A DNA stretch of 64,000 nucleotides, taken from contig NZ_CP119422.1 of assembly GCF_030506285.1 (NCBI RefSeq), positions 4,017,501 through 4,081,500 of the forward strand, in the 5' to 3' direction. Numbering within the stretch: the first letter of the stretch is position 1; the number at the start of each line of letters is the position of its first letter. The translations under genes were made by a program, and so were the position numbers. The notes beneath the pieces are model-generated. The model saw nothing but the letters and a program-made list of their open reading frames with translations, ran no database searches and had not been told where the DNA came from. The DNA is from Catalinimonas niigatensis. GTDB lineage: Bacteria; Bacteroidota; Bacteroidia; Cytophagales; Cyclobacteriaceae. This document shows positions 1 to 64,000 of the stretch, piece after piece.

Positions 1-2279
1 ATGAAGAAGAAAAAAAGAAGGGACTATCGCTAGAGCAACCTGTAGTGAGAAACAGGATTGTCAACAGTTCTTTTGATAAAGCTATAAGTGCCAATCCCGC
101 ACCTTTATATCATCCTTCCTATGCTCAGCGGGTCAAGCTCGGCAATTTTGAAGATGATATGAAGCAAATTGCCGACTACGACTGGATTATTGAAGTAGTG
201 GTGGAAAAACTGGATATCAAGAAAGTAGTGTTTGAGCAGGTAGAGCAATTCCGTAAACCTGGTACACTCATTACCTCTAATACTTCAGGTATTCCCATTA
301 ATATGATGCTGGATGGCCGCAGCGAAGATTTTCAAAGACATTTTTGCGGTACTCACTTCTTTAACCCGCCCCGATATCTGCGCTTGCTGGAAATCATCCC
401 TTCTCAGAAAACTGATCCTGAAATCGTAGATTTTCTGATGCATTATGGAGATCTGTATCTGGGTAAGGAGACCGTACTTTGTAAAGATACACCGGCATTC
501 ATTGCCAATCGTGTTGGGGTGTATGGCATTCTTTCAGCCATGCATACCGTAGAGAAAATGGGACTCACTGTAGGGGAAGTAGACCGCCTGACCGGCCCTC
601 TGATCGGCCGTGCCAAATCCGCCACCTTTCGTACCATGGATGTAGTGGGTTTGGATACTACCGTCAATGTCGCCAACAACCTCTACCACGTATTGAAATA
701 TGACGAATCGCGGGAGACTTTCAAGCTACCGGGTATTGTCAAAGAATTGTATGACCGAAAATGGCTGGGCGATAAAACCGGACAAGGCTATTATAAGAAA
801 ATAAAAGATGAAAAAGGGAAGTCAGTCATCTTAGAACTGGATTTTAAGACCTATGAATACGGCGAAAAATCCAGAGCCAATTTCCCTTCCCTGGAAATGG
901 CCAAGCCTAAGGATGATTTAAAAGAGCGCTTAAAAATTTTAATCAGTGCTCAGGACAAAGCCGGAGAGTTTTATCGTGCTCACTTTTACGATCTTTTCCG
1001 TTACTGCACTTTCCGCATTCCTGAAATTGCTGATGAGCTTTTCCGTATAGACCAGGCTGTAAGTGCAGGATTTGGCTGGGAAGCTGGACCCTTTGAAACC
1101 TGGGATATGCTGGGTGTGAAGAAGACAGTGAGCAAAATGGAAGAAGCAGGCCAGAAACCTGCTCAGTGGGTATATGATATGCTGGAGAGTGGAGCAGAGA
1201 GCTTCTATAAGTCAGAGAACGGGAAACGCATGTACTATGACATTGAAAGCAAAGCGTATCAGGTTGTGCCAGGTACTGATGATTTTATCCTGCTGGATAC
1301 TTTGCGGGAGAACAAGGTACTATGGAGCAGTGATGGCGCTTCCATCCTGGATCTGGGCGATGGTGTACTCAATGTAGAGTTTCATACCAAAATGAATACA
1401 CTGGGCAACGATCCCGTGGAAGCCATTAATCGTGCCATTGACATGGCTGAGAAAGAATATACCGGAGTCGTCATTGGCAATGAAGGGCAGAATTTCTCTG
1501 CCGGAGCCAATCTGGCTATGCTTTTTATGTATGCCATAGAGCAGGAGTTTGATGAGGTGGAAATGATGATTCGTCAGTTCCAGAATACCATGATGCGTGC
1601 CCGCTACTCCTCTATTCCGGTAGTAGTGGCACCCCACGGACTGTCACTGGGAGGTGGTTGCGAACTTACCATGCATGCCGATCAGGTAGTGGCATCTGCC
1701 GAAACCTACATCGGTTTGGTAGAAGTAGGCGTTGGACTGATTCCCGCCGGAGGAGGTACCAAAGAGATGGCTTTGAGAGTATCTGATAGCCTGGAAGCAG
1801 GAGATGTGGAGTTCAATGCCCTGCAGAATGCATTCATGAATATTGCCACTGCTAAAGTCGCTACCTCAGCCAGAGAGGCCTACGATATGCACATCCTGCG
1901 CGATCGGGATATCGTGACGATGAACAAAAACAGGCTCATCGCTGATGCAAAAGAAGCGGTGCTGGCAATGGCAGAGCAGGGCTATTCCCAGCCTACTCAT
2001 CGTAAGGATATCAAAGTACAGGGAAAACCTGGCATAGCTCTCTTTTTAGCAGGTATCTATGGAATGCATCAGGGGCGTTATATCTCTGACCACGATAAAA
2101 AGATTGCTGAGAAAATTGCGTATGTGATGTGTGGAGGTGAGTTATCCTACCCTCAAATGGTTTCTGAGCAATACCTGCTGGATATGGAAAGGGAAGCTTT
2201 TCTGTCTCTTACAGGCGAAAAGAAAACATTAGAGCGCATTCAATCCTTATTACAGGGAGGAAAGCCACTAAGAAATTAA
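1..2279 (+). CDS. 3-hydroxyacyl-CoA dehydrogenase / enoyl-CoA hydratase fusion, 5' end cut by the window
   Basis: Beta-oxidation enzyme that hydrates enoyl-CoA and oxidises the resulting 3-hydroxyacyl-CoA with NAD. The frame is open back to base 3 (upstream codons read EEEKKKGLSLEQPVV), so the GTG at 45 is not the start. The true start and the glycine-rich NAD-binding loop lie outside the window. The dehydrogenase part comes first (SNTSGIP, THFFNPPRYLRLLEIIP). The crotonase-fold hydratase is C-terminal, with the oxyanion-hole segment FSAGANLAM followed by GLSLGGGCELTMHAD and GVGLIPAGGGTKEM. This order is the reverse of E. coli FadB and is the usual form in Bacteroidota. A terminator follows. 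Family assignment is secure; chain-length preference cannot be read from the sequence. Confidence 0.93.
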   Translation, partial: EEEKKKGLSLEQPVVRNRIVNSSFDKAISANPAPLYHPSYAQRVKLGNFEDDMKQIADYDWIIEVVVEKLDIKKVVFEQVEQFRKPGTLITSNTSGIPINMMLDGRSEDFQRHFCGTHFFNPPRYLRLLEIIPSQKTDPEIVDFLMHYGDLYLGKETVLCKDTPAFIANRVGVYGILSAMHTVEKMGLTVGEVDRLTGPLIGRAKSATFRTMDVVGLDTTVNVANNLYHVLKYDESRETFKLPGIVKELYDRKWLGDKTGQGYYKKIKDEKGKSVILELDFKTYEYGEKSRANFPSLEMAKPKDDLKERLKILISAQDKAGEFYRAHFYDLFRYCTFRIPEIADELFRIDQAVSAGFGWEAGPFETWDMLGVKKTVSKMEEAGQKPAQWVYDMLESGAESFYKSENGKRMYYDIESKAYQVVPGTDDFILLDTLRENKVLWSSDGASILDLGDGVLNVEFHTKMNTLGNDPVEAINRAIDMAEKEYTGVVIGNEGQNFSAGANLAMLFMYAIEQEFDEVEMMIRQFQNTMMRARYSSIPVVVAPHGLSLGGGCELTMHADQVVASAETYIGLVEVGVGLIPAGGGTKEMALRVSDSLEAGDVEFNALQNAFMNIATAKVATSAREAYDMHILRDRDIVTMNKNRLIADAKEAVLAMAEQGYSQPTHRKDIKVQGKPGIALFLAGIYGMHQGRYISDHDKKIAEKIAYVMCGGELSYPQMVSEQYLLDMEREAFLSLTGEKKTLERIQSLLQGGKPLRN

Positions 2280-2302
2280 GTTGAATAGAGCGATTGTAAG
2301 TC

Positions 2303-2339
2303 AAACCGGCTTCTGCGATGATGTGGAAGCCGGTTTTTT
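2303..2339 (+). terminator. Rho-independent terminator after the beta-oxidation gene
   Basis: A perfect 10-bp stem (2303-2312 with 2327-2336, AAACCGGCTT/AAGCCGGTTT) encloses a 14-base loop. A T-run ends at 2339. It lies 23 bases after the stop codon. Confidence 0.8.
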
Positions 2340-2403
2340 GTTTGCCGGGGCAAAACAATACATCTGGCCTCACTCCTGTAAATTTCGTATGTTTAAAAAA
2401 TGA

Positions 2404-2985
2404 ATGACTATGGAAGCTGTGGAAAAGCTTGCGGAAGCACACAAACTAAAATATACGACTGAAGATATCTCCAAGCTGTACAAAGCAGGCATTCTTCAGG
2501 AAGAAGATCGTATTGAATTGATAGATGGTGAAATTTTTTATATGAGTCCCATTAATTTCACCCACGCCCAGTGGGTCAACAAGCTAACGGATATTTTTAA
2601 CCAGCAGCTTAGAGATACTCATTTTGTAAATGCACAAAATCCACTGAAGCTTAACAAGCATAGTATATTGCAACCTGATATCGCAATCTTTGAGCGAGAG
2701 CAGTTTTTCAAGCTCACCGACCATCCCACGGCTGATATGGTGAAGTTGCTTATAGAAGTAGCAGACAGCAGTTATGCTGGAGATCGCAACATCAAATTAT
2801 CGAGATATGCTGAGGCAAACATTGCGGAAGTATGGGTCATTAACCTTCAGTCCAAAGTAATAGAAGTGTTTAGCCAACCCAGGCAGCAACAATATCTTAG
2901 TCAACAGACATACCTGAGTGATCAGTCAGTTCCTACACCTTTCCATTTTTCTATTCCTGTCAGTGATATCGTGGGGAATAAATAG
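2404..2985 (+). CDS. Uma2-family (DUF820) PD-(D/E)XK endonuclease-like protein
   Basis: 193-residue protein of the Uma2/DUF820 family, a restriction-endonuclease-fold group of unknown cellular role that is often present in many copies. The N-terminus has the typical YTTEDISKLYKAGIL followed by RIELIDGEIF. The core shows LQPDIAIF and LLIEVADSS, which match the acidic positions of the PD-(D/E)XK fold. The late block AEANIAEVWVINL is also typical. An alternative start is the ATG two codons downstream at 2410. It stands alone between a terminator and the threonine genes, so context gives no function. Confidence 0.8.
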   Translation: MTMEAVEKLAEAHKLKYTTEDISKLYKAGILQEEDRIELIDGEIFYMSPINFTHAQWVNKLTDIFNQQLRDTHFVNAQNPLKLNKHSILQPDIAIFEREQFFKLTDHPTADMVKLLIEVADSSYAGDRNIKLSRYAEANIAEVWVINLQSKVIEVFSQPRQQQYLSQQTYLSDQSVPTPFHFSIPVSDIVGNK

Positions 2986-3055
2986 CCCCTGATTTTTGTT
3001 TTTCAATCCAAATGCTTCCTTTTGCACGCAGGCTTAGTATTTTAAGATAATTCAC

Positions 3056-3063
3056 TATTTTTG
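3056..3063 (+). promoter_or_regulatory. Putative -7 element (TAnnTTTG) for thrB
   Basis: TATTTTTG matches the Bacteroidota -7 consensus TAnnTTTG and lies about 80 bases before the thrB start. I see no good TTG at the -33 spacing, so this is tentative. Confidence 0.35.
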
Positions 3064-3145
3064 CAACTTGCTTCGCAAATAGGGTGAAATAAAGCAGACA
3101 GCTTAATACGCTGCCTTCTCACTCTTTAAACATTTACTCACGATT

Positions 3146-4099
3146 TTGGAAAAAAGCATACGTGTATTTGCTCCCGCTACGGTAGCTAATGTAGCTTGTG
3201 GATTTGATATTATGGGTTTTGCCATAGAGCAGCCCGGTGATGAGGTCGTCATGCGCCTTACCGACAAACGAGGTGTGGTTAAGATTGATAAAATTGTTGG
3301 TGATGAAGGTAAATTACCACTTGATCCGGAAAAGAATACTGTAAGTCTGGTTGTACAGCAACTGTTGAAGGATGTGAACTCGCGCTATGGGGTAAGTATT
3401 ACGCTCTATAAAAATATGCCTCTGGGCAGCGGATTGGGTTCTAGTGCAGCCAGTGCGGTAGCTGGTCTGTTTGCAGTCAACGAACTTTTGCTTCGCCACG
3501 AGCCAGAGAAAGCTATTCAGGAAAGAAAAGGATTGCTTCCTTATGCCATGGAAGGGGAAAGGCTCGCTTGCGGATCAGCGCACGCGGATAATGTCGCTCC
3601 GGCGCTGATGGGTGGTTTTGTGTTGGTCAGGAGTTATGAGCCTTTAGACGTAATCACCATTCCCACACCGCTTTCGCTCTGGGTCACGGTCATTCATCCT
3701 CAGGTGGAAGTGCAGACGAGAGATGCCCGAAGTATCTTGCGCAAACAAATTTCCCTCAAAGATGCTATTGTACAATGGGGCAATACCGCCGGACTGGTAG
3801 CCGGTTTGTGGCAGTGTGATTATGAACTGATTGGGCGGTCTATGCAGGATGTGATTGTAGAACCTATTCGCTCCATCCTGATTCCCGGCTTCGATAGCGT
3901 AAAATACAATGCCATGCGTGCAGGCGCTTTAGGTTGTGGTATTTCCGGTTCCGGACCATCTGTCTTTGCACTAAGCAGAGATGAAGAAACAGCAATTGAA
4001 GTAGGACGTAAGATGCAAAATGCCTTTGGTATGCTTAATATTGATAGTGAGGTGTATGTCTCACCCATCAACCGCGAAGGCCCCCGTGTAGTAGAATGA
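3146..4099 (+). CDS. thrB: Homoserine kinase
   Basis: GHMP-superfamily kinase that phosphorylates L-homoserine with ATP to give O-phosphohomoserine, the substrate of the next enzyme in threonine synthesis. The 317-residue length is normal for the family. The ATP-binding loop is visible at residues 92-103 (PLGSGLGSSAAS), and the C-terminal GHMP motif is CGISGSGPSVFAL. Translation starts at a TTG (3146); no in-frame ATG lies nearby, and the family-typical start IRVFAPATVANVACGFD follows directly. Threonine synthase lies 180 bases downstream on the same strand. The upstream aspartokinase/homoserine dehydrogenase gene that often precedes thrB is not here. Confidence 0.95.
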   Translation: MEKSIRVFAPATVANVACGFDIMGFAIEQPGDEVVMRLTDKRGVVKIDKIVGDEGKLPLDPEKNTVSLVVQQLLKDVNSRYGVSITLYKNMPLGSGLGSSAASAVAGLFAVNELLLRHEPEKAIQERKGLLPYAMEGERLACGSAHADNVAPALMGGFVLVRSYEPLDVITIPTPLSLWVTVIHPQVEVQTRDARSILRKQISLKDAIVQWGNTAGLVAGLWQCDYELIGRSMQDVIVEPIRSILIPGFDSVKYNAMRAGALGCGISGSGPSVFALSRDEETAIEVGRKMQNAFGMLNIDSEVYVSPINREGPRVVE

Positions 4100-4278
4100 A
4101 CAAAGTACAATGTGCATTGAACAGTGAGTAATGAATTAGTAACGAATTACAAAGCTTGGATTTTCAGCCTGCACGCTGACTTTAATGCAGGATGTAATTT
4201 GTAATCGCGACCTGTCCCAGTCGGGCATGACCACGATGGCCGTATTTAATTTTCAATCTTTAACGTGCAATTTTTCCT
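4100..4278. other. thrB-thrC spacer with imperfect inverted repeats
   Basis: This 179-base spacer holds ATTACAAA and its complement TTTGTAAT, flanking CCTGCA/TGCAGG. It could fold into a long interrupted hairpin. No reading frame is convincing. It may be a leftover intergenic repeat or an mRNA structure between thrB and thrC. Confidence 0.35.
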
Positions 4279-5652
4279 ATGCAACTATATAGCACTAACG
4301 ACTCTAAAAAAGCCCGAAAGGTTAATTTTCAGCAGGCACTCTTTCACAGTATGCCGGAAGATAAAGGGCTATACATGCCTGAGTTTTTCCCTCAGCTCAA
4401 AGACAGCTTTTTTGAAAACATAGAAAACCTCACCTTTCAGGACATTGCTTTTGAAGTAGCTGAGGCTTTGTTAGGAGATGAAATCCCGGCTCTGAAGCTG
4501 CGTGAAATCATTGATGATGGCATCAATTTCTCTGCGCCAGTCGTTAAACTGGATGAACAAATCCATGTGCTGGAACTGTTTCATGGACCTACACTGGCTT
4601 TTAAGGATTTTGGAGCTCGCTTTATGGCACGCACCATGTCCTGGTTTTTGCAGGAAAGTCCTTCCGACAAAGAAATCCACATCCTGGTGGCTACCTCAGG
4701 AGACACAGGAGGAGCCGTAGCGCAAGGTTTTCTGAATGTACCGGGTATCAAAGTAACGCTGCTGTACCCCAAAGGTAAAGTGAGCGAACTACAGGAAAAA
4801 CAACTCACCACCGTTGGCAATAATGTAGAAGCCCTGGAGATAGAGGGTACTTTTGATGACTGCCAGCGTATGGTCAAAGAAGCTTTTCTGGACAAAGAAC
4901 TGCGTGCGCATATGCAACTGTCTTCTGCCAATTCCATCAACATCAGCAGGCTTATTCCTCAATCTTTTTACTACTTCAACGCCTATGCGCAACTGAAGAG
5001 AGAACCTTCTTTTGATCCCAAAAGAAAACTGGTTTTTTCTGTACCGAGTGGCAATTTTGGAAATCTGTGCGGAGGATTGATAGCTAAACGTTTGGGCTTA
5101 CCCATTCATCATATGGTTGCCGCTACCAATGCCAACGACATTGTGCCCAAGTATCTGGACAGTGGCAAATTTGATCCCAGACCTTCCTTACAAACTATCT
5201 CCAATGCGATGGATGTGGGCAATCCCAGCAACTTTGCCCGTCTTCAGGCTTTTTATCAGCACCTTCCTGATGTAAAAGATTTTGATCTGCTGATGGAAAT
5301 GCAAAATGAAATCATCGGCAAACGCTATGATGATGAACAAACCCGCATGGCCATCAAAGAAGTGTACGATACCTACTATGGCTATATCATGTGCCCACAT
5401 ACCGCCGTGGGTTACCTTGGATTGAAGGATTATCTTGCTCAAAACGAAACTTCCTATCCGGATGATGATGTGTACGGTGTAGTGCTGGCCACTGCCCACC
5501 CTGCCAAATTTATTGATACGGTGGAGGAAACCATTGGCGAAAAAGTGAAGATGCCCGATAGCCTGCAGGCTTTGATGCAATCAGAAAAGAATGCTACCCT
5601 GATTCCTGCTGATTTCCAGGCCTTAAAAACACATTTGTTGTCAAAATCATAA
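4279..5652 (+). CDS. thrC: Threonine synthase
   Basis: PLP-dependent enzyme that converts O-phosphohomoserine to threonine. The PLP-binding lysine is K109 in FHGPTLAFKDFGARF, and the substrate/cofactor loop ATSGDTGGAVAQGF follows. The phosphate-binding segment SVPSGNFGNLCGG is also present. At 457 residues it is the longer, N-terminally extended class of threonine synthase (LYSTNDSKKARKVNFQQAL). It lies downstream of thrB, so the two last steps of the pathway are encoded together. A perfect 11-bp hairpin follows the stop. Confidence 0.95.
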   Translation: MQLYSTNDSKKARKVNFQQALFHSMPEDKGLYMPEFFPQLKDSFFENIENLTFQDIAFEVAEALLGDEIPALKLREIIDDGINFSAPVVKLDEQIHVLELFHGPTLAFKDFGARFMARTMSWFLQESPSDKEIHILVATSGDTGGAVAQGFLNVPGIKVTLLYPKGKVSELQEKQLTTVGNNVEALEIEGTFDDCQRMVKEAFLDKELRAHMQLSSANSINISRLIPQSFYYFNAYAQLKREPSFDPKRKLVFSVPSGNFGNLCGGLIAKRLGLPIHHMVAATNANDIVPKYLDSGKFDPRPSLQTISNAMDVGNPSNFARLQAFYQHLPDVKDFDLLMEMQNEIIGKRYDDEQTRMAIKEVYDTYYGYIMCPHTAVGYLGLKDYLAQNETSYPDDDVYGVVLATAHPAKFIDTVEETIGEKVKMPDSLQALMQSEKNATLIPADFQALKTHLLSKS

Positions 5653-5707
5653 AGGACTAAGCATTTGCTGCGTTTTTCATTTCGGTATTTGAATTTTAAT
5701 TACCTCA

Positions 5708-5735
5708 AAACACATGAACATCTCTTCATGTGTTT
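5708..5735 (+). terminator. Perfect hairpin after thrC
   Basis: AAACACATGAA at 5708-5718 pairs fully with TTCATGTGTTT at 5725-5735 around a 6-base loop. There is only a short T stretch inside the stem, so it is a weak or bidirectional terminator at best. Confidence 0.5.
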
Positions 5736-5788
5736 CGTTAGAAATGGTATAAAGCATTTACTAACGTATTAAGAAAGAAATAGCCGAT

Positions 5789-7126
5789 ATGAAGATAAAG
5801 CAATTTTATGACGACGGACTGGCGCATGCCTCCTATGCCATCATCAGCAAAGGTAAGGCAGCACTGATTGATCCCGCCCGTGATCCGAAACCTTACCTGG
5901 ATTTTGCCAAAGAACAAAAAGCAGATATTGTAGCCGTTTTTGAGACGCATCCTCATGCTGATTTCGTGAGCAGTCACCTGGAGTTGCATACCAAAGCAGG
6001 TGCTACCATTTACATCAATGGTGATATGGGCGCGGCTTATCCTCATCAGATCCTGGAAGATGGAGAAGAAGTGCAGATAGGCGAAGTTACAATACGGGCG
6101 CTGTATACGCCTGGCCACTCTCCTGATCACAGTACCTATTTATTGATAGACGAAGCCGCTAAGCCTCATGCTGTTTTTACCGGCGACTCGCTCTTTGTAG
6201 GCGATGTAGGGCGACCGGACCTGCGCGAAGGGGCAGGCAAGACCAAAGCCCAGCGCAAAGAGTTGGCGCGTAAGATGTACCATACCATCAACCATGTATT
6301 CAAGTCACTGGACGACGATATCATCGTTTATCCTGCCCATGGCGCAGGTTCGCTTTGCGGCAAAAACATGAGTTCGGACAAATCCAGTACGATTGGACGG
6401 GAGAAAGAAGAAAACTGGGCTTTCCAGATCCAACAGGAAGAGGAGTTTGTAAAAGCCCTGTTGGAGGACCAACCTTTCGTTCCTCACTATTTTCCCTATG
6501 ATGTGGAAGTGAACCGTACAGGAGCAAGTCCGCTGGAAGAAAGTATCAGAGCGGTATCCCGTCAGAATTATGACGTACCCTTGGAAAAAGGAGTATTGAT
6601 TGTAGACACCCGTCCTAAAGAACAGTTCAAACAGGGACATTTTCCGGGAGCCTTCAACATCATGAACGGCGAAAAATTTGAAACCTGGCTGGGCTCTATT
6701 GTCAAGCCGGAAGAACCTTACTATCTGATCGCTGAAAATGAGCAGGAGTTGGATGAAGTGATTCGTAAAGCTGCCAAAATTGGCTACGAAAAACAGATCA
6801 GAACAGCAAGGGTTGTTTCCCAGCCAAAAGATCAGCCGAGCGCTAAACTGGATCTGGAACACTTTAAGGAACATCCCGACGCCTATCAAGTCGTAGATTT
6901 GCGCAATCTTAGCGAAGGCGATAATCTGTTTGAACAGGCGCAACGAATTCCGTTGCATGAATTGAGAGAAAGAGTAGAAGAAATCAAAACGGATAAGCCT
7001 GTTGTCGTGCACTGTGCCGGAGGCTATCGTTCTGCCGCAGGTAGCAGTATCCTTGAAGGCGCATTGGATACTAAAGTATATGACCTGAGCGAAGCGGTCA
7101 AAGACTTTACACCTCAGGAAGCGTAA
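5789..7126 (+). CDS. Metallo-beta-lactamase fold protein with two rhodanese domains (persulfide dioxygenase-like)
   Basis: Predicted sulfur-metabolism enzyme of the ETHE1/CstB-like group, which oxidises or transfers persulfide sulfur. Residues 1-240 form the metallo-beta-lactamase domain: metal ligands THPHAD (H54, H56, D58), H110 in TPGHSPDH, the aspartate in FTGDSLF, and AHGAG. The residue after D58 is Phe where many relatives have a second His. Two rhodanese domains follow. The first (from about residue 265, VLIVDTRPKEQF) lacks a catalytic Cys. The second has C409 in VVHCAGGYRSA and should be active. A strong terminator follows, so the gene is probably monocistronic. The substrate is inferred from the family. 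Confidence 0.85.
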   Translation: MKIKQFYDDGLAHASYAIISKGKAALIDPARDPKPYLDFAKEQKADIVAVFETHPHADFVSSHLELHTKAGATIYINGDMGAAYPHQILEDGEEVQIGEVTIRALYTPGHSPDHSTYLLIDEAAKPHAVFTGDSLFVGDVGRPDLREGAGKTKAQRKELARKMYHTINHVFKSLDDDIIVYPAHGAGSLCGKNMSSDKSSTIGREKEENWAFQIQQEEEFVKALLEDQPFVPHYFPYDVEVNRTGASPLEESIRAVSRQNYDVPLEKGVLIVDTRPKEQFKQGHFPGAFNIMNGEKFETWLGSIVKPEEPYYLIAENEQELDEVIRKAAKIGYEKQIRTARVVSQPKDQPSAKLDLEHFKEHPDAYQVVDLRNLSEGDNLFEQAQRIPLHELRERVEEIKTDKPVVVHCAGGYRSAAGSSILEGALDTKVYDLSEAVKDFTPQEA

Positions 7127-7152
7127 GCTGAGTGTTTAACAATTGTAGTCTT

Positions 7153-7185
7153 AAAACCTCTGTAATGAATGCAGAGGTTTTTTTT
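7153..7185 (+). terminator. Rho-independent terminator
   Basis: The 10-bp perfect stem AAAACCTCTG/CAGAGGTTTT (7153-7162 with 7172-7181) has a 9-base loop and a run of eight T. It closes the metallo-beta-lactamase/rhodanese gene. Confidence 0.85.
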
Positions 7186-7311
7186 ACCTAAACAAGACTT
7201 TGTACTTAGACTTGAAAAACAAAAGTATTTGTGTGTATCTTATCTTTTCAGTATATGCTTAACACTCTATAGTGAAGCATCATTTTTTGATCACAACTTA
7301 ATCTTACAGGT

Positions 7312-8991
7312 ATGCTCAAGTCCTTCTTTTATATATTCATGTCCCTCAGCAGCTTGGGAATCTTTGCCGCCTGTAGTACCCAAAGTTCTCTTCACGAAGA
7401 AAGTGGAAGTATGGACGCTGTAGCAGCTTCTCCTATTCAGGAAAAGCTAAATAAGTATACTACCGTAACGCTGGATGCAGATGTGAGCTATCTATCTGAC
7501 AAACAGCAGAAAGCTGTTGCCCTGCTGATAGAAGCGGCAGAGCTGATGAATGAACTGTTCTGGTACGAAGCCTATGGAAGAAAAGATAGCCTGTTGCAGG
7601 CTGTGGATGATCCTGCTGCAAAAAGGTTTATTGCCATCAACTATGGTCCCTGGGATCGGCTGGCAGATAATGAGCCATTCATTGAAGGGGTAGGCCCTAA
7701 ACCTGCCGGGGCTAATTTTTATCCGGTGGATATGAGTAAAGAGGAATTTGAACAGGCCAATCTGCCCGACAAAGCCAGTCTGTATACCTTCATCCGCAGG
7801 AATGAAGCAGGCGAACTGATCAGCATTCCTTACCATGAAATATTTCAAGAGCAGGTTACCCAGGCTGGTGAGCTACTCAAAGAGGCGGCCATGCTGGCCG
7901 AAGATCCTGATTTTAAAGCATACCTTAACCTGCGCGCCGAGGCACTGCTCACTGACAATTATCAGCCCAGCGATCTGGCCTGGATGGACATGAAGAACAA
8001 TGCCATTGATGTAGTCATTGGCCCGATAGAAACGTATGAAGATCAGCTTTTCGGCTACAAAGCCGCCCATGAGGCTTATGTGCTGCTCAAAGACCAGGAA
8101 TGGAGCCAGCGTCTGGAAAAATATGCTGCCTTCTTGCCTGAACTACAGCGCAATCTGCCGGTAGAGGCCAGATACAAACAGGAACAGCCCGGCAGTGACG
8201 CTGACCTGGGCGCTTATGATGTCGTCTACTACGCGGGAGATTGTAATGCAGGCAGCAAAACCATCGCCATCAACCTACCCAATGATGAACAGGTGCAACT
8301 GAAGAAAGGCACCCGACGCCTTCAACTCAAGAATGCGATGCGCGCCAAATATGACGAGATTCTAGTGCCACTGGCAGATATACTGATTGCTGAAGATCAG
8401 CGTCAGCACATTACCTTTGATGCTTTTTTTGCCAACACCATGTTTCACGAAGTGGCCCATGGCCTGGGTATCAAGAACACCATCAATGGCAAAGGAACCG
8501 TGCGTGAAGCGCTGAAAGAACATGCTGCTGCGCTGGAAGAAGGCAAGGCCGATGTGCTGGGCCTGTACATGGTAACCCAACTCTTTGAAAAAGGAGAACT
8601 GGAAGGCGAGCTGAAGGATTATTACACCACCTTTCTGGCCAGTATTTTCCGCAGCGTACGTTTTGGCGCGTCCAGTGCGCATGGGATAGCCAATATGATC
8701 CGTTTCAACTATTTTCAGGAAAAAGGAGCTTTCGTCCGGGATGAAGAAAGCGGAACCTACAGGGTGGATTATGAGAAGATGCGGGAGGCCATGAATACGC
8801 TTTCTGAAGAAATCCTGGTGTTGCAGGGAGAAGGAGATTATGAAAATGTCGCCGCTTTGGTGGAGTCCAAAGGAGCAATCAGTGAGCAGCTACAGGCCGA
8901 CCTAGATCGCCTGGCGGAAGAAGACATTGCCGTGGATGTGGTCTTTGAACAGGGCAGAGAGGTATTGGGATTGGCAGCAACTACCAATTAA
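7312..8991 (+). CDS. M49-like (dipeptidyl peptidase III-related) zinc metallopeptidase, lipoprotein
   Basis: Predicted zinc peptidase anchored to the envelope. The N-terminus is a lipoprotein signal with lipobox GIFAAC, so it is exported and lipidated. The zinc site reads HEVAHG with H379, E380 and H383, followed by EEGKAD at residues 409-414. Classical dipeptidyl peptidase III has HExxGH plus EExxAE. The HExxH form here matches the M49-like branch that in plants is fused to Nudix domains. At 559 residues the length suits the family. Substrate is unknown. The neighbouring minus-strand gene converges 25 bases downstream. Confidence 0.82.
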   Translation: MLKSFFYIFMSLSSLGIFAACSTQSSLHEESGSMDAVAASPIQEKLNKYTTVTLDADVSYLSDKQQKAVALLIEAAELMNELFWYEAYGRKDSLLQAVDDPAAKRFIAINYGPWDRLADNEPFIEGVGPKPAGANFYPVDMSKEEFEQANLPDKASLYTFIRRNEAGELISIPYHEIFQEQVTQAGELLKEAAMLAEDPDFKAYLNLRAEALLTDNYQPSDLAWMDMKNNAIDVVIGPIETYEDQLFGYKAAHEAYVLLKDQEWSQRLEKYAAFLPELQRNLPVEARYKQEQPGSDADLGAYDVVYYAGDCNAGSKTIAINLPNDEQVQLKKGTRRLQLKNAMRAKYDEILVPLADILIAEDQRQHITFDAFFANTMFHEVAHGLGIKNTINGKGTVREALKEHAAALEEGKADVLGLYMVTQLFEKGELEGELKDYYTTFLASIFRSVRFGASSAHGIANMIRFNYFQEKGAFVRDEESGTYRVDYEKMREAMNTLSEEILVLQGEGDYENVAALVESKGAISEQLQADLDRLAEEDIAVDVVFEQGREVLGLAATTN

Positions 8992-9016
8992 CGCAGATGT
9001 AGAGATAAAAAACGTT

Positions 9017-9448
9017 CTATTCGTTCTCTACGGTAATTCCTTCGCAGGCAATCTCCAGTGTCTCCAGCGCTACTTCGCTGGCAGTAGCTTTTAAATCAGA
9101 CCATACGATTTTTACCGGAAAAGCATTCCGTACTTTCCAGCTCATTACCGGCTCATGATTTTCATTCAGGAGGGAAATCGTAATATCTCTTCTTTCTACC
9201 TTGTGTAACTGTATGGTATTCCACCACTGAAAAAACTCGTTGTCACCCTGTACAATGCCACGCTTCAGGGTGATGTTTCCGTATTTCTTAAGGCCGGGCA
9301 TTTTAATAGCAGAGAATTCCGGACTGGCACCCGCACGGTACTCAATCACTTCTACTTCCAGATCAAGCCCACTGACTTCCTGAAAATTGATGCGGGTGCC
9401 ACCCCAGTCTACCTGGAAGTGGAATATAGGTAAAGGAAATTCATTCAT
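9017..9448 (-). CDS. Phage tail-tube-like protein (T4 gp19 / contractile injection tube family), orphan
   Basis: 143-residue protein with the features of the gp19-like tube family (Hcp-like fold): FHFQVDWGG near the N-terminus, then FQEVSGLDLEVEVIEYR, MPGLKKYGNITLKRG, and a C-terminal strand block ending LEIACEGI. In phage tails and extracellular injection systems (Afp/Pvc type) this protein stacks into the inner tube. No sheath, baseplate, spike or ATPase gene lies in the window. Its start codon overlaps the 3' end of the upstream unknown gene by 8 bases, so the two are probably co-translated. It may be a domesticated remnant or part of a dispersed system. Confidence 0.8.
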   Translation of the reverse strand: MNEFPLPIFHFQVDWGGTRINFQEVSGLDLEVEVIEYRAGASPEFSAIKMPGLKKYGNITLKRGIVQGDNEFFQWWNTIQLHKVERRDITISLLNENHEPVMSWKVRNAFPVKIVWSDLKATASEVALETLEIACEGITVENE

Positions 9449-9872
9449 TTTGATGGGGATTTAGAAGTATGGGTAAGTCGCGATAAATAGCAAGGTCATG
9501 GGTAATGGTTTTTTTGAAGCGCTTTTCTCTTTCCGAAGTATAAGTGATGTTAATCACTACCACGGTGTCTTTAAACTGGGACAAAAATAGCTCAGCAGGG
9601 TCAAGATAGACTTCTATTTCTTTGAGAGGAGCCAAATAAGCCAGTTTGCTGAAGATGGATAAGTCAGCCAAAGATTTGGAACTTTCCAGAATACGGATAT
9701 GCTGATTGAATGTCATTTGTACCTGTGTAGCAGCAAGAGCAGACAGGTTTCTGATGAGTAGAAAAACAAAACCGTGCTTCAGAACAAAATCCACACACAG
9801 ATAAGGTGATAAATCATCACTTTGATCCTCTTTTAGAGAGATATTCTTTTGAAGCTTTTGGACTTTGCTCAT
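9441..9872 (-). CDS. Hypothetical protein with a predicted beta-rich C-terminal domain
   Basis: 143 residues, not recognised. The N-terminal 25 residues are charged and may form a short helix (KVQKLQKNISLKEDQ). The rest alternates hydrophobic and polar residues in a beta-sandwich-like pattern (FVFLLIRNLSALAATQVQM, LAPLKEIEVYLDP, TVVVINITYTS), similar in style to Ig-like domains. There is no signal peptide or membrane segment. It overlaps the tube-protein gene by 8 bases and starts 62 bases after the methyltransferase stop, so it may belong to one transcript with both. A functional link to the tube protein is inferred from overlap only. Confidence 0.6.
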   Translation of the reverse strand: MSKVQKLQKNISLKEDQSDDLSPYLCVDFVLKHGFVFLLIRNLSALAATQVQMTFNQHIRILESSKSLADLSIFSKLAYLAPLKEIEVYLDPAELFLSQFKDTVVVINITYTSEREKRFKKTITHDLAIYRDLPILLNPHQNE

Positions 9873-9934
9873 CAGAAAAAGGCTGTATTAGGTGGATAAC
9901 AGAAGCCGAATGAATTTAGTAAAATTTCGTCATT

Positions 9935-10906
9935 CTACAGCATGTCCACACCGTTTTTCAGTCTTCGCTCAGCCACTTCAAAGTATTCCTGATGGGATTC
10001 GTATCCGATAAAATGGCGATTCATTTGCTGACAGGCTACGCCAGTACTGCCACTTCCCATAAAGGGGTCTAACACTTTTTGGCCTTCAAAGCTGACCAGT
10101 TTTACCAGATGTTGCATCAGGTGGACAGGTTTTAAAGTAGGATGCCTGTTAAAATCCTCGGCATGCTGTCTTACTTTGGGCACCAGAAAAAATTTGTCGT
10201 AGCCATCTTCCCAAGCTTCAGTGCGGATGATGTTGGCGGTTACTCTTCCTTTGGGGTGAGGATTATGGCCTACTTTACCTTCCTCTCCTTCTTCCAGCGG
10301 AATGCGGGTGTCTTCCAGATTGAGGGCAGCCGTGCCGTACTTGAGGATATTGGCAGCCACATTCAATCCTTCTGCCAGAGGTTTTTGTACCAAAATGATG
10401 GGTTCATACGCAGGTTTGACACCCAGCCCTGCACCCTGGTATTTTTTACCTTCCTCAGAAGCAGGTTTGCAGCGGACTTTCTTTCCCCCGATGGTATAGG
10501 TTTCCGCTCCGCCTTTCTTATAACCCTGAATGTATTGGTAATGACCGTTCACCTCACTTTCTACCCCCAGCCTGCGGTCTATGTCCAGCCCTACGTTGCG
10601 GCTTTTGGGCATGCCATTCAGAAAAGCCCAGAAGAGCACATCCTTGATCAGAAAGCCACTGTCTTCCAAAGCGACCATCAGCCGGTGCATGAGCCTGACG
10701 GAGGAAAATACCACCCCAAAAGCGCCGGGTTTGAGTGCCCGCAGACAGTCCTGCCAGATGCGGGCATCGGGCAACGCTTTGTCCCACTCATGCGCCTGAT
10801 AACCAATACCGTAGGGAGGGTCAGTTACCAATGCCTCTATACTTTCGTCAGCGAGCTGAGAAAGGCCATAACAATTTTCATGATACAAAGTATAGGGCTG
10901 GTCCAT
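9935..10906 (-). CDS. Beta-class DNA methyltransferase (N6-adenine or N4-cytosine)
   Basis: SAM-dependent DNA methyltransferase. The catalytic motif TDPPYG (DPPY at residues 29-32) comes first and the SAM-binding motif DPFMGSGSTG (from about residue 280) comes last, an order typical of the beta class. Between them is a long region with NGMPKSRNVGLDI and HPTLKPVHLMQHL. I chose the ATG at 10906 (MDQPYTLYHEN) rather than the TTG at 10933. The stop codon of the TaqI-like nuclease gene lies about 28 bases upstream, so the two form a likely type II restriction-modification pair. The recognition site cannot be read from the sequence. Confidence 0.88.
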   Translation of the reverse strand: MDQPYTLYHENCYGLSQLADESIEALVTDPPYGIGYQAHEWDKALPDARIWQDCLRALKPGAFGVVFSSVRLMHRLMVALEDSGFLIKDVLFWAFLNGMPKSRNVGLDIDRRLGVESEVNGHYQYIQGYKKGGAETYTIGGKKVRCKPASEEGKKYQGAGLGVKPAYEPIILVQKPLAEGLNVAANILKYGTAALNLEDTRIPLEEGEEGKVGHNPHPKGRVTANIIRTEAWEDGYDKFFLVPKVRQHAEDFNRHPTLKPVHLMQHLVKLVSFEGQKVLDPFMGSGSTGVACQQMNRHFIGYESHQEYFEVAERRLKNGVDML

Positions 10907-10934
10907 ACTGCCGGTCAAAATTTCAGCCCCCAAG

Positions 10935-11657
10935 TTAAGAAATACTGCGGTATATAAAACCTTCTTCGTTCACTCCACTGACCTTCTGCTGCTGTAAATG
11001 TCCAGCGTAAATCTCAGTTTGTAGATAACGCAGGTAAGCGGGTGTATACACCCCAAAGCCATTGGGCAGGTAGTACAGCGAATTGATTTTGCCGGATTCC
11101 AGGGCATAGGGGAAGTTGACATGGATGCCGGGCATGGCATCTACTCGCTTATGGGTACTTTTGTATTTTCTGTACTGCCAGGCTCTTTGGGTATCTACAA
11201 AAATATGGATGTGGTAGGCAAGCTGCTGATGTGCAATGGTAAAGTCTACGCCTGCCTTATCCAGGCTTAGGCTTCGCCGGACATGCTCAGCTCCAAAAAC
11301 TACCTGGGCTGCCAGAAATGCCTGGTACTCCGTAAGTATCCCGCATTGGGTGCGGTACAGCCTGGCTCTTAAACCTTGCAACAACTGCTGTTCATCAAGC
11401 TGAGGGAAAGTGTTGAGTAGCAGCCTTTGGTTCTTTTCTACATAAAGCTGAAAAAAAGCTTCAAAATCCAGCCATTGCTGCTGCTCAAAAAAAAGCACAT
11501 CCAGCAACTTACTTGGATTTAAGTCACCTTTCAGATCATCTTCCAGACATTTGATCTGTCTCAGACTTTTATCAAGTGGCAGAGAAGCCAGAAATTCCAG
11601 ATAGGGCCTGAGCAAATCCGGACCCTTTCTTTTAACATGCATATCTTCTATGAGCAT
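10935..11657 (-). CDS. TaqI-like type II restriction endonuclease
   Basis: Predicted restriction enzyme paired with the adjacent methyltransferase. From memory of TaqI, several blocks line up in order: FLASL, an acidic E-DL segment before LNP, DFEAFF, GLRARLYRT and the core AGVDFTI followed by a beta strand (IHIFVDT). The strand position that carries the catalytic Lys in TaqI (IQIKKET) appears to be Phe here; lysines occur just downstream in YRKYKS. The start is uncertain: GTG 11723 and ATG 11657 or 11642 are all in frame. I prefer 11657 or 11642 because the TaqI-like part begins there. Confidence 0.68.
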   Translation of the reverse strand: MLIEDMHVKRKGPDLLRPYLEFLASLPLDKSLRQIKCLEDDLKGDLNPSKLLDVLFFEQQQWLDFEAFFQLYVEKNQRLLLNTFPQLDEQQLLQGLRARLYRTQCGILTEYQAFLAAQVVFGAEHVRRSLSLDKAGVDFTIAHQQLAYHIHIFVDTQRAWQYRKYKSTHKRVDAMPGIHVNFPYALESGKINSLYYLPNGFGVYTPAYLRYLQTEIYAGHLQQQKVSGVNEEGFIYRSIS

Positions 11658-11831
11658 GGTGATGAAGGTAGTGGAAAAGCTTTGGGTATATGCGTAAAGT
11701 CTTGCTGATAGCTTACATCTCACAGAGATGCAAAAAAAATATCAGTATTCATCAAGCTTTAAGAAAAGCTTAGCTGCATGAATGCTGGTAATTGCTTAAC
11801 TTTCAGTTACGCATTTGCAACAATCTACACT

Positions 11832-14800
11832 ATGAAGTACCTAAGCTTGCTGTACCTCCTTTTTTTGCTGGCAGCCTGTCAGCCGCAACAAGTGCAGTTT
11901 GCCCCTGAGTTGGAAGCTCGTCTTCCCCGGCAGATAGATTTTAACTTTCATGTCAAACCTATCCTTTCCGATCGCTGCTTTGCCTGCCACGGGCCGGATG
12001 AAAACGCGCGCGAAGCTGACTTGCGCCTTGATCTGGAAGAAATGGCTTTTGCAGCTTTGGGTGAGGATAAGGATCATTATGCCCTGGTCAAAGGGGATGT
12101 GGAAGAGAGTCAGGTGTACCACCGCATCATCTCTCAGGACCCCGAAATCATGATGCCTCCTCCTGAGTCCAACCTGGAATTGAGCGAATACGAAGTGGCT
12201 CTGCTCACCCGATGGATAGAACAGGGTGCAGAATACAAACAGCATTGGTCCTTCATTAAAGCAGAAAAGCCGGAAGTACCTGAAGTGGAGGAAGACAGGC
12301 AGGCAAAAAATGAAATTGACCCCTTTATCCTCAAACGCATGGAAAGGGAAGCGTTGACTTTAAGCCCTGAGGCTTCAAAAGAAACACTGCTTCGCCGGGT
12401 CACTTTTGACCTCACGGGCCTGCCACCTACGATAGAAGAGATGGATGCTTTTCTTCAGGATGATGCTCCTGACGCTTACGAAAAAGTAGTTGACCGCCTG
12501 CTGGCTTCTCCCCACTATGGCGAGCGCATGGCAGCGCAATGGATGGAAATCTCCCGCTATGCCGATACCCATGGCTATCAGGATGATCAGTTTCGCTATA
12601 TGTGGCCCTGGCGCGACTGGGTGATCCAGGCTTTCAATCAAAACCTGCCTTATGATCAGTTTGTGACATGGCAGATTGCCGGAGACCTCCTGCCCAATGC
12701 GACCAAAGAGCAAATCGTAGCCACCGGTTTTAACCGTAACCATGTGCAGAATGTGGAAGGTGGCATTATTGAAGAAGAGTATAGGGTAGAATATGTGGCT
12801 GACCGCACCAACACTTTGGGCAAAGCTTTTCTGGGCCTGACGACGGAATGTGCCCGCTGCCATGACCATAAGTACGATCCTATCTCACAGGAAGATTACT
12901 ATAGCATGTTTGCCTTTTTCAATAATACTGATGAAGTAGGACGCCCACCCCGGGATGGAGGCGAAGCACCCGGTCCGGCACTGCTGCTGACCGATGAGGA
13001 AACGGAAAAGCAGTTGTCTTTCCTTAAAGAAAAAATAGCGGAGCAGGAGGCAAAGCTTGCTGAGATTAGAAAAGAGGAGCAGCAGCCCTTTACCCATTGG
13101 CTGGCAACAGATAAAGGCAGAAAACTTTTACAGCAAACCGTACCAGCCGGACTTGAAGTACACTTTCCGATGGGGAAAGCCTCTCACGAAAAACTGAAAG
13201 AGCTGGAGGAAGTGGAAGGGAAATCAGGCAAAGCGACGCTATTTAATGGTACCGATGGCGCTGGCCTGGATTTGAAAAGCTTTGAACGTTCCGATCCCTT
13301 TACCCTCAGCTTCTGGATAAAGTCACCAGCAGTGAAAGATTATGCCGGAGTACTTGCTTATTCCAGTGGCTACTATGGAGGGTATCGGGGCTACGAAGTA
13401 CTGCTGGTAGAAGACCATCTGGAGTTCCGTCTTTCGCATGAGTTTCCCTACAACGCCCTGCAGGTGGTGACCCGGGAACCATTGAAGTTTGACCAATGGC
13501 AGCATATAACAATTACCTACGATGGCTCCAGCCAGGCGGCAGGCATAGCGTTTTACTTCAACGGAGAAAAGCTGCCGCTGGATATTCAACGTGATCATCT
13601 ATACCGCACTTCCCTTCCCATCAATTCACAATTTGGCAACAGTCGCTATCTGCGGCTGGGCACCAGAGACAACGAAAAAGGATTTGCCGGCGGTGCGCTG
13701 GATGAGCTGATGATATTTCACCGGGCTCTTAGCCTGCCGGAGATTCTAAAGCTGAGTGGTAATCAGGAAAAACTGGAACAACTACTAACAAAACAGAGTG
13801 AGCAGTTGTCGGAAGATGAAAAAACTGCTCTGCAGGATTATTACTTATCTACTTTCAGCGCTGATTATCAGGCTGCTCTGAAAAAGCTGCAATCGCTTCG
13901 CAGGGCAGAAAACGATACCTTAACGAGCATTCCAAAAATGATGGTGATGGGGGATAGAGCAGACAAACGGCCAACCTATTTGCTGGAAAGAGGCGCCTAC
14001 GATGCCCATGGCAAAGAAGTGAATCCCGGCACACCTGAACAGGTGTTTGCTTTTCCTGAAACTTTATCTCCCGACCGCCTGGGACTGGCACAGTGGCTTA
14101 CCCATCCTGACAATCCGCTTACGGCAAGAGTGGCAGTGAACCGCCTGTGGCAGCAGTTTTTTGGTGAGGGGATTGTAGGTACGGCCGATGATTTTGGGAG
14201 CCAGGGCGCATTGCCTACCCATCCCGCTCTGCTGGACTGGCTGACTGTCAGTTTTGTTGAATCAGGCTGGGATGTCAAAGCCCTGCAAAAACGTATAGTC
14301 ATGTCGGCAACTTATCGACAGTCATCTCAGGCTTCGGAAGAATTGCTGAAGCGAGATCCTGAAAACCTGCTACTGGCCAGAGGGCCCAACCGCCGTCTGC
14401 CTGCCGAAATGATACGCAACAATGCACTGGCCGCCAGTGGACTGCTGGCCAGGAAAATCGGTGGCCCCAGTGTAAAGCCCTATCAGCCGCCCGGACTGTG
14501 GAGAGAGAAAGCCTCTGTCGTAGGAGAACGGGAATATAAACCCGGCAAAGGAGAGGATCTGTACCGACGCAGCTTATACACTTACTGGCGAAGGACCATA
14601 CCACCACCCTCCATGCTCACCTTTGATGCCGATGCCCGCAATGTGTGTACTGTAGAAAGGCAGGTGACCAGTACACCTTTACAGGCTTTGATCCTGCTCA
14701 ATGATCCGCAATACGTGGAAGCTTCTCGCATCCTTGCCGAACGCATGCAAAAGGAAACGGATCAAGGTTTGGACGAACAACTGAACTACGGCTTTCGCCT

Positions 14801-15020
14801 GCTGACCGGAAGAAGTGCACTGGAAGGTGAGCTGGAAATCTTTGCTGCCCTGTATCAGGACGAGCTGGAAAAATATACGGCTGAACCGGAAAGTGCCCGG
14901 GAACTGCTAAAGGTAGGAGAGCATCATAGAGATGAGCAACTTGATTTATCCAAAACCGCTGCATTGGCTATCGTAACCAATATTATGATGAACCATGATG
15001 AGTTTTATACGCTTCGCTAA
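11832..15020 (+). CDS. Planctomycete-type surface cytochrome lipoprotein (PSCyt1-DUF1549-LamG-DUF1553), copy 1
   Basis: Large envelope protein of about 1,060 residues. The start is ATG 11832, giving the lipoprotein signal MKYLSLLYLLFLLAAC; the upstream in-frame codons do not belong. Order of domains: PSCyt1 with heme-type motif C49-FA-C52-H53; DUF1549 ([14 protein letters not shown], then a second CxxCH, C340-AR-C343-H344, in [13 protein letters not shown]); a LamG/concanavalin-like domain about residues 450-630; DUF1553 (LGLAQWLTHPDNPLTARVAVNR). Function is not established; it is plausibly a surface electron-transfer or carbohydrate-related protein. It pairs with the downstream DUF1501 gene, and a second pair follows. 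Confidence 0.88.
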   Translation: MKYLSLLYLLFLLAACQPQQVQFAPELEARLPRQIDFNFHVKPILSDRCFACHGPDENAREADLRLDLEEMAFAALGEDKDHYALVKGDVEESQVYHRIISQDPEIMMPPPESNLELSEYEVALLTRWIEQGAEYKQHWSFIKAEKPEVPEVEEDRQAKNEIDPFILKRMEREALTLSPEASKETLLRRVTFDLTGLPPTIEEMDAFLQDDAPDAYEKVVDRLLASPHYGERMAAQWMEISRYADTHGYQDDQFRYMWPWRDWVIQAFNQNLPYDQFVTWQIAGDLLPNATKEQIVATGFNRNHVQNVEGGIIEEEYRVEYVADRTNTLGKAFLGLTTECARCHDHKYDPISQEDYYSMFAFFNNTDEVGRPPRDGGEAPGPALLLTDEETEKQLSFLKEKIAEQEAKLAEIRKEEQQPFTHWLATDKGRKLLQQTVPAGLEVHFPMGKASHEKLKELEEVEGKSGKATLFNGTDGAGLDLKSFERSDPFTLSFWIKSPAVKDYAGVLAYSSGYYGGYRGYEVLLVEDHLEFRLSHEFPYNALQVVTREPLKFDQWQHITITYDGSSQAAGIAFYFNGEKLPLDIQRDHLYRTSLPINSQFGNSRYLRLGTRDNEKGFAGGALDELMIFHRALSLPEILKLSGNQEKLEQLLTKQSEQLSEDEKTALQDYYLSTFSADYQAALKKLQSLRRAENDTLTSIPKMMVMGDRADKRPTYLLERGAYDAHGKEVNPGTPEQVFAFPETLSPDRLGLAQWLTHPDNPLTARVAVNRLWQQFFGEGIVGTADDFGSQGALPTHPALLDWLTVSFVESGWDVKALQKRIVMSATYRQSSQASEELLKRDPENLLLARGPNRRLPAEMIRNNALAASGLLARKIGGPSVKPYQPPGLWREKASVVGEREYKPGKGEDLYRRSLYTYWRRTIPPPSMLTFDADARNVCTVERQVTSTPLQALILLNDPQYVEASRILAERMQKETDQGLDEQLNYGFRLLTGRSALEGELEIFAALYQDELEKYTAEPESARELLKVGEHHRDEQLDLSKTAALAIVTNIMMNHDEFYTLR

Positions 15021-15040
15021 AAGTGATATGTTGGTAAAAA

Positions 15041-15510
15041 GTTATCTGTTAATGGTTATTGAAGAGAAGAATGGAAAGGGATATAAGGAGTTTTGAAGAC
15101 TTGGAATGCTGGAAACATGCAAGGCAGATGCGTATGGCTGTGGCAGAAATTGCTAAGACTTTTCCCAAGATAGAACAATATGCTTTGCAGGATAATTTAA
15201 AAAGAGCGGCTCGCTCCGTAACCAACAATATTGCCGAAGGATATGGCCGCTTCCATTATCAGGAAAATGCGCAGTTTTGCAGAATGGCAAGAGGATCTCT
15301 TTATGAGGTATTAGATCATTTAATTATTGCAGTGGATGAAGGATACATTCAGCAGGAAACTTACGAAAAATTAAAAAAGCAGATAATCACCACCACTCTA
15401 CTAAATGGATACATCAATTACCTGCTCAAAGCCAAAACCAATTTCAAGCGAAAAAGCTAACAGTATTCCAATAACACATAACCATTCCCCAATAACCAAT
15501 AACAGAAAAC
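15041..15510 (+). mobile_element. 470-bp four-helix-bundle cassette bounded by 21-bp inverted repeats
   Basis: The sequence at 15041-15061 and the reverse complement of 15490-15510 agree at 19 of 21 positions. The repeats enclose one gene for a four-helix-bundle protein. In the second copy of this module the DUF1549/1553 gene and the DUF1501 gene are only 14 bases apart. Here they are 493 bases apart, and removing 15041-15510 would leave about 23 bases. This fits insertion of a cassette like the intervening sequences that carry such genes in 23S rRNA of some bacteria. Confidence 0.65.
15071..15460 (+). CDS. Four-helix bundle protein (23S rRNA intervening-sequence protein family)
   Basis: About 129 residues, almost all helical, with the family hallmarks FEDLECWKHARQM, LKRAARSVTNNIAEGYGR and a late LINYLL-like helix (LNGYINYLLKAK). 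Members form pentamers and are known from intervening sequences in 23S rRNA genes, but most are stand-alone genes of unknown function. I chose ATG 15071; a TTG at 15059 is four codons upstream. It sits inside a 21-bp inverted-repeat pair, between two genes that are adjacent in the neighbouring duplicate, so it is an insertion. Confidence 0.85.
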   Translation: MERDIRSFEDLECWKHARQMRMAVAEIAKTFPKIEQYALQDNLKRAARSVTNNIAEGYGRFHYQENAQFCRMARGSLYEVLDHLIIAVDEGYIQQETYEKLKKQIITTTLLNGYINYLLKAKTNFKRKS

Positions 15511-15513
15511 AGG

Positions 15514-16962
15514 ATGTCCGAAAGCATAGAAAAATCCCTCGCCTACCAGATGAACCGGCGGCATTTTTTATCCAAAACAAGTTTGGGTCTGGGTGCGGCA
15601 GCTTTGTCTTCTTTGCTTGGTTCCTCAGCCTGGGCCGGTAGTTTGGATAAAGGAGTGCTGGGAAAACCCCATTTTTCCCCTAAAGTCAAGCGGGTCATTT
15701 ATCTTTTCATGAGTGGTGGACCTTCTCAGCTGGATATGTTTGATTACAAACCCAAACTACAGCAGATGAACGGAGAAGACCTGCCCGAATCTGTGCGTCA
15801 GGGGCAGCGCCTTACCGGCATGACATCCAATCAGCAATCCCTACCCCTGGCAGGAGCACAGTTCGCATTTGAAAGGCATGGCAAAAGTGGGATGTGGGTA
15901 AGTGAACTTTTGCCGCATACGGCTAAGGTGGTGGACGAGCTCTGTTTCATCAAGTCCATGCACACTGAAGCGATCAACCATGATCCGGCAGTCACCTTTT
16001 TTCAGACAGGTTCGCAACAGCCCGGACGCCCCAGCATGGGGGCCTGGCTGAGTTATGGGCTGGGTAGCGATAATGAGAACCTGCCGGGTTTTATTGTGAT
16101 GCTCTCCCGCAATCGGGATGGTGGACAGCCCCTGTATTCCAGGCTATGGGGAAGTGGGTTTTTGCCTTCTCTCCATCAGGGGGTACAGTTTCGTTCCGGC
16201 AAAGATCCGGTATTGTACCTCAATAATCCTCCCGGTGTCAATAGCACTGACCGTAGGCGGGCGCTGGACTATTTACAAAAGCTCTATCAGCAGCAGTATA
16301 CTCGTATCCAGGACCCGGAGATCAATACTAAAATTGCCCAATATGAAATGGCTTACCGCATGCAAACCTCTGTACCGGAGGTGATGGATGTTTCCGGTGA
16401 ACCGGATTATGTGTATGAGATGTACGGCTCTGATGCCCGAAAGCCCGGTACCTTTGCGGCCAACTGCCTGCTGGCCCGTCGCCTCGTAGAGCGTGATGTC
16501 AAATTTGTACAGCTCTATCATATGGGTTGGGATCAGCATGGCAATCTTCCCAATGACATAGCAAGCCAGTGCAAAGCCACCGATCAGGCCTCGGCAGCGC
16601 TGGTGATGGACCTCAAACAGAGAGGACTCTTAGAAGATACGCTGGTGGTTTGGGGAGGAGAATTTGGCAGAACCAACTATTCGCAGGGTAAACTAACCAA
16701 GACCAATTACGGCCGTGACCATCATCCCCGTTGCTTCACCATCTGGATGGCGGGTGCCGGAGTGAAAAAGGGTTTTTCCTACGGAGAAACTGACGAATTT
16801 GGATATAATGTCACCCATAACCCGGTACATGTGCACGATTTTCAGGCTACGCTGTTATATTTACTGGGGGTAGATCACGAACGTCTTACTTTTAAACATC
16901 AGGGACGACGCTTTCGCCTCACTGATGTGCATGGACAAGTGGTAAATGATATTTTAAGTTGA
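15514..16962 (+). CDS. DUF1501 protein, Tat-exported, copy 1
   Basis: 482-residue protein of the DUF1501 family, which belongs to the alkaline phosphatase/sulfatase-like fold. It has a twin-arginine signal ([19 protein letters not shown]15-R16, with Met13 as a possible start). Family blocks are [69 protein letters not shown] and [14 protein letters not shown]; their Asp and His residues are the likely metal ligands. Its substrate is unknown. Genes of this family regularly follow DUF1549/DUF1553 genes in Planctomycetes and some Bacteroidota, which suggests a joint periplasmic or surface task. Confidence 0.9.
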
Positions 16963-16978
16963 CAACCTGATATTGACG

Positions 16979-19900
16979 ATGAAGACGAGAGAAGTGTTGA
17001 AACACCAAACGAGCTGTTTATTTTTAGCTATTTTTTTGGGAGTATCCATCACAGCCTGCGATCAACAGGCAGCAGGAACTGAGGGAGTCGCCAAAAAGGT
17101 GCCCAAGCAAGTAGATTTCAACCTGCACGTAAAGCCCATCCTTTCCGACCGTTGCTTTGCCTGCCACGGACCTGATAACAACAAGCGGGAAGCAGAATTG
17201 CGGCTGGATACCGAAGAAGGCGCATTCAGTGCCTTGAAAGAAAGTGAAGGTCATGCCTTCGTAGCCGGAAAGCCTGAGCAAAGCGTAGCCTTTCAGCGGA
17301 TCAGTTCTACCGACCCGGAGATCATGATGCCGCCTCCCGAATCCAATCTGGTGCTGACAGACTATGAGATAGAAGTGATTGAGAAATGGATTGAACAGGG
17401 AGCCGAATGGAAAGAGCACTGGTCCTTCATCCCTCCAGCGAAACATGAGCTGCCCGAAGTAGATCAACAGGAATGGGTACAAAATCCTATTGACCATTTT
17501 GTGCTGGCTAAGCTGGAAAACGAAGGTTTACAACCTGCTCCCCCCGCTACCAAAGAAAAACTACTCCGCCGGGTTACTTTTGACCTGACCGGTCTGCCCC
17601 CTACCGTAGAAGAGATAGAGGCTTTTCTCCAGGATGATGCTCCCGATGCTTATGAAAAAGTAGTAGACCGTCTATTGGCTTCTTCTCACTTTGGAGAGCG
17701 CATGGCGCCTGTCTGGCTGGACCTCTCCCGCTATGCCGACTCCCACGGCTATCAGGATGACCGGCCCCGTACCATGTGGCCCTGGCGCGACTGGGTGGTG
17801 GAAGCCTTCAATGAAAATCTGCCTTACGATCAGTTCATCACCTGGCAACTGGCAGGAGACCTGCTGCCCGATGCTACCTATGAACAAAAACTTGCCACCG
17901 GCTTCAACCGCAACCATGCCATTACCCAGGAAGGAGGCGTAATTGAAGAAGAATACCTTACCGAATATGCTGCCGACCGTACCAATACTTTTTCCACCAC
18001 CTTTCTGGGGCTGACGGTGGAATGCGCCCGCTGCCACGACCACAAATATGATCCTATCTCTCAGAAGGAATATTTTCAACTCTATGCTTTTTTCAATAAT
18101 GTGCCTGAAAGAGGGCAGATTGATTATCTGAACGAGGCGCCTGAACCGGCCATGCGGGTGGAAGATGCTGAACTGGAAGCCAAGAAAACCTATGTAGACT
18201 CTACCATACTGGCCCTGGAAAACCGCTTGAATCAACTGGAAAGCCAAAAAACGCCTGCTTTCAAAACATGGCTGGCACAAAATCCGTCGCCTGACATAGA
18301 TACGGAAAGCGATCAGCTGGCCTACTTCAAACTGGATATCATGGAGGCACAGCAGTTCAGAGGCGACTATTCGGATTTTCCGGGACTCATGAATACCGGC
18401 TTGCCCAAAAAGATCGATTTACCTGCTCATGTAGAAGGTAAGTATGGCAAGGCTCTTCAATTTAACGGAGCTAACTTCCTTACGCTGGATGATATCGCCG
18501 ATTTTGACCACCACGATCATTTCTCACTGGGCGGATGGATCAAACACAGCAATGCCCATGAACTGCGGGCAGGCCTTTTGAGCCGACGCAATGGAGAAAT
18601 TTCCCGGCAGGGGTATGACCTTACCCTGACCAAAGATAACAAATTGAGCCTGCGCCTCATCCACCACGCAGACCGCGGTGACTACCTGGATGCAGAAACA
18701 GTCTCTTCCATCCCCCCTCAGCAGTGGACCCACGTATTTGCAACTTACGACGGTTCCGGCAAAGCCAGCGGCGTAAGGCTGTACATCAATGGAAAAAACC
18801 AGCCTTTAAAAACCAGACACGATAATCTGGGACGCAAATCCATTCTCAATGGCAATGAGTTCCTGATAGGCAACTGGTACAGCCGCAACAAAGCCTATGA
18901 TACCTATGGCTTTACCGGTGGTAGTATTGATGAAGTCAGAATTTACCATCGTACCCTTAGCCCGCTGGAAGTGCAGCAGGTGGCAGAAACCCAACCTTCA
19001 CAGCAGGAAAACGCACTTTATGCGCATTATTTGCAGAAACAGGACCAGGAATTCTACCGCATTACGCGTCGCCTGGATAGCCTGCGCCAGTTGGATGTGA
19101 GCATTCCCCATGTGATGATCATGCAGGAAAGGGAAGAACGTAAACCTGCCTATCTGCTGGCCCGTGGTTCCTACGATGCCCCTACCGAAGAGGTAGAAAG
19201 AGCAACACCGGAAGCGGTGCTGGCCTTTGATAAAAAATATCCGCGTGACCGTCTCGGCCTCGCTCAATGGCTGTTGGCCCCGGAAAATCCGCTAACCTCC
19301 CGAGTGGCTGTTAACCGCTTCTGGCAGATGTATTTTGGCAAAGGGATCGTTAAGACACCTGAAGATTTTGGCAATCAGGGCGAATTGCCTACCCATCCTG
19401 AACTGCTGGACTGGCTTTCTGTAGAATTCAGGGAATCGGGCTGGGATGTGAAAGCATTACAAAAGCTGATTGTCATGTCGGCTACCTATCAGCAGTCGGC
19501 AAAGGTTGACAAAGAAAAACAGCAAAGGGATTCGGAAAATCTGCTGCTGGCCCGCGGCCCCAACACTCGTCTTACCGCTGAAATGTTCCGCGACAATGCT
19601 TTGGCTGTCAGTGGACTGCTGTACGATAGCCTCGGTGGTAAGTGGGTAAAGCCCTATCAGCCAGACGATATCTGGAAAGCCATGGCCAACCAGATCGGAG
19701 AGAACAAGTATCGGGCAAGTAAAGGCCCTGGTCTTTACCGCCGGAGCCTCTATACCTACTGGAAGCGTACCATTCCTCCGCCCACGATGGTGATGTTTGA
19801 CGCTCCGGAGCGTACCCTGTGTACTGCCAAGCGGCAGAGTACCAGCACTCCTTTGCAGTCGCTGGCCCTGCTTAATGATCCGCAAATCGTAGAGGCGTCT

Positions 19901-20194
19901 CGCAAACTGGCAGAACGTATGCTGGCAGAAGGAGGTGTTTCAATAGAAGAACAGATTGCTTTTGGGTTTCAGGCCGTGACCTCACGACAGCCAAAGGCAG
20001 AAGAACTGAGCCTGTTGCAGGCGTTATATCAGGATAAGCTGGAATATTACCAGCAAAACCCTGAAGAAGTGGAAGGCTTGCTCACGGTAGGCGACGCTCC
20101 TTTTAATCAGCAGTTAGAAAAAGTACAGATTGCTACTTTGGCGGTGGTAGCCAATACCTTATTTAACCTGGATGAAGCCAAATTCAGAAGCTAA
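16979..20194 (+). CDS. Planctomycete-type surface cytochrome lipoprotein (PSCyt1-DUF1549-LamG-DUF1553), copy 2
   Basis: Paralogue of the gene at 11832, about 1,071 residues, same domain order. The start is ATG 16979 (a TTG lies two codons upstream), giving a signal with lipobox SITAC. CxxCH motifs are at C59-C62-H63 (CFACHGPD) and C349-C352-H353 ([13 protein letters not shown]). DUF1549 shows [19 protein letters not shown]. The LamG region covers about residues 470-650, and DUF1553 shows [22 protein letters not shown]. The gene begins 16 bases after the DUF1501 copy 1 stop and is followed within 14 bases by DUF1501 copy 2, so all genes from 11.8 to 22.8 kb probably form one operon. Confidence 0.9.
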
Positions 20195-20208
20195 AAAGAA
20201 TTTTGATC

Positions 20209-21666
20209 ATGGACATACTCAACGAACACTATAACCAAATGAACCGTCGTCACTTCCTCTCCCGCATGAGCCTGGGATTGGGAGGAGCGGCACTGGGAAG
20301 CCTGCTGGGCTGTAGCAGCAATAGTACTCAGGAAGCAGCCATTGACCCGATGAGCGGCATACTGGATCAACTGCATTTTGCCCCCAAAGCCAAGCGGGTG
20401 ATCTATCTCTTCCAGAGTGGTGGCCCTTCTCAAATGGATTTGTTTGACTACAAGCCCCTGCTCAGAAAGATGCATGGCGAAGAGCTGCCTGCCTCCATTC
20501 GCATGGGGCAGCGCCTCACCGGTATGACTGCGGGTCAGAGTTCTTTTCCGCTGGCTTCTTCCCTCTTTGACTTCAAGCAGCACGGCCAAAGTGGCGCCTG
20601 GGTAAGTGACCAGATGCCCTATACTGCTGAAATTGCTGATGAGCTTTGTTTTATCAAAAGCATGCATACCGAGGCCATCAACCATGATCCGGCCATCACC
20701 TTCTTCCAGACCGGCTCGCAGCAACCGGGTCGTCCCAGCATGGGTTCCTGGCTCAGCTATGGACTGGGCAGCGACAACCAGAACCTGCCTACCTTTATTG
20801 TACTACTCTCAAGAGGGGCGCAGCGTCCGCAGCCGATCTACTCCCGGCTTTGGGGCAATGGTTTCCTGGCATCCCTCCATCAGGGGGTACAGTTCCGCTC
20901 CGGCAAAGATCCTGTACTCTTTCTGAACAATCCGGAGGGTATTAATGCCAACACGCGCCGCCAGGTGCTTGATTATCTGGCGAAGCTCAACGATATCCGC
21001 ATGCAGGATTTTGGTGATCCGGAAATAGAGTCTCGCATTGCGCAGTACGAAATGTCGTATCGCATGCAGACCTCCGTTCCCGATGCCCTGGACCTGTCCA
21101 ATGAGCCGGATTCGGTCTTTGAGATGTACGGAGAAGATGCCCGAAAGCCTGGTACCTATGCTGCCAACTGCCTGCTGGCCCGGAGGTTGGCGGAACGTGA
21201 TGTAAAGTTTATCCAGCTCTATCATCTGGGCTGGGACCAGCATGAAGATCTGCCGCGTGAGCTTAGTTCTCAATGCCGGGATACCGATCAGGCCTCGGCT
21301 GCTCTGGTCAAAGACCTGAAGCAGAGAGGCTTGCTGGAAGATACCTTAATCGTTTGGGGAGGAGAGTTTGGCCGTACCAATTACTCGCAAGGCAGGCTTA
21401 CTGAGACCAATTACGGCCGTGACCATCATCCACGCTGTTTCACCATCTGGATGGCTGGTGGGGGTGTGAAAAAAGGGATGACTTATGGAGAGACCGATGA
21501 CTTCTCTTACAATATTGTCAAAGACCCGGTGCATGTGCACGATTTTCAGGCTACCATGCTGCACCTGATGGGTATTGACCATGAAAAACTTACCTTTAAG
21601 CATCAGGGCAGACGCTACCGCCTGACTGATGTGAGTGGGAAAATTGTGAATAAAATTATCGCATAA
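20209..21666 (+). CDS. DUF1501 protein, Tat-exported, copy 2
   Basis: Paralogue of the gene at 15514. The start is ATG 20209 (a TTG is two codons upstream). The signal has twin arginine R13-R14 ([15 protein letters not shown]) and runs into SLLGC, so this copy may be a Tat-exported lipoprotein, unlike copy 1, which has SLLGSSAWA. The same metal-site blocks are present: [64 protein letters not shown] and [14 protein letters not shown]. It is encoded directly after cytochrome copy 2. Confidence 0.9.
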
Positions 21667-21691
21667 ATACATACCATACAACCTAATCAAG

Positions 21692-22768
21692 ATGCAGAAT
21701 AACAAGCCTACGCAACGCCGTCAGTTTCTCAAAGGCTCTGTGGCCCTGGCAGGCGGAGCACTACTTAGCCCTGACCTCAATTTTTATATTCAAAAAAGTA
21801 AACCCAAACTCAGCGAGGAAGTACTGGGACACAATGGCTTCCGCTATCGCGTACATCAGGAGTGGGGCAATCTCAACCCTTCCCAAACGCCGGTCAAAAA
21901 CTGCCATGAGATGGTGATGGACTCCCAGGGCCGCCTCATCATGGTAACGGATGAAACCAAAAACAACATCATTGTCTACGACAAATCCGGCAAGCTGCTG
22001 GAGACCTGGGGCTCAGACTATCCCGGTGGGCATGGCTTATCTATTTTTGATGAAGGTGGCGAAGACATGCTGCTCATCTGTGACCCCAACATTGGCAAGG
22101 TGGTCAAAACCGATATCAAAGGTAAGGTACTGATGACTTTGCAAACCCCTCATGAGCTGGGTATCTACAAAGAAGACATGCCCTTTAAGCCCACCGAAAC
22201 CACTGTAGGACCCAATGGAGACATTTATGTAGCGGATGGCTACGGCTCCCAATTTGTGATCCAGTACGATGCCAAGGGAAAATACATCCGTCACTTTGGC
22301 GGAGGAGGTGATGAAGACGGGCAGTTTCAGACGGTCCATGGGGTAGCGATAGACCAGCGCAATGGGGCGGCGCCTACTTTGCTCTGCACCTCCCGTGCGC
22401 ACAACGCCTTCAAACGCTATTCGCTGGATGGCAAATACCTCTCCACCATCTTCCTGCCGGGAGCTTTTGTCTGCCGTCCGGTGATGGACGAGGATAACCT
22501 CTACGCCGGTGTATGCTGGTCGCGCCTCAAGTACCTGAACCAGACACCCAATTCCGGCTTTGTCACCATTCTGGACAAGAACAACAAAGTCGTTTCCAAT
22601 CCGGGAGGCACCAAACCCGAGTACCGCAATGGCGAGCTGCAACTGATGGTACAGGAAAGCCCGGTGTTCAAACACTGCCACGATGTATGCATAGACGAAG
22701 ACAAGAACATCTACGTCTGCCAGTGGAACGCCAACCAGACCTACCCGATCAAGTTGGAAAGGGTGTAA
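21692..22768 (+). CDS. Tat-exported NHL-repeat six-bladed beta-propeller protein
   Basis: 358-residue periplasmic protein with a twin-arginine signal (QRRQFLKGSVALAGGALL, R9-R10). The mature part is a beta-propeller with NHL-type repeats such as GRLIMVTDETKNNIIVYD, GPNGDIYVADGYGSQFVIQY and DGQFQTVHGVAID. It resembles propellers annotated as peptidyl-glycine lyase-like or 6-bladed propellers, but no catalytic assignment is safe. It starts 25 bases after DUF1501 copy 2 and probably ends the surface-cytochrome operon. Confidence 0.83.
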   Translation: MQNNKPTQRRQFLKGSVALAGGALLSPDLNFYIQKSKPKLSEEVLGHNGFRYRVHQEWGNLNPSQTPVKNCHEMVMDSQGRLIMVTDETKNNIIVYDKSGKLLETWGSDYPGGHGLSIFDEGGEDMLLICDPNIGKVVKTDIKGKVLMTLQTPHELGIYKEDMPFKPTETTVGPNGDIYVADGYGSQFVIQYDAKGKYIRHFGGGGDEDGQFQTVHGVAIDQRNGAAPTLLCTSRAHNAFKRYSLDGKYLSTIFLPGAFVCRPVMDEDNLYAGVCWSRLKYLNQTPNSGFVTILDKNNKVVSNPGGTKPEYRNGELQLMVQESPVFKHCHDVCIDEDKNIYVCQWNANQTYPIKLERV

Positions 22769-22774
22769 ACGTGT

Positions 22775-23023
22775 ATGAAGAAAAGGCGTAAGCTCAACGA
22801 AAAGAAGTTCAAGCATTGGAAATCTACTCCTGCCAAAGGCCGTTTATACTTTTATGCAGTGGAGGGAAAATATGGATGGTCAGCCAGATATCTGAAAGAA
22901 GTAGATGAAAAAGAAGAAACGATACGCTTCTGGCAGGAGATATATGATGAGAAAGGAAAGTTGAGAGAAGTACATGAAAAGTATCCTGTGGACAAAGGCC
23001 ATATAAAGCTCAATGAAATATGA
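22775..23023 (+). CDS. Small hypothetical protein (82 residues), first gene of a pair
   Basis: Basic, charged protein beginning MKKRRKLNEKKFKHWKS and containing GWSARYLKEVDEKEETIRF. It looks like a compact alpha/beta domain with no signal or membrane segment. I do not recognise the family. Its stop overlaps the start of the next gene in an ATGA arrangement, so the two are translationally coupled. Small coupled pairs like this are often toxin-antitoxin or toxin-immunity pairs, but nothing in the residues proves it. Confidence 0.6.
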   Translation: MKKRRKLNEKKFKHWKSTPAKGRLYFYAVEGKYGWSARYLKEVDEKEETIRFWQEIYDEKGKLREVHEKYPVDKGHIKLNEI

Positions 23024-23292
23024 TTATACAAAGAGAAACGATAGCTGAAAATATCCTGCAATACCTGAAACAACAAATTTCATTACAGGAATTGGTGGAT
23101 TGGGCGGAGCATGCAGTGATGGAAGGAGAATTTGAAGACCAGTATTTTGATCAGATTCATGAAGTAGTTTCAAAAATTGGCCTGGCTGATGTGGCCGCCT
23201 TTGGCCTATCGTTACAGGATTGCGAGCAACTCCTTCGTACCATTGGTTACAAAGCTAATATTCAGGTACAGCTTCAATCCCTCAATGCATAG
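23020..23292 (+). CDS. Small acidic hypothetical protein (90 residues), second gene of a pair
   Basis: Mostly helical acidic protein: ETIAENILQYLKQQISLQEL, VDWAEHAVMEGEF, then LADVAAFGLSLQDCEQLLRT. The pattern (a short helix, 'LVDWAE', an acidic loop, then 'AFGLSxxDxxxLL') is one I have seen in small bacterial hypotheticals, without a function. It overlaps the upstream basic partner by 4 bases. The opposite charge of the two products fits direct binding, which is inference. Confidence 0.6.
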   Translation: MIIQRETIAENILQYLKQQISLQELVDWAEHAVMEGEFEDQYFDQIHEVVSKIGLADVAAFGLSLQDCEQLLRTIGYKANIQVQLQSLNA

Positions 23293-23399
23293 TCAGGCGT
23301 TATTTAACCAGTTAGATTGGGTAATGGAACTCATCAAGCTGGAGCGGGTGTAACATCTGAATCATACAAAAGCAGATACGTGATTTTATGTGATTGGCG

Positions 23400-23560
23400 C
23401 CACGCCGGACATAAAAAAAATGAACACGTCTATTGCGACCGGGCTGCCGGAGCAGGGCGATAGCCCGTGGCTCCACGCTGGACAATCTCCCAGTTGTTTG
23501 CAAAAAACGGGGGGACTCCCGACGTGGAACGTTACGGCCTACGGCCTCTGAGTGACGTAT
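23400..23560. repeat. GC-rich hairpin-rich intergenic element
   Basis: The 346 bases between 23293 and 23638 hold no supported gene. Within them is a GC-rich block with several short stems (GGGCT 23441-23445 with AGCCC 23462-23466), a tandem ACGGCCT pair (23534-23547) and the end CTGAGTGACGT (23548-23558). The last 9 bases also occur at 24011-24019 in the next element, so both may belong to one diverged repeat family. Confidence 0.4.
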
Positions 23561-23638
23561 GATTACATTCTGCATGGAGCGCTAATCAAAAATTGTGATT
23601 GATCACGCATCTTTTTTGATGGGTCAAAAAACAAATCA

Positions 23639-23860
23639 ATGAAAGACTATCACATCAATATATTCCATAACGAAGAAGATGAGGGCTACATCGCAGACAT
23701 ACCGGATTTGAAATATTGCTCAGCATTTGGGGAAACGGCAGAACAAGCGCTCCATGAAGTCATGCGAGCCAAGATTGCATGGCTGGAAACTGCCAGGGCA
23801 GAGAGTAAGCCTGTGCCCGAACCCAAATACAAACCCATGATCTACCAGATAGCCACTTAA
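23639..23860 (+). CDS. HicB-like antitoxin, no HicA partner
   Basis: 73-residue protein with the partial RNase H-like fold of the HicB family: DYHINIFHNEEDEGYIADIPDL, split by the usual sharp turn, and then FGETAEQALHEVMRAKIAWL. There is no C-terminal DNA-binding domain after residue 65. HicB normally neutralises the small mRNA interferase HicA, but no HicA-like gene lies within 1 kb on either side. It may be an orphan antitoxin. It sits between two repeat elements. Confidence 0.78.
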   Translation: MKDYHINIFHNEEDEGYIADIPDLKYCSAFGETAEQALHEVMRAKIAWLETARAESKPVPEPKYKPMIYQIAT

Positions 23861-23869
23861 ATAAATAAC

Positions 23870-24058
23870 GTGAGTTCGGTATAAATCTAAAAAAAAACCG
23901 TCATTCAGAGGCTTCTGGCAAGGTTTGCGTGTTGGAAGCCGTAGGAATCTCCTCGCAGGGAGACTCTCACGCCATTTTTCCACCGCACATCCTTAGAAAA
24001 AAACGGCTCAGAGTGACGTGAGACAGTTTTTTTAGGGTGATTTTCTTTCCGAACTCAC
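23870..24058. mobile_element. MITE-like element with 10-bp perfect terminal inverted repeats
   Basis: GTGAGTTCGG at 23870-23879 is mirrored exactly by CCGAACTCAC at 24049-24058. Nested inside is an imperfect inverted pair (23899-23910 and 24007-24018, 10 of 12 matching). No gene is present in 23861-24222. The 189-base size and nested stems suggest a non-autonomous mobile or REP-like element. Confidence 0.5.
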
Positions 24059-24222
24059 AGTAAATACCAACTTTCGGATGATAATCAGGTCTGTAGGAAT
24101 AAATCTTGAAAGGCGCTGCCAAAGTCCTGCACTTTGAAGGAAAATTCCGGCAGGTAATAATTGCAGCGACTAAGAATGTTTTGGCTGATTTGCACTGCTT
24201 ATCTTGAAGCAAAAAGTAACCC

Positions 24223-24939
24223 ATGCCGATCCGTTTTGCCCTCTATCGGAATCCATTCAAAAAGAACAAAGAAGAACGGGTAGCCCGGGTATTGCATCGT
24301 GCCTGTGCCGGAGATGAAGAAGTGGTGAAGATGATCCTTTTGCGCAATAGCGGACTTACTCGTTCGGAGGTGATGGCGGTACTGGAAGAATATACCGTAG
24401 CCCTGGAATACCTGCTCAAAGACGGGCAAAGTGTACATACTTCGCTGATCAAACTGGAGGCCAGCATCAAAGGAAAGTTCAGGGATGAGAACGATCGTTT
24501 TGATCCTAAGCGCCATAAGGTCTGCCTGAATGCCAGCCCCGGCAAACGCCTGCGCAAGCTCTTGGATAGAGAAAAAGCCTACCGGCAGGAGCCTTCCTCT
24601 CCTCAACCTTACATAGAGGGTTTTCAGCACTTTGACTCCCAACTGCCTGCGCATCATTTTCTGCCGGGCATACCCGTACGCCTTAGCGGAAGCTATCTGA
24701 AAATCAATCCCGAGAAGGAAGATGAGGGCATCTACCTGAAAGCAGCGAATAATAAATTGTGGAAGATAAGCCAGCTGGTGACCAACTTCCCCGGCGAACT
24801 ACTCTTCATGATGCCTGAGGGTATGCCTGCCGGTACTTACCAACTGGAAGTGCGCTGCCGGGTAGGCAACAGCACCGAACTTCGTTCAGATACTTATCGC
24901 CACGCACTCATCTGCTCCCCATCCGCAGCTTCCGAATAA
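24223..24939 (+). CDS. DNA-binding (HU-like) domain protein with C-terminal Ig-like DUF4469-type domain
   Basis: 238 residues. The N-terminal half (MPIRFALYRNPF, then LHRACAGDEEVVKMILLRN, SGLTRSEVMAVLEEY, DGQSVHTSLIKLEASIKGKF) matches the Bacteroidota-specific HU-like DNA-binding domain (Bvu_2165 type). The C-terminal third (LPGIPVRLSGSYLKI, GTYQLEVRCRVGNSTELRS) matches the beta-sandwich DUF4469 domain. It is cytoplasmic, with no signal. The family is probably nucleoid-associated; its specific role is unknown. It is isolated, with repeats on both sides. Confidence 0.75.
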   Translation: MPIRFALYRNPFKKNKEERVARVLHRACAGDEEVVKMILLRNSGLTRSEVMAVLEEYTVALEYLLKDGQSVHTSLIKLEASIKGKFRDENDRFDPKRHKVCLNASPGKRLRKLLDREKAYRQEPSSPQPYIEGFQHFDSQLPAHHFLPGIPVRLSGSYLKINPEKEDEGIYLKAANNKLWKISQLVTNFPGELLFMMPEGMPAGTYQLEVRCRVGNSTELRSDTYRHALICSPSAASE

Positions 24940-25152
24940 GTATTTCGCACACTACGAAATCTCATTTCATAGTCTCCGCTTTTTCATTTCGCAGCCTGAG
25001 CAATAGTAAAAACTCGCTTAGAAAAGGGTACTACTTCCGTCAGCCAATGAACCTGACTGTGGCTTATACTGGATATGAAAGCCTTGCAGGCAAAAGTATC
25101 ATATGTTGCATAAGCCCCGCTCTCCTCACAACACACGCTCGCACCTTGCAAC
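24940..25152. other. Intergenic stretch without a supported gene
   Basis: This 213-base part of the 390-base gap contains no reading frame with coding character and no clear hairpin terminator. It leads into repeat copy A. Confidence 0.4.
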
Positions 25153-25276
25153 CGCCCCCACACGCTAGCTTCTGGCTGGGGCGCATAGCCTAGTGTGGAT
25201 TATCCAATCTATTTCCAGACAAGCAAACGCAGTCGACCTCTGGCCGGATTCGCTGATTACTATGAGTTGAGGCATC
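25153..25276. repeat. Structured repeat, copy A, upstream of the 114-codon gene
   Basis: It shares the blocks CCCACACGCTAGC, CTCTGGC or TTCTGGC, GATTATCCA, a CTATTT stretch, GTCG-CCTC-GGCCGGAT and CTGAT with copy B at 25721-25829. Copy A has an extra segment of about 16 bases after TTCTGGCT. Both copies can form hairpins. They lie on each side of one small gene, in the same orientation. Confidence 0.55.
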
Positions 25277-25329
25277 TAGCCAGGTGTCTGATAGCTTTTA
25301 AGTGTAGCGTGAATCTCGTATCTTAAGAA

Positions 25330-25674
25330 ATGTTGTACAATTTAAATATAGAAAAAATGATAGATCAGGAAAGTGATATATTATTTGATGCATACGAAGA
25401 ACTTCAAGAAATATCTCCTGCACTTGCAAAGCAGCTTCACCAAATGTGGGAGTCTAAAATGAAAGGAAATATGCTTAACAGGCCTGATAGCTTTGAGTAT
25501 ATGGAAGTTCGTGCTAAAGATCTTAAAAAAGGCATGGAAATTATCAATTTGGGTGTAGTAGAATCTGTGACCATGCATGGGCTTCATGTTAATATCCATT
25601 TACATTCACCCATTACAAATGTGAATAAAGTAGTTGTAACTCGATTGAAAAGTCTGAAAGTACGGGTTCAGTAG
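25330..25674 (+). CDS. Hypothetical protein (114 residues) between two direct repeats
   Basis: Unrecognised. The N-terminal half is helical (IDQESDILFDAYEELQEIS, PALAKQLHQMWESKMKG). The C-terminal half is beta-like (VRAKDLKKGMEIINLG, VVESVTMHGLHVNIHL, NKVVVTRLKSLKVRVQ), similar in style to small all-beta domains in which a segment of 'DLKxGD' type opens a barrel. Met10 is another possible start. Codon use is AT-rich, like the operon that follows, and unlike the GC-richer genes before it. It is enclosed by repeat copies A and B, as if carried as a cassette. Confidence 0.6.
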   Translation: MLYNLNIEKMIDQESDILFDAYEELQEISPALAKQLHQMWESKMKGNMLNRPDSFEYMEVRAKDLKKGMEIINLGVVESVTMHGLHVNIHLHSPITNVNKVVVTRLKSLKVRVQ

Positions 25675-25720
25675 AGATGAAGCATTTGAATGCTCAGGAG
25701 ATTACCTCTCGCTCCGATAT

Positions 25721-25829
25721 GCCCCACACGCTAGCCTCTGGCTAGTGTAGATTATCCATAATATCTATTTATGTCTAGGTAAGCTTAGTCGGCCTCCGGC
25801 CGGATGAACTGATCACTCTGAGCTAGGAG
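25721..25829. repeat. Structured repeat, copy B, downstream of the 114-codon gene
   Basis: Diverged direct repeat of copy A. A hairpin is visible at CTAGCC-TCT-GGCTAG (25731-25745), followed by GGCC-TCC-GGCC in the GTCGGCCTCCGGCCGGAT block. Confidence 0.55.
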
Positions 25830-25851
25830 TAAGTTTTGAGTATCGGCCTGG

Positions 25852-25943
25852 AAGGCCTTGCGGATATAGGTCACTCGGCTGGAGCCAAGCGACTGTGAAA
25901 GGCCTCGCATATATGGGTCAGTGGTGGAGCCGGGGGACTGTTA
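25852..25943. repeat. Two tandem units of about 46 bases just before the sce7726 gene
   Basis: Unit 1 (25852-25898) and unit 2 (25899-25943) both begin AAGGCCT and share CGC or TGC, ATATA, GGGTCA or AGGTCA, TGGAGCC and GACTGT. Unit 2 ends 7 bases before the ATG of the operon's first gene, so the repeat forms its 5' leader. Confidence 0.55.
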
Positions 25944-25950
25944 GGCACTT

Positions 25951-26928
25951 ATGGCCTACATTTTCTGTTTATCTTGTATCAATTCTAGAAATATATTTCT
26001 GTTAGAAGAAGCAAAATTACTATTTTGGCGTAGTATGATCTTATCTACTAAAAATACAGATGGATTGAGGAGTCTTTCTCAAATTTATACCCGATCAAAT
26101 TTTAATCGGGTAATCAGAAAAAGTGATTTCAAATTTACCAATGCCAGGATATACAAACACATGAAAATCAGCAGTAATTCTAAATACGCTGACCTACTAG
26201 AGAATTTGTACTATTATCTGCAAAGGACTTATCGAAGTGAATACTTTTATAAAAACGCTTTAATAAATAAATTACTATTGGGAACATATAGTCTTAACAC
26301 TACGACTGTTCTCAATGAATTTAAAATTGGGACCTCTATAGCAGACTTTGTTCTGCTTAATGGAGAAGCGAGAATATATGAGATCAAAACTGATCTCGAT
26401 AGTTTAGATAAACTTGAAAAGCAAATTTTAGATTATAGTCAATTTGGCAACAAAATTTATATTGTTGCTAGCCACAACCATATAGAAAAATTATCAGAAA
26501 TATATGCTGATAGCCCAGTTGGATTGATTGAATTTACACAAAGAGATACGCTAAGTACTGTGAAAGAGGCTGATAGCTATTCAGGTAATTTTGATCATAC
26601 GTGCATTTTCAAGGCTTTAAGAAAACATGAGTATCTGGAGATAATTCAAGAATGCTATGGAGCTATTCCTGATGTGCCAAATACTTTGATATTTAGAGAA
26701 TGCCTTAGGCTTGCAAAGCAATTAGACATATGTCAATTTCAAAAAATGGCATTTGAAAAGCTTAAAGCGAGGAAATTAAGATCTCCTCAGCTTCTTCTAG
26801 ATAGTAGAACTCCATATGAATTAAAGCATATTTGCTACACTATGGATTTATCAACAGATGAATACGACAACCTTTACAAGTTTTTAAATAAAGAATTAGC
26901 ACATGTATCTTCCCTACCTCAGAGGTAA
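25951..26928 (+). CDS. sce7726-family protein, PD-(D/E)XK nuclease-like
   Basis: 325 residues. The central block LLLGTYSLNTTTVLNEFKIG, then SIADFVLLNGEARIYEIKTD, is diagnostic of the sce7726 family. It supplies the PD-(D/E)XK catalytic set D132, E144 and K146, so the protein is probably a nuclease. The N-terminal 90 residues are helical and basic and may bind nucleic acid or the partner. It starts 7 bases after the tandem repeat and overlaps the sce7725-family gene by 26 bases. Sce7725/sce7726 pairs are named after adjacent Sorangium genes and lack a settled function. The low GC content suggests recent transfer. Confidence 0.85.
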   Translation: MAYIFCLSCINSRNIFLLEEAKLLFWRSMILSTKNTDGLRSLSQIYTRSNFNRVIRKSDFKFTNARIYKHMKISSNSKYADLLENLYYYLQRTYRSEYFYKNALINKLLLGTYSLNTTTVLNEFKIGTSIADFVLLNGEARIYEIKTDLDSLDKLEKQILDYSQFGNKIYIVASHNHIEKLSEIYADSPVGLIEFTQRDTLSTVKEADSYSGNFDHTCIFKALRKHEYLEIIQECYGAIPDVPNTLIFRECLRLAKQLDICQFQKMAFEKLKARKLRSPQLLLDSRTPYELKHICYTMDLSTDEYDNLYKFLNKELAHVSSLPQR

Positions 26929-27865
26929 ACAATACGAACTTATAGCTCTTCGTGAGTTGTGTGATACCATGGCAGCGAATAGGGAAAAGATTTCGCCCAT
27001 AATTGAACCTGTTAAAGATTCTTCTACTTTTAAAAGCTGTATTGATTGTCTAGCACAGCAAAATATTAACTTCACCGTCATTATTAATCCCTCAGTAGGT
27101 GATTTAAAAGATAGTCATGAACATACAAAAACGATAATTGGACATTTATCTAGACTACCAGCCAATTTTAACAATTGGCAGCTTGGTGTTTTGATTGACA
27201 GTAATTTTAATTTTTTACAAATATCTCAACAAGTACTTGATTTAGGTTTTGAGGGAAAAAAATTTACTTTAATTCATAATGTCATCAGGCGAGATATTGA
27301 AAACATTCTAACAAGGTTTAACTCAGGAGACCATGTTGAATTTAATGTTATTAACTATACCCACATTAATGATAGGAGGCGCTATCATAGAAAATTTGCA
27401 AGAGACACGATAGTTTCATTAGATGACTTTTTCCTTTCTCAACCGAGAAATGCAGATTATCGTCAAGTTGGGGAGAGTGAGTTTTCTGAAGAGCATGTTT
27501 TCTATAGAGAAGATGGGTTTAGAGGATTTTCAGACTTTCTCACTATTGGCGAACCGTATTCAGATGGTGGTTTCTTACCCTATGCAGTAGCTATTCATAT
27601 TACATATGAGGATAATGAAGGTGTGATAAGGGTAAAGCATTTTACATCAATTTCTAATGAAGATGCTTCAGATGTGGGCGGTAAGTTTGCTGAGGCTTTA
27701 GAAGAGCTTATTAATTGGTGTGATGAAGGACATGTCTTAGAAACTAAGGCGGTTGAAGAATTTAGAAGTCTTCACACAAGTGGGCATTTTCCAGGATTAG
27801 GTGTTATTAAAAAACTATCAATAATGCATCATATAGAACTTATATTGAATTTGATTGAAACATGA
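26903..27865 (+). CDS. sce7725-family (beta-protein-like) protein
   Basis: 320 residues beginning MYLPYLRGKQYELIALREL, the signature of the sce7725 family, which is related to the 'beta protein' family. The rest looks like a TIM-barrel-type alternation of strands and helices (ISPIIEPVKDSS, NFTVIINPSVGDL, WQLGVLIDSNFNFL, GKKFTLIHNVIRRDI). Near the C-terminus is GGFLPYAVAIHITYEDNEG. No catalytic site is known to me. It overlaps the nuclease-like gene by 26 bases and the RES gene by 4, so the three proteins are probably made in fixed proportion. Confidence 0.85.
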   Translation: MYLPYLRGKQYELIALRELCDTMAANREKISPIIEPVKDSSTFKSCIDCLAQQNINFTVIINPSVGDLKDSHEHTKTIIGHLSRLPANFNNWQLGVLIDSNFNFLQISQQVLDLGFEGKKFTLIHNVIRRDIENILTRFNSGDHVEFNVINYTHINDRRRYHRKFARDTIVSLDDFFLSQPRNADYRQVGESEFSEEHVFYREDGFRGFSDFLTIGEPYSDGGFLPYAVAIHITYEDNEGVIRVKHFTSISNEDASDVGGKFAEALEELINWCDEGHVLETKAVEEFRSLHTSGHFPGLGVIKKLSIMHHIELILNLIET

Positions 27866-28890
27866 ATTGTTGCTGTGAGTGCTTTTCAAGTGCATATCTA
27901 AAAGACATTATTAATAGAAATGATAAGTCTGGTGATTGTGACTTTTGTAAATCAAAAGGAATAAATATATATGACCCTAGAGAGCTTTATTTGATTTTTC
28001 AGAATATTTTGTATTCTGTATCAGATAAAGGAAGACCTATTGAAGAGCTGATTGAAGAAGATTTTCCTGAAAGAATTTTTACTAAAAGGGTAAAACAAAA
28101 AAGTAAAGAACTACTACAAGAGATTGTGGGTGACGACTTTATTTCATACAAAGAACTCTTTGAAAATAATGTAGAAAATGTCACTAATCAAAGCCAAGCA
28201 GCAAAACCTTTTGAAATTACCTGGGAAAAATTAGCAGATGAAATAAAAAATACAAACCGCTTTCATCTGCAGAATGTGTTGGATTTAGATAAGTTAAAAA
28301 TACTTTTACGGAGATACAAAAAGCCTATAAATAAGGGAAAGATATATTACAGAGCAAGATTATCTGGAGCGGACGGTTTCACAAAAGGCTTGATGGGAAA
28401 CCCGCCTAGTAAAGATGCCAGAGCAGGTAGAGCAAACCCAGTGGGTATTTCATATTTGTATTTATCGGATCAAGAAATTACAACTTTGTATGAAACTAGG
28501 GCATCTCTTTATGATTACATTACAATTGGCGTTTTTAGATTAAAAGAAGATATTGAAGTGATTAATTTACGAGGAAATACATATGACCCTATACTACTTG
28601 CCGAAAGCGAGGAACTAGAAGACTTTCTTATATATCGCCCCTTCACATCAAAGCTAGAGGAGCAACTTTCTAAGCCCAAAAGGCGGAGTGATAATGAGTT
28701 GGATTATTTGCCCACTCAGTATCTTTCAGAATTTATAAAATCTATAAGTTTTTCAGGTGTTGAATTTCAAAGTTCCCTTTTTGCTGAAGGCTATAACTTA
28801 GCAATTTTTGACCCATCTAAATTTGAGTGTATTAAGGCAAAAGTTTATGAGATTAAGAAAATAGACATTTTACATGAACCAATCCCTTAA
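27862..28890 (+). CDS. RES-domain protein with N-terminal Cys cluster
   Basis: 342 residues. The C-terminal half is a RES domain, the fold of NAD-degrading toxins: Arg in IYYRARLSG (R164/R166), NPPSKDARAGRANPVG, Glu in TTLYETR (E211) and Ser in GVEFQSSLFAEGYNLAIFD (S304/S305). These are the R, E and S that name the domain. The N-terminus has C3-C4-C5, C7, C26 and C29 (CCCECF and CDFC), a probable zinc site as in HEPN/RES N-terminal domains, followed by a helical region (residues 40-150). It overlaps the sce7725 gene in an ATGA arrangement. Likely an effector that consumes NAD; this is inference from the family. Confidence 0.82.
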   Translation: MNCCCECFSSAYLKDIINRNDKSGDCDFCKSKGINIYDPRELYLIFQNILYSVSDKGRPIEELIEEDFPERIFTKRVKQKSKELLQEIVGDDFISYKELFENNVENVTNQSQAAKPFEITWEKLADEIKNTNRFHLQNVLDLDKLKILLRRYKKPINKGKIYYRARLSGADGFTKGLMGNPPSKDARAGRANPVGISYLYLSDQEITTLYETRASLYDYITIGVFRLKEDIEVINLRGNTYDPILLAESEELEDFLIYRPFTSKLEEQLSKPKRRSDNELDYLPTQYLSEFIKSISFSGVEFQSSLFAEGYNLAIFDPSKFECIKAKVYEIKKIDILHEPIP

Positions 28891-28907
28891 CAAACAATAA
28901 CTAAAGA

Positions 28908-29681
28908 GTGGCTAGTAAAAGACTCTGGACACGGCAAGAGCTAGTTCTTGCTCTAAACCTGTACCTCAAGTTACCTTTCGGTAAACTTCACTCTCGCACT
29001 ACTGAGATTATTCATCTGGCAGGTTTAATTAACAGAACACCCGGTTCAGTGGCTATGCGTCTAAATAATTTTGCTAGCGTTGACCCTTACCATCAACAGA
29101 GAGGTGTAAGTGGCTTAGCGGGTGGGAAAAAACAAGTGCAGCCTATCTGGGATGAATTTATCCATCAACAAGGTGATCTTCTATTTGAGAGTGAGCGTAT
29201 CCTTGCCGAACTGGAGCAAAAAACACTTGAGGATAAGTTTGAACAAATTCTATGTGGTACGGAGAGTCTAAAGGGAGAGTCAAAAATTAGAGAAGTCAAA
29301 ACTAGGGTCAACCAGCATGTTTTCCGGCAGATGGTTATGGCTAATTATACTAGTAAGTGTGCCATTACGGGGATAGACTTACAGGAGCTGCTTGTCGCCA
29401 GTCATATTGTCCCTTGGTCAGTAAATGTAAATGAACGACTCAATCCAGCTAACGGTATTTGTCTGTCAGCACTCTATGATAAAGCTTTTGACAGAGGTTT
29501 GATTAGCATAAATACAGAATATGAAATACGGCTTTCTAAAGAATTAGAGAATAGGCAAAAGGAAAGTTATTATATCAGATACTTTGCTCCTCTTATGGGA
29601 CTGAAAATCCAATTACCCGCGAAATATTTACCAAACAAGGAGTTCCTGGAATATCACTATGAATTCATTTTCAGGAAATAA
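28908..29681 (+). CDS. HNH endonuclease
   Basis: 257 residues with a C-terminal HNH_2-type nuclease: CAITGIDLQELLVASHIVPW (H166), RLNPANGICLSALYDKAFDRG (N182, D191). The N-terminal 60 residues (RLWTRQELVLALNLYLKLPFG, then GLINRTPGSVAMRLNNFAS) form a helix-turn-helix-like DNA-recognition module common in defence-associated HNH proteins. It starts with GTG 17 bases after the RES gene, so it is probably the last gene of the operon. It could be a restriction-type effector of the same system or an independent neighbour. Confidence 0.85.
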   Translation: MASKRLWTRQELVLALNLYLKLPFGKLHSRTTEIIHLAGLINRTPGSVAMRLNNFASVDPYHQQRGVSGLAGGKKQVQPIWDEFIHQQGDLLFESERILAELEQKTLEDKFEQILCGTESLKGESKIREVKTRVNQHVFRQMVMANYTSKCAITGIDLQELLVASHIVPWSVNVNERLNPANGICLSALYDKAFDRGLISINTEYEIRLSKELENRQKESYYIRYFAPLMGLKIQLPAKYLPNKEFLEYHYEFIFRK

Positions 29682-29810
29682 AGTATTTCTCCTCCATGCC
29701 TATGACCAGGCCCTGACTATCACAGACCGGTCCGCTGCAAATGGTAGAGGAAGCGCTGTTCTAAATGAAGAAATCCTGCATGGTTTCTGTAGGCATTTGA
29801 TTATCAGTAG

Positions 29811-29840
29811 CCACATGATTAATCACGTTTCTACAATCAA
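29811..29840. repeat. Imperfect REP-like palindrome before the RAYT start
   Basis: The core TGATTAATCACGTTTCTACAA differs by one base from the matching part of the 48-bp palindrome inside the RAYT gene. It therefore belongs to the same REP family. Confidence 0.55.
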
Positions 29841-29849
29841 TAGATCCCT

Positions 29850-30407
29850 ATGTCCTACAAGCAACACAAACAATACCGTCTTCCGGGTTATGATTATGCC
29901 GGGCCGGGAGAATATTTCATTACCATATGCACCCGGGACCGGCAGCATTATTTTGGTCATATACAGGAAGGGATCATGCATTTGTCAGAGGCAGGTAGTA
30001 TTGCAAAGGATAATCTGTTGATGATTCCCAAACAATTTCAGAATGCGGTTGTGGATACGTGGGTCGTTATGCCTAACCATGTTCATATGATTTTAATCAT
30101 TGAGGGTGGAAACGTAAATTGTAGGAACGTGATTAATCACGTTCCTACAATTTACGTTCCTACGAAATCCGGCATCCCCAATAATCCGATGGAATTACCT
30201 GTAGATACCATCGGGAAAATGATGCGGTGGTACAAAGGAAAGGTATCCTACCAATGCAGAAAAGAGGGACACACATTTTTTTGGCAGTCTCGCTTTCACG
30301 ACCATATCATTCGTGATGATCAGTCACTGGAGAAGATCAGGCGATATATTCAGCATAATCCATTGCAATGGAAAGAGGATAGGTTTAACCCTGAACCAGG
30401 GCTGTAA
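29850..30407 (+). CDS. REP-associated tyrosine transposase (RAYT, IS200-like Y1/HUH)
   Basis: 185-residue HUH single-strand transposase of the RAYT group. The HUH motif is MPNHVHMI (H77, H79). The N-terminal strand GPGEYFITICTRDRQHYFG and the C-terminal FWQSRFHDHIIRDDQSLEKI with RYIQHNP, whose Tyr is the probable catalytic residue, are all typical. Codons 88-103 consist of a perfect 48-bp palindrome in frame. A half-similar palindrome lies 35 bases before the start. RAYT proteins act on REP palindromes, so the gene carries its likely own substrate. The gene appears intact. Confidence 0.87.
   Translation: MSYKQHKQYRLPGYDYAGPGEYFITICTRDRQHYFGHIQEGIMHLSEAGSIAKDNLLMIPKQFQNAVVDTWVVMPNHVHMILIIEGGNVNCRNVINHVPTIYVPTKSGIPNNPMELPVDTIGKMMRWYKGKVSYQCRKEGHTFFWQSRFHDHIIRDDQSLEKIRRYIQHNPLQWKEDRFNPEPGL
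30111..30158. repeat. Perfect 48-bp REP-like palindrome inside the RAYT gene
   Basis: The 24 bases at 30111-30134 are the exact reverse complement of 30135-30158, with no spacer; the centre is GATT/AATC. The arm contains AACGTAAATTGTAGGAACG. The 48 bases are 16 codons, so the reading frame is kept. Another ACGTTCCTACG follows at once. Confidence 0.9.
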
Positions 30408-30495
30408 TCCACCTGCGATCTTTAAATATTAGTTATCTTGAGCCATACGTTGACTGTTGGGGTTTGAGTTTTAGAGCAATAACTTTATGCTTATA

Positions 30496-31974
30496 TCAAT
30501 TCGTCCAAAAATTGATAATCGTGTTTCCCAGCCCGATGATCAGGGCAACCGCCAGCAGGCCGATGATGATTCCCGGACGCACAAAATCCGCAGTTTCCAG
30601 ATCTCCTTTGCTGTACGCAATGGTGTTGGGTGGGGTGCTGATCGGTAGTGCCATCGCCAGGGAAGCGGCCAGCGCAATACTGATACCTACTTGTAGAGGG
30701 TTAGAGTCTCCTCCGATGTCCATGTTTTGCAGGGCAAAAGAAATGCCGATCGGGAGCAAGAGGTTGGCAGCAGCCGTATTGGAGATAAAAGTGCTGAAAA
30801 GAATGGTGGCGATGACCAGTGCTGCCAGCACCATGTTTCCCTGTCCCGGAATAAAAGACACAAAAACTTCGTCCAGACCAGTCAACTGCATCCCTTCTCC
30901 CAGGCCGATGCCGCCCATGATCAGGATAAGAATGTGCCATTCCAGGCTGTTGATATCGCTGCGGGTGAGCAGGCCGGTGGCGGTAAACGCAATGGCCGGA
31001 AACAGGGCTACTACTGCGGTAGAAAGTCCATGCATACGATCGGTAAGCCAGAGCAAAACCGTAGTGACCAGAATGAGGATAACGTACCAGCCTCGCCCGT
31101 CAATCTTCCGGGCTACAGGCTTAAGTTCAATAGAAGCATCTTTTGACCTGAAAGTAGTGTATAACAATAACCAGGCAAAAAGTAAAAGAAAGGCCATGAG
31201 GGGTACAGCAATCAGTACCCATTGCAAAAAGCTGATATCGTAGCCTGCCTCCTGCAGAAATGATACTGCTACCGCATTGGGTGGGGAGGCAATGGGGGTT
31301 CCCATACCGCCGATATTGGCTGCAAAAGGAATGGATAATAACAAGCCTTTGCGCAGCGGATCACCCTTGGGAATCTGGTCCAGCATGGGGACTACCAGCG
31401 TGATCATCATGGCTGTAGTGGCCGTATTACTCATCCACATAGAAAAGAAAGCGGTAATGAGCATGAGCGCAAGCATCACGATCATCGGCTTGCTGCTAAA
31501 AGAACGCAGGATGACACTGGCCATGGCTTTGTCTACCCCTTCTTTCAATACCGCATGGGCCAGGATAAAACCACCAAAAAAGAGTACGATCACCGGATTG
31601 GCCAGTGGGGTCAGAAATTCCCGATAATCGGGTGAGTAACCTCCTTCAAAACCCAAACCCGGCCAACTGCCCGGATTGGCAAGCAGGATGATCTCCAGGG
31701 CAATGATGAGAATAGCCGTAGCAAAAAGGGGTAAGGCTTCAGTCACCCAGAGCAGGGCAGCCAGCACAAAAATCCCGCACATCAGGATTGCCTCGCGCTT
31801 AAGCACGCTATTTTCAAAAAGTAGCCATACAACGATACAGCTTAGCACAATAGAAAGAAGGAACAGCAGCACACGGCGGGAAGGAATAGGAGGGCGAACT
31901 TCCGCCAGCCGTTCCAAAACGTGCATACGCTTAATTTCCTCAGTAACGCGGGGAAAAACTTCTCTGAATTTCAA
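30496..31974 (-). CDS. SLC13/DASS-family anion:sodium symporter
   Basis: Inner-membrane transporter, probably for dicarboxylates, sulfate or similar anions with sodium. It has about a dozen hydrophobic segments in 492 residues and two SNT motifs, MSNTATTAMM and ISNTAAANLLLPIG, that form the substrate and sodium sites. Blocks NIGGMGTPIASPPNAVA and LPISTPPNTIAYSKG are also family-typical. The longest frame starts with TTG at 31974. The ATG at 31926 (MHVLERLAEV), with GAGG upstream, is an equally good start. It is transcribed away from the PEP carboxykinase gene; a C4-dicarboxylate substrate would fit that neighbour. Confidence 0.88.
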   Translation of the reverse strand: MKFREVFPRVTEEIKRMHVLERLAEVRPPIPSRRVLLFLLSIVLSCIVVWLLFENSVLKREAILMCGIFVLAALLWVTEALPLFATAILIIALEIILLANPGSWPGLGFEGGYSPDYREFLTPLANPVIVLFFGGFILAHAVLKEGVDKAMASVILRSFSSKPMIVMLALMLITAFFSMWMSNTATTAMMITLVVPMLDQIPKGDPLRKGLLLSIPFAANIGGMGTPIASPPNAVAVSFLQEAGYDISFLQWVLIAVPLMAFLLLFAWLLLYTTFRSKDASIELKPVARKIDGRGWYVILILVTTVLLWLTDRMHGLSTAVVALFPAIAFTATGLLTRSDINSLEWHILILIMGGIGLGEGMQLTGLDEVFVSFIPGQGNMVLAALVIATILFSTFISNTAAANLLLPIGISFALQNMDIGGDSNPLQVGISIALAASLAMALPISTPPNTIAYSKGDLETADFVRPGIIIGLLAVALIIGLGNTIINFWTN

Positions 31975-32228
31975 GCTTTAGGGCAATTGATTTTAAAAAA
32001 TGATGGTCAATGTCCTGAATTCTATCAGGTATTTCGTAAAACAACAAATACTACAGTTTTTTTAGGAAGACAAAAACTTTTCACTACAAAGAAACATATA
32101 AGGCGCTTAACTATTTATGATTATGATCATTTTTTGAGCTAACTTTTGTCATAGCCCAGGCAGCCAATATTGATGATGTTTGTCGTGCCTGATGATTAAT
32201 CCATTTTTTATCTATAAATCCAAGTATC

Positions 32229-33842
32229 ATGAGACGTACCAATCTTTCATCCATTCTCAAGAGTCTGGAAGACCTGGGAATTCACCATACCAAAGGTGTA
32301 TTCTGGAACCTGCATCCTGCCGAACTGGTGGAGGAAGCTGTAAAACGGGGAGAAGGTGTACTGGCAGATTCAGGTGCGTTGATGTGCGATACCGGAAAGT
32401 TTACCGGACGTTCGCCCAAAGACCGCTTCATTGTCAAAGATGAGCTGACTAAAGACAAAGTGTGGTGGGGTGAAGTCAACATTCCTTTTGATGCGGATAA
32501 GTTTGACCAGCTTTACGAAAAGATGGTGAAGTTTCTGGATGGACGGAAAATTTATGTGCGCGATGCCGCCGCCGGGGCTGATCCCAACTACCGCATGAAT
32601 ATCCGGGTGATAGATACCCAGGCCTGGCACAATTTGTTTTGCTACAATATGTTTTTGCGGCTAAATGAGGAAGAAATGGCTGCCTTTAGACCGGACTTTA
32701 CCATTCTGGCTATTCCCGAGTTCAAAGCCAGGCCGGAAATAGATGGCACTCGGAATGAAAACTTTGCCATCATCAACTTCAAGCGCAGGATAATCCTGGT
32801 AGGGGGTACCGGCTATACCGGAGAGACTAAAAAAGGTATATTCAGCGTGCTGAACTTTTTGTTGCCTGATCAGGAAAATGTGCTTTCTATGCACTGTAGT
32901 GCCAACGCTGGTAAAGATGGGGATACGGCGATCTTCTTCGGCCTGTCCGGTACCGGCAAGACGACGCTTTCTGCCGACCCTAACCGCTACCTGATTGGTG
33001 ATGATGAACATGGCTGGACCGAAAACAGTGTGTTTAATTTTGAAGGAGGCTGCTATGCCAAGGTGATTGACCTTTCGGCAGAAGGAGAACCTGAGATATG
33101 GAATGCCATCAAGTTTGGGGCTATTCTGGAAAATACCCGCTTTTTACCGGGAACACGTACAGTAGACTTTGCCAACAAGGAAGTGACCGAAAATACCCGG
33201 GTTTCTTATCCTATTTACCATATAGAAAATGCCAGAGAACCCTCTGTCGGAGGCTTGCCAGAGAATATTTTCTACCTGACAGCCGATGCCTATGGAGTAC
33301 TGCCTCCCATTTCAAAACTCACGGTGGGGCAGGCGATGTACCACTTCATTTCTGGCTATACCGCCAAGGTTGCCGGAACGGAAGCCGGAGTGAATGAGCC
33401 TAAAGCAACTTTCTCTGCCTGCTTTGGTTCACCCTTTATGCCGCTACACCCTACCAAATACGCAGAGATACTGGGAGAAAAAATGCAGAAGCAGCAGGTC
33501 AATGTCTGGATGATCAATACCGGCTGGTCAGGTGGGCCTTACGGTGTGGGTAGCCGTATCAAGCTCAGGTATACCCGGGCCATGATTACTGCCGCTTTGG
33601 AAGGCAAACTGAATGCTATGGACTATGAGCAGCATCCGGTATTTGACCTGGCCATGCCCAGATCTTGTCCGGACGTACCTGCCGAGATACTGAATCCACG
33701 GAATACCTGGCAGGATAAGCAGGCTTACGATGATAAGGCAAACGATTTGGCTGAGAAATTTGCCAAAAACTTTGAGAAGTTTGCCGAAAATGCCAGTGAA
33801 GAAATTAAAGCCGGAGGACCTATCTTAGTTTCAAATCGTTAA
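32229..33842 (+). CDS. pckA: Phosphoenolpyruvate carboxykinase (ATP)
   Basis: Gluconeogenic enzyme that converts oxaloacetate and ATP to PEP, ADP and CO2. The P-loop GLSGTGKT lies at residues 238-245, preceded by MHCSANAGKDGDTAIFFG. The substrate/metal segment is FTGRSPKDRFIVKD and the late adenine-binding region has RIKLRYTRAMI. At 537 residues it has the ATP-dependent type's length; GTP-type enzymes are longer and lack these blocks. It is monocistronic, with a hairpin after the stop. The 254-base gap before it also carries the divergent transporter's start region. Confidence 0.96.
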   Translation: MRRTNLSSILKSLEDLGIHHTKGVFWNLHPAELVEEAVKRGEGVLADSGALMCDTGKFTGRSPKDRFIVKDELTKDKVWWGEVNIPFDADKFDQLYEKMVKFLDGRKIYVRDAAAGADPNYRMNIRVIDTQAWHNLFCYNMFLRLNEEEMAAFRPDFTILAIPEFKARPEIDGTRNENFAIINFKRRIILVGGTGYTGETKKGIFSVLNFLLPDQENVLSMHCSANAGKDGDTAIFFGLSGTGKTTLSADPNRYLIGDDEHGWTENSVFNFEGGCYAKVIDLSAEGEPEIWNAIKFGAILENTRFLPGTRTVDFANKEVTENTRVSYPIYHIENAREPSVGGLPENIFYLTADAYGVLPPISKLTVGQAMYHFISGYTAKVAGTEAGVNEPKATFSACFGSPFMPLHPTKYAEILGEKMQKQQVNVWMINTGWSGGPYGVGSRIKLRYTRAMITAALEGKLNAMDYEQHPVFDLAMPRSCPDVPAEILNPRNTWQDKQAYDDKANDLAEKFAKNFEKFAENASEEIKAGGPILVSNR

Positions 33843-33856
33843 CAGCATTTTGTTTG

Positions 33857-33886
33857 AACTGGTTTGTCCTAAGGGTCAAGCCAGTT
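33857..33886 (+). terminator. Hairpin after pckA
   Basis: AACTGG (33857-33862) pairs with CCAGTT (33881-33886), and inner bases add a TTG/CAA and a CC/GG pairing around a TAAG loop. There is no T-run, so termination strength is doubtful. Confidence 0.45.
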
Positions 33887-34171
33887 TAGGCCAATGCATC
33901 CATTACCTTTCTGTAGATTCTTTTGGTAGCGTATACTTTACCATTTTGTCTTGTTGCAAAAGGAGCACTTAATAAGCGTTATTGAAGTTTTGATGTCAGA
34001 TAACGGGATATCTGAAAGTGTTTGTTCAATACAGCGTAAGCTTGAAATTCTTTGGATAGGAAAATCAAGCAGATGGATATTATTGTTCAGGATAATTCAC
34101 CATATTCTTTACACTGCGTATGCTTTTTCAGGATGTGTTTAGGCAAAATCTAACCCTGCCTTAATATTTCC
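33887..34171. other. Intergenic stretch without a supported gene
   Basis: A possible 63-codon frame at 33951-34142 has no recognisable motif or start signal. The minus strand shows no continuation of the sulfotransferase remnant. I see nothing else here. Confidence 0.4.
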
Positions 34172-34586
34172 TTATATAAAAGAGAGTTCACAATTCCCCG
34201 CGGGATCACGCAGCACAAAAATAAATTTGGCTTCAGGATAAAGTTCTGCCAATTCATGGAATACCAACACATTAGAAGACTTCTTCTCTGACAATATGGA
34301 AGCATCTTTCTTATTTATATTTATATTGTTAATCGTATCAACCCATACTTTGTCCGTAAGTACCTGAATTGGCTGTCAGGCTGCGCTTCATTAAAAAGTC
34401 GTACACCAGTTTCATCTTAACATTTTTTTCATCCGGTTCCTCAACTGTATCATTCCCTAAAGGTATAAATTCGGGTAACCCAAGTATATCATAGTGAGAA
34501 TCCAGAATATTTTGCATCATTATTGTGCCTGAACGCGGAGTTCTTCCTGTAAAAGTAATTCTGGACGGGATTTTGTTATTTGGCAG
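34172..34586 (-). pseudogene. Sulfotransferase remnant
   Basis: Two overlapping frames on the minus strand together read like the N-terminal half of a PAPS-dependent sulfotransferase. The first has the 5'-phosphosulfate loop FTGRTPRSGT followed by NILDSHYDILGLPEF. After a frameshift near 34350-34360 the second frame gives TDKVWVDTINN and then LYPEAKFIFVLRDPAGNCEL, the 3'-phosphate motif. A TGA stop lies directly upstream of the first block, so no start codon remains. The frame ends at a stop just after NCEL, so the C-terminal half of a normal 280-300 residue enzyme is missing. Confidence 0.7.
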
Positions 34587-34794
34587 AAATCAAAAACTAC
34601 TAAAACAGAACAATATTTATTCAGGTTATAGAAAACGATTTCGTTTAAAGATATTTAAAAACTATTTAAATTCGAAATAGAACCTAAACAGGCTGACTGC
34701 GTTTTCGAGTAGATATTTTTTGTAAGACTTTTTCAGTAAATGTTAGAACCTTCATATAAATAAGGATGGCATTTTTTACCTGACCATTTTTTTT
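34587..34794. other. AT-rich spacer before the broken flippase
   Basis: No gene, strong hairpin or consensus promoter is visible in these 208 bases. Confidence 0.35.
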
Positions 34795-36259
34795 GTGAAA
34801 ACAACAAATGTAAAAATTCTCAATAGCATTGGCTGGGTTACGGTCTCCTCTTTTGGCAAACAAGGGATCAGATTACTGATCAAACTGGTACTTGCCCGGC
34901 TCCTTCTGCCTGAACATTATGGCCTTATTGGCATGGCAACTATTTTTGCCGGGCTGGTGAGCCTGATTGGGGAATTAGGCATAGAGGCTGCTTTGTTTGA
35001 TACAAAGACGCAGCAAAGAACTCAGTGAATTGCATTACAGCACTGCCTTTTGGGCCAATCTGGGCGTTTCACTGTTCAGCTTTCTGATTGTCGTTTTCGG
35101 AGTCGCGCCACTTGCGGCCTGGTTTTATGAAGAACCAATTTTGAGATCACTGGTTCCAGTCATTGCCATTTCAATTATTCTGGATGCATTTTATGTGATG
35201 CCTAAAACAAAACTAACCAAAAAACTGCATTTCAAACCTCAGGCCATAGTCATGATCTCCAGTTCTGTGATTGCTGGCATAGTCTCCATTATTTTAGCCT
35301 CGCAGGGTTTTGGTGTATGGGCACTGGCATACAATGGTATTATTATTTCACTTACCTCTGCCTTGCTTTATACTCTGTATGTAAGCTGGAAGCCTAAGCT
35401 GGTGTTTGACAAAACAGCTTTCAAAGAATTATTTGGATTTGGAGGGTTCGTATTATTACAAAACATCTTTAACTACTTAAAGAACAATATTGACTACATC
35501 ATGATTGGAAAATTAATCGGTAGCAGTGCTTTGGGAGTGTACACGCTGGCATTTATACTCACCGACACGGTACGTAAACAAATCATGGCAGTCTTGGATA
35601 AAGTACTGTTTCCGATTTACTCTTCTATGCAGGATCAGCCTGAGGTTTTGGGCAGCTACTATATGAAAGTCATAAAGTTCAATGGACTGACACTGATACC
35701 GCTCATGACAGGCATGGTGGTATTTGCCCGGGAAGTGATTATCGTAGCTTTTGGTCCGGACTGGTCAGAAGCTGTATTTCCTCTCCAGATGCTGGCTTTA
35801 GGGGTGGTAGTACATACCGCCTCGGGCACGAGTACTGCCGTATTACACAGTCTCGGACACGCAAACATCGTATTTAAAGTCAGTGTATTTGTAACTGTGG
35901 TCTTTATTGTCCCTGCCGTAGTAATCGGTTCATATCTGGGAGGTATCAATGGAGTAGCTCTGGCCTTATTCATCTGTAAATTCTTCGGACTGGCTACTAT
36001 CCAGCGCTATATCAAACGTTACCTTAACATTACTGTATGGCAAATGCTCAATCAGGTAAGCAAACCTTTTCTGGTATGCTCTGTACTGGGTATCTTTTTG
36101 GCACTGTTCAAGTCCAAATTTGAAGCTGATCTCAACAGCTGGTTGCTCCTTTTTATCGGTGGATTTATACTGGTCCTGGTATATGGAGCCTATGTATATT
36201 TTGTAGAAAAACCACTTATTGAGAATATGATACGTACCATAAAAAATAGAAAAAAGTAA
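34795..36259 (+). pseudogene. Wzx-like polysaccharide flippase, frameshifted
   Basis: Lipopolysaccharide/exopolysaccharide flippase of the MOP superfamily, split into two frames. The first (34795-35028, GTG start) gives LNSIGWVTVSSFGKQGIRLL and GLIGMATIFAGLVSLIGELG, then runs out after EAALF. The second continues IQRRSKELSELHYSTAFWAN and about 12 hydrophobic segments to 36259. Family members read AALIQR without a break. The break coincides with a 4-base tandem duplication, TTTGTTTG at 34992-34999; removing one unit restores one frame of about 486 codons. Unless it is a sequencing error, the gene is inactive or slips back by replication error. Confidence 0.8.
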
Positions 36260-36414
36260 GTATACTCTTTTTGACATACTTATAATTGATCTATTTTCAT
36301 TTATTTTAAAATATTATTTTGGTTTAGACTTATCAAGTCGCTAAATAATCTGGTTCTATTTTCTCCTTATGGGTGAGAAATGGTAACTTCAAAGAAAATT
36401 ACCAATAAACATTT

Positions 36415-37734
36415 ATGAGAACATTTTTTTCATTAGTGGCGGTGGCTTTTCTGTTGACTTTGCCATTCACTGCCGTCCAATCCCAGAACTTATCAGTAAA
36501 GATAGATCAAATGGCTGAGCAGATAGATGAGAAAGTAATCAGTTGGCGACGCGACATTCACCAGCATCCTGAATTGTCAAACCGGGAATTCCGAACCGCA
36601 AAGATGGTAGCCGAGCATCTGGAATCTCTGGGCATAGAAGTGCAGACCGGTATAGCCCATACCGGTGTAGTAGGCGTACTGAAAGGTGGAAAGCCCGGTC
36701 CGGTAGTGGCCCTGCGGGCTGATATGGATGCTCTGCCTGTGGTGGAAAGGGTGGATATTCCTTTTGCCTCTAAAGAAAAAGGAGAATACAATGGCGAAGA
36801 AGTAGGGGTAATGCATGCCTGCGGTCACGATACCCATGTAGCGATTCTGATGGGGGTAGCCGAGACCCTGAGCAGCATGCGCAAAGACCTCAAAGGAACC
36901 GTAAAATTCCTTTTCCAACCTGCTGAAGAAGGAGCACCCGCTGGTGAAGAAGGGGGGGCTGACCTGATGATTAAAGAAGGCGCACTAAAAAATCCTGACG
37001 TAGATGTAGTTTTTGGTCTGCACATCAACTCTCAAACCCCCGTGAATACGATTGGCTACCGTCCTGAAGGTACGATGGCCAGCGTAGATGGACTGGAAAT
37101 CATCGTAAAAGGTACTCAAACGCATGGCGCTTACCCCTGGTCGGGTGTAGATCCTATTGTCACCTCTGCTCAGATTATCATGGGTTTGCAAACCATCGTG
37201 AGCCGTAATCTGGAACTGCTCAAAGCACCGGCGGTAGTCACCATCGGAAAGATAGAAGGAGGCGTACGCAGCAACATCATTCCTGAAGAAGTGAAAATGA
37301 TCGGTACCATCCGCTCGCTGGACCCTGAGATGCAGGACAAAATTCACAAGCGCATCCATGAGATTGCGACTAATATTGGCGAAAGTGCCGGAGCCGAAGT
37401 GGAAGTAAATATCTCTCGCGGCTATCCGGTTACCTATAATGATCCTGAACTGACTGCTCAGATGCTGGGTACACTGGAGGAAACTGCCGGAAAAGAAAAC
37501 GTCATTCTGCGCAATGCCGTAACTGGTGCAGAAGACTTCTCTTACTTTGCACAGGAAGTACCCGGTCTTTTCTTTTTTCTGGGAGGTATGCCCGCCGATA
37601 TGAATCCCGAAGAAGCCGCCCCTCATCATACACCGGACTTCTACATTGATGATAGCGGCCTGAAGCTGGGGGTACGGGCACTTTGTAACCTCACGCTGGA
37701 CTATATGGAAAGCCCGGAGGCAATGGGAAAATAA
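36415..37734 (+). CDS. M20-family amidohydrolase / carboxypeptidase, exported
   Basis: 439-residue zinc hydrolase of the M20D type (N-acyl amino acid amidohydrolase, IAA-amino acid hydrolase-like). It has a signal peptide ending TAVQS-QN. Metal-site motifs are WRRDIHQHPELSNREFRTA, ALRADMDALPV, MHACGHDTHVAILMG (with the conserved Cys) and FLFQPAEEGAPAGEEGGAD. The dimerisation part includes GTQTHGAYPWSGVDPI. It is therefore probably periplasmic and removes acyl or amino acid groups from small amides. A weak terminator follows. Confidence 0.92.
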   Translation: MRTFFSLVAVAFLLTLPFTAVQSQNLSVKIDQMAEQIDEKVISWRRDIHQHPELSNREFRTAKMVAEHLESLGIEVQTGIAHTGVVGVLKGGKPGPVVALRADMDALPVVERVDIPFASKEKGEYNGEEVGVMHACGHDTHVAILMGVAETLSSMRKDLKGTVKFLFQPAEEGAPAGEEGGADLMIKEGALKNPDVDVVFGLHINSQTPVNTIGYRPEGTMASVDGLEIIVKGTQTHGAYPWSGVDPIVTSAQIIMGLQTIVSRNLELLKAPAVVTIGKIEGGVRSNIIPEEVKMIGTIRSLDPEMQDKIHKRIHEIATNIGESAGAEVEVNISRGYPVTYNDPELTAQMLGTLEETAGKENVILRNAVTGAEDFSYFAQEVPGLFFFLGGMPADMNPEEAAPHHTPDFYIDDSGLKLGVRALCNLTLDYMESPEAMGK

Positions 37735-37759
37735 GAGATTGCCTATCCAAAGGCATCAC

Positions 37760-37782
37760 CCGGCCATTGTGCCGGTTTTTTT
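37760..37782 (+). terminator. Short Rho-independent terminator
   Basis: A 5-bp CCGGC/GCCGG stem (37760-37764 with 37771-37775) is followed by seven T. Confidence 0.6.
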
Positions 37783-37844
37783 ATGCAATTTGAGCGCTGA
37801 CTGTTTTCCTGATAACTTCGCAGCTTACTTCTGGTTTTGCATGT

Positions 37845-38429
37845 ATGGATAGAGATTTACACCAACAGATTGCGTTTATGATGGAAACGGATAAGCTGAA
37901 AAGAATCATCCGAAGAAATTATAATGCAGACGGTTCCCGACTGGAAAATACCGCTGAACATAGCTGGCAGATTACGCTCATGGCACTTACCCTCTCCGAG
38001 CATGCCGAGGAAAGTATTGATATTACCAAGGTTATCAAAATGCTACTGATCCATGATCTGGTAGAGATTGATGCAGGAGACACTTATCTCTACGGGGAAT
38101 TTGATTTAGAGGAAAGAGATACCAAAGAACAACAAGCTGCCGAACGTATTTTTGGCCTTTTACCTGAATACCAACAAACCGACTTCATGAAGCTATGGCA
38201 GGAGTTTGAAGCCATAGAAACGCCTGAAGCCCGCTTTGCCAAGGCTATAGATCGGCTAATGCCTATTTTAAATAATTACCATAGCGGAGGACGTTCCTGG
38301 AAAGAAAACAATATTAGCCGGGAGCAGGTGTTGGACAAGTGCAGCGGTATCCAACATGGCTCAGAAAAACTTTGGGCATATGCCCAAAAACTTATTGATC
38401 AGGCTAAGGAAAAAGGATACCTGAAGTAG
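37845..38429 (+). CDS. HD-domain phosphohydrolase (YfbR/HDDC2-like 5'-deoxynucleotidase)
   Basis: 194 residues with the HD superfamily metal site: His in NTAEHSWQITLMAL, the HD pair in LLIHDLVEIDAGD, and a late Asp in AKAIDRLMPIL. This matches the HDDC2/YfbR group, which dephosphorylates deoxynucleoside 5'-monophosphates; the substrate is inferred from the family. The start is ATG 37845 (MDRDLHQQIAFMMETDKLK); an overlapping ATG at 37841 is in another frame. A terminator follows. Confidence 0.88.
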   Translation: MDRDLHQQIAFMMETDKLKRIIRRNYNADGSRLENTAEHSWQITLMALTLSEHAEESIDITKVIKMLLIHDLVEIDAGDTYLYGEFDLEERDTKEQQAAERIFGLLPEYQQTDFMKLWQEFEAIETPEARFAKAIDRLMPILNNYHSGGRSWKENNISREQVLDKCSGIQHGSEKLWAYAQKLIDQAKEKGYLK

Positions 38430-38460
38430 ATATAAGCGGAAGAAGGATCTCAGTAAATAG

Positions 38461-38506
38461 AAGGCAATTGTCTGTAGGATATAGACTACAAGCAACTGCC
38501 TTTTTT
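38461..38506 (+). terminator. Rho-independent terminator after the HD gene
   Basis: AAGGCAATTG (38461-38470) pairs with CAACTGCCTT (38493-38502) with one mismatch, followed by six T. Confidence 0.65.
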
Positions 38507-38523
38507 ATTCCTGTTTCTACTAA

Positions 38524-38679
38524 TTAGTTCTTTCTGGGAGGGGTCTTAATCTCATTCTTAGGAGGCATTGAGCTTGTGTCAGGATCAATGCTATCTTCAG
38601 CACAACCAGTCATGGAGCATGCAACAGAAGTCAGAATGGCTAATGTGAGGATATTGAATTTTGTAATGTATTTTTTCAT
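38524..38679 (-). CDS. Tiny lipoprotein, tandem copy 1 (51 residues)
   Basis: The product starts MKKYITKFNILTLAILTS, has a Cys at residues 21 and 26 (TSVAC, SMTGC), and ends PPKNEIKTPPRKN. This is a lipoprotein signal followed by a mature tail of only 25 to 30 residues rich in Pro and Lys. The protein is identical to that of copy 2; the genes differ by one silent base (GAG/GAA). The unit repeats with a 201-base period including its leader. It is too short for standard gene callers and of unknown function. Confidence 0.72.
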   Translation of the reverse strand: MKKYITKFNILTLAILTSVACSMTGCAEDSIDPDTSSMPPKNEIKTPPRKN

Positions 38680-38724
38680 GTCTTTGTGGGTTTTGTACTT
38701 GGTGGATTAGTATGTTGATGGATA

Positions 38725-38880
38725 TTAGTTCTTTCTGGGAGGGGTCTTAATTTCATTCTTAGGAGGCATTGAGCTTGTGTCAGGATCAATGCTATCTTCA
38801 GCACAACCAGTCATGGAGCATGCAACAGAAGTCAGAATGGCTAATGTGAGGATATTGAATTTTGTAATGTATTTTTTCAT
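38725..38880 (-). CDS. Tiny lipoprotein, tandem copy 2 (51 residues)
   Basis: Same protein as copy 1 in every residue, with the same leader (TACAAAACCCACAAAGAC before the ATG). The near-identity at DNA level, including the spacer, points to a very recent duplication or ongoing gene conversion. No promoter of its own is visible, so it is probably transcribed from the promoter upstream of copy 3. Confidence 0.72.
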   Translation of the reverse strand: MKKYITKFNILTLAILTSVACSMTGCAEDSIDPDTSSMPPKNEIKTPPRKN

Positions 38881-38925
38881 GTCTTTGTGGGTTTTGTATT
38901 CGATGATTTGTGAATTGATGAATAA

Positions 38926-39081
38926 TTAACTTTTTCTGGGAGGAGTTTTGATCAGATTCTTAGGAGGCATTGCACTGGTATCGGGGTTAACAAGGTCTTC
39001 AACACAGCTCGTTATAGAGAAAGTCATAGAAGTCAGAATGACTAATGTCAACATGTTAAATTTTGTGATATACTTTTTCAT
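38926..39081 (-). CDS. Tiny lipoprotein, tandem copy 3, diverged (51 residues)
   Basis: First of the three in transcription order. Same length and layout: MKKYITKFNMLTLVILTS, a single Cys at residue 26 (SITSC), then a tail ending PPKNLIKTPPRKS. Only C26 is shared by all three copies, so it is the likely lipidated residue. Conservation of length, signal and the PPKN-IKTPPRK tail despite divergence indicates selection on the protein, so these are real genes. A consensus promoter lies 82-112 bases upstream. Confidence 0.72.
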   Translation of the reverse strand: MKKYITKFNMLTLVILTSMTFSITSCVEDLVNPDTSAMPPKNLIKTPPRKS

Positions 39082-39162
39082 ATCTTCGTGGTTTAGTACG
39101 TTTTAAGAATCAACTTATAGACCGTTGCTTTTGTGTGTTACTTATTGTGTAAGTCTATGTTT

Positions 39163-39193
39163 CAAAGGTATAAGGAGGGCATCTTTAATACAA
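39163..39193 (-). promoter_or_regulatory. Putative promoter of the tiny lipoprotein cluster
   Basis: On the minus strand, TTG (39193-39191) is followed after 20 bases by TACCTTTG (39170-39163), which fits the Bacteroidota -33/-7 consensus. Transcription would start about 75 bases before copy 3. Confidence 0.5.
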
Positions 39194-39942
39194 TGGGGTG
39201 TGATATTCACGGGGCTTAGCAGTGCTTTTTGCCTTTAAATAAAGACCGCCAAAAGTAGGATCATGGTGCCACTGTTCATTTATTTTGAATTCATGACACA
39301 AACAGCATTCTTCTCACATATGAATGGTTTATACCTGCATGATAAAAGGGTAGAAGGAAGCGTCCTGTATAAAAGCAAGTATTATTTAATAATGTTTATA
39401 TTAAATATAACTACCAGAGATAGTGAATTAGAAAAGTTACATTTTATTATTTATTGATCTTATTGAATAATTTACTAAAAAATAGTGTCTTCTTTAGAAA
39501 TATGAAAAAACCGCCTATTAGTTCTTAATAAATACCCAAAACAACGATTTCATTATCATTTTTGAATCCTCTATTTACCCAGGTACCTATTTGCCTTTTT
39601 TGCGTATGAAATAGGCACTTTATAGAGAGATAGGATTAGTAATATTGAGATTAGATTTTAAATTTTTCGGGTAAATCGGGATAAAACAGAACTGCTTAAA
39701 CATTATTTTTTCGTCGCATTTGGCTCTTTTACCAAAGAATGAGCACTATTTGTAAAATCAACGCTCTACAAAAAAATAACTACCCTATGTTGTTACACTA
39801 ATATTGCAAAAGTAAAATTTGGTAGTTCTCCTTCAGGATCACATTCACACAAAATAATGATGCAACTCATCAGAGGCATGAGAGCACCTTCAAAATATCT
39901 GCGCAGCTTTTGAGGAAGATAGTATTCCTACTGAAATAAGAT
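39194..39942. other. Long AT-rich intergenic stretch
   Basis: About 750 bases without a supported gene. A 64-codon frame at 39263-39457 has AT-biased composition and no motif. No tRNA, terminator or clear repeat is visible. The region could hold a small RNA or decayed DNA, but I see no positive sign. Confidence 0.4.
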
Positions 39943-41019
39943 TTAAAACTTAATTGTCTGATTCAACAGATAATAGTCTGCAATTACCAGGGCAGCCATA
40001 GCTTCTACAATAGGCACAGCGCGGGGAACAACACAAGGATCATGGCGACCCTTACCAGAGACAGTAACACTTTCTCCAGCTTCGTTCAGGCTTTCCTGAT
40101 CTTGCATCAAAGTAGCTACTGGTTTGAAGGCTAATCGAAAGTAAATATCTTCTCCATTGGAAATCCCTCCCTGTATACCGCCGGAGTGATTGGTACGGGT
40201 ACGCACTTTATCACCGTCTTTATAATACGCATCATTATGCTGCGAGCCGTTCAGGGCTACACCTTCAAATCCACTACCATATTCAAAGCCTTTGACAGCA
40301 TTGATACCCAACATGGCTTTGCCTAGCTCTGCATGTAACTTATCAAATACCGGTTCGCCAAGGCCGGCAGGAACACCGGTTATCACACAACTGACAATCC
40401 CGCCAATGGTATCCCGGTTTTTACGGGTAGTGTCAATGAGTTCAATCATCTGCTCAGCAGTAGCCGGATCAGGGCAACGGACAATATTTTCTTCGGTACG
40501 CTTCAGGTCCAGTTCATGATAGCTTTTGTCCAGACGTAGGCTTCCTACCTGCGATACATAAGCATTCGTCTCAATACCTTTATGCTTTAAAAACTGCTTG
40601 GCTACAGCTCCGGCAGCCACCCTGGCGGCAGTTTCACGGGCTGAGCTTCTGCCCCCACCCCGATAGTCACGGACTCCGTATTTGGCATGGTAAGTAAAGT
40701 CAGCATGAGAAGGGCGAAATTTATCGGCGATATGAGAGTAATCTTTGCTTCGCTGATCTTCATTAGGAATGAGGATCATGATGGGCGTACCTGTAGTCTT
40801 GCCATCAAACACACCTGATTGAATATGAAAGGTGTCACTCTCCTTGCGTTGGGTAGTAATTTTGGACTGCCCTGGCTTACGGCGGTCCATATCTTGTAGA
40901 ATAAGCGCTTCGTCCAGAGGCATACCGGCGGGGCAGCCATCTATAATAACTCCAATAGACTTGCCATGTGATTCACCAAAAGTGGTGATTTTAAAAAGCG
41001 TACCGAACGAATTTCCCAT
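39943..41019 (-). CDS. aroC: Chorismate synthase
   Basis: Last enzyme of the shikimate pathway: it converts EPSP to chorismate using reduced FMN. The 358 residues include all three signatures: [18 protein letters not shown] near the N-terminus, [19 protein letters not shown] in the middle and the late FKPVATL segment with [18 protein letters not shown]. It is complete, begins with [19 protein letters not shown] and has its own promoter in the gap to batD. It is not part of an aromatic amino acid operon here. Confidence 0.97.
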
Positions 41020-41051
41020 GCTTCTTCTCCTAGATTAGATAATACAGTTAG

Positions 41052-41082
41052 CAAATGTAGTGGCTAAGCAGCTAAAGCCCAA
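41052..41082 (-). promoter_or_regulatory. Putative promoter of aroC
   Basis: On the minus strand TTG (41082-41080) and TACATTTG (41059-41052) are 20 bases apart, matching the Bacteroidota consensus. The -7 element lies about 33 bases before the aroC ATG and just after the batD stop. Confidence 0.5.
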
Positions 41083-41084
41083 GG

Positions 41085-42530
41085 CTATTTTTTAAATACC
41101 ACTATCACTGTCAGTACCAGCATGCCTAATATGAGGGCATTGGCCAGCAATTGGAGCCATCCATCATTTTCCATACTTCTCAGCGTATTGTCTGCCGAAG
41201 AAGCTTTGCTATAAAAAGTACCTACATCCTGAGCGCTGATATAATCATTCTTCCGGCTCTTGCCAGTAACCTGAATCGCGATATCAGAAGTCAAAGTATC
41301 GTATTGTTTGGTAGAAGTATTAAAGAACACCCACTTAAAATACTCACCAAGCTTATATTCACCGGGCTCGTTGGGTACAGCGTAGTAAGAGAACGCTTTG
41401 GAGCCTACTACTTCATTATTGCGCCTACTGATATTTTGCTCAATGCTAGGGGCATACACATCAAAATTATCATCTTCTTGGATTATTGGTTTATCAATGG
41501 CCGAGATGTTACCTTCTCCTACGATCTTAAACACATAGTTAAAGCTATTCCCGGTGGTGAGTTCCTGCTCACCAATTTCTTCTTCCAGCCGGTAATTTCC
41601 TACCGCTACACTTTCTCTCAGCGGGTGAGGAGGAAGTTTTTTAACGTATACCTGTTTGGGTTTGCTTTGAAAGGTTTTGAAATCTTCCTGTCTGCGGCGG
41701 CCAAAGAAAGAAGGGTTTTTGGCTACTCTGTACTTGATCATCTGCAAACCCACTTCAGGAAATTTAATAACCTCTTCATTGAGTGGATAAAAAGTAGCCT
41801 GGTAAATTTTATATTGGGTATAGTTTTCACCATTGATAGAAACCGGCTTACCGTTAATATTTTCTATGTTAAAATTTTCTTCCCAGGCGTTAGAAGGCCT
41901 GATTTTCTTAAGTATATCAGTTAATTGCTTGCCGAGGTCATAAAACTGTAAGGGTGCCTGATTTCTCTCGGAGACATAAAAAGCCAGGGTAGTGGTAAAT
42001 CCCTCGCCCAGATACACACTATCTTGATCATTGGAAAGAGCCAAAAAAGCATCATCTTTTACATCTACAAATTCCTGCGACTGCTCCTCCTCATCCCTTC
42101 CGAAAAAATCTCCAAATGGGTCAGTAAAAGGGCTATTCCTACGGGTATTTTGATTGGCCGCACCTACAGTAATGGTTGAGCCTGACGAACTTACCTGGGT
42201 TTCATTTACATTCATTCGGAAGGGTGACAATTTAAAACTTCCCTCCCGGGTAGGCAGATAAGTCTGGGTAACACTTTGTGAGGAAGATACCTGCCCATTG
42301 ACAATATTGGTAGAAGAGGATGTGGATATACCAGCCTTCTCAAAACCCGGAATTTCAGGAAAATCATCATATTTGCGCAGACGGTCATCTTGTATTTTTA
42401 CAGTAATAGTGAACTGTTCATTGAGGCCTATTTCATTAGGACCTAATTCCACCGAAACTTGTTGAGCTTCAGCTTGTAAGGCCAAAAAAAATGTCGCTAC
42501 ACATAATATTAGCACATATTTATACCTCAT
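41085..42530 (-). CDS. batD: BatD-like (oxygen tolerance) membrane protein
   Basis: 481 residues. It has a signal peptide (LILCVATFFLALQAEAQ), several repeated beta-sandwich segments beginning with QQVSVELGPNEIGLNEQFTI, and one C-terminal membrane helix (LLANALILGMLVLTVIVVF). This is the BatD architecture: a periplasmic protein anchored at its C-terminus. In Bacteroidota BatD usually belongs to a MoxR-BatA-BatB-BatC-BatD-BatE cluster associated with stress tolerance. Here it stands alone, so it may be a second, dispersed copy. A low-complexity Ser-rich and acidic stretch (residues 105-160) links the first two domains. Confidence 0.85.
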   Translation of the reverse strand: MRYKYVLILCVATFFLALQAEAQQVSVELGPNEIGLNEQFTITVKIQDDRLRKYDDFPEIPGFEKAGISTSSSTNIVNGQVSSSQSVTQTYLPTREGSFKLSPFRMNVNETQVSSSGSTITVGAANQNTRRNSPFTDPFGDFFGRDEEEQSQEFVDVKDDAFLALSNDQDSVYLGEGFTTTLAFYVSERNQAPLQFYDLGKQLTDILKKIRPSNAWEENFNIENINGKPVSINGENYTQYKIYQATFYPLNEEVIKFPEVGLQMIKYRVAKNPSFFGRRRQEDFKTFQSKPKQVYVKKLPPHPLRESVAVGNYRLEEEIGEQELTTGNSFNYVFKIVGEGNISAIDKPIIQEDDNFDVYAPSIEQNISRRNNEVVGSKAFSYYAVPNEPGEYKLGEYFKWVFFNTSTKQYDTLTSDIAIQVTGKSRKNDYISAQDVGTFYSKASSADNTLRSMENDGWLQLLANALILGMLVLTVIVVFKK

Positions 42531-42709
42531 AAGTTAAAATATTTTGAACCCATAACCGTTTTAAAATCAACTTGCAAATTAAGAATCTGGTACTTATATT
42601 TATAACACTTTTTATAGAATAATACGTATACACAACTCACCAAAAATTTTGTAAATGAATTAGTTTTTAAGACTTGTTGATATTTTTTTAACCCAAAAAT
42701 GAATCGGAT

Positions 42710-42949
42710 ATGCAAATTAACAACAAGCAAGTAAATGGCAAGAGAATCCATGCCCAACTGGATTACGTCAAACTCATACTTGCTAAGGTAAGCTTTGACC
42801 AAACCTTATTTAAAAAAGAACTGAAAAAAGCCATTGGTATTTTGATGCCACACGAGATAAGTTATCTCAAAGAGTGGTGTTATCAGCGTTTTGGCCGTAT
42901 TTACGCTTCTGTCTTAAATGAATGCTTCCTAAGTCCTTCTGTGGGGTAG
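42710..42949 (+). CDS. Conserved small hypothetical protein (79 residues)
   Basis: A basic helical protein beginning MQINNKQVNGKRIHAQLDYV and continuing KLILAKVSFDQTLFKKELKK, LMPHEISYLKEWCYQRFG. I have a sense of similar proteins in other Cytophagales but no family name or function. It has one Cys. It is transcribed divergently from batD and followed by a strong terminator that overlaps the end of queG, which supports real expression. Confidence 0.68.
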   Translation: MQINNKQVNGKRIHAQLDYVKLILAKVSFDQTLFKKELKKAIGILMPHEISYLKEWCYQRFGRIYASVLNECFLSPSVG

Positions 42950-42977
42950 CGTTTTTCGGAAGATACAAAGATTTTCA

Positions 42978-43943
42978 TTATGAGCCGTAGCCATCATCTA
43001 CGGCTTTTTTTGTTTCTGAGGCAAAACGGATATTTCTTTGTAAACCTCCAAACTTCGTTCTTTTCACCGCTGATTTCTTAAACACTTTTCGGAATACTTC
43101 TTCTGTCAATTCCTCCCAGTCGCGTTTGTCCATATGTTCAAGCTCAGGATGGGGTGAAAAGGCTGACTCCTGGTGAGGCTGAGCATGCCGGTTCCAGGGA
43201 CAAACATCCTGACAAATATCACAGCCAAATATCCAGTTTTCAAACTTTCCCTGCACTTCCTCAGGAATTTCCTCTTTCAGTTCAATGGTATAATAAGAAA
43301 TACATTTGCTGCCATCCACTACATAAGGCGCTACTATCGCATCGGTAGGGCAGGCATCTATACAACGCGTACAGGTACCGCAATAATCTTTAACTGGTCC
43401 GTCCGTGGCCAGATCTACATCAATAATCAATTCGGCCAGAAAAAAGAAACTACCCCTTTGTTTGGTCAGCAAAAGACTGTTTTTTCCTATCCAACCCACA
43501 CCGCTGCGTTTAGCCCAGGCTCTTTCCATCACTGGAGCTGAATCTACAAATACTCTCCCGTGTGTTTCTCCGATTTCCTGCTGCAAGTGCTCAAGCAAAG
43601 CCCTCAACTTGTCTTTAATTACAAAGTGATAGTCTTGTCCATAAGCATATTTAGATATCTTGTAGTTATCACTCTGGCTCAGGTCCTGAGCCGGATAATA
43701 ATTGTACAGCAAGGTGACTACTGAGCGGGCACCTTCAACCAGCTTAGTGGGATCTAATCTTTTGTCAAAATGATTGGCCATATACTGCATCTGTCCCTGC
43801 ATGCCCTGAGCAAGCCAGGCTTCCAGGCGGGGCGCTTCTTCCTCCAAAAACTCAGCCTTGGATATTCCACAGAAGTCAAATCCTAATGCCTTTGCCTTTT
43901 CTTTGACCAACTGCGCCCTTCTTTCCGCTAATTGAAATGCCAT
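42978..43943 (-). CDS. queG: Epoxyqueuosine reductase
   Basis: Cobalamin- and iron-sulfur-dependent enzyme of the last step of queuosine synthesis in tRNA. Two 4Fe-4S clusters are encoded: C188, C191, C194, C198 ([11 protein letters not shown]) and C214 with C241, C244, C248 ([11 protein letters not shown]). The catalytic and cobalamin region includes [20 protein letters not shown] followed by WIGKNSLLL. At 321 residues it is the short form without the C-terminal HEAT domain. The gene is complete and probably monocistronic. Confidence 0.95.
42983..43011 (+). terminator. Terminator overlapping the 3' end of queG
   Basis: The perfect 8-bp stem AGCCGTAG/CTACGGCT (42983-42990 with 42998-43005) is followed by seven T. 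It serves the small gene ending at 42949, but the stem lies inside the last codons of the opposite gene queG. Confidence 0.7.
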
Positions 43944-44121
43944 CCAATTTTTATTTAGCCATGCAATGAAAATAATCGGTAGAAAGTTCCTGTTAAAAAA
44001 CGACGATTGTAAAGGATAAAATGATATGTATGCTGATTATTTCTTTGAAATTTAATGGCTAACTGTAATTTAGAGTGTAAGATTTATATAACGCCTAAGC
44101 ATTTTTTAATTCTATACTCTT

Positions 44122-44547
44122 ATGGAAACCCAAGACCGCCTCGATCTACAAGAAGAATTCAAGCATTGCGATCTTTTTTTGGTAGAGCACAAGCCTATAC
44201 TGATCATTAAAGCTACAGATACTTATATTCCTATTGAGGAGTTTAAGCAGGTATTTTCTCAAGCCAGCCATTTAATCCAAAAACACGATGTCAAAAAAGT
44301 GATCTTTGATAAACGAAGAATGAGGGTATTTCATCAGCCCTCTATGGAGTGGTATTATGTACAGTGGAAAGAAGAGCTGCTTGCCCAAGGGATAAGCGTC
44401 CATAGGAAGTTGCTGCCGGATGATGAAGTATTCAGAAAAAGTGTGGAGTTGGGTAAAGCCAAAATTATGGAGAAGTATCCACAACTTCGGCTTAGTGAAA
44501 TGGATATTAAGTATTATGATGATCTACAGGAGGCTATAGATCAATAA
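44122..44547 (+). CDS. SpoIIAA/STAS-like hypothetical protein
   Basis: 141 residues with an alternating pattern of strands and helices (LFLVEHKPILIIKATDTYIP, FSQASHLIQKHDVKKVIFDK) that resembles the SpoIIAA/STAS-like fold common in Bacteroidota. The Ser or Thr that is phosphorylated in true anti-sigma antagonists is not evident. The C-terminus is acidic. It converges with ruvB, only 2 bases away from its stop, so the two share an end region. Function unknown. Confidence 0.65.
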   Translation: METQDRLDLQEEFKHCDLFLVEHKPILIIKATDTYIPIEEFKQVFSQASHLIQKHDVKKVIFDKRRMRVFHQPSMEWYYVQWKEELLAQGISVHRKLLPDDEVFRKSVELGKAKIMEKYPQLRLSEMDIKYYDDLQEAIDQ

Positions 44548-44549
44548 TC

Positions 44550-45581
44550 TTAAGTATCAAATAAAGTTTGAGCCCTGCCGGGAGGAATGATCTTTAGATG
44601 TTTATACGCGAGTTCGGTAGCCTCTCTGCCCCTTGAAGTACGTTTAATGTAGCCTTCTTTGATTAAGAAGGGTTCATATACTTCTTCTATCGTTTCTGCC
44701 TCTTCACCGCAGGCTGTGGCGATGGTACTGATCCCTACCGGACCACCTTTAAATTTCTCAATAATAGTAGAAAGGATGCGGTTGTCCATGTCATCCAGAC
44801 CATTCTGGTCTACATCCAGGGCTTTCAGTGCCATCTCTGCAATGGGCTTGGTAATGATGCCTTCTCCTTTAATTTCCGCAAAATCCCTTGTACGGCGCAA
44901 AAGTGTATTGGCAATACGCGGAGTCCCTCTGCTGCGCCGGGCAATCTCATAAGCCGCTTCTTCGTGAATTGGCGTATTCAAGATACTGGCTGAACGCTTT
45001 ACAATACTGAGCAAAAACTCCGCATCATAATATTCCAGGCGGGCATTGATACCAAAACGTGCCCGCAAAGGAGAGGTAAGCAAACCGGAACGGGTAGTAG
45101 CACCAACTAAGGTAAATGGGCTGAGGCTGATCTGTACTGTACGGGCGTTAGGCCCGGAGTCCAGCATAATATCAATTTTAAAATCTTCCATGGCTGAGTA
45201 GAGGTATTCCTCAACAATAGGATTTAGCCGATGGATCTCGTCAATAAACAGTACATTTCCTGTCTCCAGATTAGTTAGCAGCCCTGCCAGGTCACTTGGC
45301 TTATCCAGTACCGGACCAGAAGTAATCTTGATCTGAGAGCCTAACTCATGCGCGATGATGTGCGACAAAGTGGTTTTACCCAGTCCGGGAGGTCCGTGCA
45401 ACAGTACATGATCCAGCTGATCACCACGCTTTTTAGCAGCAAGCACAAACACTTTGAGGTTTTCAATGATTTTATATTGGCCGGTAAAATCGTCAAAGCT
45501 TAGGGGGCGGAGCGCTTTTTCTACCTCCCGTTCACCGGAGCTCAGATGATCGGCATCACCTTTTAAATAATCTTCTCTCAT
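44550..45581 (-). CDS. ruvB: Holliday junction branch migration ATPase RuvB
   Basis: AAA+ motor that, with RuvA, moves Holliday junctions during recombination repair. Walker A is GPPGLGKTT at residues 64-72, Walker B is LFIDEIHR, sensor 1 lies in [16 protein letters not shown] and the C-terminal winged helix has [13 protein letters not shown]. The 343-residue length is standard. The start is [20 protein letters not shown]. The gene is alone here, with ruvA and ruvC elsewhere. Confidence 0.97.
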
Positions 45582-45720
45582 AGTCAGTAGCGTGATATCA
45601 TTTTACATATGCTTTAGCTGTAATAATGAAGCTAAATCAATTTAACGAATTACGCCAAAAGCAAATCAGCAAATCCTTCGGCTTTTTCCCTTCATCTGTG
45701 GGTAATCCACAAATTAAATC

Positions 45721-45728
45721 TAATTTTG
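45721..45728 (+). promoter_or_regulatory. Putative -7 element for apbE
   Basis: TAATTTTG matches TAnnTTTG, 64 bases before the apbE ATG. No TTG sits at the expected -33 spacing. Confidence 0.33.
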
Positions 45729-45792
45729 CGGCGTTTAAAACTGAGACACTACCAAATAACGTTTTAAACAGCAGAATAACTCATTATCAGAT

Positions 45793-46869
45793 ATGAATTC
45801 TTATCAGAAAAAAAATATTATTTACTCTATCGTACTGCTGAGTCTGGTAGCCATTGTGTGGCTTTTCAGGCAGTCGTCAGACGACAGTAGCGAAGAAGCT
45901 AGTAAGCAGGTATCCTTTAGCGGGCAGACGATGGGCACAGTATATAATATCAAATACTTGGATGAAGAAGAAAGGAGTTTTAAAACCAGTGTAGATTCAC
46001 TCCTTGAGGTTTTCAATCAATCAGTAAATCACTACCTACCGGAATCAGAAATTTCCCGTTTCAATCATTTGGATACATTAGCAGAAAATATAGCTCAGGG
46101 AGATACTCCCGGAGTGGATACTCTTTATTTTGAATTGCCTTACTTTTATCCGGTATTGCAAAAAAGTCAGGAAGTGGTAGAAGTAACTAATGGAGCCTTT
46201 GACCCTACGGTAGCCCCCCTGGTCAATGCCTGGGGCTTTGGTCCGGAAGGGGGAGAACTGCCCGACAGTCTGGCGGTAGATTCCCTGCTGGAACTGGTAG
46301 GCTTTGAGATGATTCAATTCAATGAAAACTTTGTGACCAAAACCCAGCCCCACGTTCAGCTCAACTTCAGTGCGATTGCCAAAGGATATGGCGTAGATGT
46401 AATTGCTGACTTTCTAAGCAGTAAAGGTATTGAAAACATGATGGTGGAAATTGGCGGAGAGGTGGTATGCAAAGGCGTAAATGCCAGAGGAGAAGTATGG
46501 CGTATTGGCATAGATGATCCCGCACAAAGTGGAAATATGTCAGCCGCTATTGCGATTCATAATCGGGCAATCGCTACTTCAGGCGACTATCGTAACTTTT
46601 ATGAGCGTGATGGAAAACGCTATTCTCATACCATTGATCCTAAAACAGGTTATCCGGTGAAGCACTCAGTACTTAGTGTATCGGTTATTGCAGATAACTG
46701 TATGACATCCGATGCCTATGCCACTGCCTTTATGGTGATGGGATTGGAAGCTACCAAAAAAGTATTAGAAACACATCCTTCTCTGGATGTGCTGATCATC
46801 TACGATGAAGGGGGTGAGACAAAAACCTTTCAAACTCCAGGAGTGGAAGAAAATTTGCTAGAACTATGA
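45793..46869 (+). CDS. apbE: FAD:protein FMN transferase (ApbE family)
   Basis: 358 residues. It covalently attaches FMN to threonine residues of exported flavoproteins such as RnfG or NqrC subunits. The N-terminus has one membrane anchor (IIYSIVLLSLVAIVWLF) rather than a lipobox. Family motifs are FSGQTMGTVYNIKYLD, EVTNGAFDPTVAPLVNAWGF, NFSAIAKGYGVDVIADFL, MVEIGGEVVCKG and RYSHTIDPKTGYPV. The active site should face the periplasm. A Bacteroidota Nqr complex is the likely client but is not in the window. Confidence 0.94.
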   Translation: MNSYQKKNIIYSIVLLSLVAIVWLFRQSSDDSSEEASKQVSFSGQTMGTVYNIKYLDEEERSFKTSVDSLLEVFNQSVNHYLPESEISRFNHLDTLAENIAQGDTPGVDTLYFELPYFYPVLQKSQEVVEVTNGAFDPTVAPLVNAWGFGPEGGELPDSLAVDSLLELVGFEMIQFNENFVTKTQPHVQLNFSAIAKGYGVDVIADFLSSKGIENMMVEIGGEVVCKGVNARGEVWRIGIDDPAQSGNMSAAIAIHNRAIATSGDYRNFYERDGKRYSHTIDPKTGYPVKHSVLSVSVIADNCMTSDAYATAFMVMGLEATKKVLETHPSLDVLIIYDEGGETKTFQTPGVEENLLEL

Positions 46870-46996
46870 GGGGTTTGTAGTTTCGCCCCTGCATCTGCTA
46901 TGCAACCATCAAGAAAGGTTATTATTAAAAATTTGAGTGCCTGAAATAAAAGTGCAAGCTGAATGGCATAGGGCAGCTTGTGTAAAAACTGAATCT

Positions 46997-48103
46997 TTGA
47001 AAGCAAGAAAATATAAAGTAATAGGATTGATGTCAGGTACCTCTTTGGATGGACTGGACATTGCGTACTGCCATTTTGGGCAAATTGAGGGCGTTTGGCA
47101 ATTTGAGATCATTGCCGCCAACACCTTTACATACGATGAGGCATGGCAGAAACGCCTTCAAGACATCACCAAGACCAGCGGAGAAGAACTGATGCAAACC
47201 CATCAGGAACTCGGAGTGTGGATGGGAAATGCGGTCAACCGTTTTATGAAGAAGCACGAGGTAGATCCTGAGTTTATTGCTTCTCACGGACATACTGTCT
47301 TCCATCAGCCGGAGAAAGGTTTTACCCTGCAAATTGGCAGCAGTTACGCAATGCATGCACAGTGTGGCAAGCCGGTCATCAGTAACTTCAGAGACATGGA
47401 CCTGGCGCTGGGCGGGCAGGGAGCCCCGCTGGTACCTATAGGCGACCGTTTATTATTCTCCCATCATGATATTTGTCTTAATATTGGAGGCATTGCCAAT
47501 ATATCTGCAGAAGTAAAGGGACAGCGACTGGCTTACGATACCTGCCCGGCCAATATGGTACTCAATCATTTTGCTCAAAAACTCGGGCATGCTTACGACA
47601 AAGGGGGAGAAATAGCGCGTACAGGCCAGGTAAATCAATCCATCTTGGATCGGCTAAACACATTGGAGTACTACAAAGCTGCTTTTCCCAAATCTTTGGG
47701 CTACGAGTGGGTACTTGAAAATGTGATCAGCCCAATGGAAAAAGAAGCATTATCTACTGAAGATATGCTGGCTACGCTTACTCATCATGTGGCACAGCAA
47801 ATTGCTGCCAACGTTCATCTGTTACTGGAAGCCCGGATGGAAGCGTCGGAACAGGAGGCGAGCATGATGGCTACTGGAGGAGGAGCTTTCAATACCTATC
47901 TTATTGAATGCATAAGAGAATACAGTGAAGGAAAATTCCGAATCGTATTACCCAATGAGCTAATCATCTCTTACAAAGAAGCTTTGATTTTTGCATTTTT
48001 GGGTGTATTAAGAGTTCGTAATGAAGTCAATTGCTTAAGCTCCGTGACGGGAGCCTCACATGACCATAGCGCAGGAATCTTTTATGGCGACTTACAGGTA
48101 TAA
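46997..48103 (+). CDS. anmK: Anhydro-N-acetylmuramic acid kinase
   Basis: Cytoplasmic kinase that opens and phosphorylates 1,6-anhydroMurNAc during cell-wall recycling. It begins KYKVIGLMSGTSLDGLDIAY, the ATP-binding signature, and later has GGIANISAE and MMATGGGAFN. The start is uncertain. TTG 46997 puts the signature close to the N-terminus as in the family, and I prefer it; GTG 46937 would add 20 residues of no clear character. The 3' end overlaps the start of the next gene by 20 bases, so the two are co-transcribed. Confidence 0.93.
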   Translation: MKARKYKVIGLMSGTSLDGLDIAYCHFGQIEGVWQFEIIAANTFTYDEAWQKRLQDITKTSGEELMQTHQELGVWMGNAVNRFMKKHEVDPEFIASHGHTVFHQPEKGFTLQIGSSYAMHAQCGKPVISNFRDMDLALGGQGAPLVPIGDRLLFSHHDICLNIGGIANISAEVKGQRLAYDTCPANMVLNHFAQKLGHAYDKGGEIARTGQVNQSILDRLNTLEYYKAAFPKSLGYEWVLENVISPMEKEALSTEDMLATLTHHVAQQIAANVHLLLEARMEASEQEASMMATGGGAFNTYLIECIREYSEGKFRIVLPNELIISYKEALIFAFLGVLRVRNEVNCLSSVTGASHDHSAGIFYGDLQV

Positions 48104-48806
48104 ACTTATTTTTTTCACACTGCTTCTTTGTTTAGGCGGTTTACAGGCGCAGGCGCAGGATTCTTTACAAACCGAACCTAAGACTTGGTCTAAGCTAAGC
48201 ATTGGCACCCGGCATGGAGCAGGTATATCGTTTATTTTTGAACCTAATAATGTTCTCACTGGCTCAAGTCCTAATTTGACTACCACTCTGGGCTATACGG
48301 GAGGCTTGTCAGTTCAATATTATGCGCAGCCTAACTTCAGCCTGCAATTTGGTGTCAACTATACGGAGAAGGGGTGGGAAGAAAATTTTGTAACTACAGT
48401 CAATAATGAACCTAGGGTTACCGATAGTCTTTTCTTTCGGCAGCAGCTCAATTATATTGATGTTCCCATCATGGCGCATGGCTATGTCGGACAGCGAAAT
48501 GTGCGTATCTATCTGGAGGCAGGTTTTTTTCTGAGCTACCTACTTTCCCACAGCAGCGAGCGGGAGATAAGCATTACTGATGAGCAGATTGCCTATCAAT
48601 ACGAGGAAGGCCGGGACAATCGCTTTAATATCGGAATTGCAGCAGGAGGAGGTTTTGAGATAGTCACTGCCGTAGGTATGTTCCAACTAGGCGGGCGCTA
48701 CAGCCTGGGGTTTAGCTCGGTACTGGATAAAAATATTACCCCGGTGCCCAATCCTCTGATGATGAATTCCATTATGATCACATTGGGTTATTACGTAAGG
48801 TTTTAG
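48084..48806 (+). CDS. PorT-like outer membrane beta-barrel protein
   Basis: About 240 residues. It has a signal peptide (IFFTLLLCLGGLQAQAQ) followed by alternating beta strands typical of small outer-membrane barrels of Bacteroidota (LTTTLGYTGGLSVQYYAQPN, FSLQFGVNYTEKGWEENF, YIDVPIMAHGYVG, VRIYLEAGFFLSYLL, MFQLGGRYSLGFSSVLD) and ending in an aromatic residue (YYVRF). The start is ATG 48084 (MATYRYKL), inside the 3' end of anmK. The role is unknown; PorT-family members relate to envelope or type IX secretion functions in some species, but this is not shown here. Confidence 0.83.
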   Translation: MATYRYKLIFFTLLLCLGGLQAQAQDSLQTEPKTWSKLSIGTRHGAGISFIFEPNNVLTGSSPNLTTTLGYTGGLSVQYYAQPNFSLQFGVNYTEKGWEENFVTTVNNEPRVTDSLFFRQQLNYIDVPIMAHGYVGQRNVRIYLEAGFFLSYLLSHSSEREISITDEQIAYQYEEGRDNRFNIGIAAGGGFEIVTAVGMFQLGGRYSLGFSSVLDKNITPVPNPLMMNSIMITLGYYVRF

Positions 48807-48837
48807 ACCTTATAGACGATACTCAATAAAGTATGCT

Positions 48838-48853
48838 CACTACCGAAGTAGTG
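48838..48853. terminator. Small hairpin between converging genes
   Basis: CACTAC-CGAA-GTAGTG is a perfect 6-bp stem with a tetraloop in the 65-base gap between the barrel gene and the M16 peptidase gene. There is no T-run. Confidence 0.3.
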
Positions 48854-48871
48854 CGATGGGCAAGCTTTACA

Positions 48872-50110
48872 TTAAAAAGCTTTAGGTACGAAGCTCAATG
48901 TAGATAAGTCTTTTTCCTGAAACATTTCCTGAGCCACCGCTTGCAATTTCCTGGTGTCTGTGGCACGTATCTTCTCATAAAGCGTTTCCAGTGTTTCCAT
49001 CTCGTACTCATCCAGGATACTACGGGCCATAGCCAGCATCAGGTTTTGGTTATTTTCACTGCTCATCGCCAGTTGCCCCATGAGTTGTTCCTTGGCACGA
49101 TGCAGTTGCATACTTCCCAAGGGTGTCTCACGCAGTTTATGAAGCTCTTTCATAATATAATTTTTGGCTTTCTCCAACTGCCGGGGCTCGGTACCAAAGT
49201 AAATAGAAAACATACCCGTATCGGTATAGGACTGGTACTCAGCATCTACGGCATACACCAACCCATGCTTTTCACGCAATGCCAGGTTGAGACGGGTATT
49301 CATACTGGGACCACCCAGCAAGTTGGTCAGCATGAAAAAGGCAAGGCTGTTTTCATGCTGTACAGGATAGGCATCACGGCCAATGGCACACTGGGCCTGG
49401 GTCAGGGCACGTTCCACAGTAAGATGTTTGGGCTGGTATTTTTCAAATGGTTTTCTGCTCCTGATCGCATGCTGCTTAGGAATATCCTTCAAATATTTCT
49501 CTGCCAGCTTGATCACTTTTTTCATCGGCAGGTTACCTGCGCAGGAAAAAACGAGCTTTTCGGTATCCAGATTTTCCTGTACAAAGGTCTTGAAATCTTC
49601 CCGGTGGAAGCGACGAATGCTGTCGCTGGTACCCAGGATATTCATACCCAGAGGGTGTTTTCCAAATACCACTTCGTCAAAATCATCCTGTATGGCGTCT
49701 TCCGGTGAGTCATAGTACATGGACATCTCTTCCAGGATCACATTACGTTCGCGCTCAATCTGCTTTTCAGGAAACACAGAATCAAAAGTAATATCGGCCA
49801 GGAGTTCAAAAGCACTATCAAAGTGCCGATCCAGCACGGAAGCATAAAAGCAGATTTTTTCTTTGGTCGTATAAGCATTAAGTTCGCCACCTACCGAATC
49901 CAGCCGGTTGAGGATATGAAAAGCTTTGCGCTTTTTGGTGCCCTTAAAAGCCATGTGCTCCCAAAAGTGGGCGATGCCATGCTGATCTGGTTTTTCATCG
50001 CGGCTGCCAATGTCCAGCACAAAGCCGCAATGCACCACCTTGGTATGGGTAATCTGTTTATGTGCTATTCTTATTCCGTTAGGAAGGGTATAAAGTTCGT
50101 ATTCTGCCAT
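48872..50110 (-). CDS. M16-family zinc peptidase (insulinase/processing peptidase type)
   Basis: 412-residue single-domain-pair M16 peptidase. The inverted zinc motif HFWEH is at residues 48-52 (H48, E51, H52) in GIAHFWEHMAFKGTKKR, and the downstream ligand Glu lies in the RERNVILEEMS region. The C-terminal half carries the second, inactive-type domain (GGPSMNTRLNLALREKHGLV). There is no signal peptide, so it is cytoplasmic or at least not Sec-exported. Its target is unknown. It converges with the PorT-like gene. Confidence 0.92.
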   Translation of the reverse strand: MAEYELYTLPNGIRIAHKQITHTKVVHCGFVLDIGSRDEKPDQHGIAHFWEHMAFKGTKKRKAFHILNRLDSVGGELNAYTTKEKICFYASVLDRHFDSAFELLADITFDSVFPEKQIERERNVILEEMSMYYDSPEDAIQDDFDEVVFGKHPLGMNILGTSDSIRRFHREDFKTFVQENLDTEKLVFSCAGNLPMKKVIKLAEKYLKDIPKQHAIRSRKPFEKYQPKHLTVERALTQAQCAIGRDAYPVQHENSLAFFMLTNLLGGPSMNTRLNLALREKHGLVYAVDAEYQSYTDTGMFSIYFGTEPRQLEKAKNYIMKELHKLRETPLGSMQLHRAKEQLMGQLAMSSENNQNLMLAMARSILDEYEMETLETLYEKIRATDTRKLQAVAQEMFQEKDLSTLSFVPKAF

Positions 50111-50226
50111 ATGTATGATTCAGCTCCTGGCTTTCTAAGATACTTAAGTTTTAAAAGGGGTTGCAAAAATAACAGAATTGTGGGCAATGTTAGTTTGGAT
50201 TAGCCTCTCTTATTTTGTGATAAGTG

Positions 50227-51342
50227 CTAAAAAGGTTTTCCGTGGGTACGACGCATGATCTGTCGGGCAATTGGCTTTACTGTGGAAACCAGTCCTACCC
50301 CTAATTCGGATACAAATGCGCTGCCAAAAAGCCGTTGTACATTTCTGCCTACCCATAGCCTCTGAGCAAACAGGCTTGTCCAGGCTTTTGTATACGCATT
50401 TTCAAGCGCACCTCTATCCAATACAGCCTGCTGATAATGCTGAATGATTAATCCGGACAGCAGCTTGGCGGAATGAATAGCCATTGCCATGCCATTGCCA
50501 CAAAGCGGTGTGATCAGTCCGGCAGTATCGCCCGACATGAGAATGTGTTGCTCTACCGGACGTTTGGGTGCGAAAGATACCTCATTGATGACCTCCGGTT
50601 TTTCAAATAGAAATTCGGATTGGGTAAACAGCTTTTTAAGATGAGGATTTTCGTACAATACTGCTTTTTCCATGGCTTCTATACTGCCGTATTTTCTCAA
50701 ATCACTACGGCTGCCCAAATAACACATATTGTATTTGCCATCTTCTATACGGCTGATACCACAGTAGCCTCCCCGGAAGTTGTGTAGGGCAATCCTATCT
50801 GCCGGAAAATCTGCGTACAGATGGTATTTAACACCAATATAAGGAGAACGCTCCTTTACAAACTTCCGATGCATTTGCTTATCCAGCCTGGAGCGTTTGC
50901 CATAAGCACCGATGACTAATTTGCTTTTCTGCTGTTCCTGATGCGGCAAAGTAAGCGTAAAATGATTTTCTGCAAAATGTACATCTTGTACGGCAGTATC
51001 CAGCAGGCATTCTACTCCGGCTTCAAGAGCTTTTTGGTACAGAAAATGGTCCAACGCATAGCGACTGATACCAAAACCTCCTAGGTCCAGGGGCATACAA
51101 CTGCTCTTTCCGGATACAGAAGTAAGCATAAAAGTATGGATAGGAACGGGTTGCAAAACAGCAGGATAAAGGCCATGCTGCTCAAGAAAAGGAATTACCT
51201 CATTGGAAATAAACTCACCGCATACCTTGTGAAAAGGATAGTGTTTCTTTTCAACAAGCTGTACCTTCAGGCCGGAGCGTGCCAGTAGAATGGCATTGAT
51301 CAAGCCTGCCAGTCCTCCACCAATGATTGTAATGTCTTTCAA
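50227..51342 (-). CDS. FAD-dependent oxidoreductase (geranylgeranyl reductase-like)
   Basis: 371 residues with an N-terminal FAD-binding fold: ITIIGGGLAGLINAILLARS, then QLVEKKHYPFHKVCGEFISN, in which the Cys-Gly-Glu follows as in the geranylgeranyl reductase-type group, and later LMSGDTAGLITPLCGNGMAM, the second FAD motif. Likely substrates are unsaturated isoprenoids or polyketides, but this cannot be decided. It starts with TTG at 51342, directly before the ATTIIGG-type motif. It lies 41 bases downstream of the SDR/DUF2867 gene on the same strand, so the two may form an operon. Confidence 0.85.
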   Translation of the reverse strand: MKDITIIGGGLAGLINAILLARSGLKVQLVEKKHYPFHKVCGEFISNEVIPFLEQHGLYPAVLQPVPIHTFMLTSVSGKSSCMPLDLGGFGISRYALDHFLYQKALEAGVECLLDTAVQDVHFAENHFTLTLPHQEQQKSKLVIGAYGKRSRLDKQMHRKFVKERSPYIGVKYHLYADFPADRIALHNFRGGYCGISRIEDGKYNMCYLGSRSDLRKYGSIEAMEKAVLYENPHLKKLFTQSEFLFEKPEVINEVSFAPKRPVEQHILMSGDTAGLITPLCGNGMAMAIHSAKLLSGLIIQHYQQAVLDRGALENAYTKAWTSLFAQRLWVGRNVQRLFGSAFVSELGVGLVSTVKPIARQIMRRTHGKPF

Positions 51343-51383
51343 TATAGGAACAGCTTGTTTAAAGGATGTTTATTCACAAAGGA

Positions 51384-52880
51384 CTAAGCTGAAATCTCTT
51401 TTTCTTTTTTCTCCTGCTCTTTCTGGGCGACTTCCCGCTGTTTTTCTTCAAAATGAATGATACGTTTGGCCATGCCGGGGAAAATAAAGCCGTGAAAAGG
51501 ATATACCAGCCACCAGTATAATCTGCCGGGCAGTCCCTGCGGACGATAAGTAGCAGTTTGAAGCAGATAAGATTGACCCTCTTCATCCATGACCTTAAAC
51601 TCCAGCCAAGCCTCACCGGGAAGTTTCATCTCAGCATACAGCAATAATCTTCCTTCATCTTTGTCGGCTACCAGTACCCGCCAGAAATCCAGCGCATCAC
51701 CTGGGGCGAGGTCTATCGGGCTACGGCGCCCTCTCCTTAGGCCTACACCACCCACAATTTTATCCAAGATACCCCGGATTTTCCAAAGAAAACCCAGGTA
51801 ATACCAGCCTCTATCCCCTCCTATACTCCAGATATTGTTGATGACTTGTCCTTTGGATTTGTCAAAAGAAATTTTGCGAATGTCATGGTACACTCCATGT
51901 TCCGGGACTTTGACATGATCAAACAGATTGATATTAATCTTGGAACTGTTGAGTGAATCTTTCCAACTAGACATGACTTCGTTCTGGGCGATGCGGTCAA
52001 ATGCCCGTTCTACTGCTTCCTTGTAGGAGAGTAAGTCTACCTGTACGATGTCCTCAATTCCTTTACGCTGTACCGTCACCTGATTCTTCATACTGTCTAC
52101 CAAGCCTTGCGCCAGCTTAAAAGAGGTGCTGGTAACAAAGTAAAGCCATAAAGACGAAAGCCGGGGAGAAAGTACCGGCACCGAAATGATATAGCGCTTT
52201 AGTTTCCTGACTTCTGCAAACTGCAGCATCATTGCCTTATAGCTGAGTATTTCGGGGCCACCGATGTCAAATACTTTATTATAGGCTTTGTTTTTCAGGA
52301 GCACGCCATTGAGGTATTGCAAAACATTCCTAAGGGCAATGGGCTGACTTTTGGTACTTACCCATTTGGGAGCAATCATAACCGGAAGTTTCTCCACCAA
52401 ATCTCGGATAATCTCAAAAGACGCCCCTCCTGATCCAATGATAATGCCTGCCCGGAGCACAGTCGTCGGGATTTCGCTTTTCATTAGGATATCTTCCACA
52501 TTTTTACGGGAGCGCAGGTGCTTGGATAAGTGCTTATCGTTGACTATGCCGGAAAGGTAAATGATCTGTCGGCAATTGGTTTTTTTAATATTGTCTACAA
52601 AGTTGTGGGCAGCTTTTGCTTCCAGCTTTTCGTAGTCAGCGGAGGCACCGATAGAGTGTACCAGATAATAGGCCGCATCCAGATCCTGAGGCAAATCCTT
52701 GAGGCTGTCTTCTTTCAAAAGGTCAGCTTCGTGATATGAAATATTTTCTTGTAGTGATTTGTCTACCTTCATACGGCGCTTGTCCCTCACCAGGCACACC
52801 ACATCATGACCATTACGCACCAGTACGGGAAGCAGACGCATGCCAATGTAGCCGTTCGCTCCTGTCAATAATATCTTCAT
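51384..52880 (-). CDS. SDR-family NAD(P)-dependent epimerase-like protein with DUF2867
   Basis: 498 residues. The N-terminal 300 form an atypical SDR with the NAD(P) loop LLTGANGYIGMRLL and AAYYLVHSIGASADYE. The C-terminal part (from about residue 325, VYHDIRKISFDKSKGQV, then NIWSIGGDRGWYYLGFLWKI) is a DUF2867 domain, with GDALDFWRVLVADKDEGRLL. The substrate is unknown; such fusions are annotated as 'SDR family oxidoreductase'. It is probably the first gene of a pair with the FAD oxidoreductase. A charged tail (KEQEKKEKEISA) ends it. Confidence 0.87.
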   Translation of the reverse strand: MKILLTGANGYIGMRLLPVLVRNGHDVVCLVRDKRRMKVDKSLQENISYHEADLLKEDSLKDLPQDLDAAYYLVHSIGASADYEKLEAKAAHNFVDNIKKTNCRQIIYLSGIVNDKHLSKHLRSRKNVEDILMKSEIPTTVLRAGIIIGSGGASFEIIRDLVEKLPVMIAPKWVSTKSQPIALRNVLQYLNGVLLKNKAYNKVFDIGGPEILSYKAMMLQFAEVRKLKRYIISVPVLSPRLSSLWLYFVTSTSFKLAQGLVDSMKNQVTVQRKGIEDIVQVDLLSYKEAVERAFDRIAQNEVMSSWKDSLNSSKININLFDHVKVPEHGVYHDIRKISFDKSKGQVINNIWSIGGDRGWYYLGFLWKIRGILDKIVGGVGLRRGRRSPIDLAPGDALDFWRVLVADKDEGRLLLYAEMKLPGEAWLEFKVMDEEGQSYLLQTATYRPQGLPGRLYWWLVYPFHGFIFPGMAKRIIHFEEKQREVAQKEQEKKEKEISA

Positions 52881-53102
52881 CTTATATTGGGTTTGTATTC
52901 AGGGTTGATTTACTTCAACAACCTGCTGAAAGCCAATCTGTTCGGAAGATGAGAATAATTCTGTTGTGATGTGATGAGACGACAGGATTAGAGGAGGCAG
53001 GAATAGCCAGTCTTACCAACAATAATACTATTCAAACTATAACACCAGTATTTGTCTATAGATGAATTAAGTGTAGTTTTACTGACAAAAATCTGCTTAA
53101 TC

Positions 53103-54158
53103 ATGTACAAATACATCAACCTACTCTTCGGATTAATTTTTCTTGCTGCCTGTAACTCTGCTACGCAGGAGCAGTCCGCCTCTCAGGAAGCGGAAACAGA
53201 TACTACTAACTATCAGACTACCGGATCTGTTGAACGTATCTCTGACCAACTGGACGAAATCGTTTCTACCAATGCGAAGCTGGAAATCTTGGCAGAAGGC
53301 TATGAGTGGACAGAAGGTCCGGTTTGGATTCCCCAGGGCAGTTATCTGCTGTATTCGGATATTCCGCCCAATAGTATTTTTAAATGGAAAGAAGGTGAAG
53401 GGGCTTCTCTTTACCTGAAACCTTCCGGTTTTACAGGAGAGAACTTTGAAGGAAGAGAACCGGGTTCCAATGGATTGATCCTCGATAACCAGGGAAAACT
53501 GGTGCTCTGCCAGCATGGAGACCGCCGCATTTCCCGCATGACCACTCCTCTGGACGAGCCTGCACCGGAATTTGAAACCATTGTAGACAGCTATCAGGGC
53601 AAACGGCTGAACAGCCCCAATGACCTGGCCTACCTCAGCAATGGTGATCTGTACTTTACTGACCCTCCCTATGGCTTGCCCGGCGGCGCTGATAGCGACG
53701 CCAAAGAACTGGATTTTCAGGGCGTATATCGCTATTCTGAAGCAGATGATGAACTGGTACTATTGACCGACGAACTCAGTCGTCCCAATGGTATTGGCTT
53801 TTCTCCGGATGGTAAAACCATGTATGTCGCTAATTCTGATCCGGAGCGAGCCATCTGGATGGCTTATGATGTAAATGACGAAGGAAACACTGAGAACGGA
53901 AGAGTTTTTTATGATGCTACCGATATGACTGCCGATGCCCCTGGCTTGCCCGACGGTTTTGCAGTACACAGTGATGGCTATCTCTTCGCGACCGGTCCCG
54001 GAGGTGTATGGATCTTTTCGCCCCAGGGAGAGCATTTGGGTACCCTCAAGACCGGGCAAGCCACGGCTAACTGTACATTCAATGAAGACGAATCTGTACT
54101 CTATATCACTGCTGACATGTATCTGATGCGTATTGTTTTGAAAGGAGAAGCCTCCTGA
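53103..54158 (+). CDS. SMP-30/gluconolactonase-like lipoprotein
   Basis: About 351 residues. The start is ATG 53103, giving a lipoprotein signal with lipobox IFLAAC; the frame upstream of it is not coding. The mature part is a six-bladed propeller of the SMP-30/gluconolactonase/LRE family, with WTEGPVWIPQGSYLLYSDI (the first metal-binding Glu), NSPNDLAYLSNGDLYFTDPP, PNGIGFSPDGKTMYVANSD and PDGFAVHSDGYLFATGPGGV. It probably hydrolyses a sugar lactone in the periplasm. It is divergent from the SDR gene and followed by a hairpin terminator. Confidence 0.9.
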   Translation: MYKYINLLFGLIFLAACNSATQEQSASQEAETDTTNYQTTGSVERISDQLDEIVSTNAKLEILAEGYEWTEGPVWIPQGSYLLYSDIPPNSIFKWKEGEGASLYLKPSGFTGENFEGREPGSNGLILDNQGKLVLCQHGDRRISRMTTPLDEPAPEFETIVDSYQGKRLNSPNDLAYLSNGDLYFTDPPYGLPGGADSDAKELDFQGVYRYSEADDELVLLTDELSRPNGIGFSPDGKTMYVANSDPERAIWMAYDVNDEGNTENGRVFYDATDMTADAPGLPDGFAVHSDGYLFATGPGGVWIFSPQGEHLGTLKTGQATANCTFNEDESVLYITADMYLMRIVLKGEAS

Positions 54159-54213
54159 CACAAAAACGCTATAGGAGTAAGTCGTGAACAGTTTACTACT
54201 TCAGCAATCAGAC

Positions 54214-54248
54214 AAAGGCCTGTTATCAGTTGATGAAAGGCCTTTATA
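54214..54248 (+). terminator. Hairpin terminator after the SMP-30 gene
   Basis: AAAGGCCT (54214-54221) and AGGCCTTT (54238-54245) form a perfect 8-bp stem. The T-run is short. Confidence 0.5.
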
Positions 54249-54348
54249 CTTCTGTATCAGGTAGGAAATGATCCACAAAAAACGCTTAATCTAAGTTAAT
54301 GCACAAAAAAGAACTTGGGAGCGTTAACAAAAAGCTTCTCTATACTTT

Positions 54349-54362
54349 TTACTAATTAGTAA
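54349..54362. promoter_or_regulatory. 14-bp palindrome upstream of the universal stress protein gene
   Basis: TTACTAATTAGTAA is a perfect palindrome 22 bases before the ATG at 54385. It could be an operator; no regulator can be named. Confidence 0.3.
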
Positions 54363-54384
54363 TAGTTGTTTAAATAAGAATAGT

Positions 54385-54849
54385 ATGAAGAACATATTAG
54401 TAGCTATAGATTTTGATGAAAGAACCTATGAGCTTGTAGCTTATGCTGCTGAGTTTGCCAAAAAATTCAGTTCAAAGGTATGGATTGTACATATTGCGGC
54501 CCCGGAACCTGATTTTGTAGGCTATGATGTCGGGCCAGAGTATGTCAGGGATAACCGTGCCGGTGAATTGAGGGTAGAACATAAAAACCTGCAATTATTA
54601 GCGGATAAGTTGCTGAAGGAGGGTGTAGATGTTGAAGGATTGCTTGTTCAGGGGCCTACTGTCAAAATGATCCTGGATGAAGCACAGAAGTTGCATGCTG
54701 ATCTGATTATTACTGGTTCCCATGACCACAGCTTTATTTACAATGCTTTTGTGGGAAACACTTCGCTGGAACTCTTCAAAAAATCCAGAATTCCTTTGTT
54801 GACTGTGCCTTTGGATAGCAATAAAGAAAATGAATCAGGGAAAAGGTAA
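54385..54849 (+). CDS. Universal stress protein (UspA family)
   Basis: 154-residue single-domain UspA protein: NILVAIDFDERTYELVAYAA at the start, then DLIITGSHDHSFIYNAFVGN near the end. The ATP-binding signature G-2x-G-9x-G is altered: the second Gly is Asp (GSHD) and the third is followed by Asn-Thr, so nucleotide binding may be weak. The role is stress-related and unspecific. It has a palindrome upstream and stands alone. Confidence 0.9.
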   Translation: MKNILVAIDFDERTYELVAYAAEFAKKFSSKVWIVHIAAPEPDFVGYDVGPEYVRDNRAGELRVEHKNLQLLADKLLKEGVDVEGLLVQGPTVKMILDEAQKLHADLIITGSHDHSFIYNAFVGNTSLELFKKSRIPLLTVPLDSNKENESGKR

Positions 54850-54895
54850 GAAGAAGCCTTAGAAGGTTTATGCCTTTTTTAAATTACTATGCTCC

Positions 54896-55489
54896 TTAAC
54901 TGAAGCGTTCTACCAGATTCTTGAAAAGCCTCTCTACCGGGTAAGAAGTGCCGTACATAAGATAAGCTATGGTAATTCCACTTCGCATGGCTTCAAACTG
55001 CTGCATGGTTTCCGTAGCACTTAAGTATCCTAATTGTTCAAAGAAGTGAATCAGTTGTTTGCGATGGTCATCAAAAGCACCAATCAGCTGTTGAGCCGCA
55101 TCATCTTTGAGGTCGGGCTGAAAAACAAGGGAGTGATACAATTCCCAGAATGCACGCTCTTCTACCAATGATATTCTGTATTTCCGGATAATCTGTTCCA
55201 ACTGTTTTGAAGAAGCTGAGCCTGGTACCAGGTGGATATCTTCAATACTTAAAATTCCTTTGATCTTGTGTATGCTGTAGTCAACAACAGCCTGTAGTAA
55301 GCCTTCTTTGCTTTTGAAGTGATAGAACAGCAATCCGTGAGAAATATGGCAGGCTTGGGCAATGGTGGCAGCAGTGGTTTTATGAAAGCCATTGTTGGCG
55401 AAGAGTTGCATCGCAGTAAACAGAATTTTTTCTTTGCTTATCTCAGCTAAAGATTTTTCCTGTGGCGCTTGAGAAATCATTTCAGACAT
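54896..55489 (-). CDS. TetR/AcrR-family transcriptional regulator
   Basis: 197 residues. The N-terminal helix-turn-helix is clear: ILFTAMQLFANNGFHKTTAA, TIAQACHISHGLLFYHFKSK. The C-terminal ligand domain is helical and not assignable. The adjacent genes are a universal stress protein, which converges with it, and a 670-base empty region upstream, so its target is not evident. Self-regulation is usual in the family. Confidence 0.9.
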   Translation of the reverse strand: MSEMISQAPQEKSLAEISKEKILFTAMQLFANNGFHKTTAATIAQACHISHGLLFYHFKSKEGLLQAVVDYSIHKIKGILSIEDIHLVPGSASSKQLEQIIRKYRISLVEERAFWELYHSLVFQPDLKDDAAQQLIGAFDDHRKQLIHFFEQLGYLSATETMQQFEAMRSGITIAYLMYGTSYPVERLFKNLVERFS

Positions 55490-56162
55490 AAAAAAACAAC
55501 TTTTTAAAGAAACAAAGAAAATTGACTGCTGAAATTAGAGAATTAATCCTTGACTTTCAGCGCATTTTACCCCTCTATCCTACACCTGAGCTATCCAGCA
55601 TACTAATGATTTTCTATGATGGGTAAAATGACAGCTTGCCAAAGCCTTATCAAGTAGCATATGACTGCAACTCAAGCTTAATTTGGTGCTTTGCCTCCTT
55701 GTCATTTACAGATAGGTTTTTCAGGAACGATAGTTATTGCAATTATACTTGACTGACCACTCAGAAATTGCCAAGCCTCCACGTTTGTATATTCTTAACC
55801 CTAAATATTCGTGATCAATTTCTTCTAAGTGATGACCTTACCGTAGTATCCAAACCTATCATTTGAGAGAGATGATTAATAGTGATCGTACTTTGTCTTT
55901 TAGACACAGTGAAACATTAGGGAATTATTTAATATTTTATAAAAGATTATTTGCTAATTGACATCATTACGCTATATTTACATTATTAGTAAATTATATA
56001 CATTTATATTCAATAATCTTTGATCTTTTCCTTTAAAGATAGGAGGTTCCAAGATTTAACATAATTTTGTCTTTTTATTTGACGAACTTAATTGCTAACC
56101 TATAGCAAAAAGTATACGATTATAGTAAATAATTTTAAATTAAAATTTTTAATTTTCTTAAA
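55490..56162. other. Long AT-rich intergenic stretch
   Basis: About 670 bases with no supported gene, tRNA or repeat. It presumably contains the tetR promoter at the left and that of the XRE-like gene at the right; I cannot point to consensus boxes. Confidence 0.4.
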
Positions 56163-56621
56163 GTGCTAGACTTAGAAAAAATAAACACTACTCTTACCCA
56201 TGCCATAAAAGATAAATTTGGGTCTCAGAGGGCATTTGCTGAGGCACATAACCTGCATAAGTCTGACATCAGTAGAGATAAAACAGAAGGGAAACTTGAA
56301 AGTTTAAACCGGCTAAATAGGTATGCTGAAATGATCGGGGTATCTATAGAAGAATTGGTTTTGCCCGGCCTCACCGAGGCAGCACAATATGTCAATCATA
56401 GCAATTTTGATCAGAGCCGAGGCAAGCATTCAAAGGTATCAGGCTTTGCCACAGATCAGCATCAGGCACCCATACTAAATAAGTCTGCTGATCCAGAACT
56501 TCAACAAAAACTCTACGAAAGTCAGGAAAACAGGATTAGTTTGTTAGAACAGATAAGCAGTCTAAAAGACGAGATTAACGCTTTGAAAATTGAGCTGAAC
56601 AACTGTAAAAATGCTTTATAA
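56163..56621 (+). CDS. XRE-like helix-turn-helix protein with C-terminal coiled coil
   Basis: 152 residues. The N-terminal 60 residues form a helix-turn-helix: AIKDKFGSQRAFAEAHNLHK, SDISRDKTEGKLESLNRLNR, YAEMIGVSIEELVLPG. A polar linker follows. The C-terminal 40 residues (LQQKLYESQENRISLLEQIS, then SLKDEINALKIELNNC) have a heptad pattern and should form a coiled coil for dimerisation. It starts with GTG. It is probably a local regulator; its target is unknown. No partner gene overlaps it. Confidence 0.78.
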   Translation: MLDLEKINTTLTHAIKDKFGSQRAFAEAHNLHKSDISRDKTEGKLESLNRLNRYAEMIGVSIEELVLPGLTEAAQYVNHSNFDQSRGKHSKVSGFATDQHQAPILNKSADPELQQKLYESQENRISLLEQISSLKDEINALKIELNNCKNAL

Positions 56622-56923
56622 ATGGGATAGCAAAAGATACAGGTTCAATCAAAAAACAATCTTCTGATGAGTGCTAAGAGATGAAAATCAAAAACTCGTT
56701 TTCTTTACAAATGCCTGAATACTCCTTTCCAAAATGGACTTCCATTCTGTTTTGCTGGTGCTATTTGAGTTTTCATTCCTATCTCGATCCTGAAAAAGAA
56801 TGATGCTGGAAAACGAAACCTGGCTTACTTTACGGGTGAAATCCATGCCGGATACCTACTCTTTTGCCAAGCAGGGTTTCAGGATGAAGAAGTGGGTATG
56901 GACTATTTATATAAAAACTGGAA
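56622..56923. other. Stretch with possible remnants of small genes
   Basis: A 40-codon frame from ATG 56681 (ends at TGA 56801) and an open frame ending TAA 56936 (reads FTGEIHAGYLLFCQAGFQDE) look protein-like but are in different frames, with no start for the second. Together they may be a small broken gene. I cannot confirm it. Confidence 0.3.
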
Positions 56924-57070
56924 ATGGAAACGATAATTATAGTGCTTATAATCGGTGTAGTATATCTCGCAGGACTTTATATAGTAACCAGATCAAAAGG
57001 GAAAATAGAGTCCGAAATCAAAATCACAAAGTGGATTAGCATGAAATATAGAAGCTATAGGAATAAATAA
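56924..57070 (+). CDS. Possible small membrane protein (48 residues)
   Basis: ATG 56924 opens METIIIVLIIGVVYLAGLYI, a single membrane helix, followed by a basic tail (VTRSKGKIESEIKITKWIS). The ATG lies inside the last codons of an upstream open frame, as expected for translational coupling. The layout (short N-terminus, one helix, basic tail) is that of many small bacterial membrane proteins. No family is recognised and the gene is short, so this is only a candidate. Confidence 0.35.
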   Translation: METIIIVLIIGVVYLAGLYIVTRSKGKIESEIKITKWISMKYRSYRNK

Positions 57071-57294
57071 CTACTTTTTTTCCCTCTGGTGTGGAACTTG
57101 GTCTCATATCTAGCACTTTTACTCTCAACCAAACGATCAAGAAGCATAGGCTTTATGAGCCTGAAAATCTCTGACCGCTAAATTCAGGAACCTGTGTACC
57201 ACGGTTAAAGAATCTATATCTTTACACAAGCGGGCGGCATGTCGCAATCTATATCAACATAAAATCGTTAACTTTAGAGAAAAAACACATAACT
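57071..57294. other. Spacer before the toxin-antitoxin pair
   Basis: No gene is seen in these 224 bases. They should contain the promoter of the RelBE-type pair. Confidence 0.35.
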
Positions 57295-57480
57295 ATGGAA
57301 GGAATTAAATATCTGGTGGATGCCTCCAATAAGAAAGTGGCTGTACAAATAGACCTTGAAAAATACGGAGAGCTTATTGAAGAACTGTTGGATGTCATAG
57401 AAGCTGAAGAGCATAAAGATGATGAGACCATTACCCTGGAAGAACTTAAAGCAGAACTCAAAAAAGAAGGTAAGCTTTGA
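57295..57480 (+). CDS. RelB/Phd-like antitoxin
   Basis: 61-residue acidic protein: MEGIKYLVDASNKKVAVQID, LEKYGELIEELLDVIEAEEH, ending in EELKAELKKEGKL. The N-terminal strand that describes a bound 'VDASNKKVAVQI' pattern and the long acidic helix are typical of small antitoxins that precede RelE/ParE toxins. Its stop codon overlaps the toxin's start. The pair usually represses its own transcription. Confidence 0.8.
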   Translation: MEGIKYLVDASNKKVAVQIDLEKYGELIEELLDVIEAEEHKDDETITLEELKAELKKEGKL

Positions 57481-57743
57481 AATATCAGGTAATATTTACC
57501 AACAAGGTAGCCAAAGCCATCCGACAGCTTAATAAAAAAGATATTCCTCATATCATTGAAAAAGCGGAATCCTTAGCGAAAGACCCTCGCCCTGAAGGCA
57601 GCAAAAAGCTCTCTGGTATTCAGGAAGACTTCTGGCGCATCAGAGTAGGCAATTACAGGATCATTTATCTTATTAAAGATGAAATCAAGATCGTCAAAAT
57701 CACAAAAGTAGGCCATCGTAAAGACATCTACCGCAAAAAATAA
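57477..57743 (+). CDS. RelE/ParE-family toxin
   Basis: 88 residues with the RelE fold: YQVIFTNKVAKAIRQLNKKD, PRPEGSKKLSGIQEDFWRIR, VGNYRIIYLIKDEIKIVKIT, KVGHRKDIYR. The basic residues and the C-terminal GHRKDIYR block are those of mRNA interferases of the RelE subgroup rather than gyrase-poisoning ParE. It starts with TTG, overlapping the antitoxin stop by 3 bases, so the two are coupled. Confidence 0.9.
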   Translation: MKYQVIFTNKVAKAIRQLNKKDIPHIIEKAESLAKDPRPEGSKKLSGIQEDFWRIRVGNYRIIYLIKDEIKIVKITKVGHRKDIYRKK

Positions 57744-58071
57744 TCTCACTCTACTAATAACCTATTTAATCCATAAGAATAACTGCACATTGGATGATAT
57801 AGCGTTTTCTTTTTTCAACGAGTGTCGGCCACTGATAGAAAAAAGTTATTGTCACTACAAGGAACGTCTGGGCAATGCCAATCATTGAAAAGATGTCTTT
57901 GACGCTGCAAAATCATCTTCAAAAGGATGCTGAAATTACTAACTGTTAGTATTGATTTTCACCCATATGTTGTGAGTGTTTTTATCACAAAAAAGCAATA
58001 TTCCCCCAAAATGGGTGAGCAAAAGATTACTTAAAAATCCTCATTTTGTATGCTTTAAAAACTGAGGATAT
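57744..58071. other. Intergenic stretch before the permease gene
   Basis: 328 bases without a supported gene or clear hairpin. Confidence 0.4.
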
Positions 58072-60540
58072 ATGTTCTGGAATTATCTCAAAATTGCCCG
58101 CCGTCATCTCGTCAAACATAGCGTATTTGCGTTTATTAATGTGCTGGGACTGGGTCTGGGCATGGCCTGTTGCCTGTTTATCTACCTTTTTGTCAGGCAC
58201 GAACTGAGCTATGATGACTTTCATCCCAAAAAAGACCAGCTCTACCGCATCGTCTACCATGCCAATAATGATTATGACTTCGCCCAGGTGCCACCGCCTC
58301 TGGCTCCCTTGGTACAAAGCAACCTATCCGGCGTAGAAGCTACTGCCCGTGCCTATCGGCGTAGCCTGAGCGTCAGTATTCCTGATCCTACAGGGATGGG
58401 CAATGTGCAGGATTATGAAGAAGAAAATGTGTTTATGGTAGATTCTACTTTCTTCCGGCTTTTTGAGCTGGAATTTCTTGCCGGAAATGCCAATGAAGAC
58501 CTCTCTCAGGCACAAAAAGCCATCATTAACGAAGAACTGGCCGCCAAGTATTTCGGAGAACAGTGGCAATATAATTCTCCCATTGGCCAGACGATCATGC
58601 TGGAAGGCGTACATCCTTATCAGATTGCCGCTGTAGTAAGAGACTTTCCTGAAAATTCTCACCTTAGCTTCAACATACTACTGCCCTATGAGGATATGTT
58701 TGCGCTGATGGATGATGAAAGGAGAGAAGGTATGCGGGAAAACCTGGCCAATAACTGGGTCATCTCTCACTCCCATTCCTATGTGCTTTTAAAAGAAGGT
58801 GTTAATCCGGCAGAAGTGGATAAGGGAATGGAACAGCTTTTACAAACCTACGCACCTGAACCGCTGAGGGTAGGACAGAGCTTTACGCTACAGGCTGTAC
58901 CGGATATCTACCTCAATCCTGACGTTTATCTGAATCCCGGTCCCGTTAGCGACATTAGTTATATTTATACCTTTGTAGGCATTGCCCTCATCACTTTGCT
59001 GATTGCCTGCTTTAATTTTATCAATCTGGCTACAGCACAGTCACTCAAACGTAGTAAAGAGGTAGGGATGCGGAAAGTGCTGGGAGCACGTAAGCTCCAG
59101 TTATTTTTACAGTTTTTGGGCGAATCTCTGCTGATCAGCTTTCTGGCGCTTTTATTGGCTGTATTGATCATCAGCGTTACGCTGCCGGAATTCAACAATA
59201 TTACGCAGAAAAGCTTCACCTTTGCTGACTTACTCAATGGTCCGGTATTGCTGGCCTTTTTAGGAATATTCTTTCTTACCGGAATTCTGGGAGGCAGTTA
59301 CCCGGCTTTTTATACCACCAACATCAAACTGGCACTGATCCTTAAAAATAAAGCCCCACTACGCAAAGGCTGGGCTAATTTATCATTAAGGCAGGCTCTG
59401 GTATTGGTGCAGTTTACCATGTCCATCGCCCTGATTGCCGGTACAGTCATCATCTTCCAGCAACTGAATTTTCTACAGAGCCGTCCGCTGGGCTTTGTCA
59501 AAGAAGCTATGATTACAGTGCCTCTTTACAGTGATAACCTGAACAATGTGTTTGGTGCAGGGGATGCTAATATGCGGCAACGGATGAATACTTTTGAAGA
59601 AAGCCTGCTGCAAAATGCCAGTATTGAAGCCGTCACCCTTTCTTCCGGAGTCCTGGGATTGAGTGTGGTCTCCCGCAGAACCGAACCGGAAGGCGTAGAA
59701 ACTGAAGGAAGACTTTTTATCCCCACCATGGCGGTGGACTATGATTTTAGCGAAACTTACGGCTTAGAGATCGTAGCCGGTCGGGATTTTGACATTGCCG
59801 CCGGTTCTGACCATATAGATGCGTTTATGATCAATGAAAGTGCAGTCAGAAACTTCAACTGGGGAACATCGGAAGAAGCACTGGGCAAAGAAATTGAGCT
59901 GGAAGGCAAAGTAGGATATGTGATAGGCGTTGTCAAAGACTTCCATTATACCTCACTGCACAGCCCTATAGGCTCACTGGTGATGGGAGTATCCGTACCT
60001 TTGTTCAACACTTTTTCTATCCGAGCGCAGGGAAGCAATCTGAACGAAACGCTGGCCTTTGTGGAGCAGCAGTGGAAAGAGTTTTTCCCTCATAAAGCCT
60101 TTGAATATGACTTTCTGGATGAACAATTGCGTCAGGCCTATCAGACGGAAGACCGAGTAGGTAACATCATCGGAATTTTTGCGCTTCTGGCCATCTTTGT
60201 ATCCTGTCTGGGTTCTTATGGCTTGGCCTTACTGCTGGCCAAGCAAAAAGAGAAAGAGATCAGCATTCGCAAAGTACTGGGAGCCAATATTGCCCATATC
60301 GTCAGCATGCTGACCAAAGGTTACTTTGTGCTTATCCTGATAGCCAGTATTCTGGCGGTACCGCTGGCTTACTGGGGCATGAACCGCTGGCTGGAAAACT
60401 TTGCCTACCGCACAGACATGAACTGGTGGCTGTTTGGCATAGCCATATTCCTGGTATTGATTATTGCTACTTTTACCATCAGTTTCCAAACCATCAAAGC
60501 AGCTATTGCCAATCCGGTAAATGCGCTGAAGGACGAATAA
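58072..60540 (+). CDS. FtsX-type ABC transporter permease (MacB-like), Bacteroidota form
   Basis: 822 residues. It opens MFWNYLKIARRHLVKHSVFA, FINVLGLGLGMACCLFIYLF: one membrane helix, then a periplasmic MacB-PCD-like domain, then two FtsX blocks each with three helices and the motif IRKVLGA or MRKVLGA (SKEVGMRKVLGARKLQLF; EKEISIRKVLGANIAHIV). This is the usual permease of lipoprotein, drug or peptide export systems in Bacteroidota. No ATPase gene is adjacent, so the partner is elsewhere. Substrate unknown. Confidence 0.93.
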   Translation: MFWNYLKIARRHLVKHSVFAFINVLGLGLGMACCLFIYLFVRHELSYDDFHPKKDQLYRIVYHANNDYDFAQVPPPLAPLVQSNLSGVEATARAYRRSLSVSIPDPTGMGNVQDYEEENVFMVDSTFFRLFELEFLAGNANEDLSQAQKAIINEELAAKYFGEQWQYNSPIGQTIMLEGVHPYQIAAVVRDFPENSHLSFNILLPYEDMFALMDDERREGMRENLANNWVISHSHSYVLLKEGVNPAEVDKGMEQLLQTYAPEPLRVGQSFTLQAVPDIYLNPDVYLNPGPVSDISYIYTFVGIALITLLIACFNFINLATAQSLKRSKEVGMRKVLGARKLQLFLQFLGESLLISFLALLLAVLIISVTLPEFNNITQKSFTFADLLNGPVLLAFLGIFFLTGILGGSYPAFYTTNIKLALILKNKAPLRKGWANLSLRQALVLVQFTMSIALIAGTVIIFQQLNFLQSRPLGFVKEAMITVPLYSDNLNNVFGAGDANMRQRMNTFEESLLQNASIEAVTLSSGVLGLSVVSRRTEPEGVETEGRLFIPTMAVDYDFSETYGLEIVAGRDFDIAAGSDHIDAFMINESAVRNFNWGTSEEALGKEIELEGKVGYVIGVVKDFHYTSLHSPIGSLVMGVSVPLFNTFSIRAQGSNLNETLAFVEQQWKEFFPHKAFEYDFLDEQLRQAYQTEDRVGNIIGIFALLAIFVSCLGSYGLALLLAKQKEKEISIRKVLGANIAHIVSMLTKGYFVLILIASILAVPLAYWGMNRWLENFAYRTDMNWWLFGIAIFLVLIIATFTISFQTIKAAIANPVNALKDE

Positions 60541-60747
60541 ATGCTTCCATCTGTCAGATAGATGATATAAGAGAGGTTTTACTCTGCTTTTTCTGTTTCA
60601 ACAGTCGGTTAAAGATCAGAATATTGTTAAACTTTGCAAGAATGTAAAGTGAAGGAACCTTATTGGCTGAAACCAGATAATTCTCAGATTTTTTTAATAA
60701 TCTTGTAAAGATTGTAATTTAGACAACCGACCTTACTTTTTGCGTTT

Positions 60748-62274
60748 ATGATTGACAGTTCTGAAGGTTATTTATTAGGATATGATCTGGGAAGTTCTTC
60801 CATTAAAGCTAGTCTGCTGAGTGTAAATAGCGGAGAAGTGCTGGCCAGCGCCACTTCGCCCGATCAGGAAATGGCGATGGAAGCGCCACAGGATGGCTGG
60901 GCTGAGCAGGACCCGGAAATGTGGTGGGAGCATCTGGTCAAAGCTACCCAGGCTTTAAAAGCCAAGCATGGAACAGCCTTATCTCAGGTAAAAGCCATTG
61001 GCATCTCTTACCAGATGCATGGTCTGGTGCTGGTAGACCAAAATCATCAGGTGCTGCGTCCCTCTATCATCTGGTGCGACAGCCGTGCCGTCAAGATAGG
61101 CCGCGAAGCCAGTCAGGCTTTGGGTGATAAGTACAGTCTGGGACATCTGCTCAACAGCCCCGGCAACTTTACCGCCTCTAAACTCAAGTGGGTCAAAGAG
61201 AATGAACCTGATATTTATAAACGCATCTACAAAATGATGCTACCTGGTGATTATGCTGCCATGAAGTTGACCGGCGAAATCTGCACGACCGTATCTGGCC
61301 TTTCGGAAGGAATTATGTGGGATTTTCGAGAACAGTCTTTGGCTGGTAAACTGCTAGAGTATTATGGTATCAATCCTGATTTTATTCCCACTGTTGTCCC
61401 TACCTTTGCCGATCAGGGTAATTTAACAAAGGAAAGTGCTGATCATTTAGGTTTACCTGCGGGTATACCAGTAGCTTACCGCGCAGGCGATCAACCCAAC
61501 AATGCCTGGTCTTTGAATGTGCTGGAGCCCGGTGAAGTGGCTACGACCGCCGGTACTTCAGGCGTGATTTATGGGGTAAGTGACCAACTGGATTATGATC
61601 CTCAATCACGGGTCAATACTTTTGCCCATGTCAATTATAGTAAGCAGGACCCTCGCTATGGCATTCTGGCCTGTGTAAATGGCACAGGGATACAGAATAG
61701 CTGGCTGAAAAATAATCTGGTAGGCGGGAATAGCAACATAGATTACGAAGCCATGAATTTATTGGCTGCCCAGGCTCCCATAGGCTCCGCCGGAGTGACT
61801 GTGCTGCCTTTTGGTAATGGTGCGGAGCGCACTTTGGCGAATGCTGAAATAGACGCCCACATTCACGGCATAAAATTCAACAATCACAGTCAGAGCCATA
61901 TACTGAGGGCAGCACAGGAAGGCATCGTCTTCGCCCTGAAATATAGTTTTGACATCTTACAGGGCATGGGCATGCAGATTCGCAAGGTAAAAGCGGGCAG
62001 AGCCAATATGTTCCTGAGCCCCATCTTCCGCGAAGCTTTTGCCAACACCACTGGTGCCGAAGTAGAGTTATATAATACAGACGGCTCAGTAGGGGCTGCC
62101 CGTGGTGCGGGTGTTGGTGCGGGTGTTTATGCTGACTTCAAAGAAGCTTTTGCCGGACTCAAGCAGGTAGGAGAAGTGGTACCAGAACCAGAGAAGCAGT
62201 CGCAATATCAGGAAGCTTACGAACGCTGGCATACTTTGCTGCAACAACATTTGGCATCGGCAAAAGCATTATAA
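60748..62274 (+). CDS. xylB: Xylulokinase
   Basis: FGGY-family sugar kinase, 508 residues. It phosphorylates D-xylulose to xylulose 5-phosphate. The N-terminal ATP-binding start is LLGYDLGSSSIKASLLSVN; the substrate region has GISYQMHGLVLVD and WCDSRAV; the C-terminal ATPase region has TTAGTSGVIYGV and LQGMGMQIRKVKAGRANMFL. It is followed after 38 bases by xylose isomerase, so the family member is most probably xylulokinase rather than another FGGY enzyme. Confidence 0.95.
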   Translation: MIDSSEGYLLGYDLGSSSIKASLLSVNSGEVLASATSPDQEMAMEAPQDGWAEQDPEMWWEHLVKATQALKAKHGTALSQVKAIGISYQMHGLVLVDQNHQVLRPSIIWCDSRAVKIGREASQALGDKYSLGHLLNSPGNFTASKLKWVKENEPDIYKRIYKMMLPGDYAAMKLTGEICTTVSGLSEGIMWDFREQSLAGKLLEYYGINPDFIPTVVPTFADQGNLTKESADHLGLPAGIPVAYRAGDQPNNAWSLNVLEPGEVATTAGTSGVIYGVSDQLDYDPQSRVNTFAHVNYSKQDPRYGILACVNGTGIQNSWLKNNLVGGNSNIDYEAMNLLAAQAPIGSAGVTVLPFGNGAERTLANAEIDAHIHGIKFNNHSQSHILRAAQEGIVFALKYSFDILQGMGMQIRKVKAGRANMFLSPIFREAFANTTGAEVELYNTDGSVGAARGAGVGAGVYADFKEAFAGLKQVGEVVPEPEKQSQYQEAYERWHTLLQQHLASAKAL

Positions 62275-62312
62275 TATATTATCTATTTTAAACTAACAAT
62301 ACTAACACGACC

Positions 62313-63644
62313 ATGACAAAGGGAGTACAGACATCTGAATTTTTTCCGGAAATCGGTAAGATCAATTACGAAGGTAGAGAATCCGATCATATTTTTTCTT
62401 ACAAATTTTATGATGAGGACCAGGTAGTTGGTGATAAAACCATGAAAGACCATCTGCGCTTTGCAGTGGCTTACTGGCACAGCTTCTGCAACGAGAACAG
62501 TGACCCTTTTGGGGCGGGAACACGCGTATTTCCCTGGAATAAAACCAAAGACCCTCTGGACAATGCCAAATACAAACTGGAAGCAGCTTTTGAGTTTTTT
62601 ACTAAGCTGGGTGTTCCTTACTATTGCTTCCATGACATAGACATTGCCCCTGAAGGAGATACTGTAGCCAAGTCAGAGAAGAATCTTCAGGAGATTGTAC
62701 AGATGGCCAAGAGTTACCAAAAGTCTACTGGTATAAAGTTGCTTTGGGGAACTGCGAATCTGTTTTCTCACCCTCGCTATATGAATGGTGCTTCTACCAA
62801 TCCAGACTTTGAGGTGGTTTGTCATGCCGGAGCGCAGGTAAAGGCTGCACTGGAAGCAACAGTAGAACTGGGAGGAGAAAATTATGTGTTCTGGGGTGGT
62901 CGTGAAGGTTATGCTTCTCTGATCAATACCAATATGAAACGTGAACTGGACCACATGGGCCATTTCCTTCGGATGGCACGTGACTATGGCCGTAAGATAG
63001 GCTTCAAAGGTAATTATCTGATTGAACCCAAACCTGCCGAGCCTTCCAAGCACCAATATGATTTTGATTCAGCCACTGTCATAGGCTTCCTGAAAGCCCA
63101 GGGCTTAGCAGATGATTTCAAAATCAATGTAGAACAGAATCACGCGATACTGGCAGGCCATACCTTTGCCCATGATTTACAGACTGCTTCTGACGCTGGT
63201 ATGCTGGGTAGTGTAGATGCCAATATGGGGGATGTACAAAATGGCTGGGATACCGACTATTTCCCTACGGATCTTTACGATTGCATCCATGCCATGATGG
63301 TAATACTGCAACAAGGTGGCATTGCTCCCGGAGGTCTGAACTTTGACGCCAAAGTGCGCCGTACCTCCTCAGATTCAGAGGATTTATTCATTGCACATAT
63401 AGCCGGTATGGATGCCTTTGCTCGTGGTTTATTGATCGCTCATGACATTATAGAAAATTCTGATTTCATGAAGATGAAGAATAAACGATATGCTTCCTTT
63501 GACTCCGGCAAAGGCGCTGAATATGAAGCAGGAAAACTCAAATTGGAAGACCTGAAAAATTTGGCAGAAGCCCAGGGTGAGCCTAAGAGAATCAGTGGAA
63601 AGATTGAGCTTTTCGAGATGATCGTTAACAATTATATCAAGTAA
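62313..63644 (+). CDS. xylA: Xylose isomerase
   Basis: 443-residue metal-dependent isomerase that converts D-xylose to D-xylulose. The catalytic region shows [15 protein letters not shown] with its His and Asp, and the metal-binding blocks [28 protein letters not shown] and [20 protein letters not shown] are all intact. This is the long class II form common in Bacteroidota. It is the second gene of the xylose operon and is closed by a perfect hairpin. Confidence 0.97.
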
Positions 63645-63680
63645 AGCAAAATCTATAGATTGTATTTAGTATGACAGAAT

Positions 63681-63714
63681 AATCCTAAGGGTGTTATAAG
63701 CCTTAGGATTGTTT
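63681..63714 (+). terminator. Hairpin after xylA
   Basis: AATCCTAAGG (63681-63690) and CCTTAGGATT (63701-63710) form a perfect 10-bp stem with a 10-base loop. A short T stretch follows, so read-through into the kinase gene is possible. Confidence 0.6.
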
Positions 63715-63733
63715 TGTATCAATTTATAAAGAT

Positions 63734-64000
63734 ATGAAAGAAGTAGCGCTCGGTATTGATATTGGTGGCACCAACACCAAATTTGGATTCGTAGACAAAG
63801 AAGGAAATATGTACGGAGAGACCTCCATCTCTACCGTTAAAACACCTCCGGGAGACATTGATGCCTTTCTTAAGTACGTACATGAAGAAGTAGAAGCACT
63901 GCGCAAGCAGACTTCGGAAGTACTAAATATTGTAGGGGTAGGTATAGGTGCACCGAATGGAAATTACTTTACCGGTACTATTGAGTATGCTCCTAACCTC
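63734..64000 (+). CDS. ROK-family sugar kinase (glucokinase-like), 3' end cut by the window
   Basis: The first 89 codons are visible. The ATP-binding motif is LGIDIGGTNTKFGFVDKEG, followed by VGVGIGAPNGNYFTGTIE, as in ROK glucokinases. There is no N-terminal helix-turn-helix, so it is an enzyme rather than a ROK repressor such as XylR. It lies 90 bases after xylA and probably extends the sugar-use cluster. The C-terminal part, with the zinc-binding motif, is outside the window. Confidence 0.88.
   Translation, partial: MKEVALGIDIGGTNTKFGFVDKEGNMYGETSISTVKTPPGDIDAFLKYVHEEVEALRKQTSEVLNIVGVGIGAPNGNYFTGTIEYAPNL

Follow-up and report, generated by a model that had tools for sequence, protein, structure and literature searches.

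The window, by which we mean the whole 64,000-nucleotide stretch of Catalinimonas niigatensis DNA that was analysed, carries on its minus strand, at positions 38524-39081, three tandem genes of 51 codons each whose two start-to-start distances, by open reading frame calls, are 201 and 201 bases. Tandem Repeats Finder recovers the same arrangement with a period of 201, 2.9 copies and a score of 773, confirming the three tandem lipoprotein genes with a 201-base period described in the initial annotation. As had also been noted there, copies 1 and 2 encode identical proteins and differ by one silent base in 156 (gene position 129), and the diverged copy 3, whose protein is 73% identical to that of copies 1 and 2, keeps the length, Cys26 and the tail. 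Each protein begins with basic residues, continues through a hydrophobic stretch to Cys26 and an acidic motif, and ends in a tail of the pattern MPPKNxIKTPPRK; the mature part, counted from Cys26, is 26 residues long, in agreement with the fewer than 30 first proposed. In the array proteins the acidic motif reads C-x-E-D-x-x-x-P and the tail is short, basic and proline-rich. In all ten of the family members aligned the cysteine is invariant and is preceded by a hydrophobic stretch that, judged by eye, is lipobox-like, and by this putative lipobox and invariant cysteine the array genes probably encode bacterial lipoproteins. The coordinates of the array and its flanking features are collected in Table 1.

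Table 1. Features of the tandem lipoprotein array and its flanks, in window coordinates.
Feature	Position	Strand	Remarks or basis
Hairpin, stable, probable terminator, between array and convergent HD-domain gene	38461..38502		folding z-scores
Lipoprotein gene copy 1	38524..38679	-	51 aa, Cys26, tail PPKNEIKTPPRKN
Lipoprotein gene copy 2	38725..38880	-	protein identical to that of copy 1
Lipoprotein gene copy 3, first gene of the array	38926..39081	-	51 aa, tail PPKNLIKTPPRKS
Predicted leader of array transcript	39082..39162	-	inferred
Putative promoter, TTG-N20-TACCTTTG	39163..39193	-	alignment and pattern; spacing and −7 element the same in G001 and G002

Homologues of the array do exist: tandem arrays are present in both other genomes of the genus that we searched, with two copies in G001 and three in G002, and there are further paralogues (see below). 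In G001 and G002 the arrays occupy a related setting, with aroC (chorismate synthase) on one side and an M20 amidohydrolase gene on the other, aroC being separated from the array by other genes in G002; in the window genome (G000) the HD-domain gene, convergent to the array, lies between the array and the M20 gene. G000 is a single contig of 7.13 Mb, and with two and three copies in the two other species the copy number does not look like an assembly artefact.

Comparison of copies 1 and 3 gives a pS of 0.69 and a pN of 0.15, and comparison of the a and b genes of the G002 array a pS of 0.70 and a pN of 0.06; synonymous divergence is lower between b and c of G002 (pS 0.39) and stands at 0.23 for the G001 pair (a versus b). 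The lipoprotein arrays are under purifying selection in three species, and the constraint on the family that was originally suggested is supported by a pN far below pS. Substitutions among copies and between species are mostly synonymous in the minus-strand frame, on which ground coding by the plus-strand ORFs that lie over the repeats was rejected. An Rfam search of positions 36000-42000 returned no RNA element at the gathering score. Taken together, the sequences look like real, long-maintained genes.

The recent duplication proposed in the initial annotation stands in part: copies 1 and 2 look recently homogenised, but the divergence of copies 1 and 3 is, by its synonymous component and that of a and b in G002, old. 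The two inter-gene spacers agree fully in their last 18 bases and differ in the remainder. Since copies 1 and 2 are near-identical over the gene and these 18 bases, with spacers that are otherwise different, the duplication itself need not be recent, and the locus looks like an older array in which copies 1 and 2 were homogenised recently.

The putative promoter element precedes all three arrays of the genus (G000, G001 and G002) with identical spacing. The −33/−7 promoter consensus reported for the phylum is TTTG/TANNTTTG (PMC6847099), and the putative array element fits this consensus. A sigma-70 promoter scan found five promoters against 6.8 expected and was disregarded. Downstream of the array, the hairpin region at 38455-38512 has folding z-scores of −4.2 on the minus strand and −4.8 on the plus strand, and the hairpin within it was not called by a simple scan. 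The G001 and G002 arrays are also followed by hairpins, of other sequence, with z-scores of −5.0 (G001) and a weak −1.6 (G002). We infer that the three array genes form one transcription unit.

Two more paralogues of the array were found in G000, at C1:1129120 and C1:2582234, and both of these solo genes lie beside one that encodes a membrane protein some 211 residues long. Within the genus, array and solo proteins are 68-77% identical in the mature part and just 24-32% in the signal peptide. Searching 390 genomes of the family (E ≤ 1e-5) revealed 19 genes for the membrane protein in 11 genomes, and pattern matching together with visual inspection placed a tiny lipoprotein ORF within about 1.4 kb of 18 of the 19; the exception, in which pattern and eye recognised no lipoprotein beside the membrane-protein gene, is in G213:C112. 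Fifteen of the linked loci are head-to-head and three are same-strand, and the occurrence of both arrangements indicates that the linkage outlasts rearrangement. In G110 two of the 18 membrane-protein genes share one lipoprotein gene, in G026 six tandem lipoprotein genes lie beside one membrane-protein gene, and in G192 a 4.3 kb contig that begins just ahead of a tandem pair has no membrane-protein gene. An order-wide draw of 241 genomes yielded the membrane protein in G000 only.

At E ≤ 0.05 the lipoprotein profile matched 264 of the 390 genomes, many of the matches being in long frames and resembling the signal peptides of longer proteins, and for this reason only E ≤ 1e-6 was used to assess co-occurrence. 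At that threshold eight of 390 genomes matched and all eight have the membrane protein (Fisher 1.3e-14 by genome and 4e-5 by genus, neither value being corrected for descent). The window array has no membrane-protein gene near it and is an unlinked, amplified branch of a family otherwise encoded beside the ~211-residue membrane protein.

Several features of the linked loci deserve mention. At four solo loci compared, no TTG-N17-22-TAnnTTTG pattern lies ahead of the lipoprotein gene; ahead of the membrane-protein gene TAnnTTTG is found in four of four, with a TTG at allowed spacing in one of four. An AT-rich intergenic region of ~700 bp separates the membrane-protein gene from the solo lipoprotein gene at L026:6411-7120, and likewise in G001 and G002; it holds conserved blocks near the lipoprotein start, where there is no standard promoter match. 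At the second paralogue of G000 (C1:2582234), an ORF with a transposase-associated domain (DDE_Tnp_1_assoc) lies between the solo lipoprotein and membrane-protein genes (L027:7476-8534). In G136 the lipoprotein that adjoins the membrane-protein gene is 67 residues long and its tail contains an internal repeat, GIKQLPAGATKSGQPAGIKQLPAGLTK (L100:6873-7076).

No Pfam or NCBIfam family matched the membrane protein above cut-off. Its structural model is helical and weak (pLDDT 69, pTM 0.44); by our reading of this model the protein would have four hydrophobic helices plus, at its C terminus, a cytoplasmic hairpin of two helices, and an invariant D-x-H-H is carried by the hairpin. Foldseek with the model found no convincing solved fold (best E 2.7), and the best VIA hit, a 66-residue CooJ chain matched along the hairpin, has a Z of 8.4, in a range of which the tool warns for helices. 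A kinase dimerisation domain was suspected from the D-L-H-H motif and was rejected when neither profile comparison nor PDB sequence searches supported it. In 15 members neither HisKA nor HATPase gave a row at E ≤ 0.1, the membrane-protein profile compared with the six TPR kinases described below gave a probability of 0.2%, and an ATPase domain would hardly fit into a protein of ~210 residues; by sequence, there is no detectable likeness to a sensor histidine kinase. PADLOC returned no row for the 15 membrane proteins and a defence system was rejected on that ground. Searches of phage families and plasmids with the membrane protein gave no match, and of two lipoproteins searched against phage families one gave two weak rows (E 0.019 and 0.084).

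Through the weak matches of the first lipoprotein profile (E ≤ 0.05) we reached a second set of lipoproteins, 41-50 residues long and often tandem. A profile built from ten of these tandem tiny lipoproteins matched 108 of 295 family genomes at E ≤ 1e-4, part of the matches lying in longer open frames. Kinase adjacency was examined in the best 30 loci of the 108 matching genomes, two of the 30 being profile seeds, and in every one of these 30 fetched loci, from eight genera, the tiny lipoproteins are divergent from a TPR kinase homologue; many of the loci may be orthologous rather than independent. Each has one to four lipoprotein genes, and ten of the 30 have more than one. Tiny lipoproteins beside TPR kinase homologues are to be seen at loci L105-L134, L070-L073 and L075-L077; L074, whose contig begins close to the lipoproteins, was excluded from the count.

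When eight proteins from these loci were scanned, the six adjacent ones (L070, L071, L072, L073, L075:1221-3470 and L077) displayed TPR and HATPase_c above cut-off, with HisKA above cut-off in L073 only, below it in four and without a row in L077. The motif S-H-D-x-R-G-P-L is invariant across the six, and with TPR, HATPase_c and a phospho-acceptor motif the partner of the second family is, as predicted from its domains, a TPR sensor histidine kinase. Of the other two proteins, both from L075, one has TPR but lacks kinase domains, and the other is a HisKA_3/HATPase protein that lacks TPR. When compared with each other, the two lipoprotein profiles align at 97% across the signal peptide and C-x-E-E/D-x-V-x-P, which is weak proof of common descent because signal peptides resemble each other. 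In the window genome, no tiny lipoprotein was recognised beside the TPR kinases that we checked, four of the best matches. The paralogues, the membrane-protein partner of the array's relatives and this parallel, kinase-linked family are additions to what the initial annotation described.

The tails of the kinase-linked lipoproteins show a distinct pattern of conservation. In ten of 12 kinase-linked arrays the copies within a genome agree better in the tail than in the signal peptide, and between genomes the tail is the less alike of the two (identity 0.29 versus 0.40 for the signal). At signal identities of 0.45-0.60, tail identity is 0.94 within a genome versus 0.31 between genomes, a matched comparison in which the p-values of the pair counts ignore non-independence. 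When 13 arrays, including one of the window's type, are pooled, the tail has a pS of 0.40 and a pN of 0.09, and since synonymous tail sites differ it is selection, and not conversion alone, that keeps the tail. The identity and pS/pN comparisons took in five of the six genes of G026, and identical pairs were omitted from the identity means, with the result that G311 drops out. Across 35 loci, L070 and L071 (the genomes of L105 and L106) not being counted twice, tail similarity tracks the TPR kinase beyond signal similarity (partial Mantel r 0.64, p 0.0005). Given the tail, the signal peptide follows the kinase as well, though less strongly (partial r 0.43, p 0.0005), and thus part of the tail/kinase correlation is shared descent. 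Among arrays of the window's type the tail/signal reversal occurs in two of four only and is not seen as a clear pattern; across the genus the window's tails resemble one another. These data suggest that the second-family tail is matched to a partner, whether as ligand, as displayed signal or as export sentinel.

The simplest account would be that a partner encoded in the same genome recognises the tail, this partner being the small membrane protein for lipoproteins of the window's type and the TPR kinase for the second family. For the window, the three genes would be transcribed as one unit and yield very short lipoproteins, each made up of a signal peptide, a Cys26 that carries the lipid, an export-type acidic motif and a short, basic, proline-rich tail. 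This tail would be recognised in the envelope by the small membrane protein, the lipoprotein acting as ligand or sensory subunit and the membrane protein as receptor, and the array would set lipoprotein dosage under a housekeeping-type promoter. We place the probability of this reading at about 40%; a sensor role for the membrane protein is proposed by analogy with the second family's kinases.

Of the alternatives, the one that survives best, and that we nevertheless regard as unlikely, is that the lipoprotein is an export sentinel: a cheap lipoprotein normally moved to the outer membrane or surface, whose tail would switch a neighbouring sensor when it stalls near the inner membrane. Its models are NlpE-CpxA of the Cpx system and RcsF-Rcs of E. 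coli, in which a lipoprotein feeds an inner-membrane signalling protein. This feeding is the proposed likeness; NlpE and RcsF are much larger than the window-type lipoproteins and are not known to be tandem. The partners look like inner-membrane proteins, and the residues after the cysteine, C-S/T/A/V-E-D in the window family, are also favourable. Among 26 distinct type I mature starts, +3 and +4 are both acidic in 19 and one or the other is acidic in all 26. The 18 larger lipoproteins found have both positions acidic in six of ten from same-profile loci and in none of eight among the others, and of six larger lipoproteins with an acidic start Pfam places two in named families (M57 peptidase and fasciclin). 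Such starts resemble the surface export signal of Bacteroidetes, SDDDD/SDDFE, which is reported for other genera (PMC5080379), and by this resemblance the 'surface peptides' of the initial annotation are plausible. A sentinel, however, needs neither tandem amplification nor species-specific tails.

We are also doubtful that these are small structural or envelope-stabilising lipoproteins whose basic, proline-rich tail binds wall or lipid, the connection with the membrane protein reflecting shared regulation only. The lipobox-like anatomy, basic tail, multi-copy dosage and housekeeping-type promoter would be expected of such proteins, but not that 18 of 19 cases should be linked to a single, specific protein family, nor that second-family tails should vary across species and be nearly fixed per genome.

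Rather improbable, in our judgement, is a peptide pheromone, in which sister cells would use their sensor to read a tail that is released or displayed, with copies raising output and tails defining the group. This would explain tails that are near-identical within a genome, divergent between species and correlated with the TPR kinase, but the window's tails are alike across the genus, and we know of no protease or release step for the tail. Peptides paired with TPR receptors are familiar from the RRNPP systems of Gram-positives, and the kinase-linked family likewise has a short exported precursor encoded beside a TPR protein. It differs in that its TPR protein is a histidine kinase which seems to carry a signal peptide, and in that the precursor is lipoprotein-like, and the window's type differs further, its own partner being without TPR.

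Four lipoprotein members were scanned against known families, and no Pfam or NCBIfam model was matched at cut-off. One of the four reached 15 bits with the PG1828 family lipoprotein (NF050142; cut-off 50), the other three giving no row, and one reached 14.8 bits with the TrbK entry exclusion lipoprotein (TIGR04359; cut-off 23); Entericidin gave no row in Pfam at E ≤ 1. Membership of all three was rejected on these scores. The PG1828 family is also very short, and its signal-peptide region and cysteine align in the L027 paralogue, but the score falls well below the cut-off. The ecnAB genes (Entericidin A/B) of E. coli are tandem, encode lipoproteins under ~50 residues and have a toxin/antidote role. 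The window array is like them in gene arrangement and protein size and differs in having no Pfam match to them, and we know of no linked membrane protein for Entericidin A/B. An envelope toxin/antidote or self-limiting lipoprotein of the entericidin or colicin-lysis kind, which tandem lipoproteins of 40-50 residues bring to mind, is very improbable given that no such Pfam or NCBIfam model appeared at E ≤ 1 in the four members and that the copies are alike, with no obvious toxin/antidote pair.

Genes so short are easily omitted from annotation, yet they are conserved and amplified here and, in dozens of genomes examined, such genes are encoded beside a specific membrane partner. A search of the open-licence PMC literature with narrow terms found nothing on these genes. 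To our knowledge no signals are known that are sensed by such TPR sensor kinases; if the tails are ligands, these kinases would gain ligands, and the tails would provide short, synthesizable peptides for a direct test. A broader and, to our minds, unlikely reading is that Cytophagales use tandem-amplified, lipid-anchored micro-peptides as self-specific signals, with one tail per genome and a co-evolving membrane receptor, either a TPR histidine kinase or, where the window's genus is concerned, a small membrane receptor of a new kind. If true, Gram-negatives would have an equivalent of peptide quorum sensing that is based on lipoproteins.

Finally, two other parts of the window may be recorded. 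Positions 11778-21666 contain two adjacent sets, in each of which a large protein of ~1075 aa, with a CxxCH motif close to the N terminus, precedes one of 482-487 aa, and these look like a duplicated gene pair. Positions 9017-9872 contain two small genes, of which the one at 9017-9448 may encode a protein of the phage-tail-tube type.
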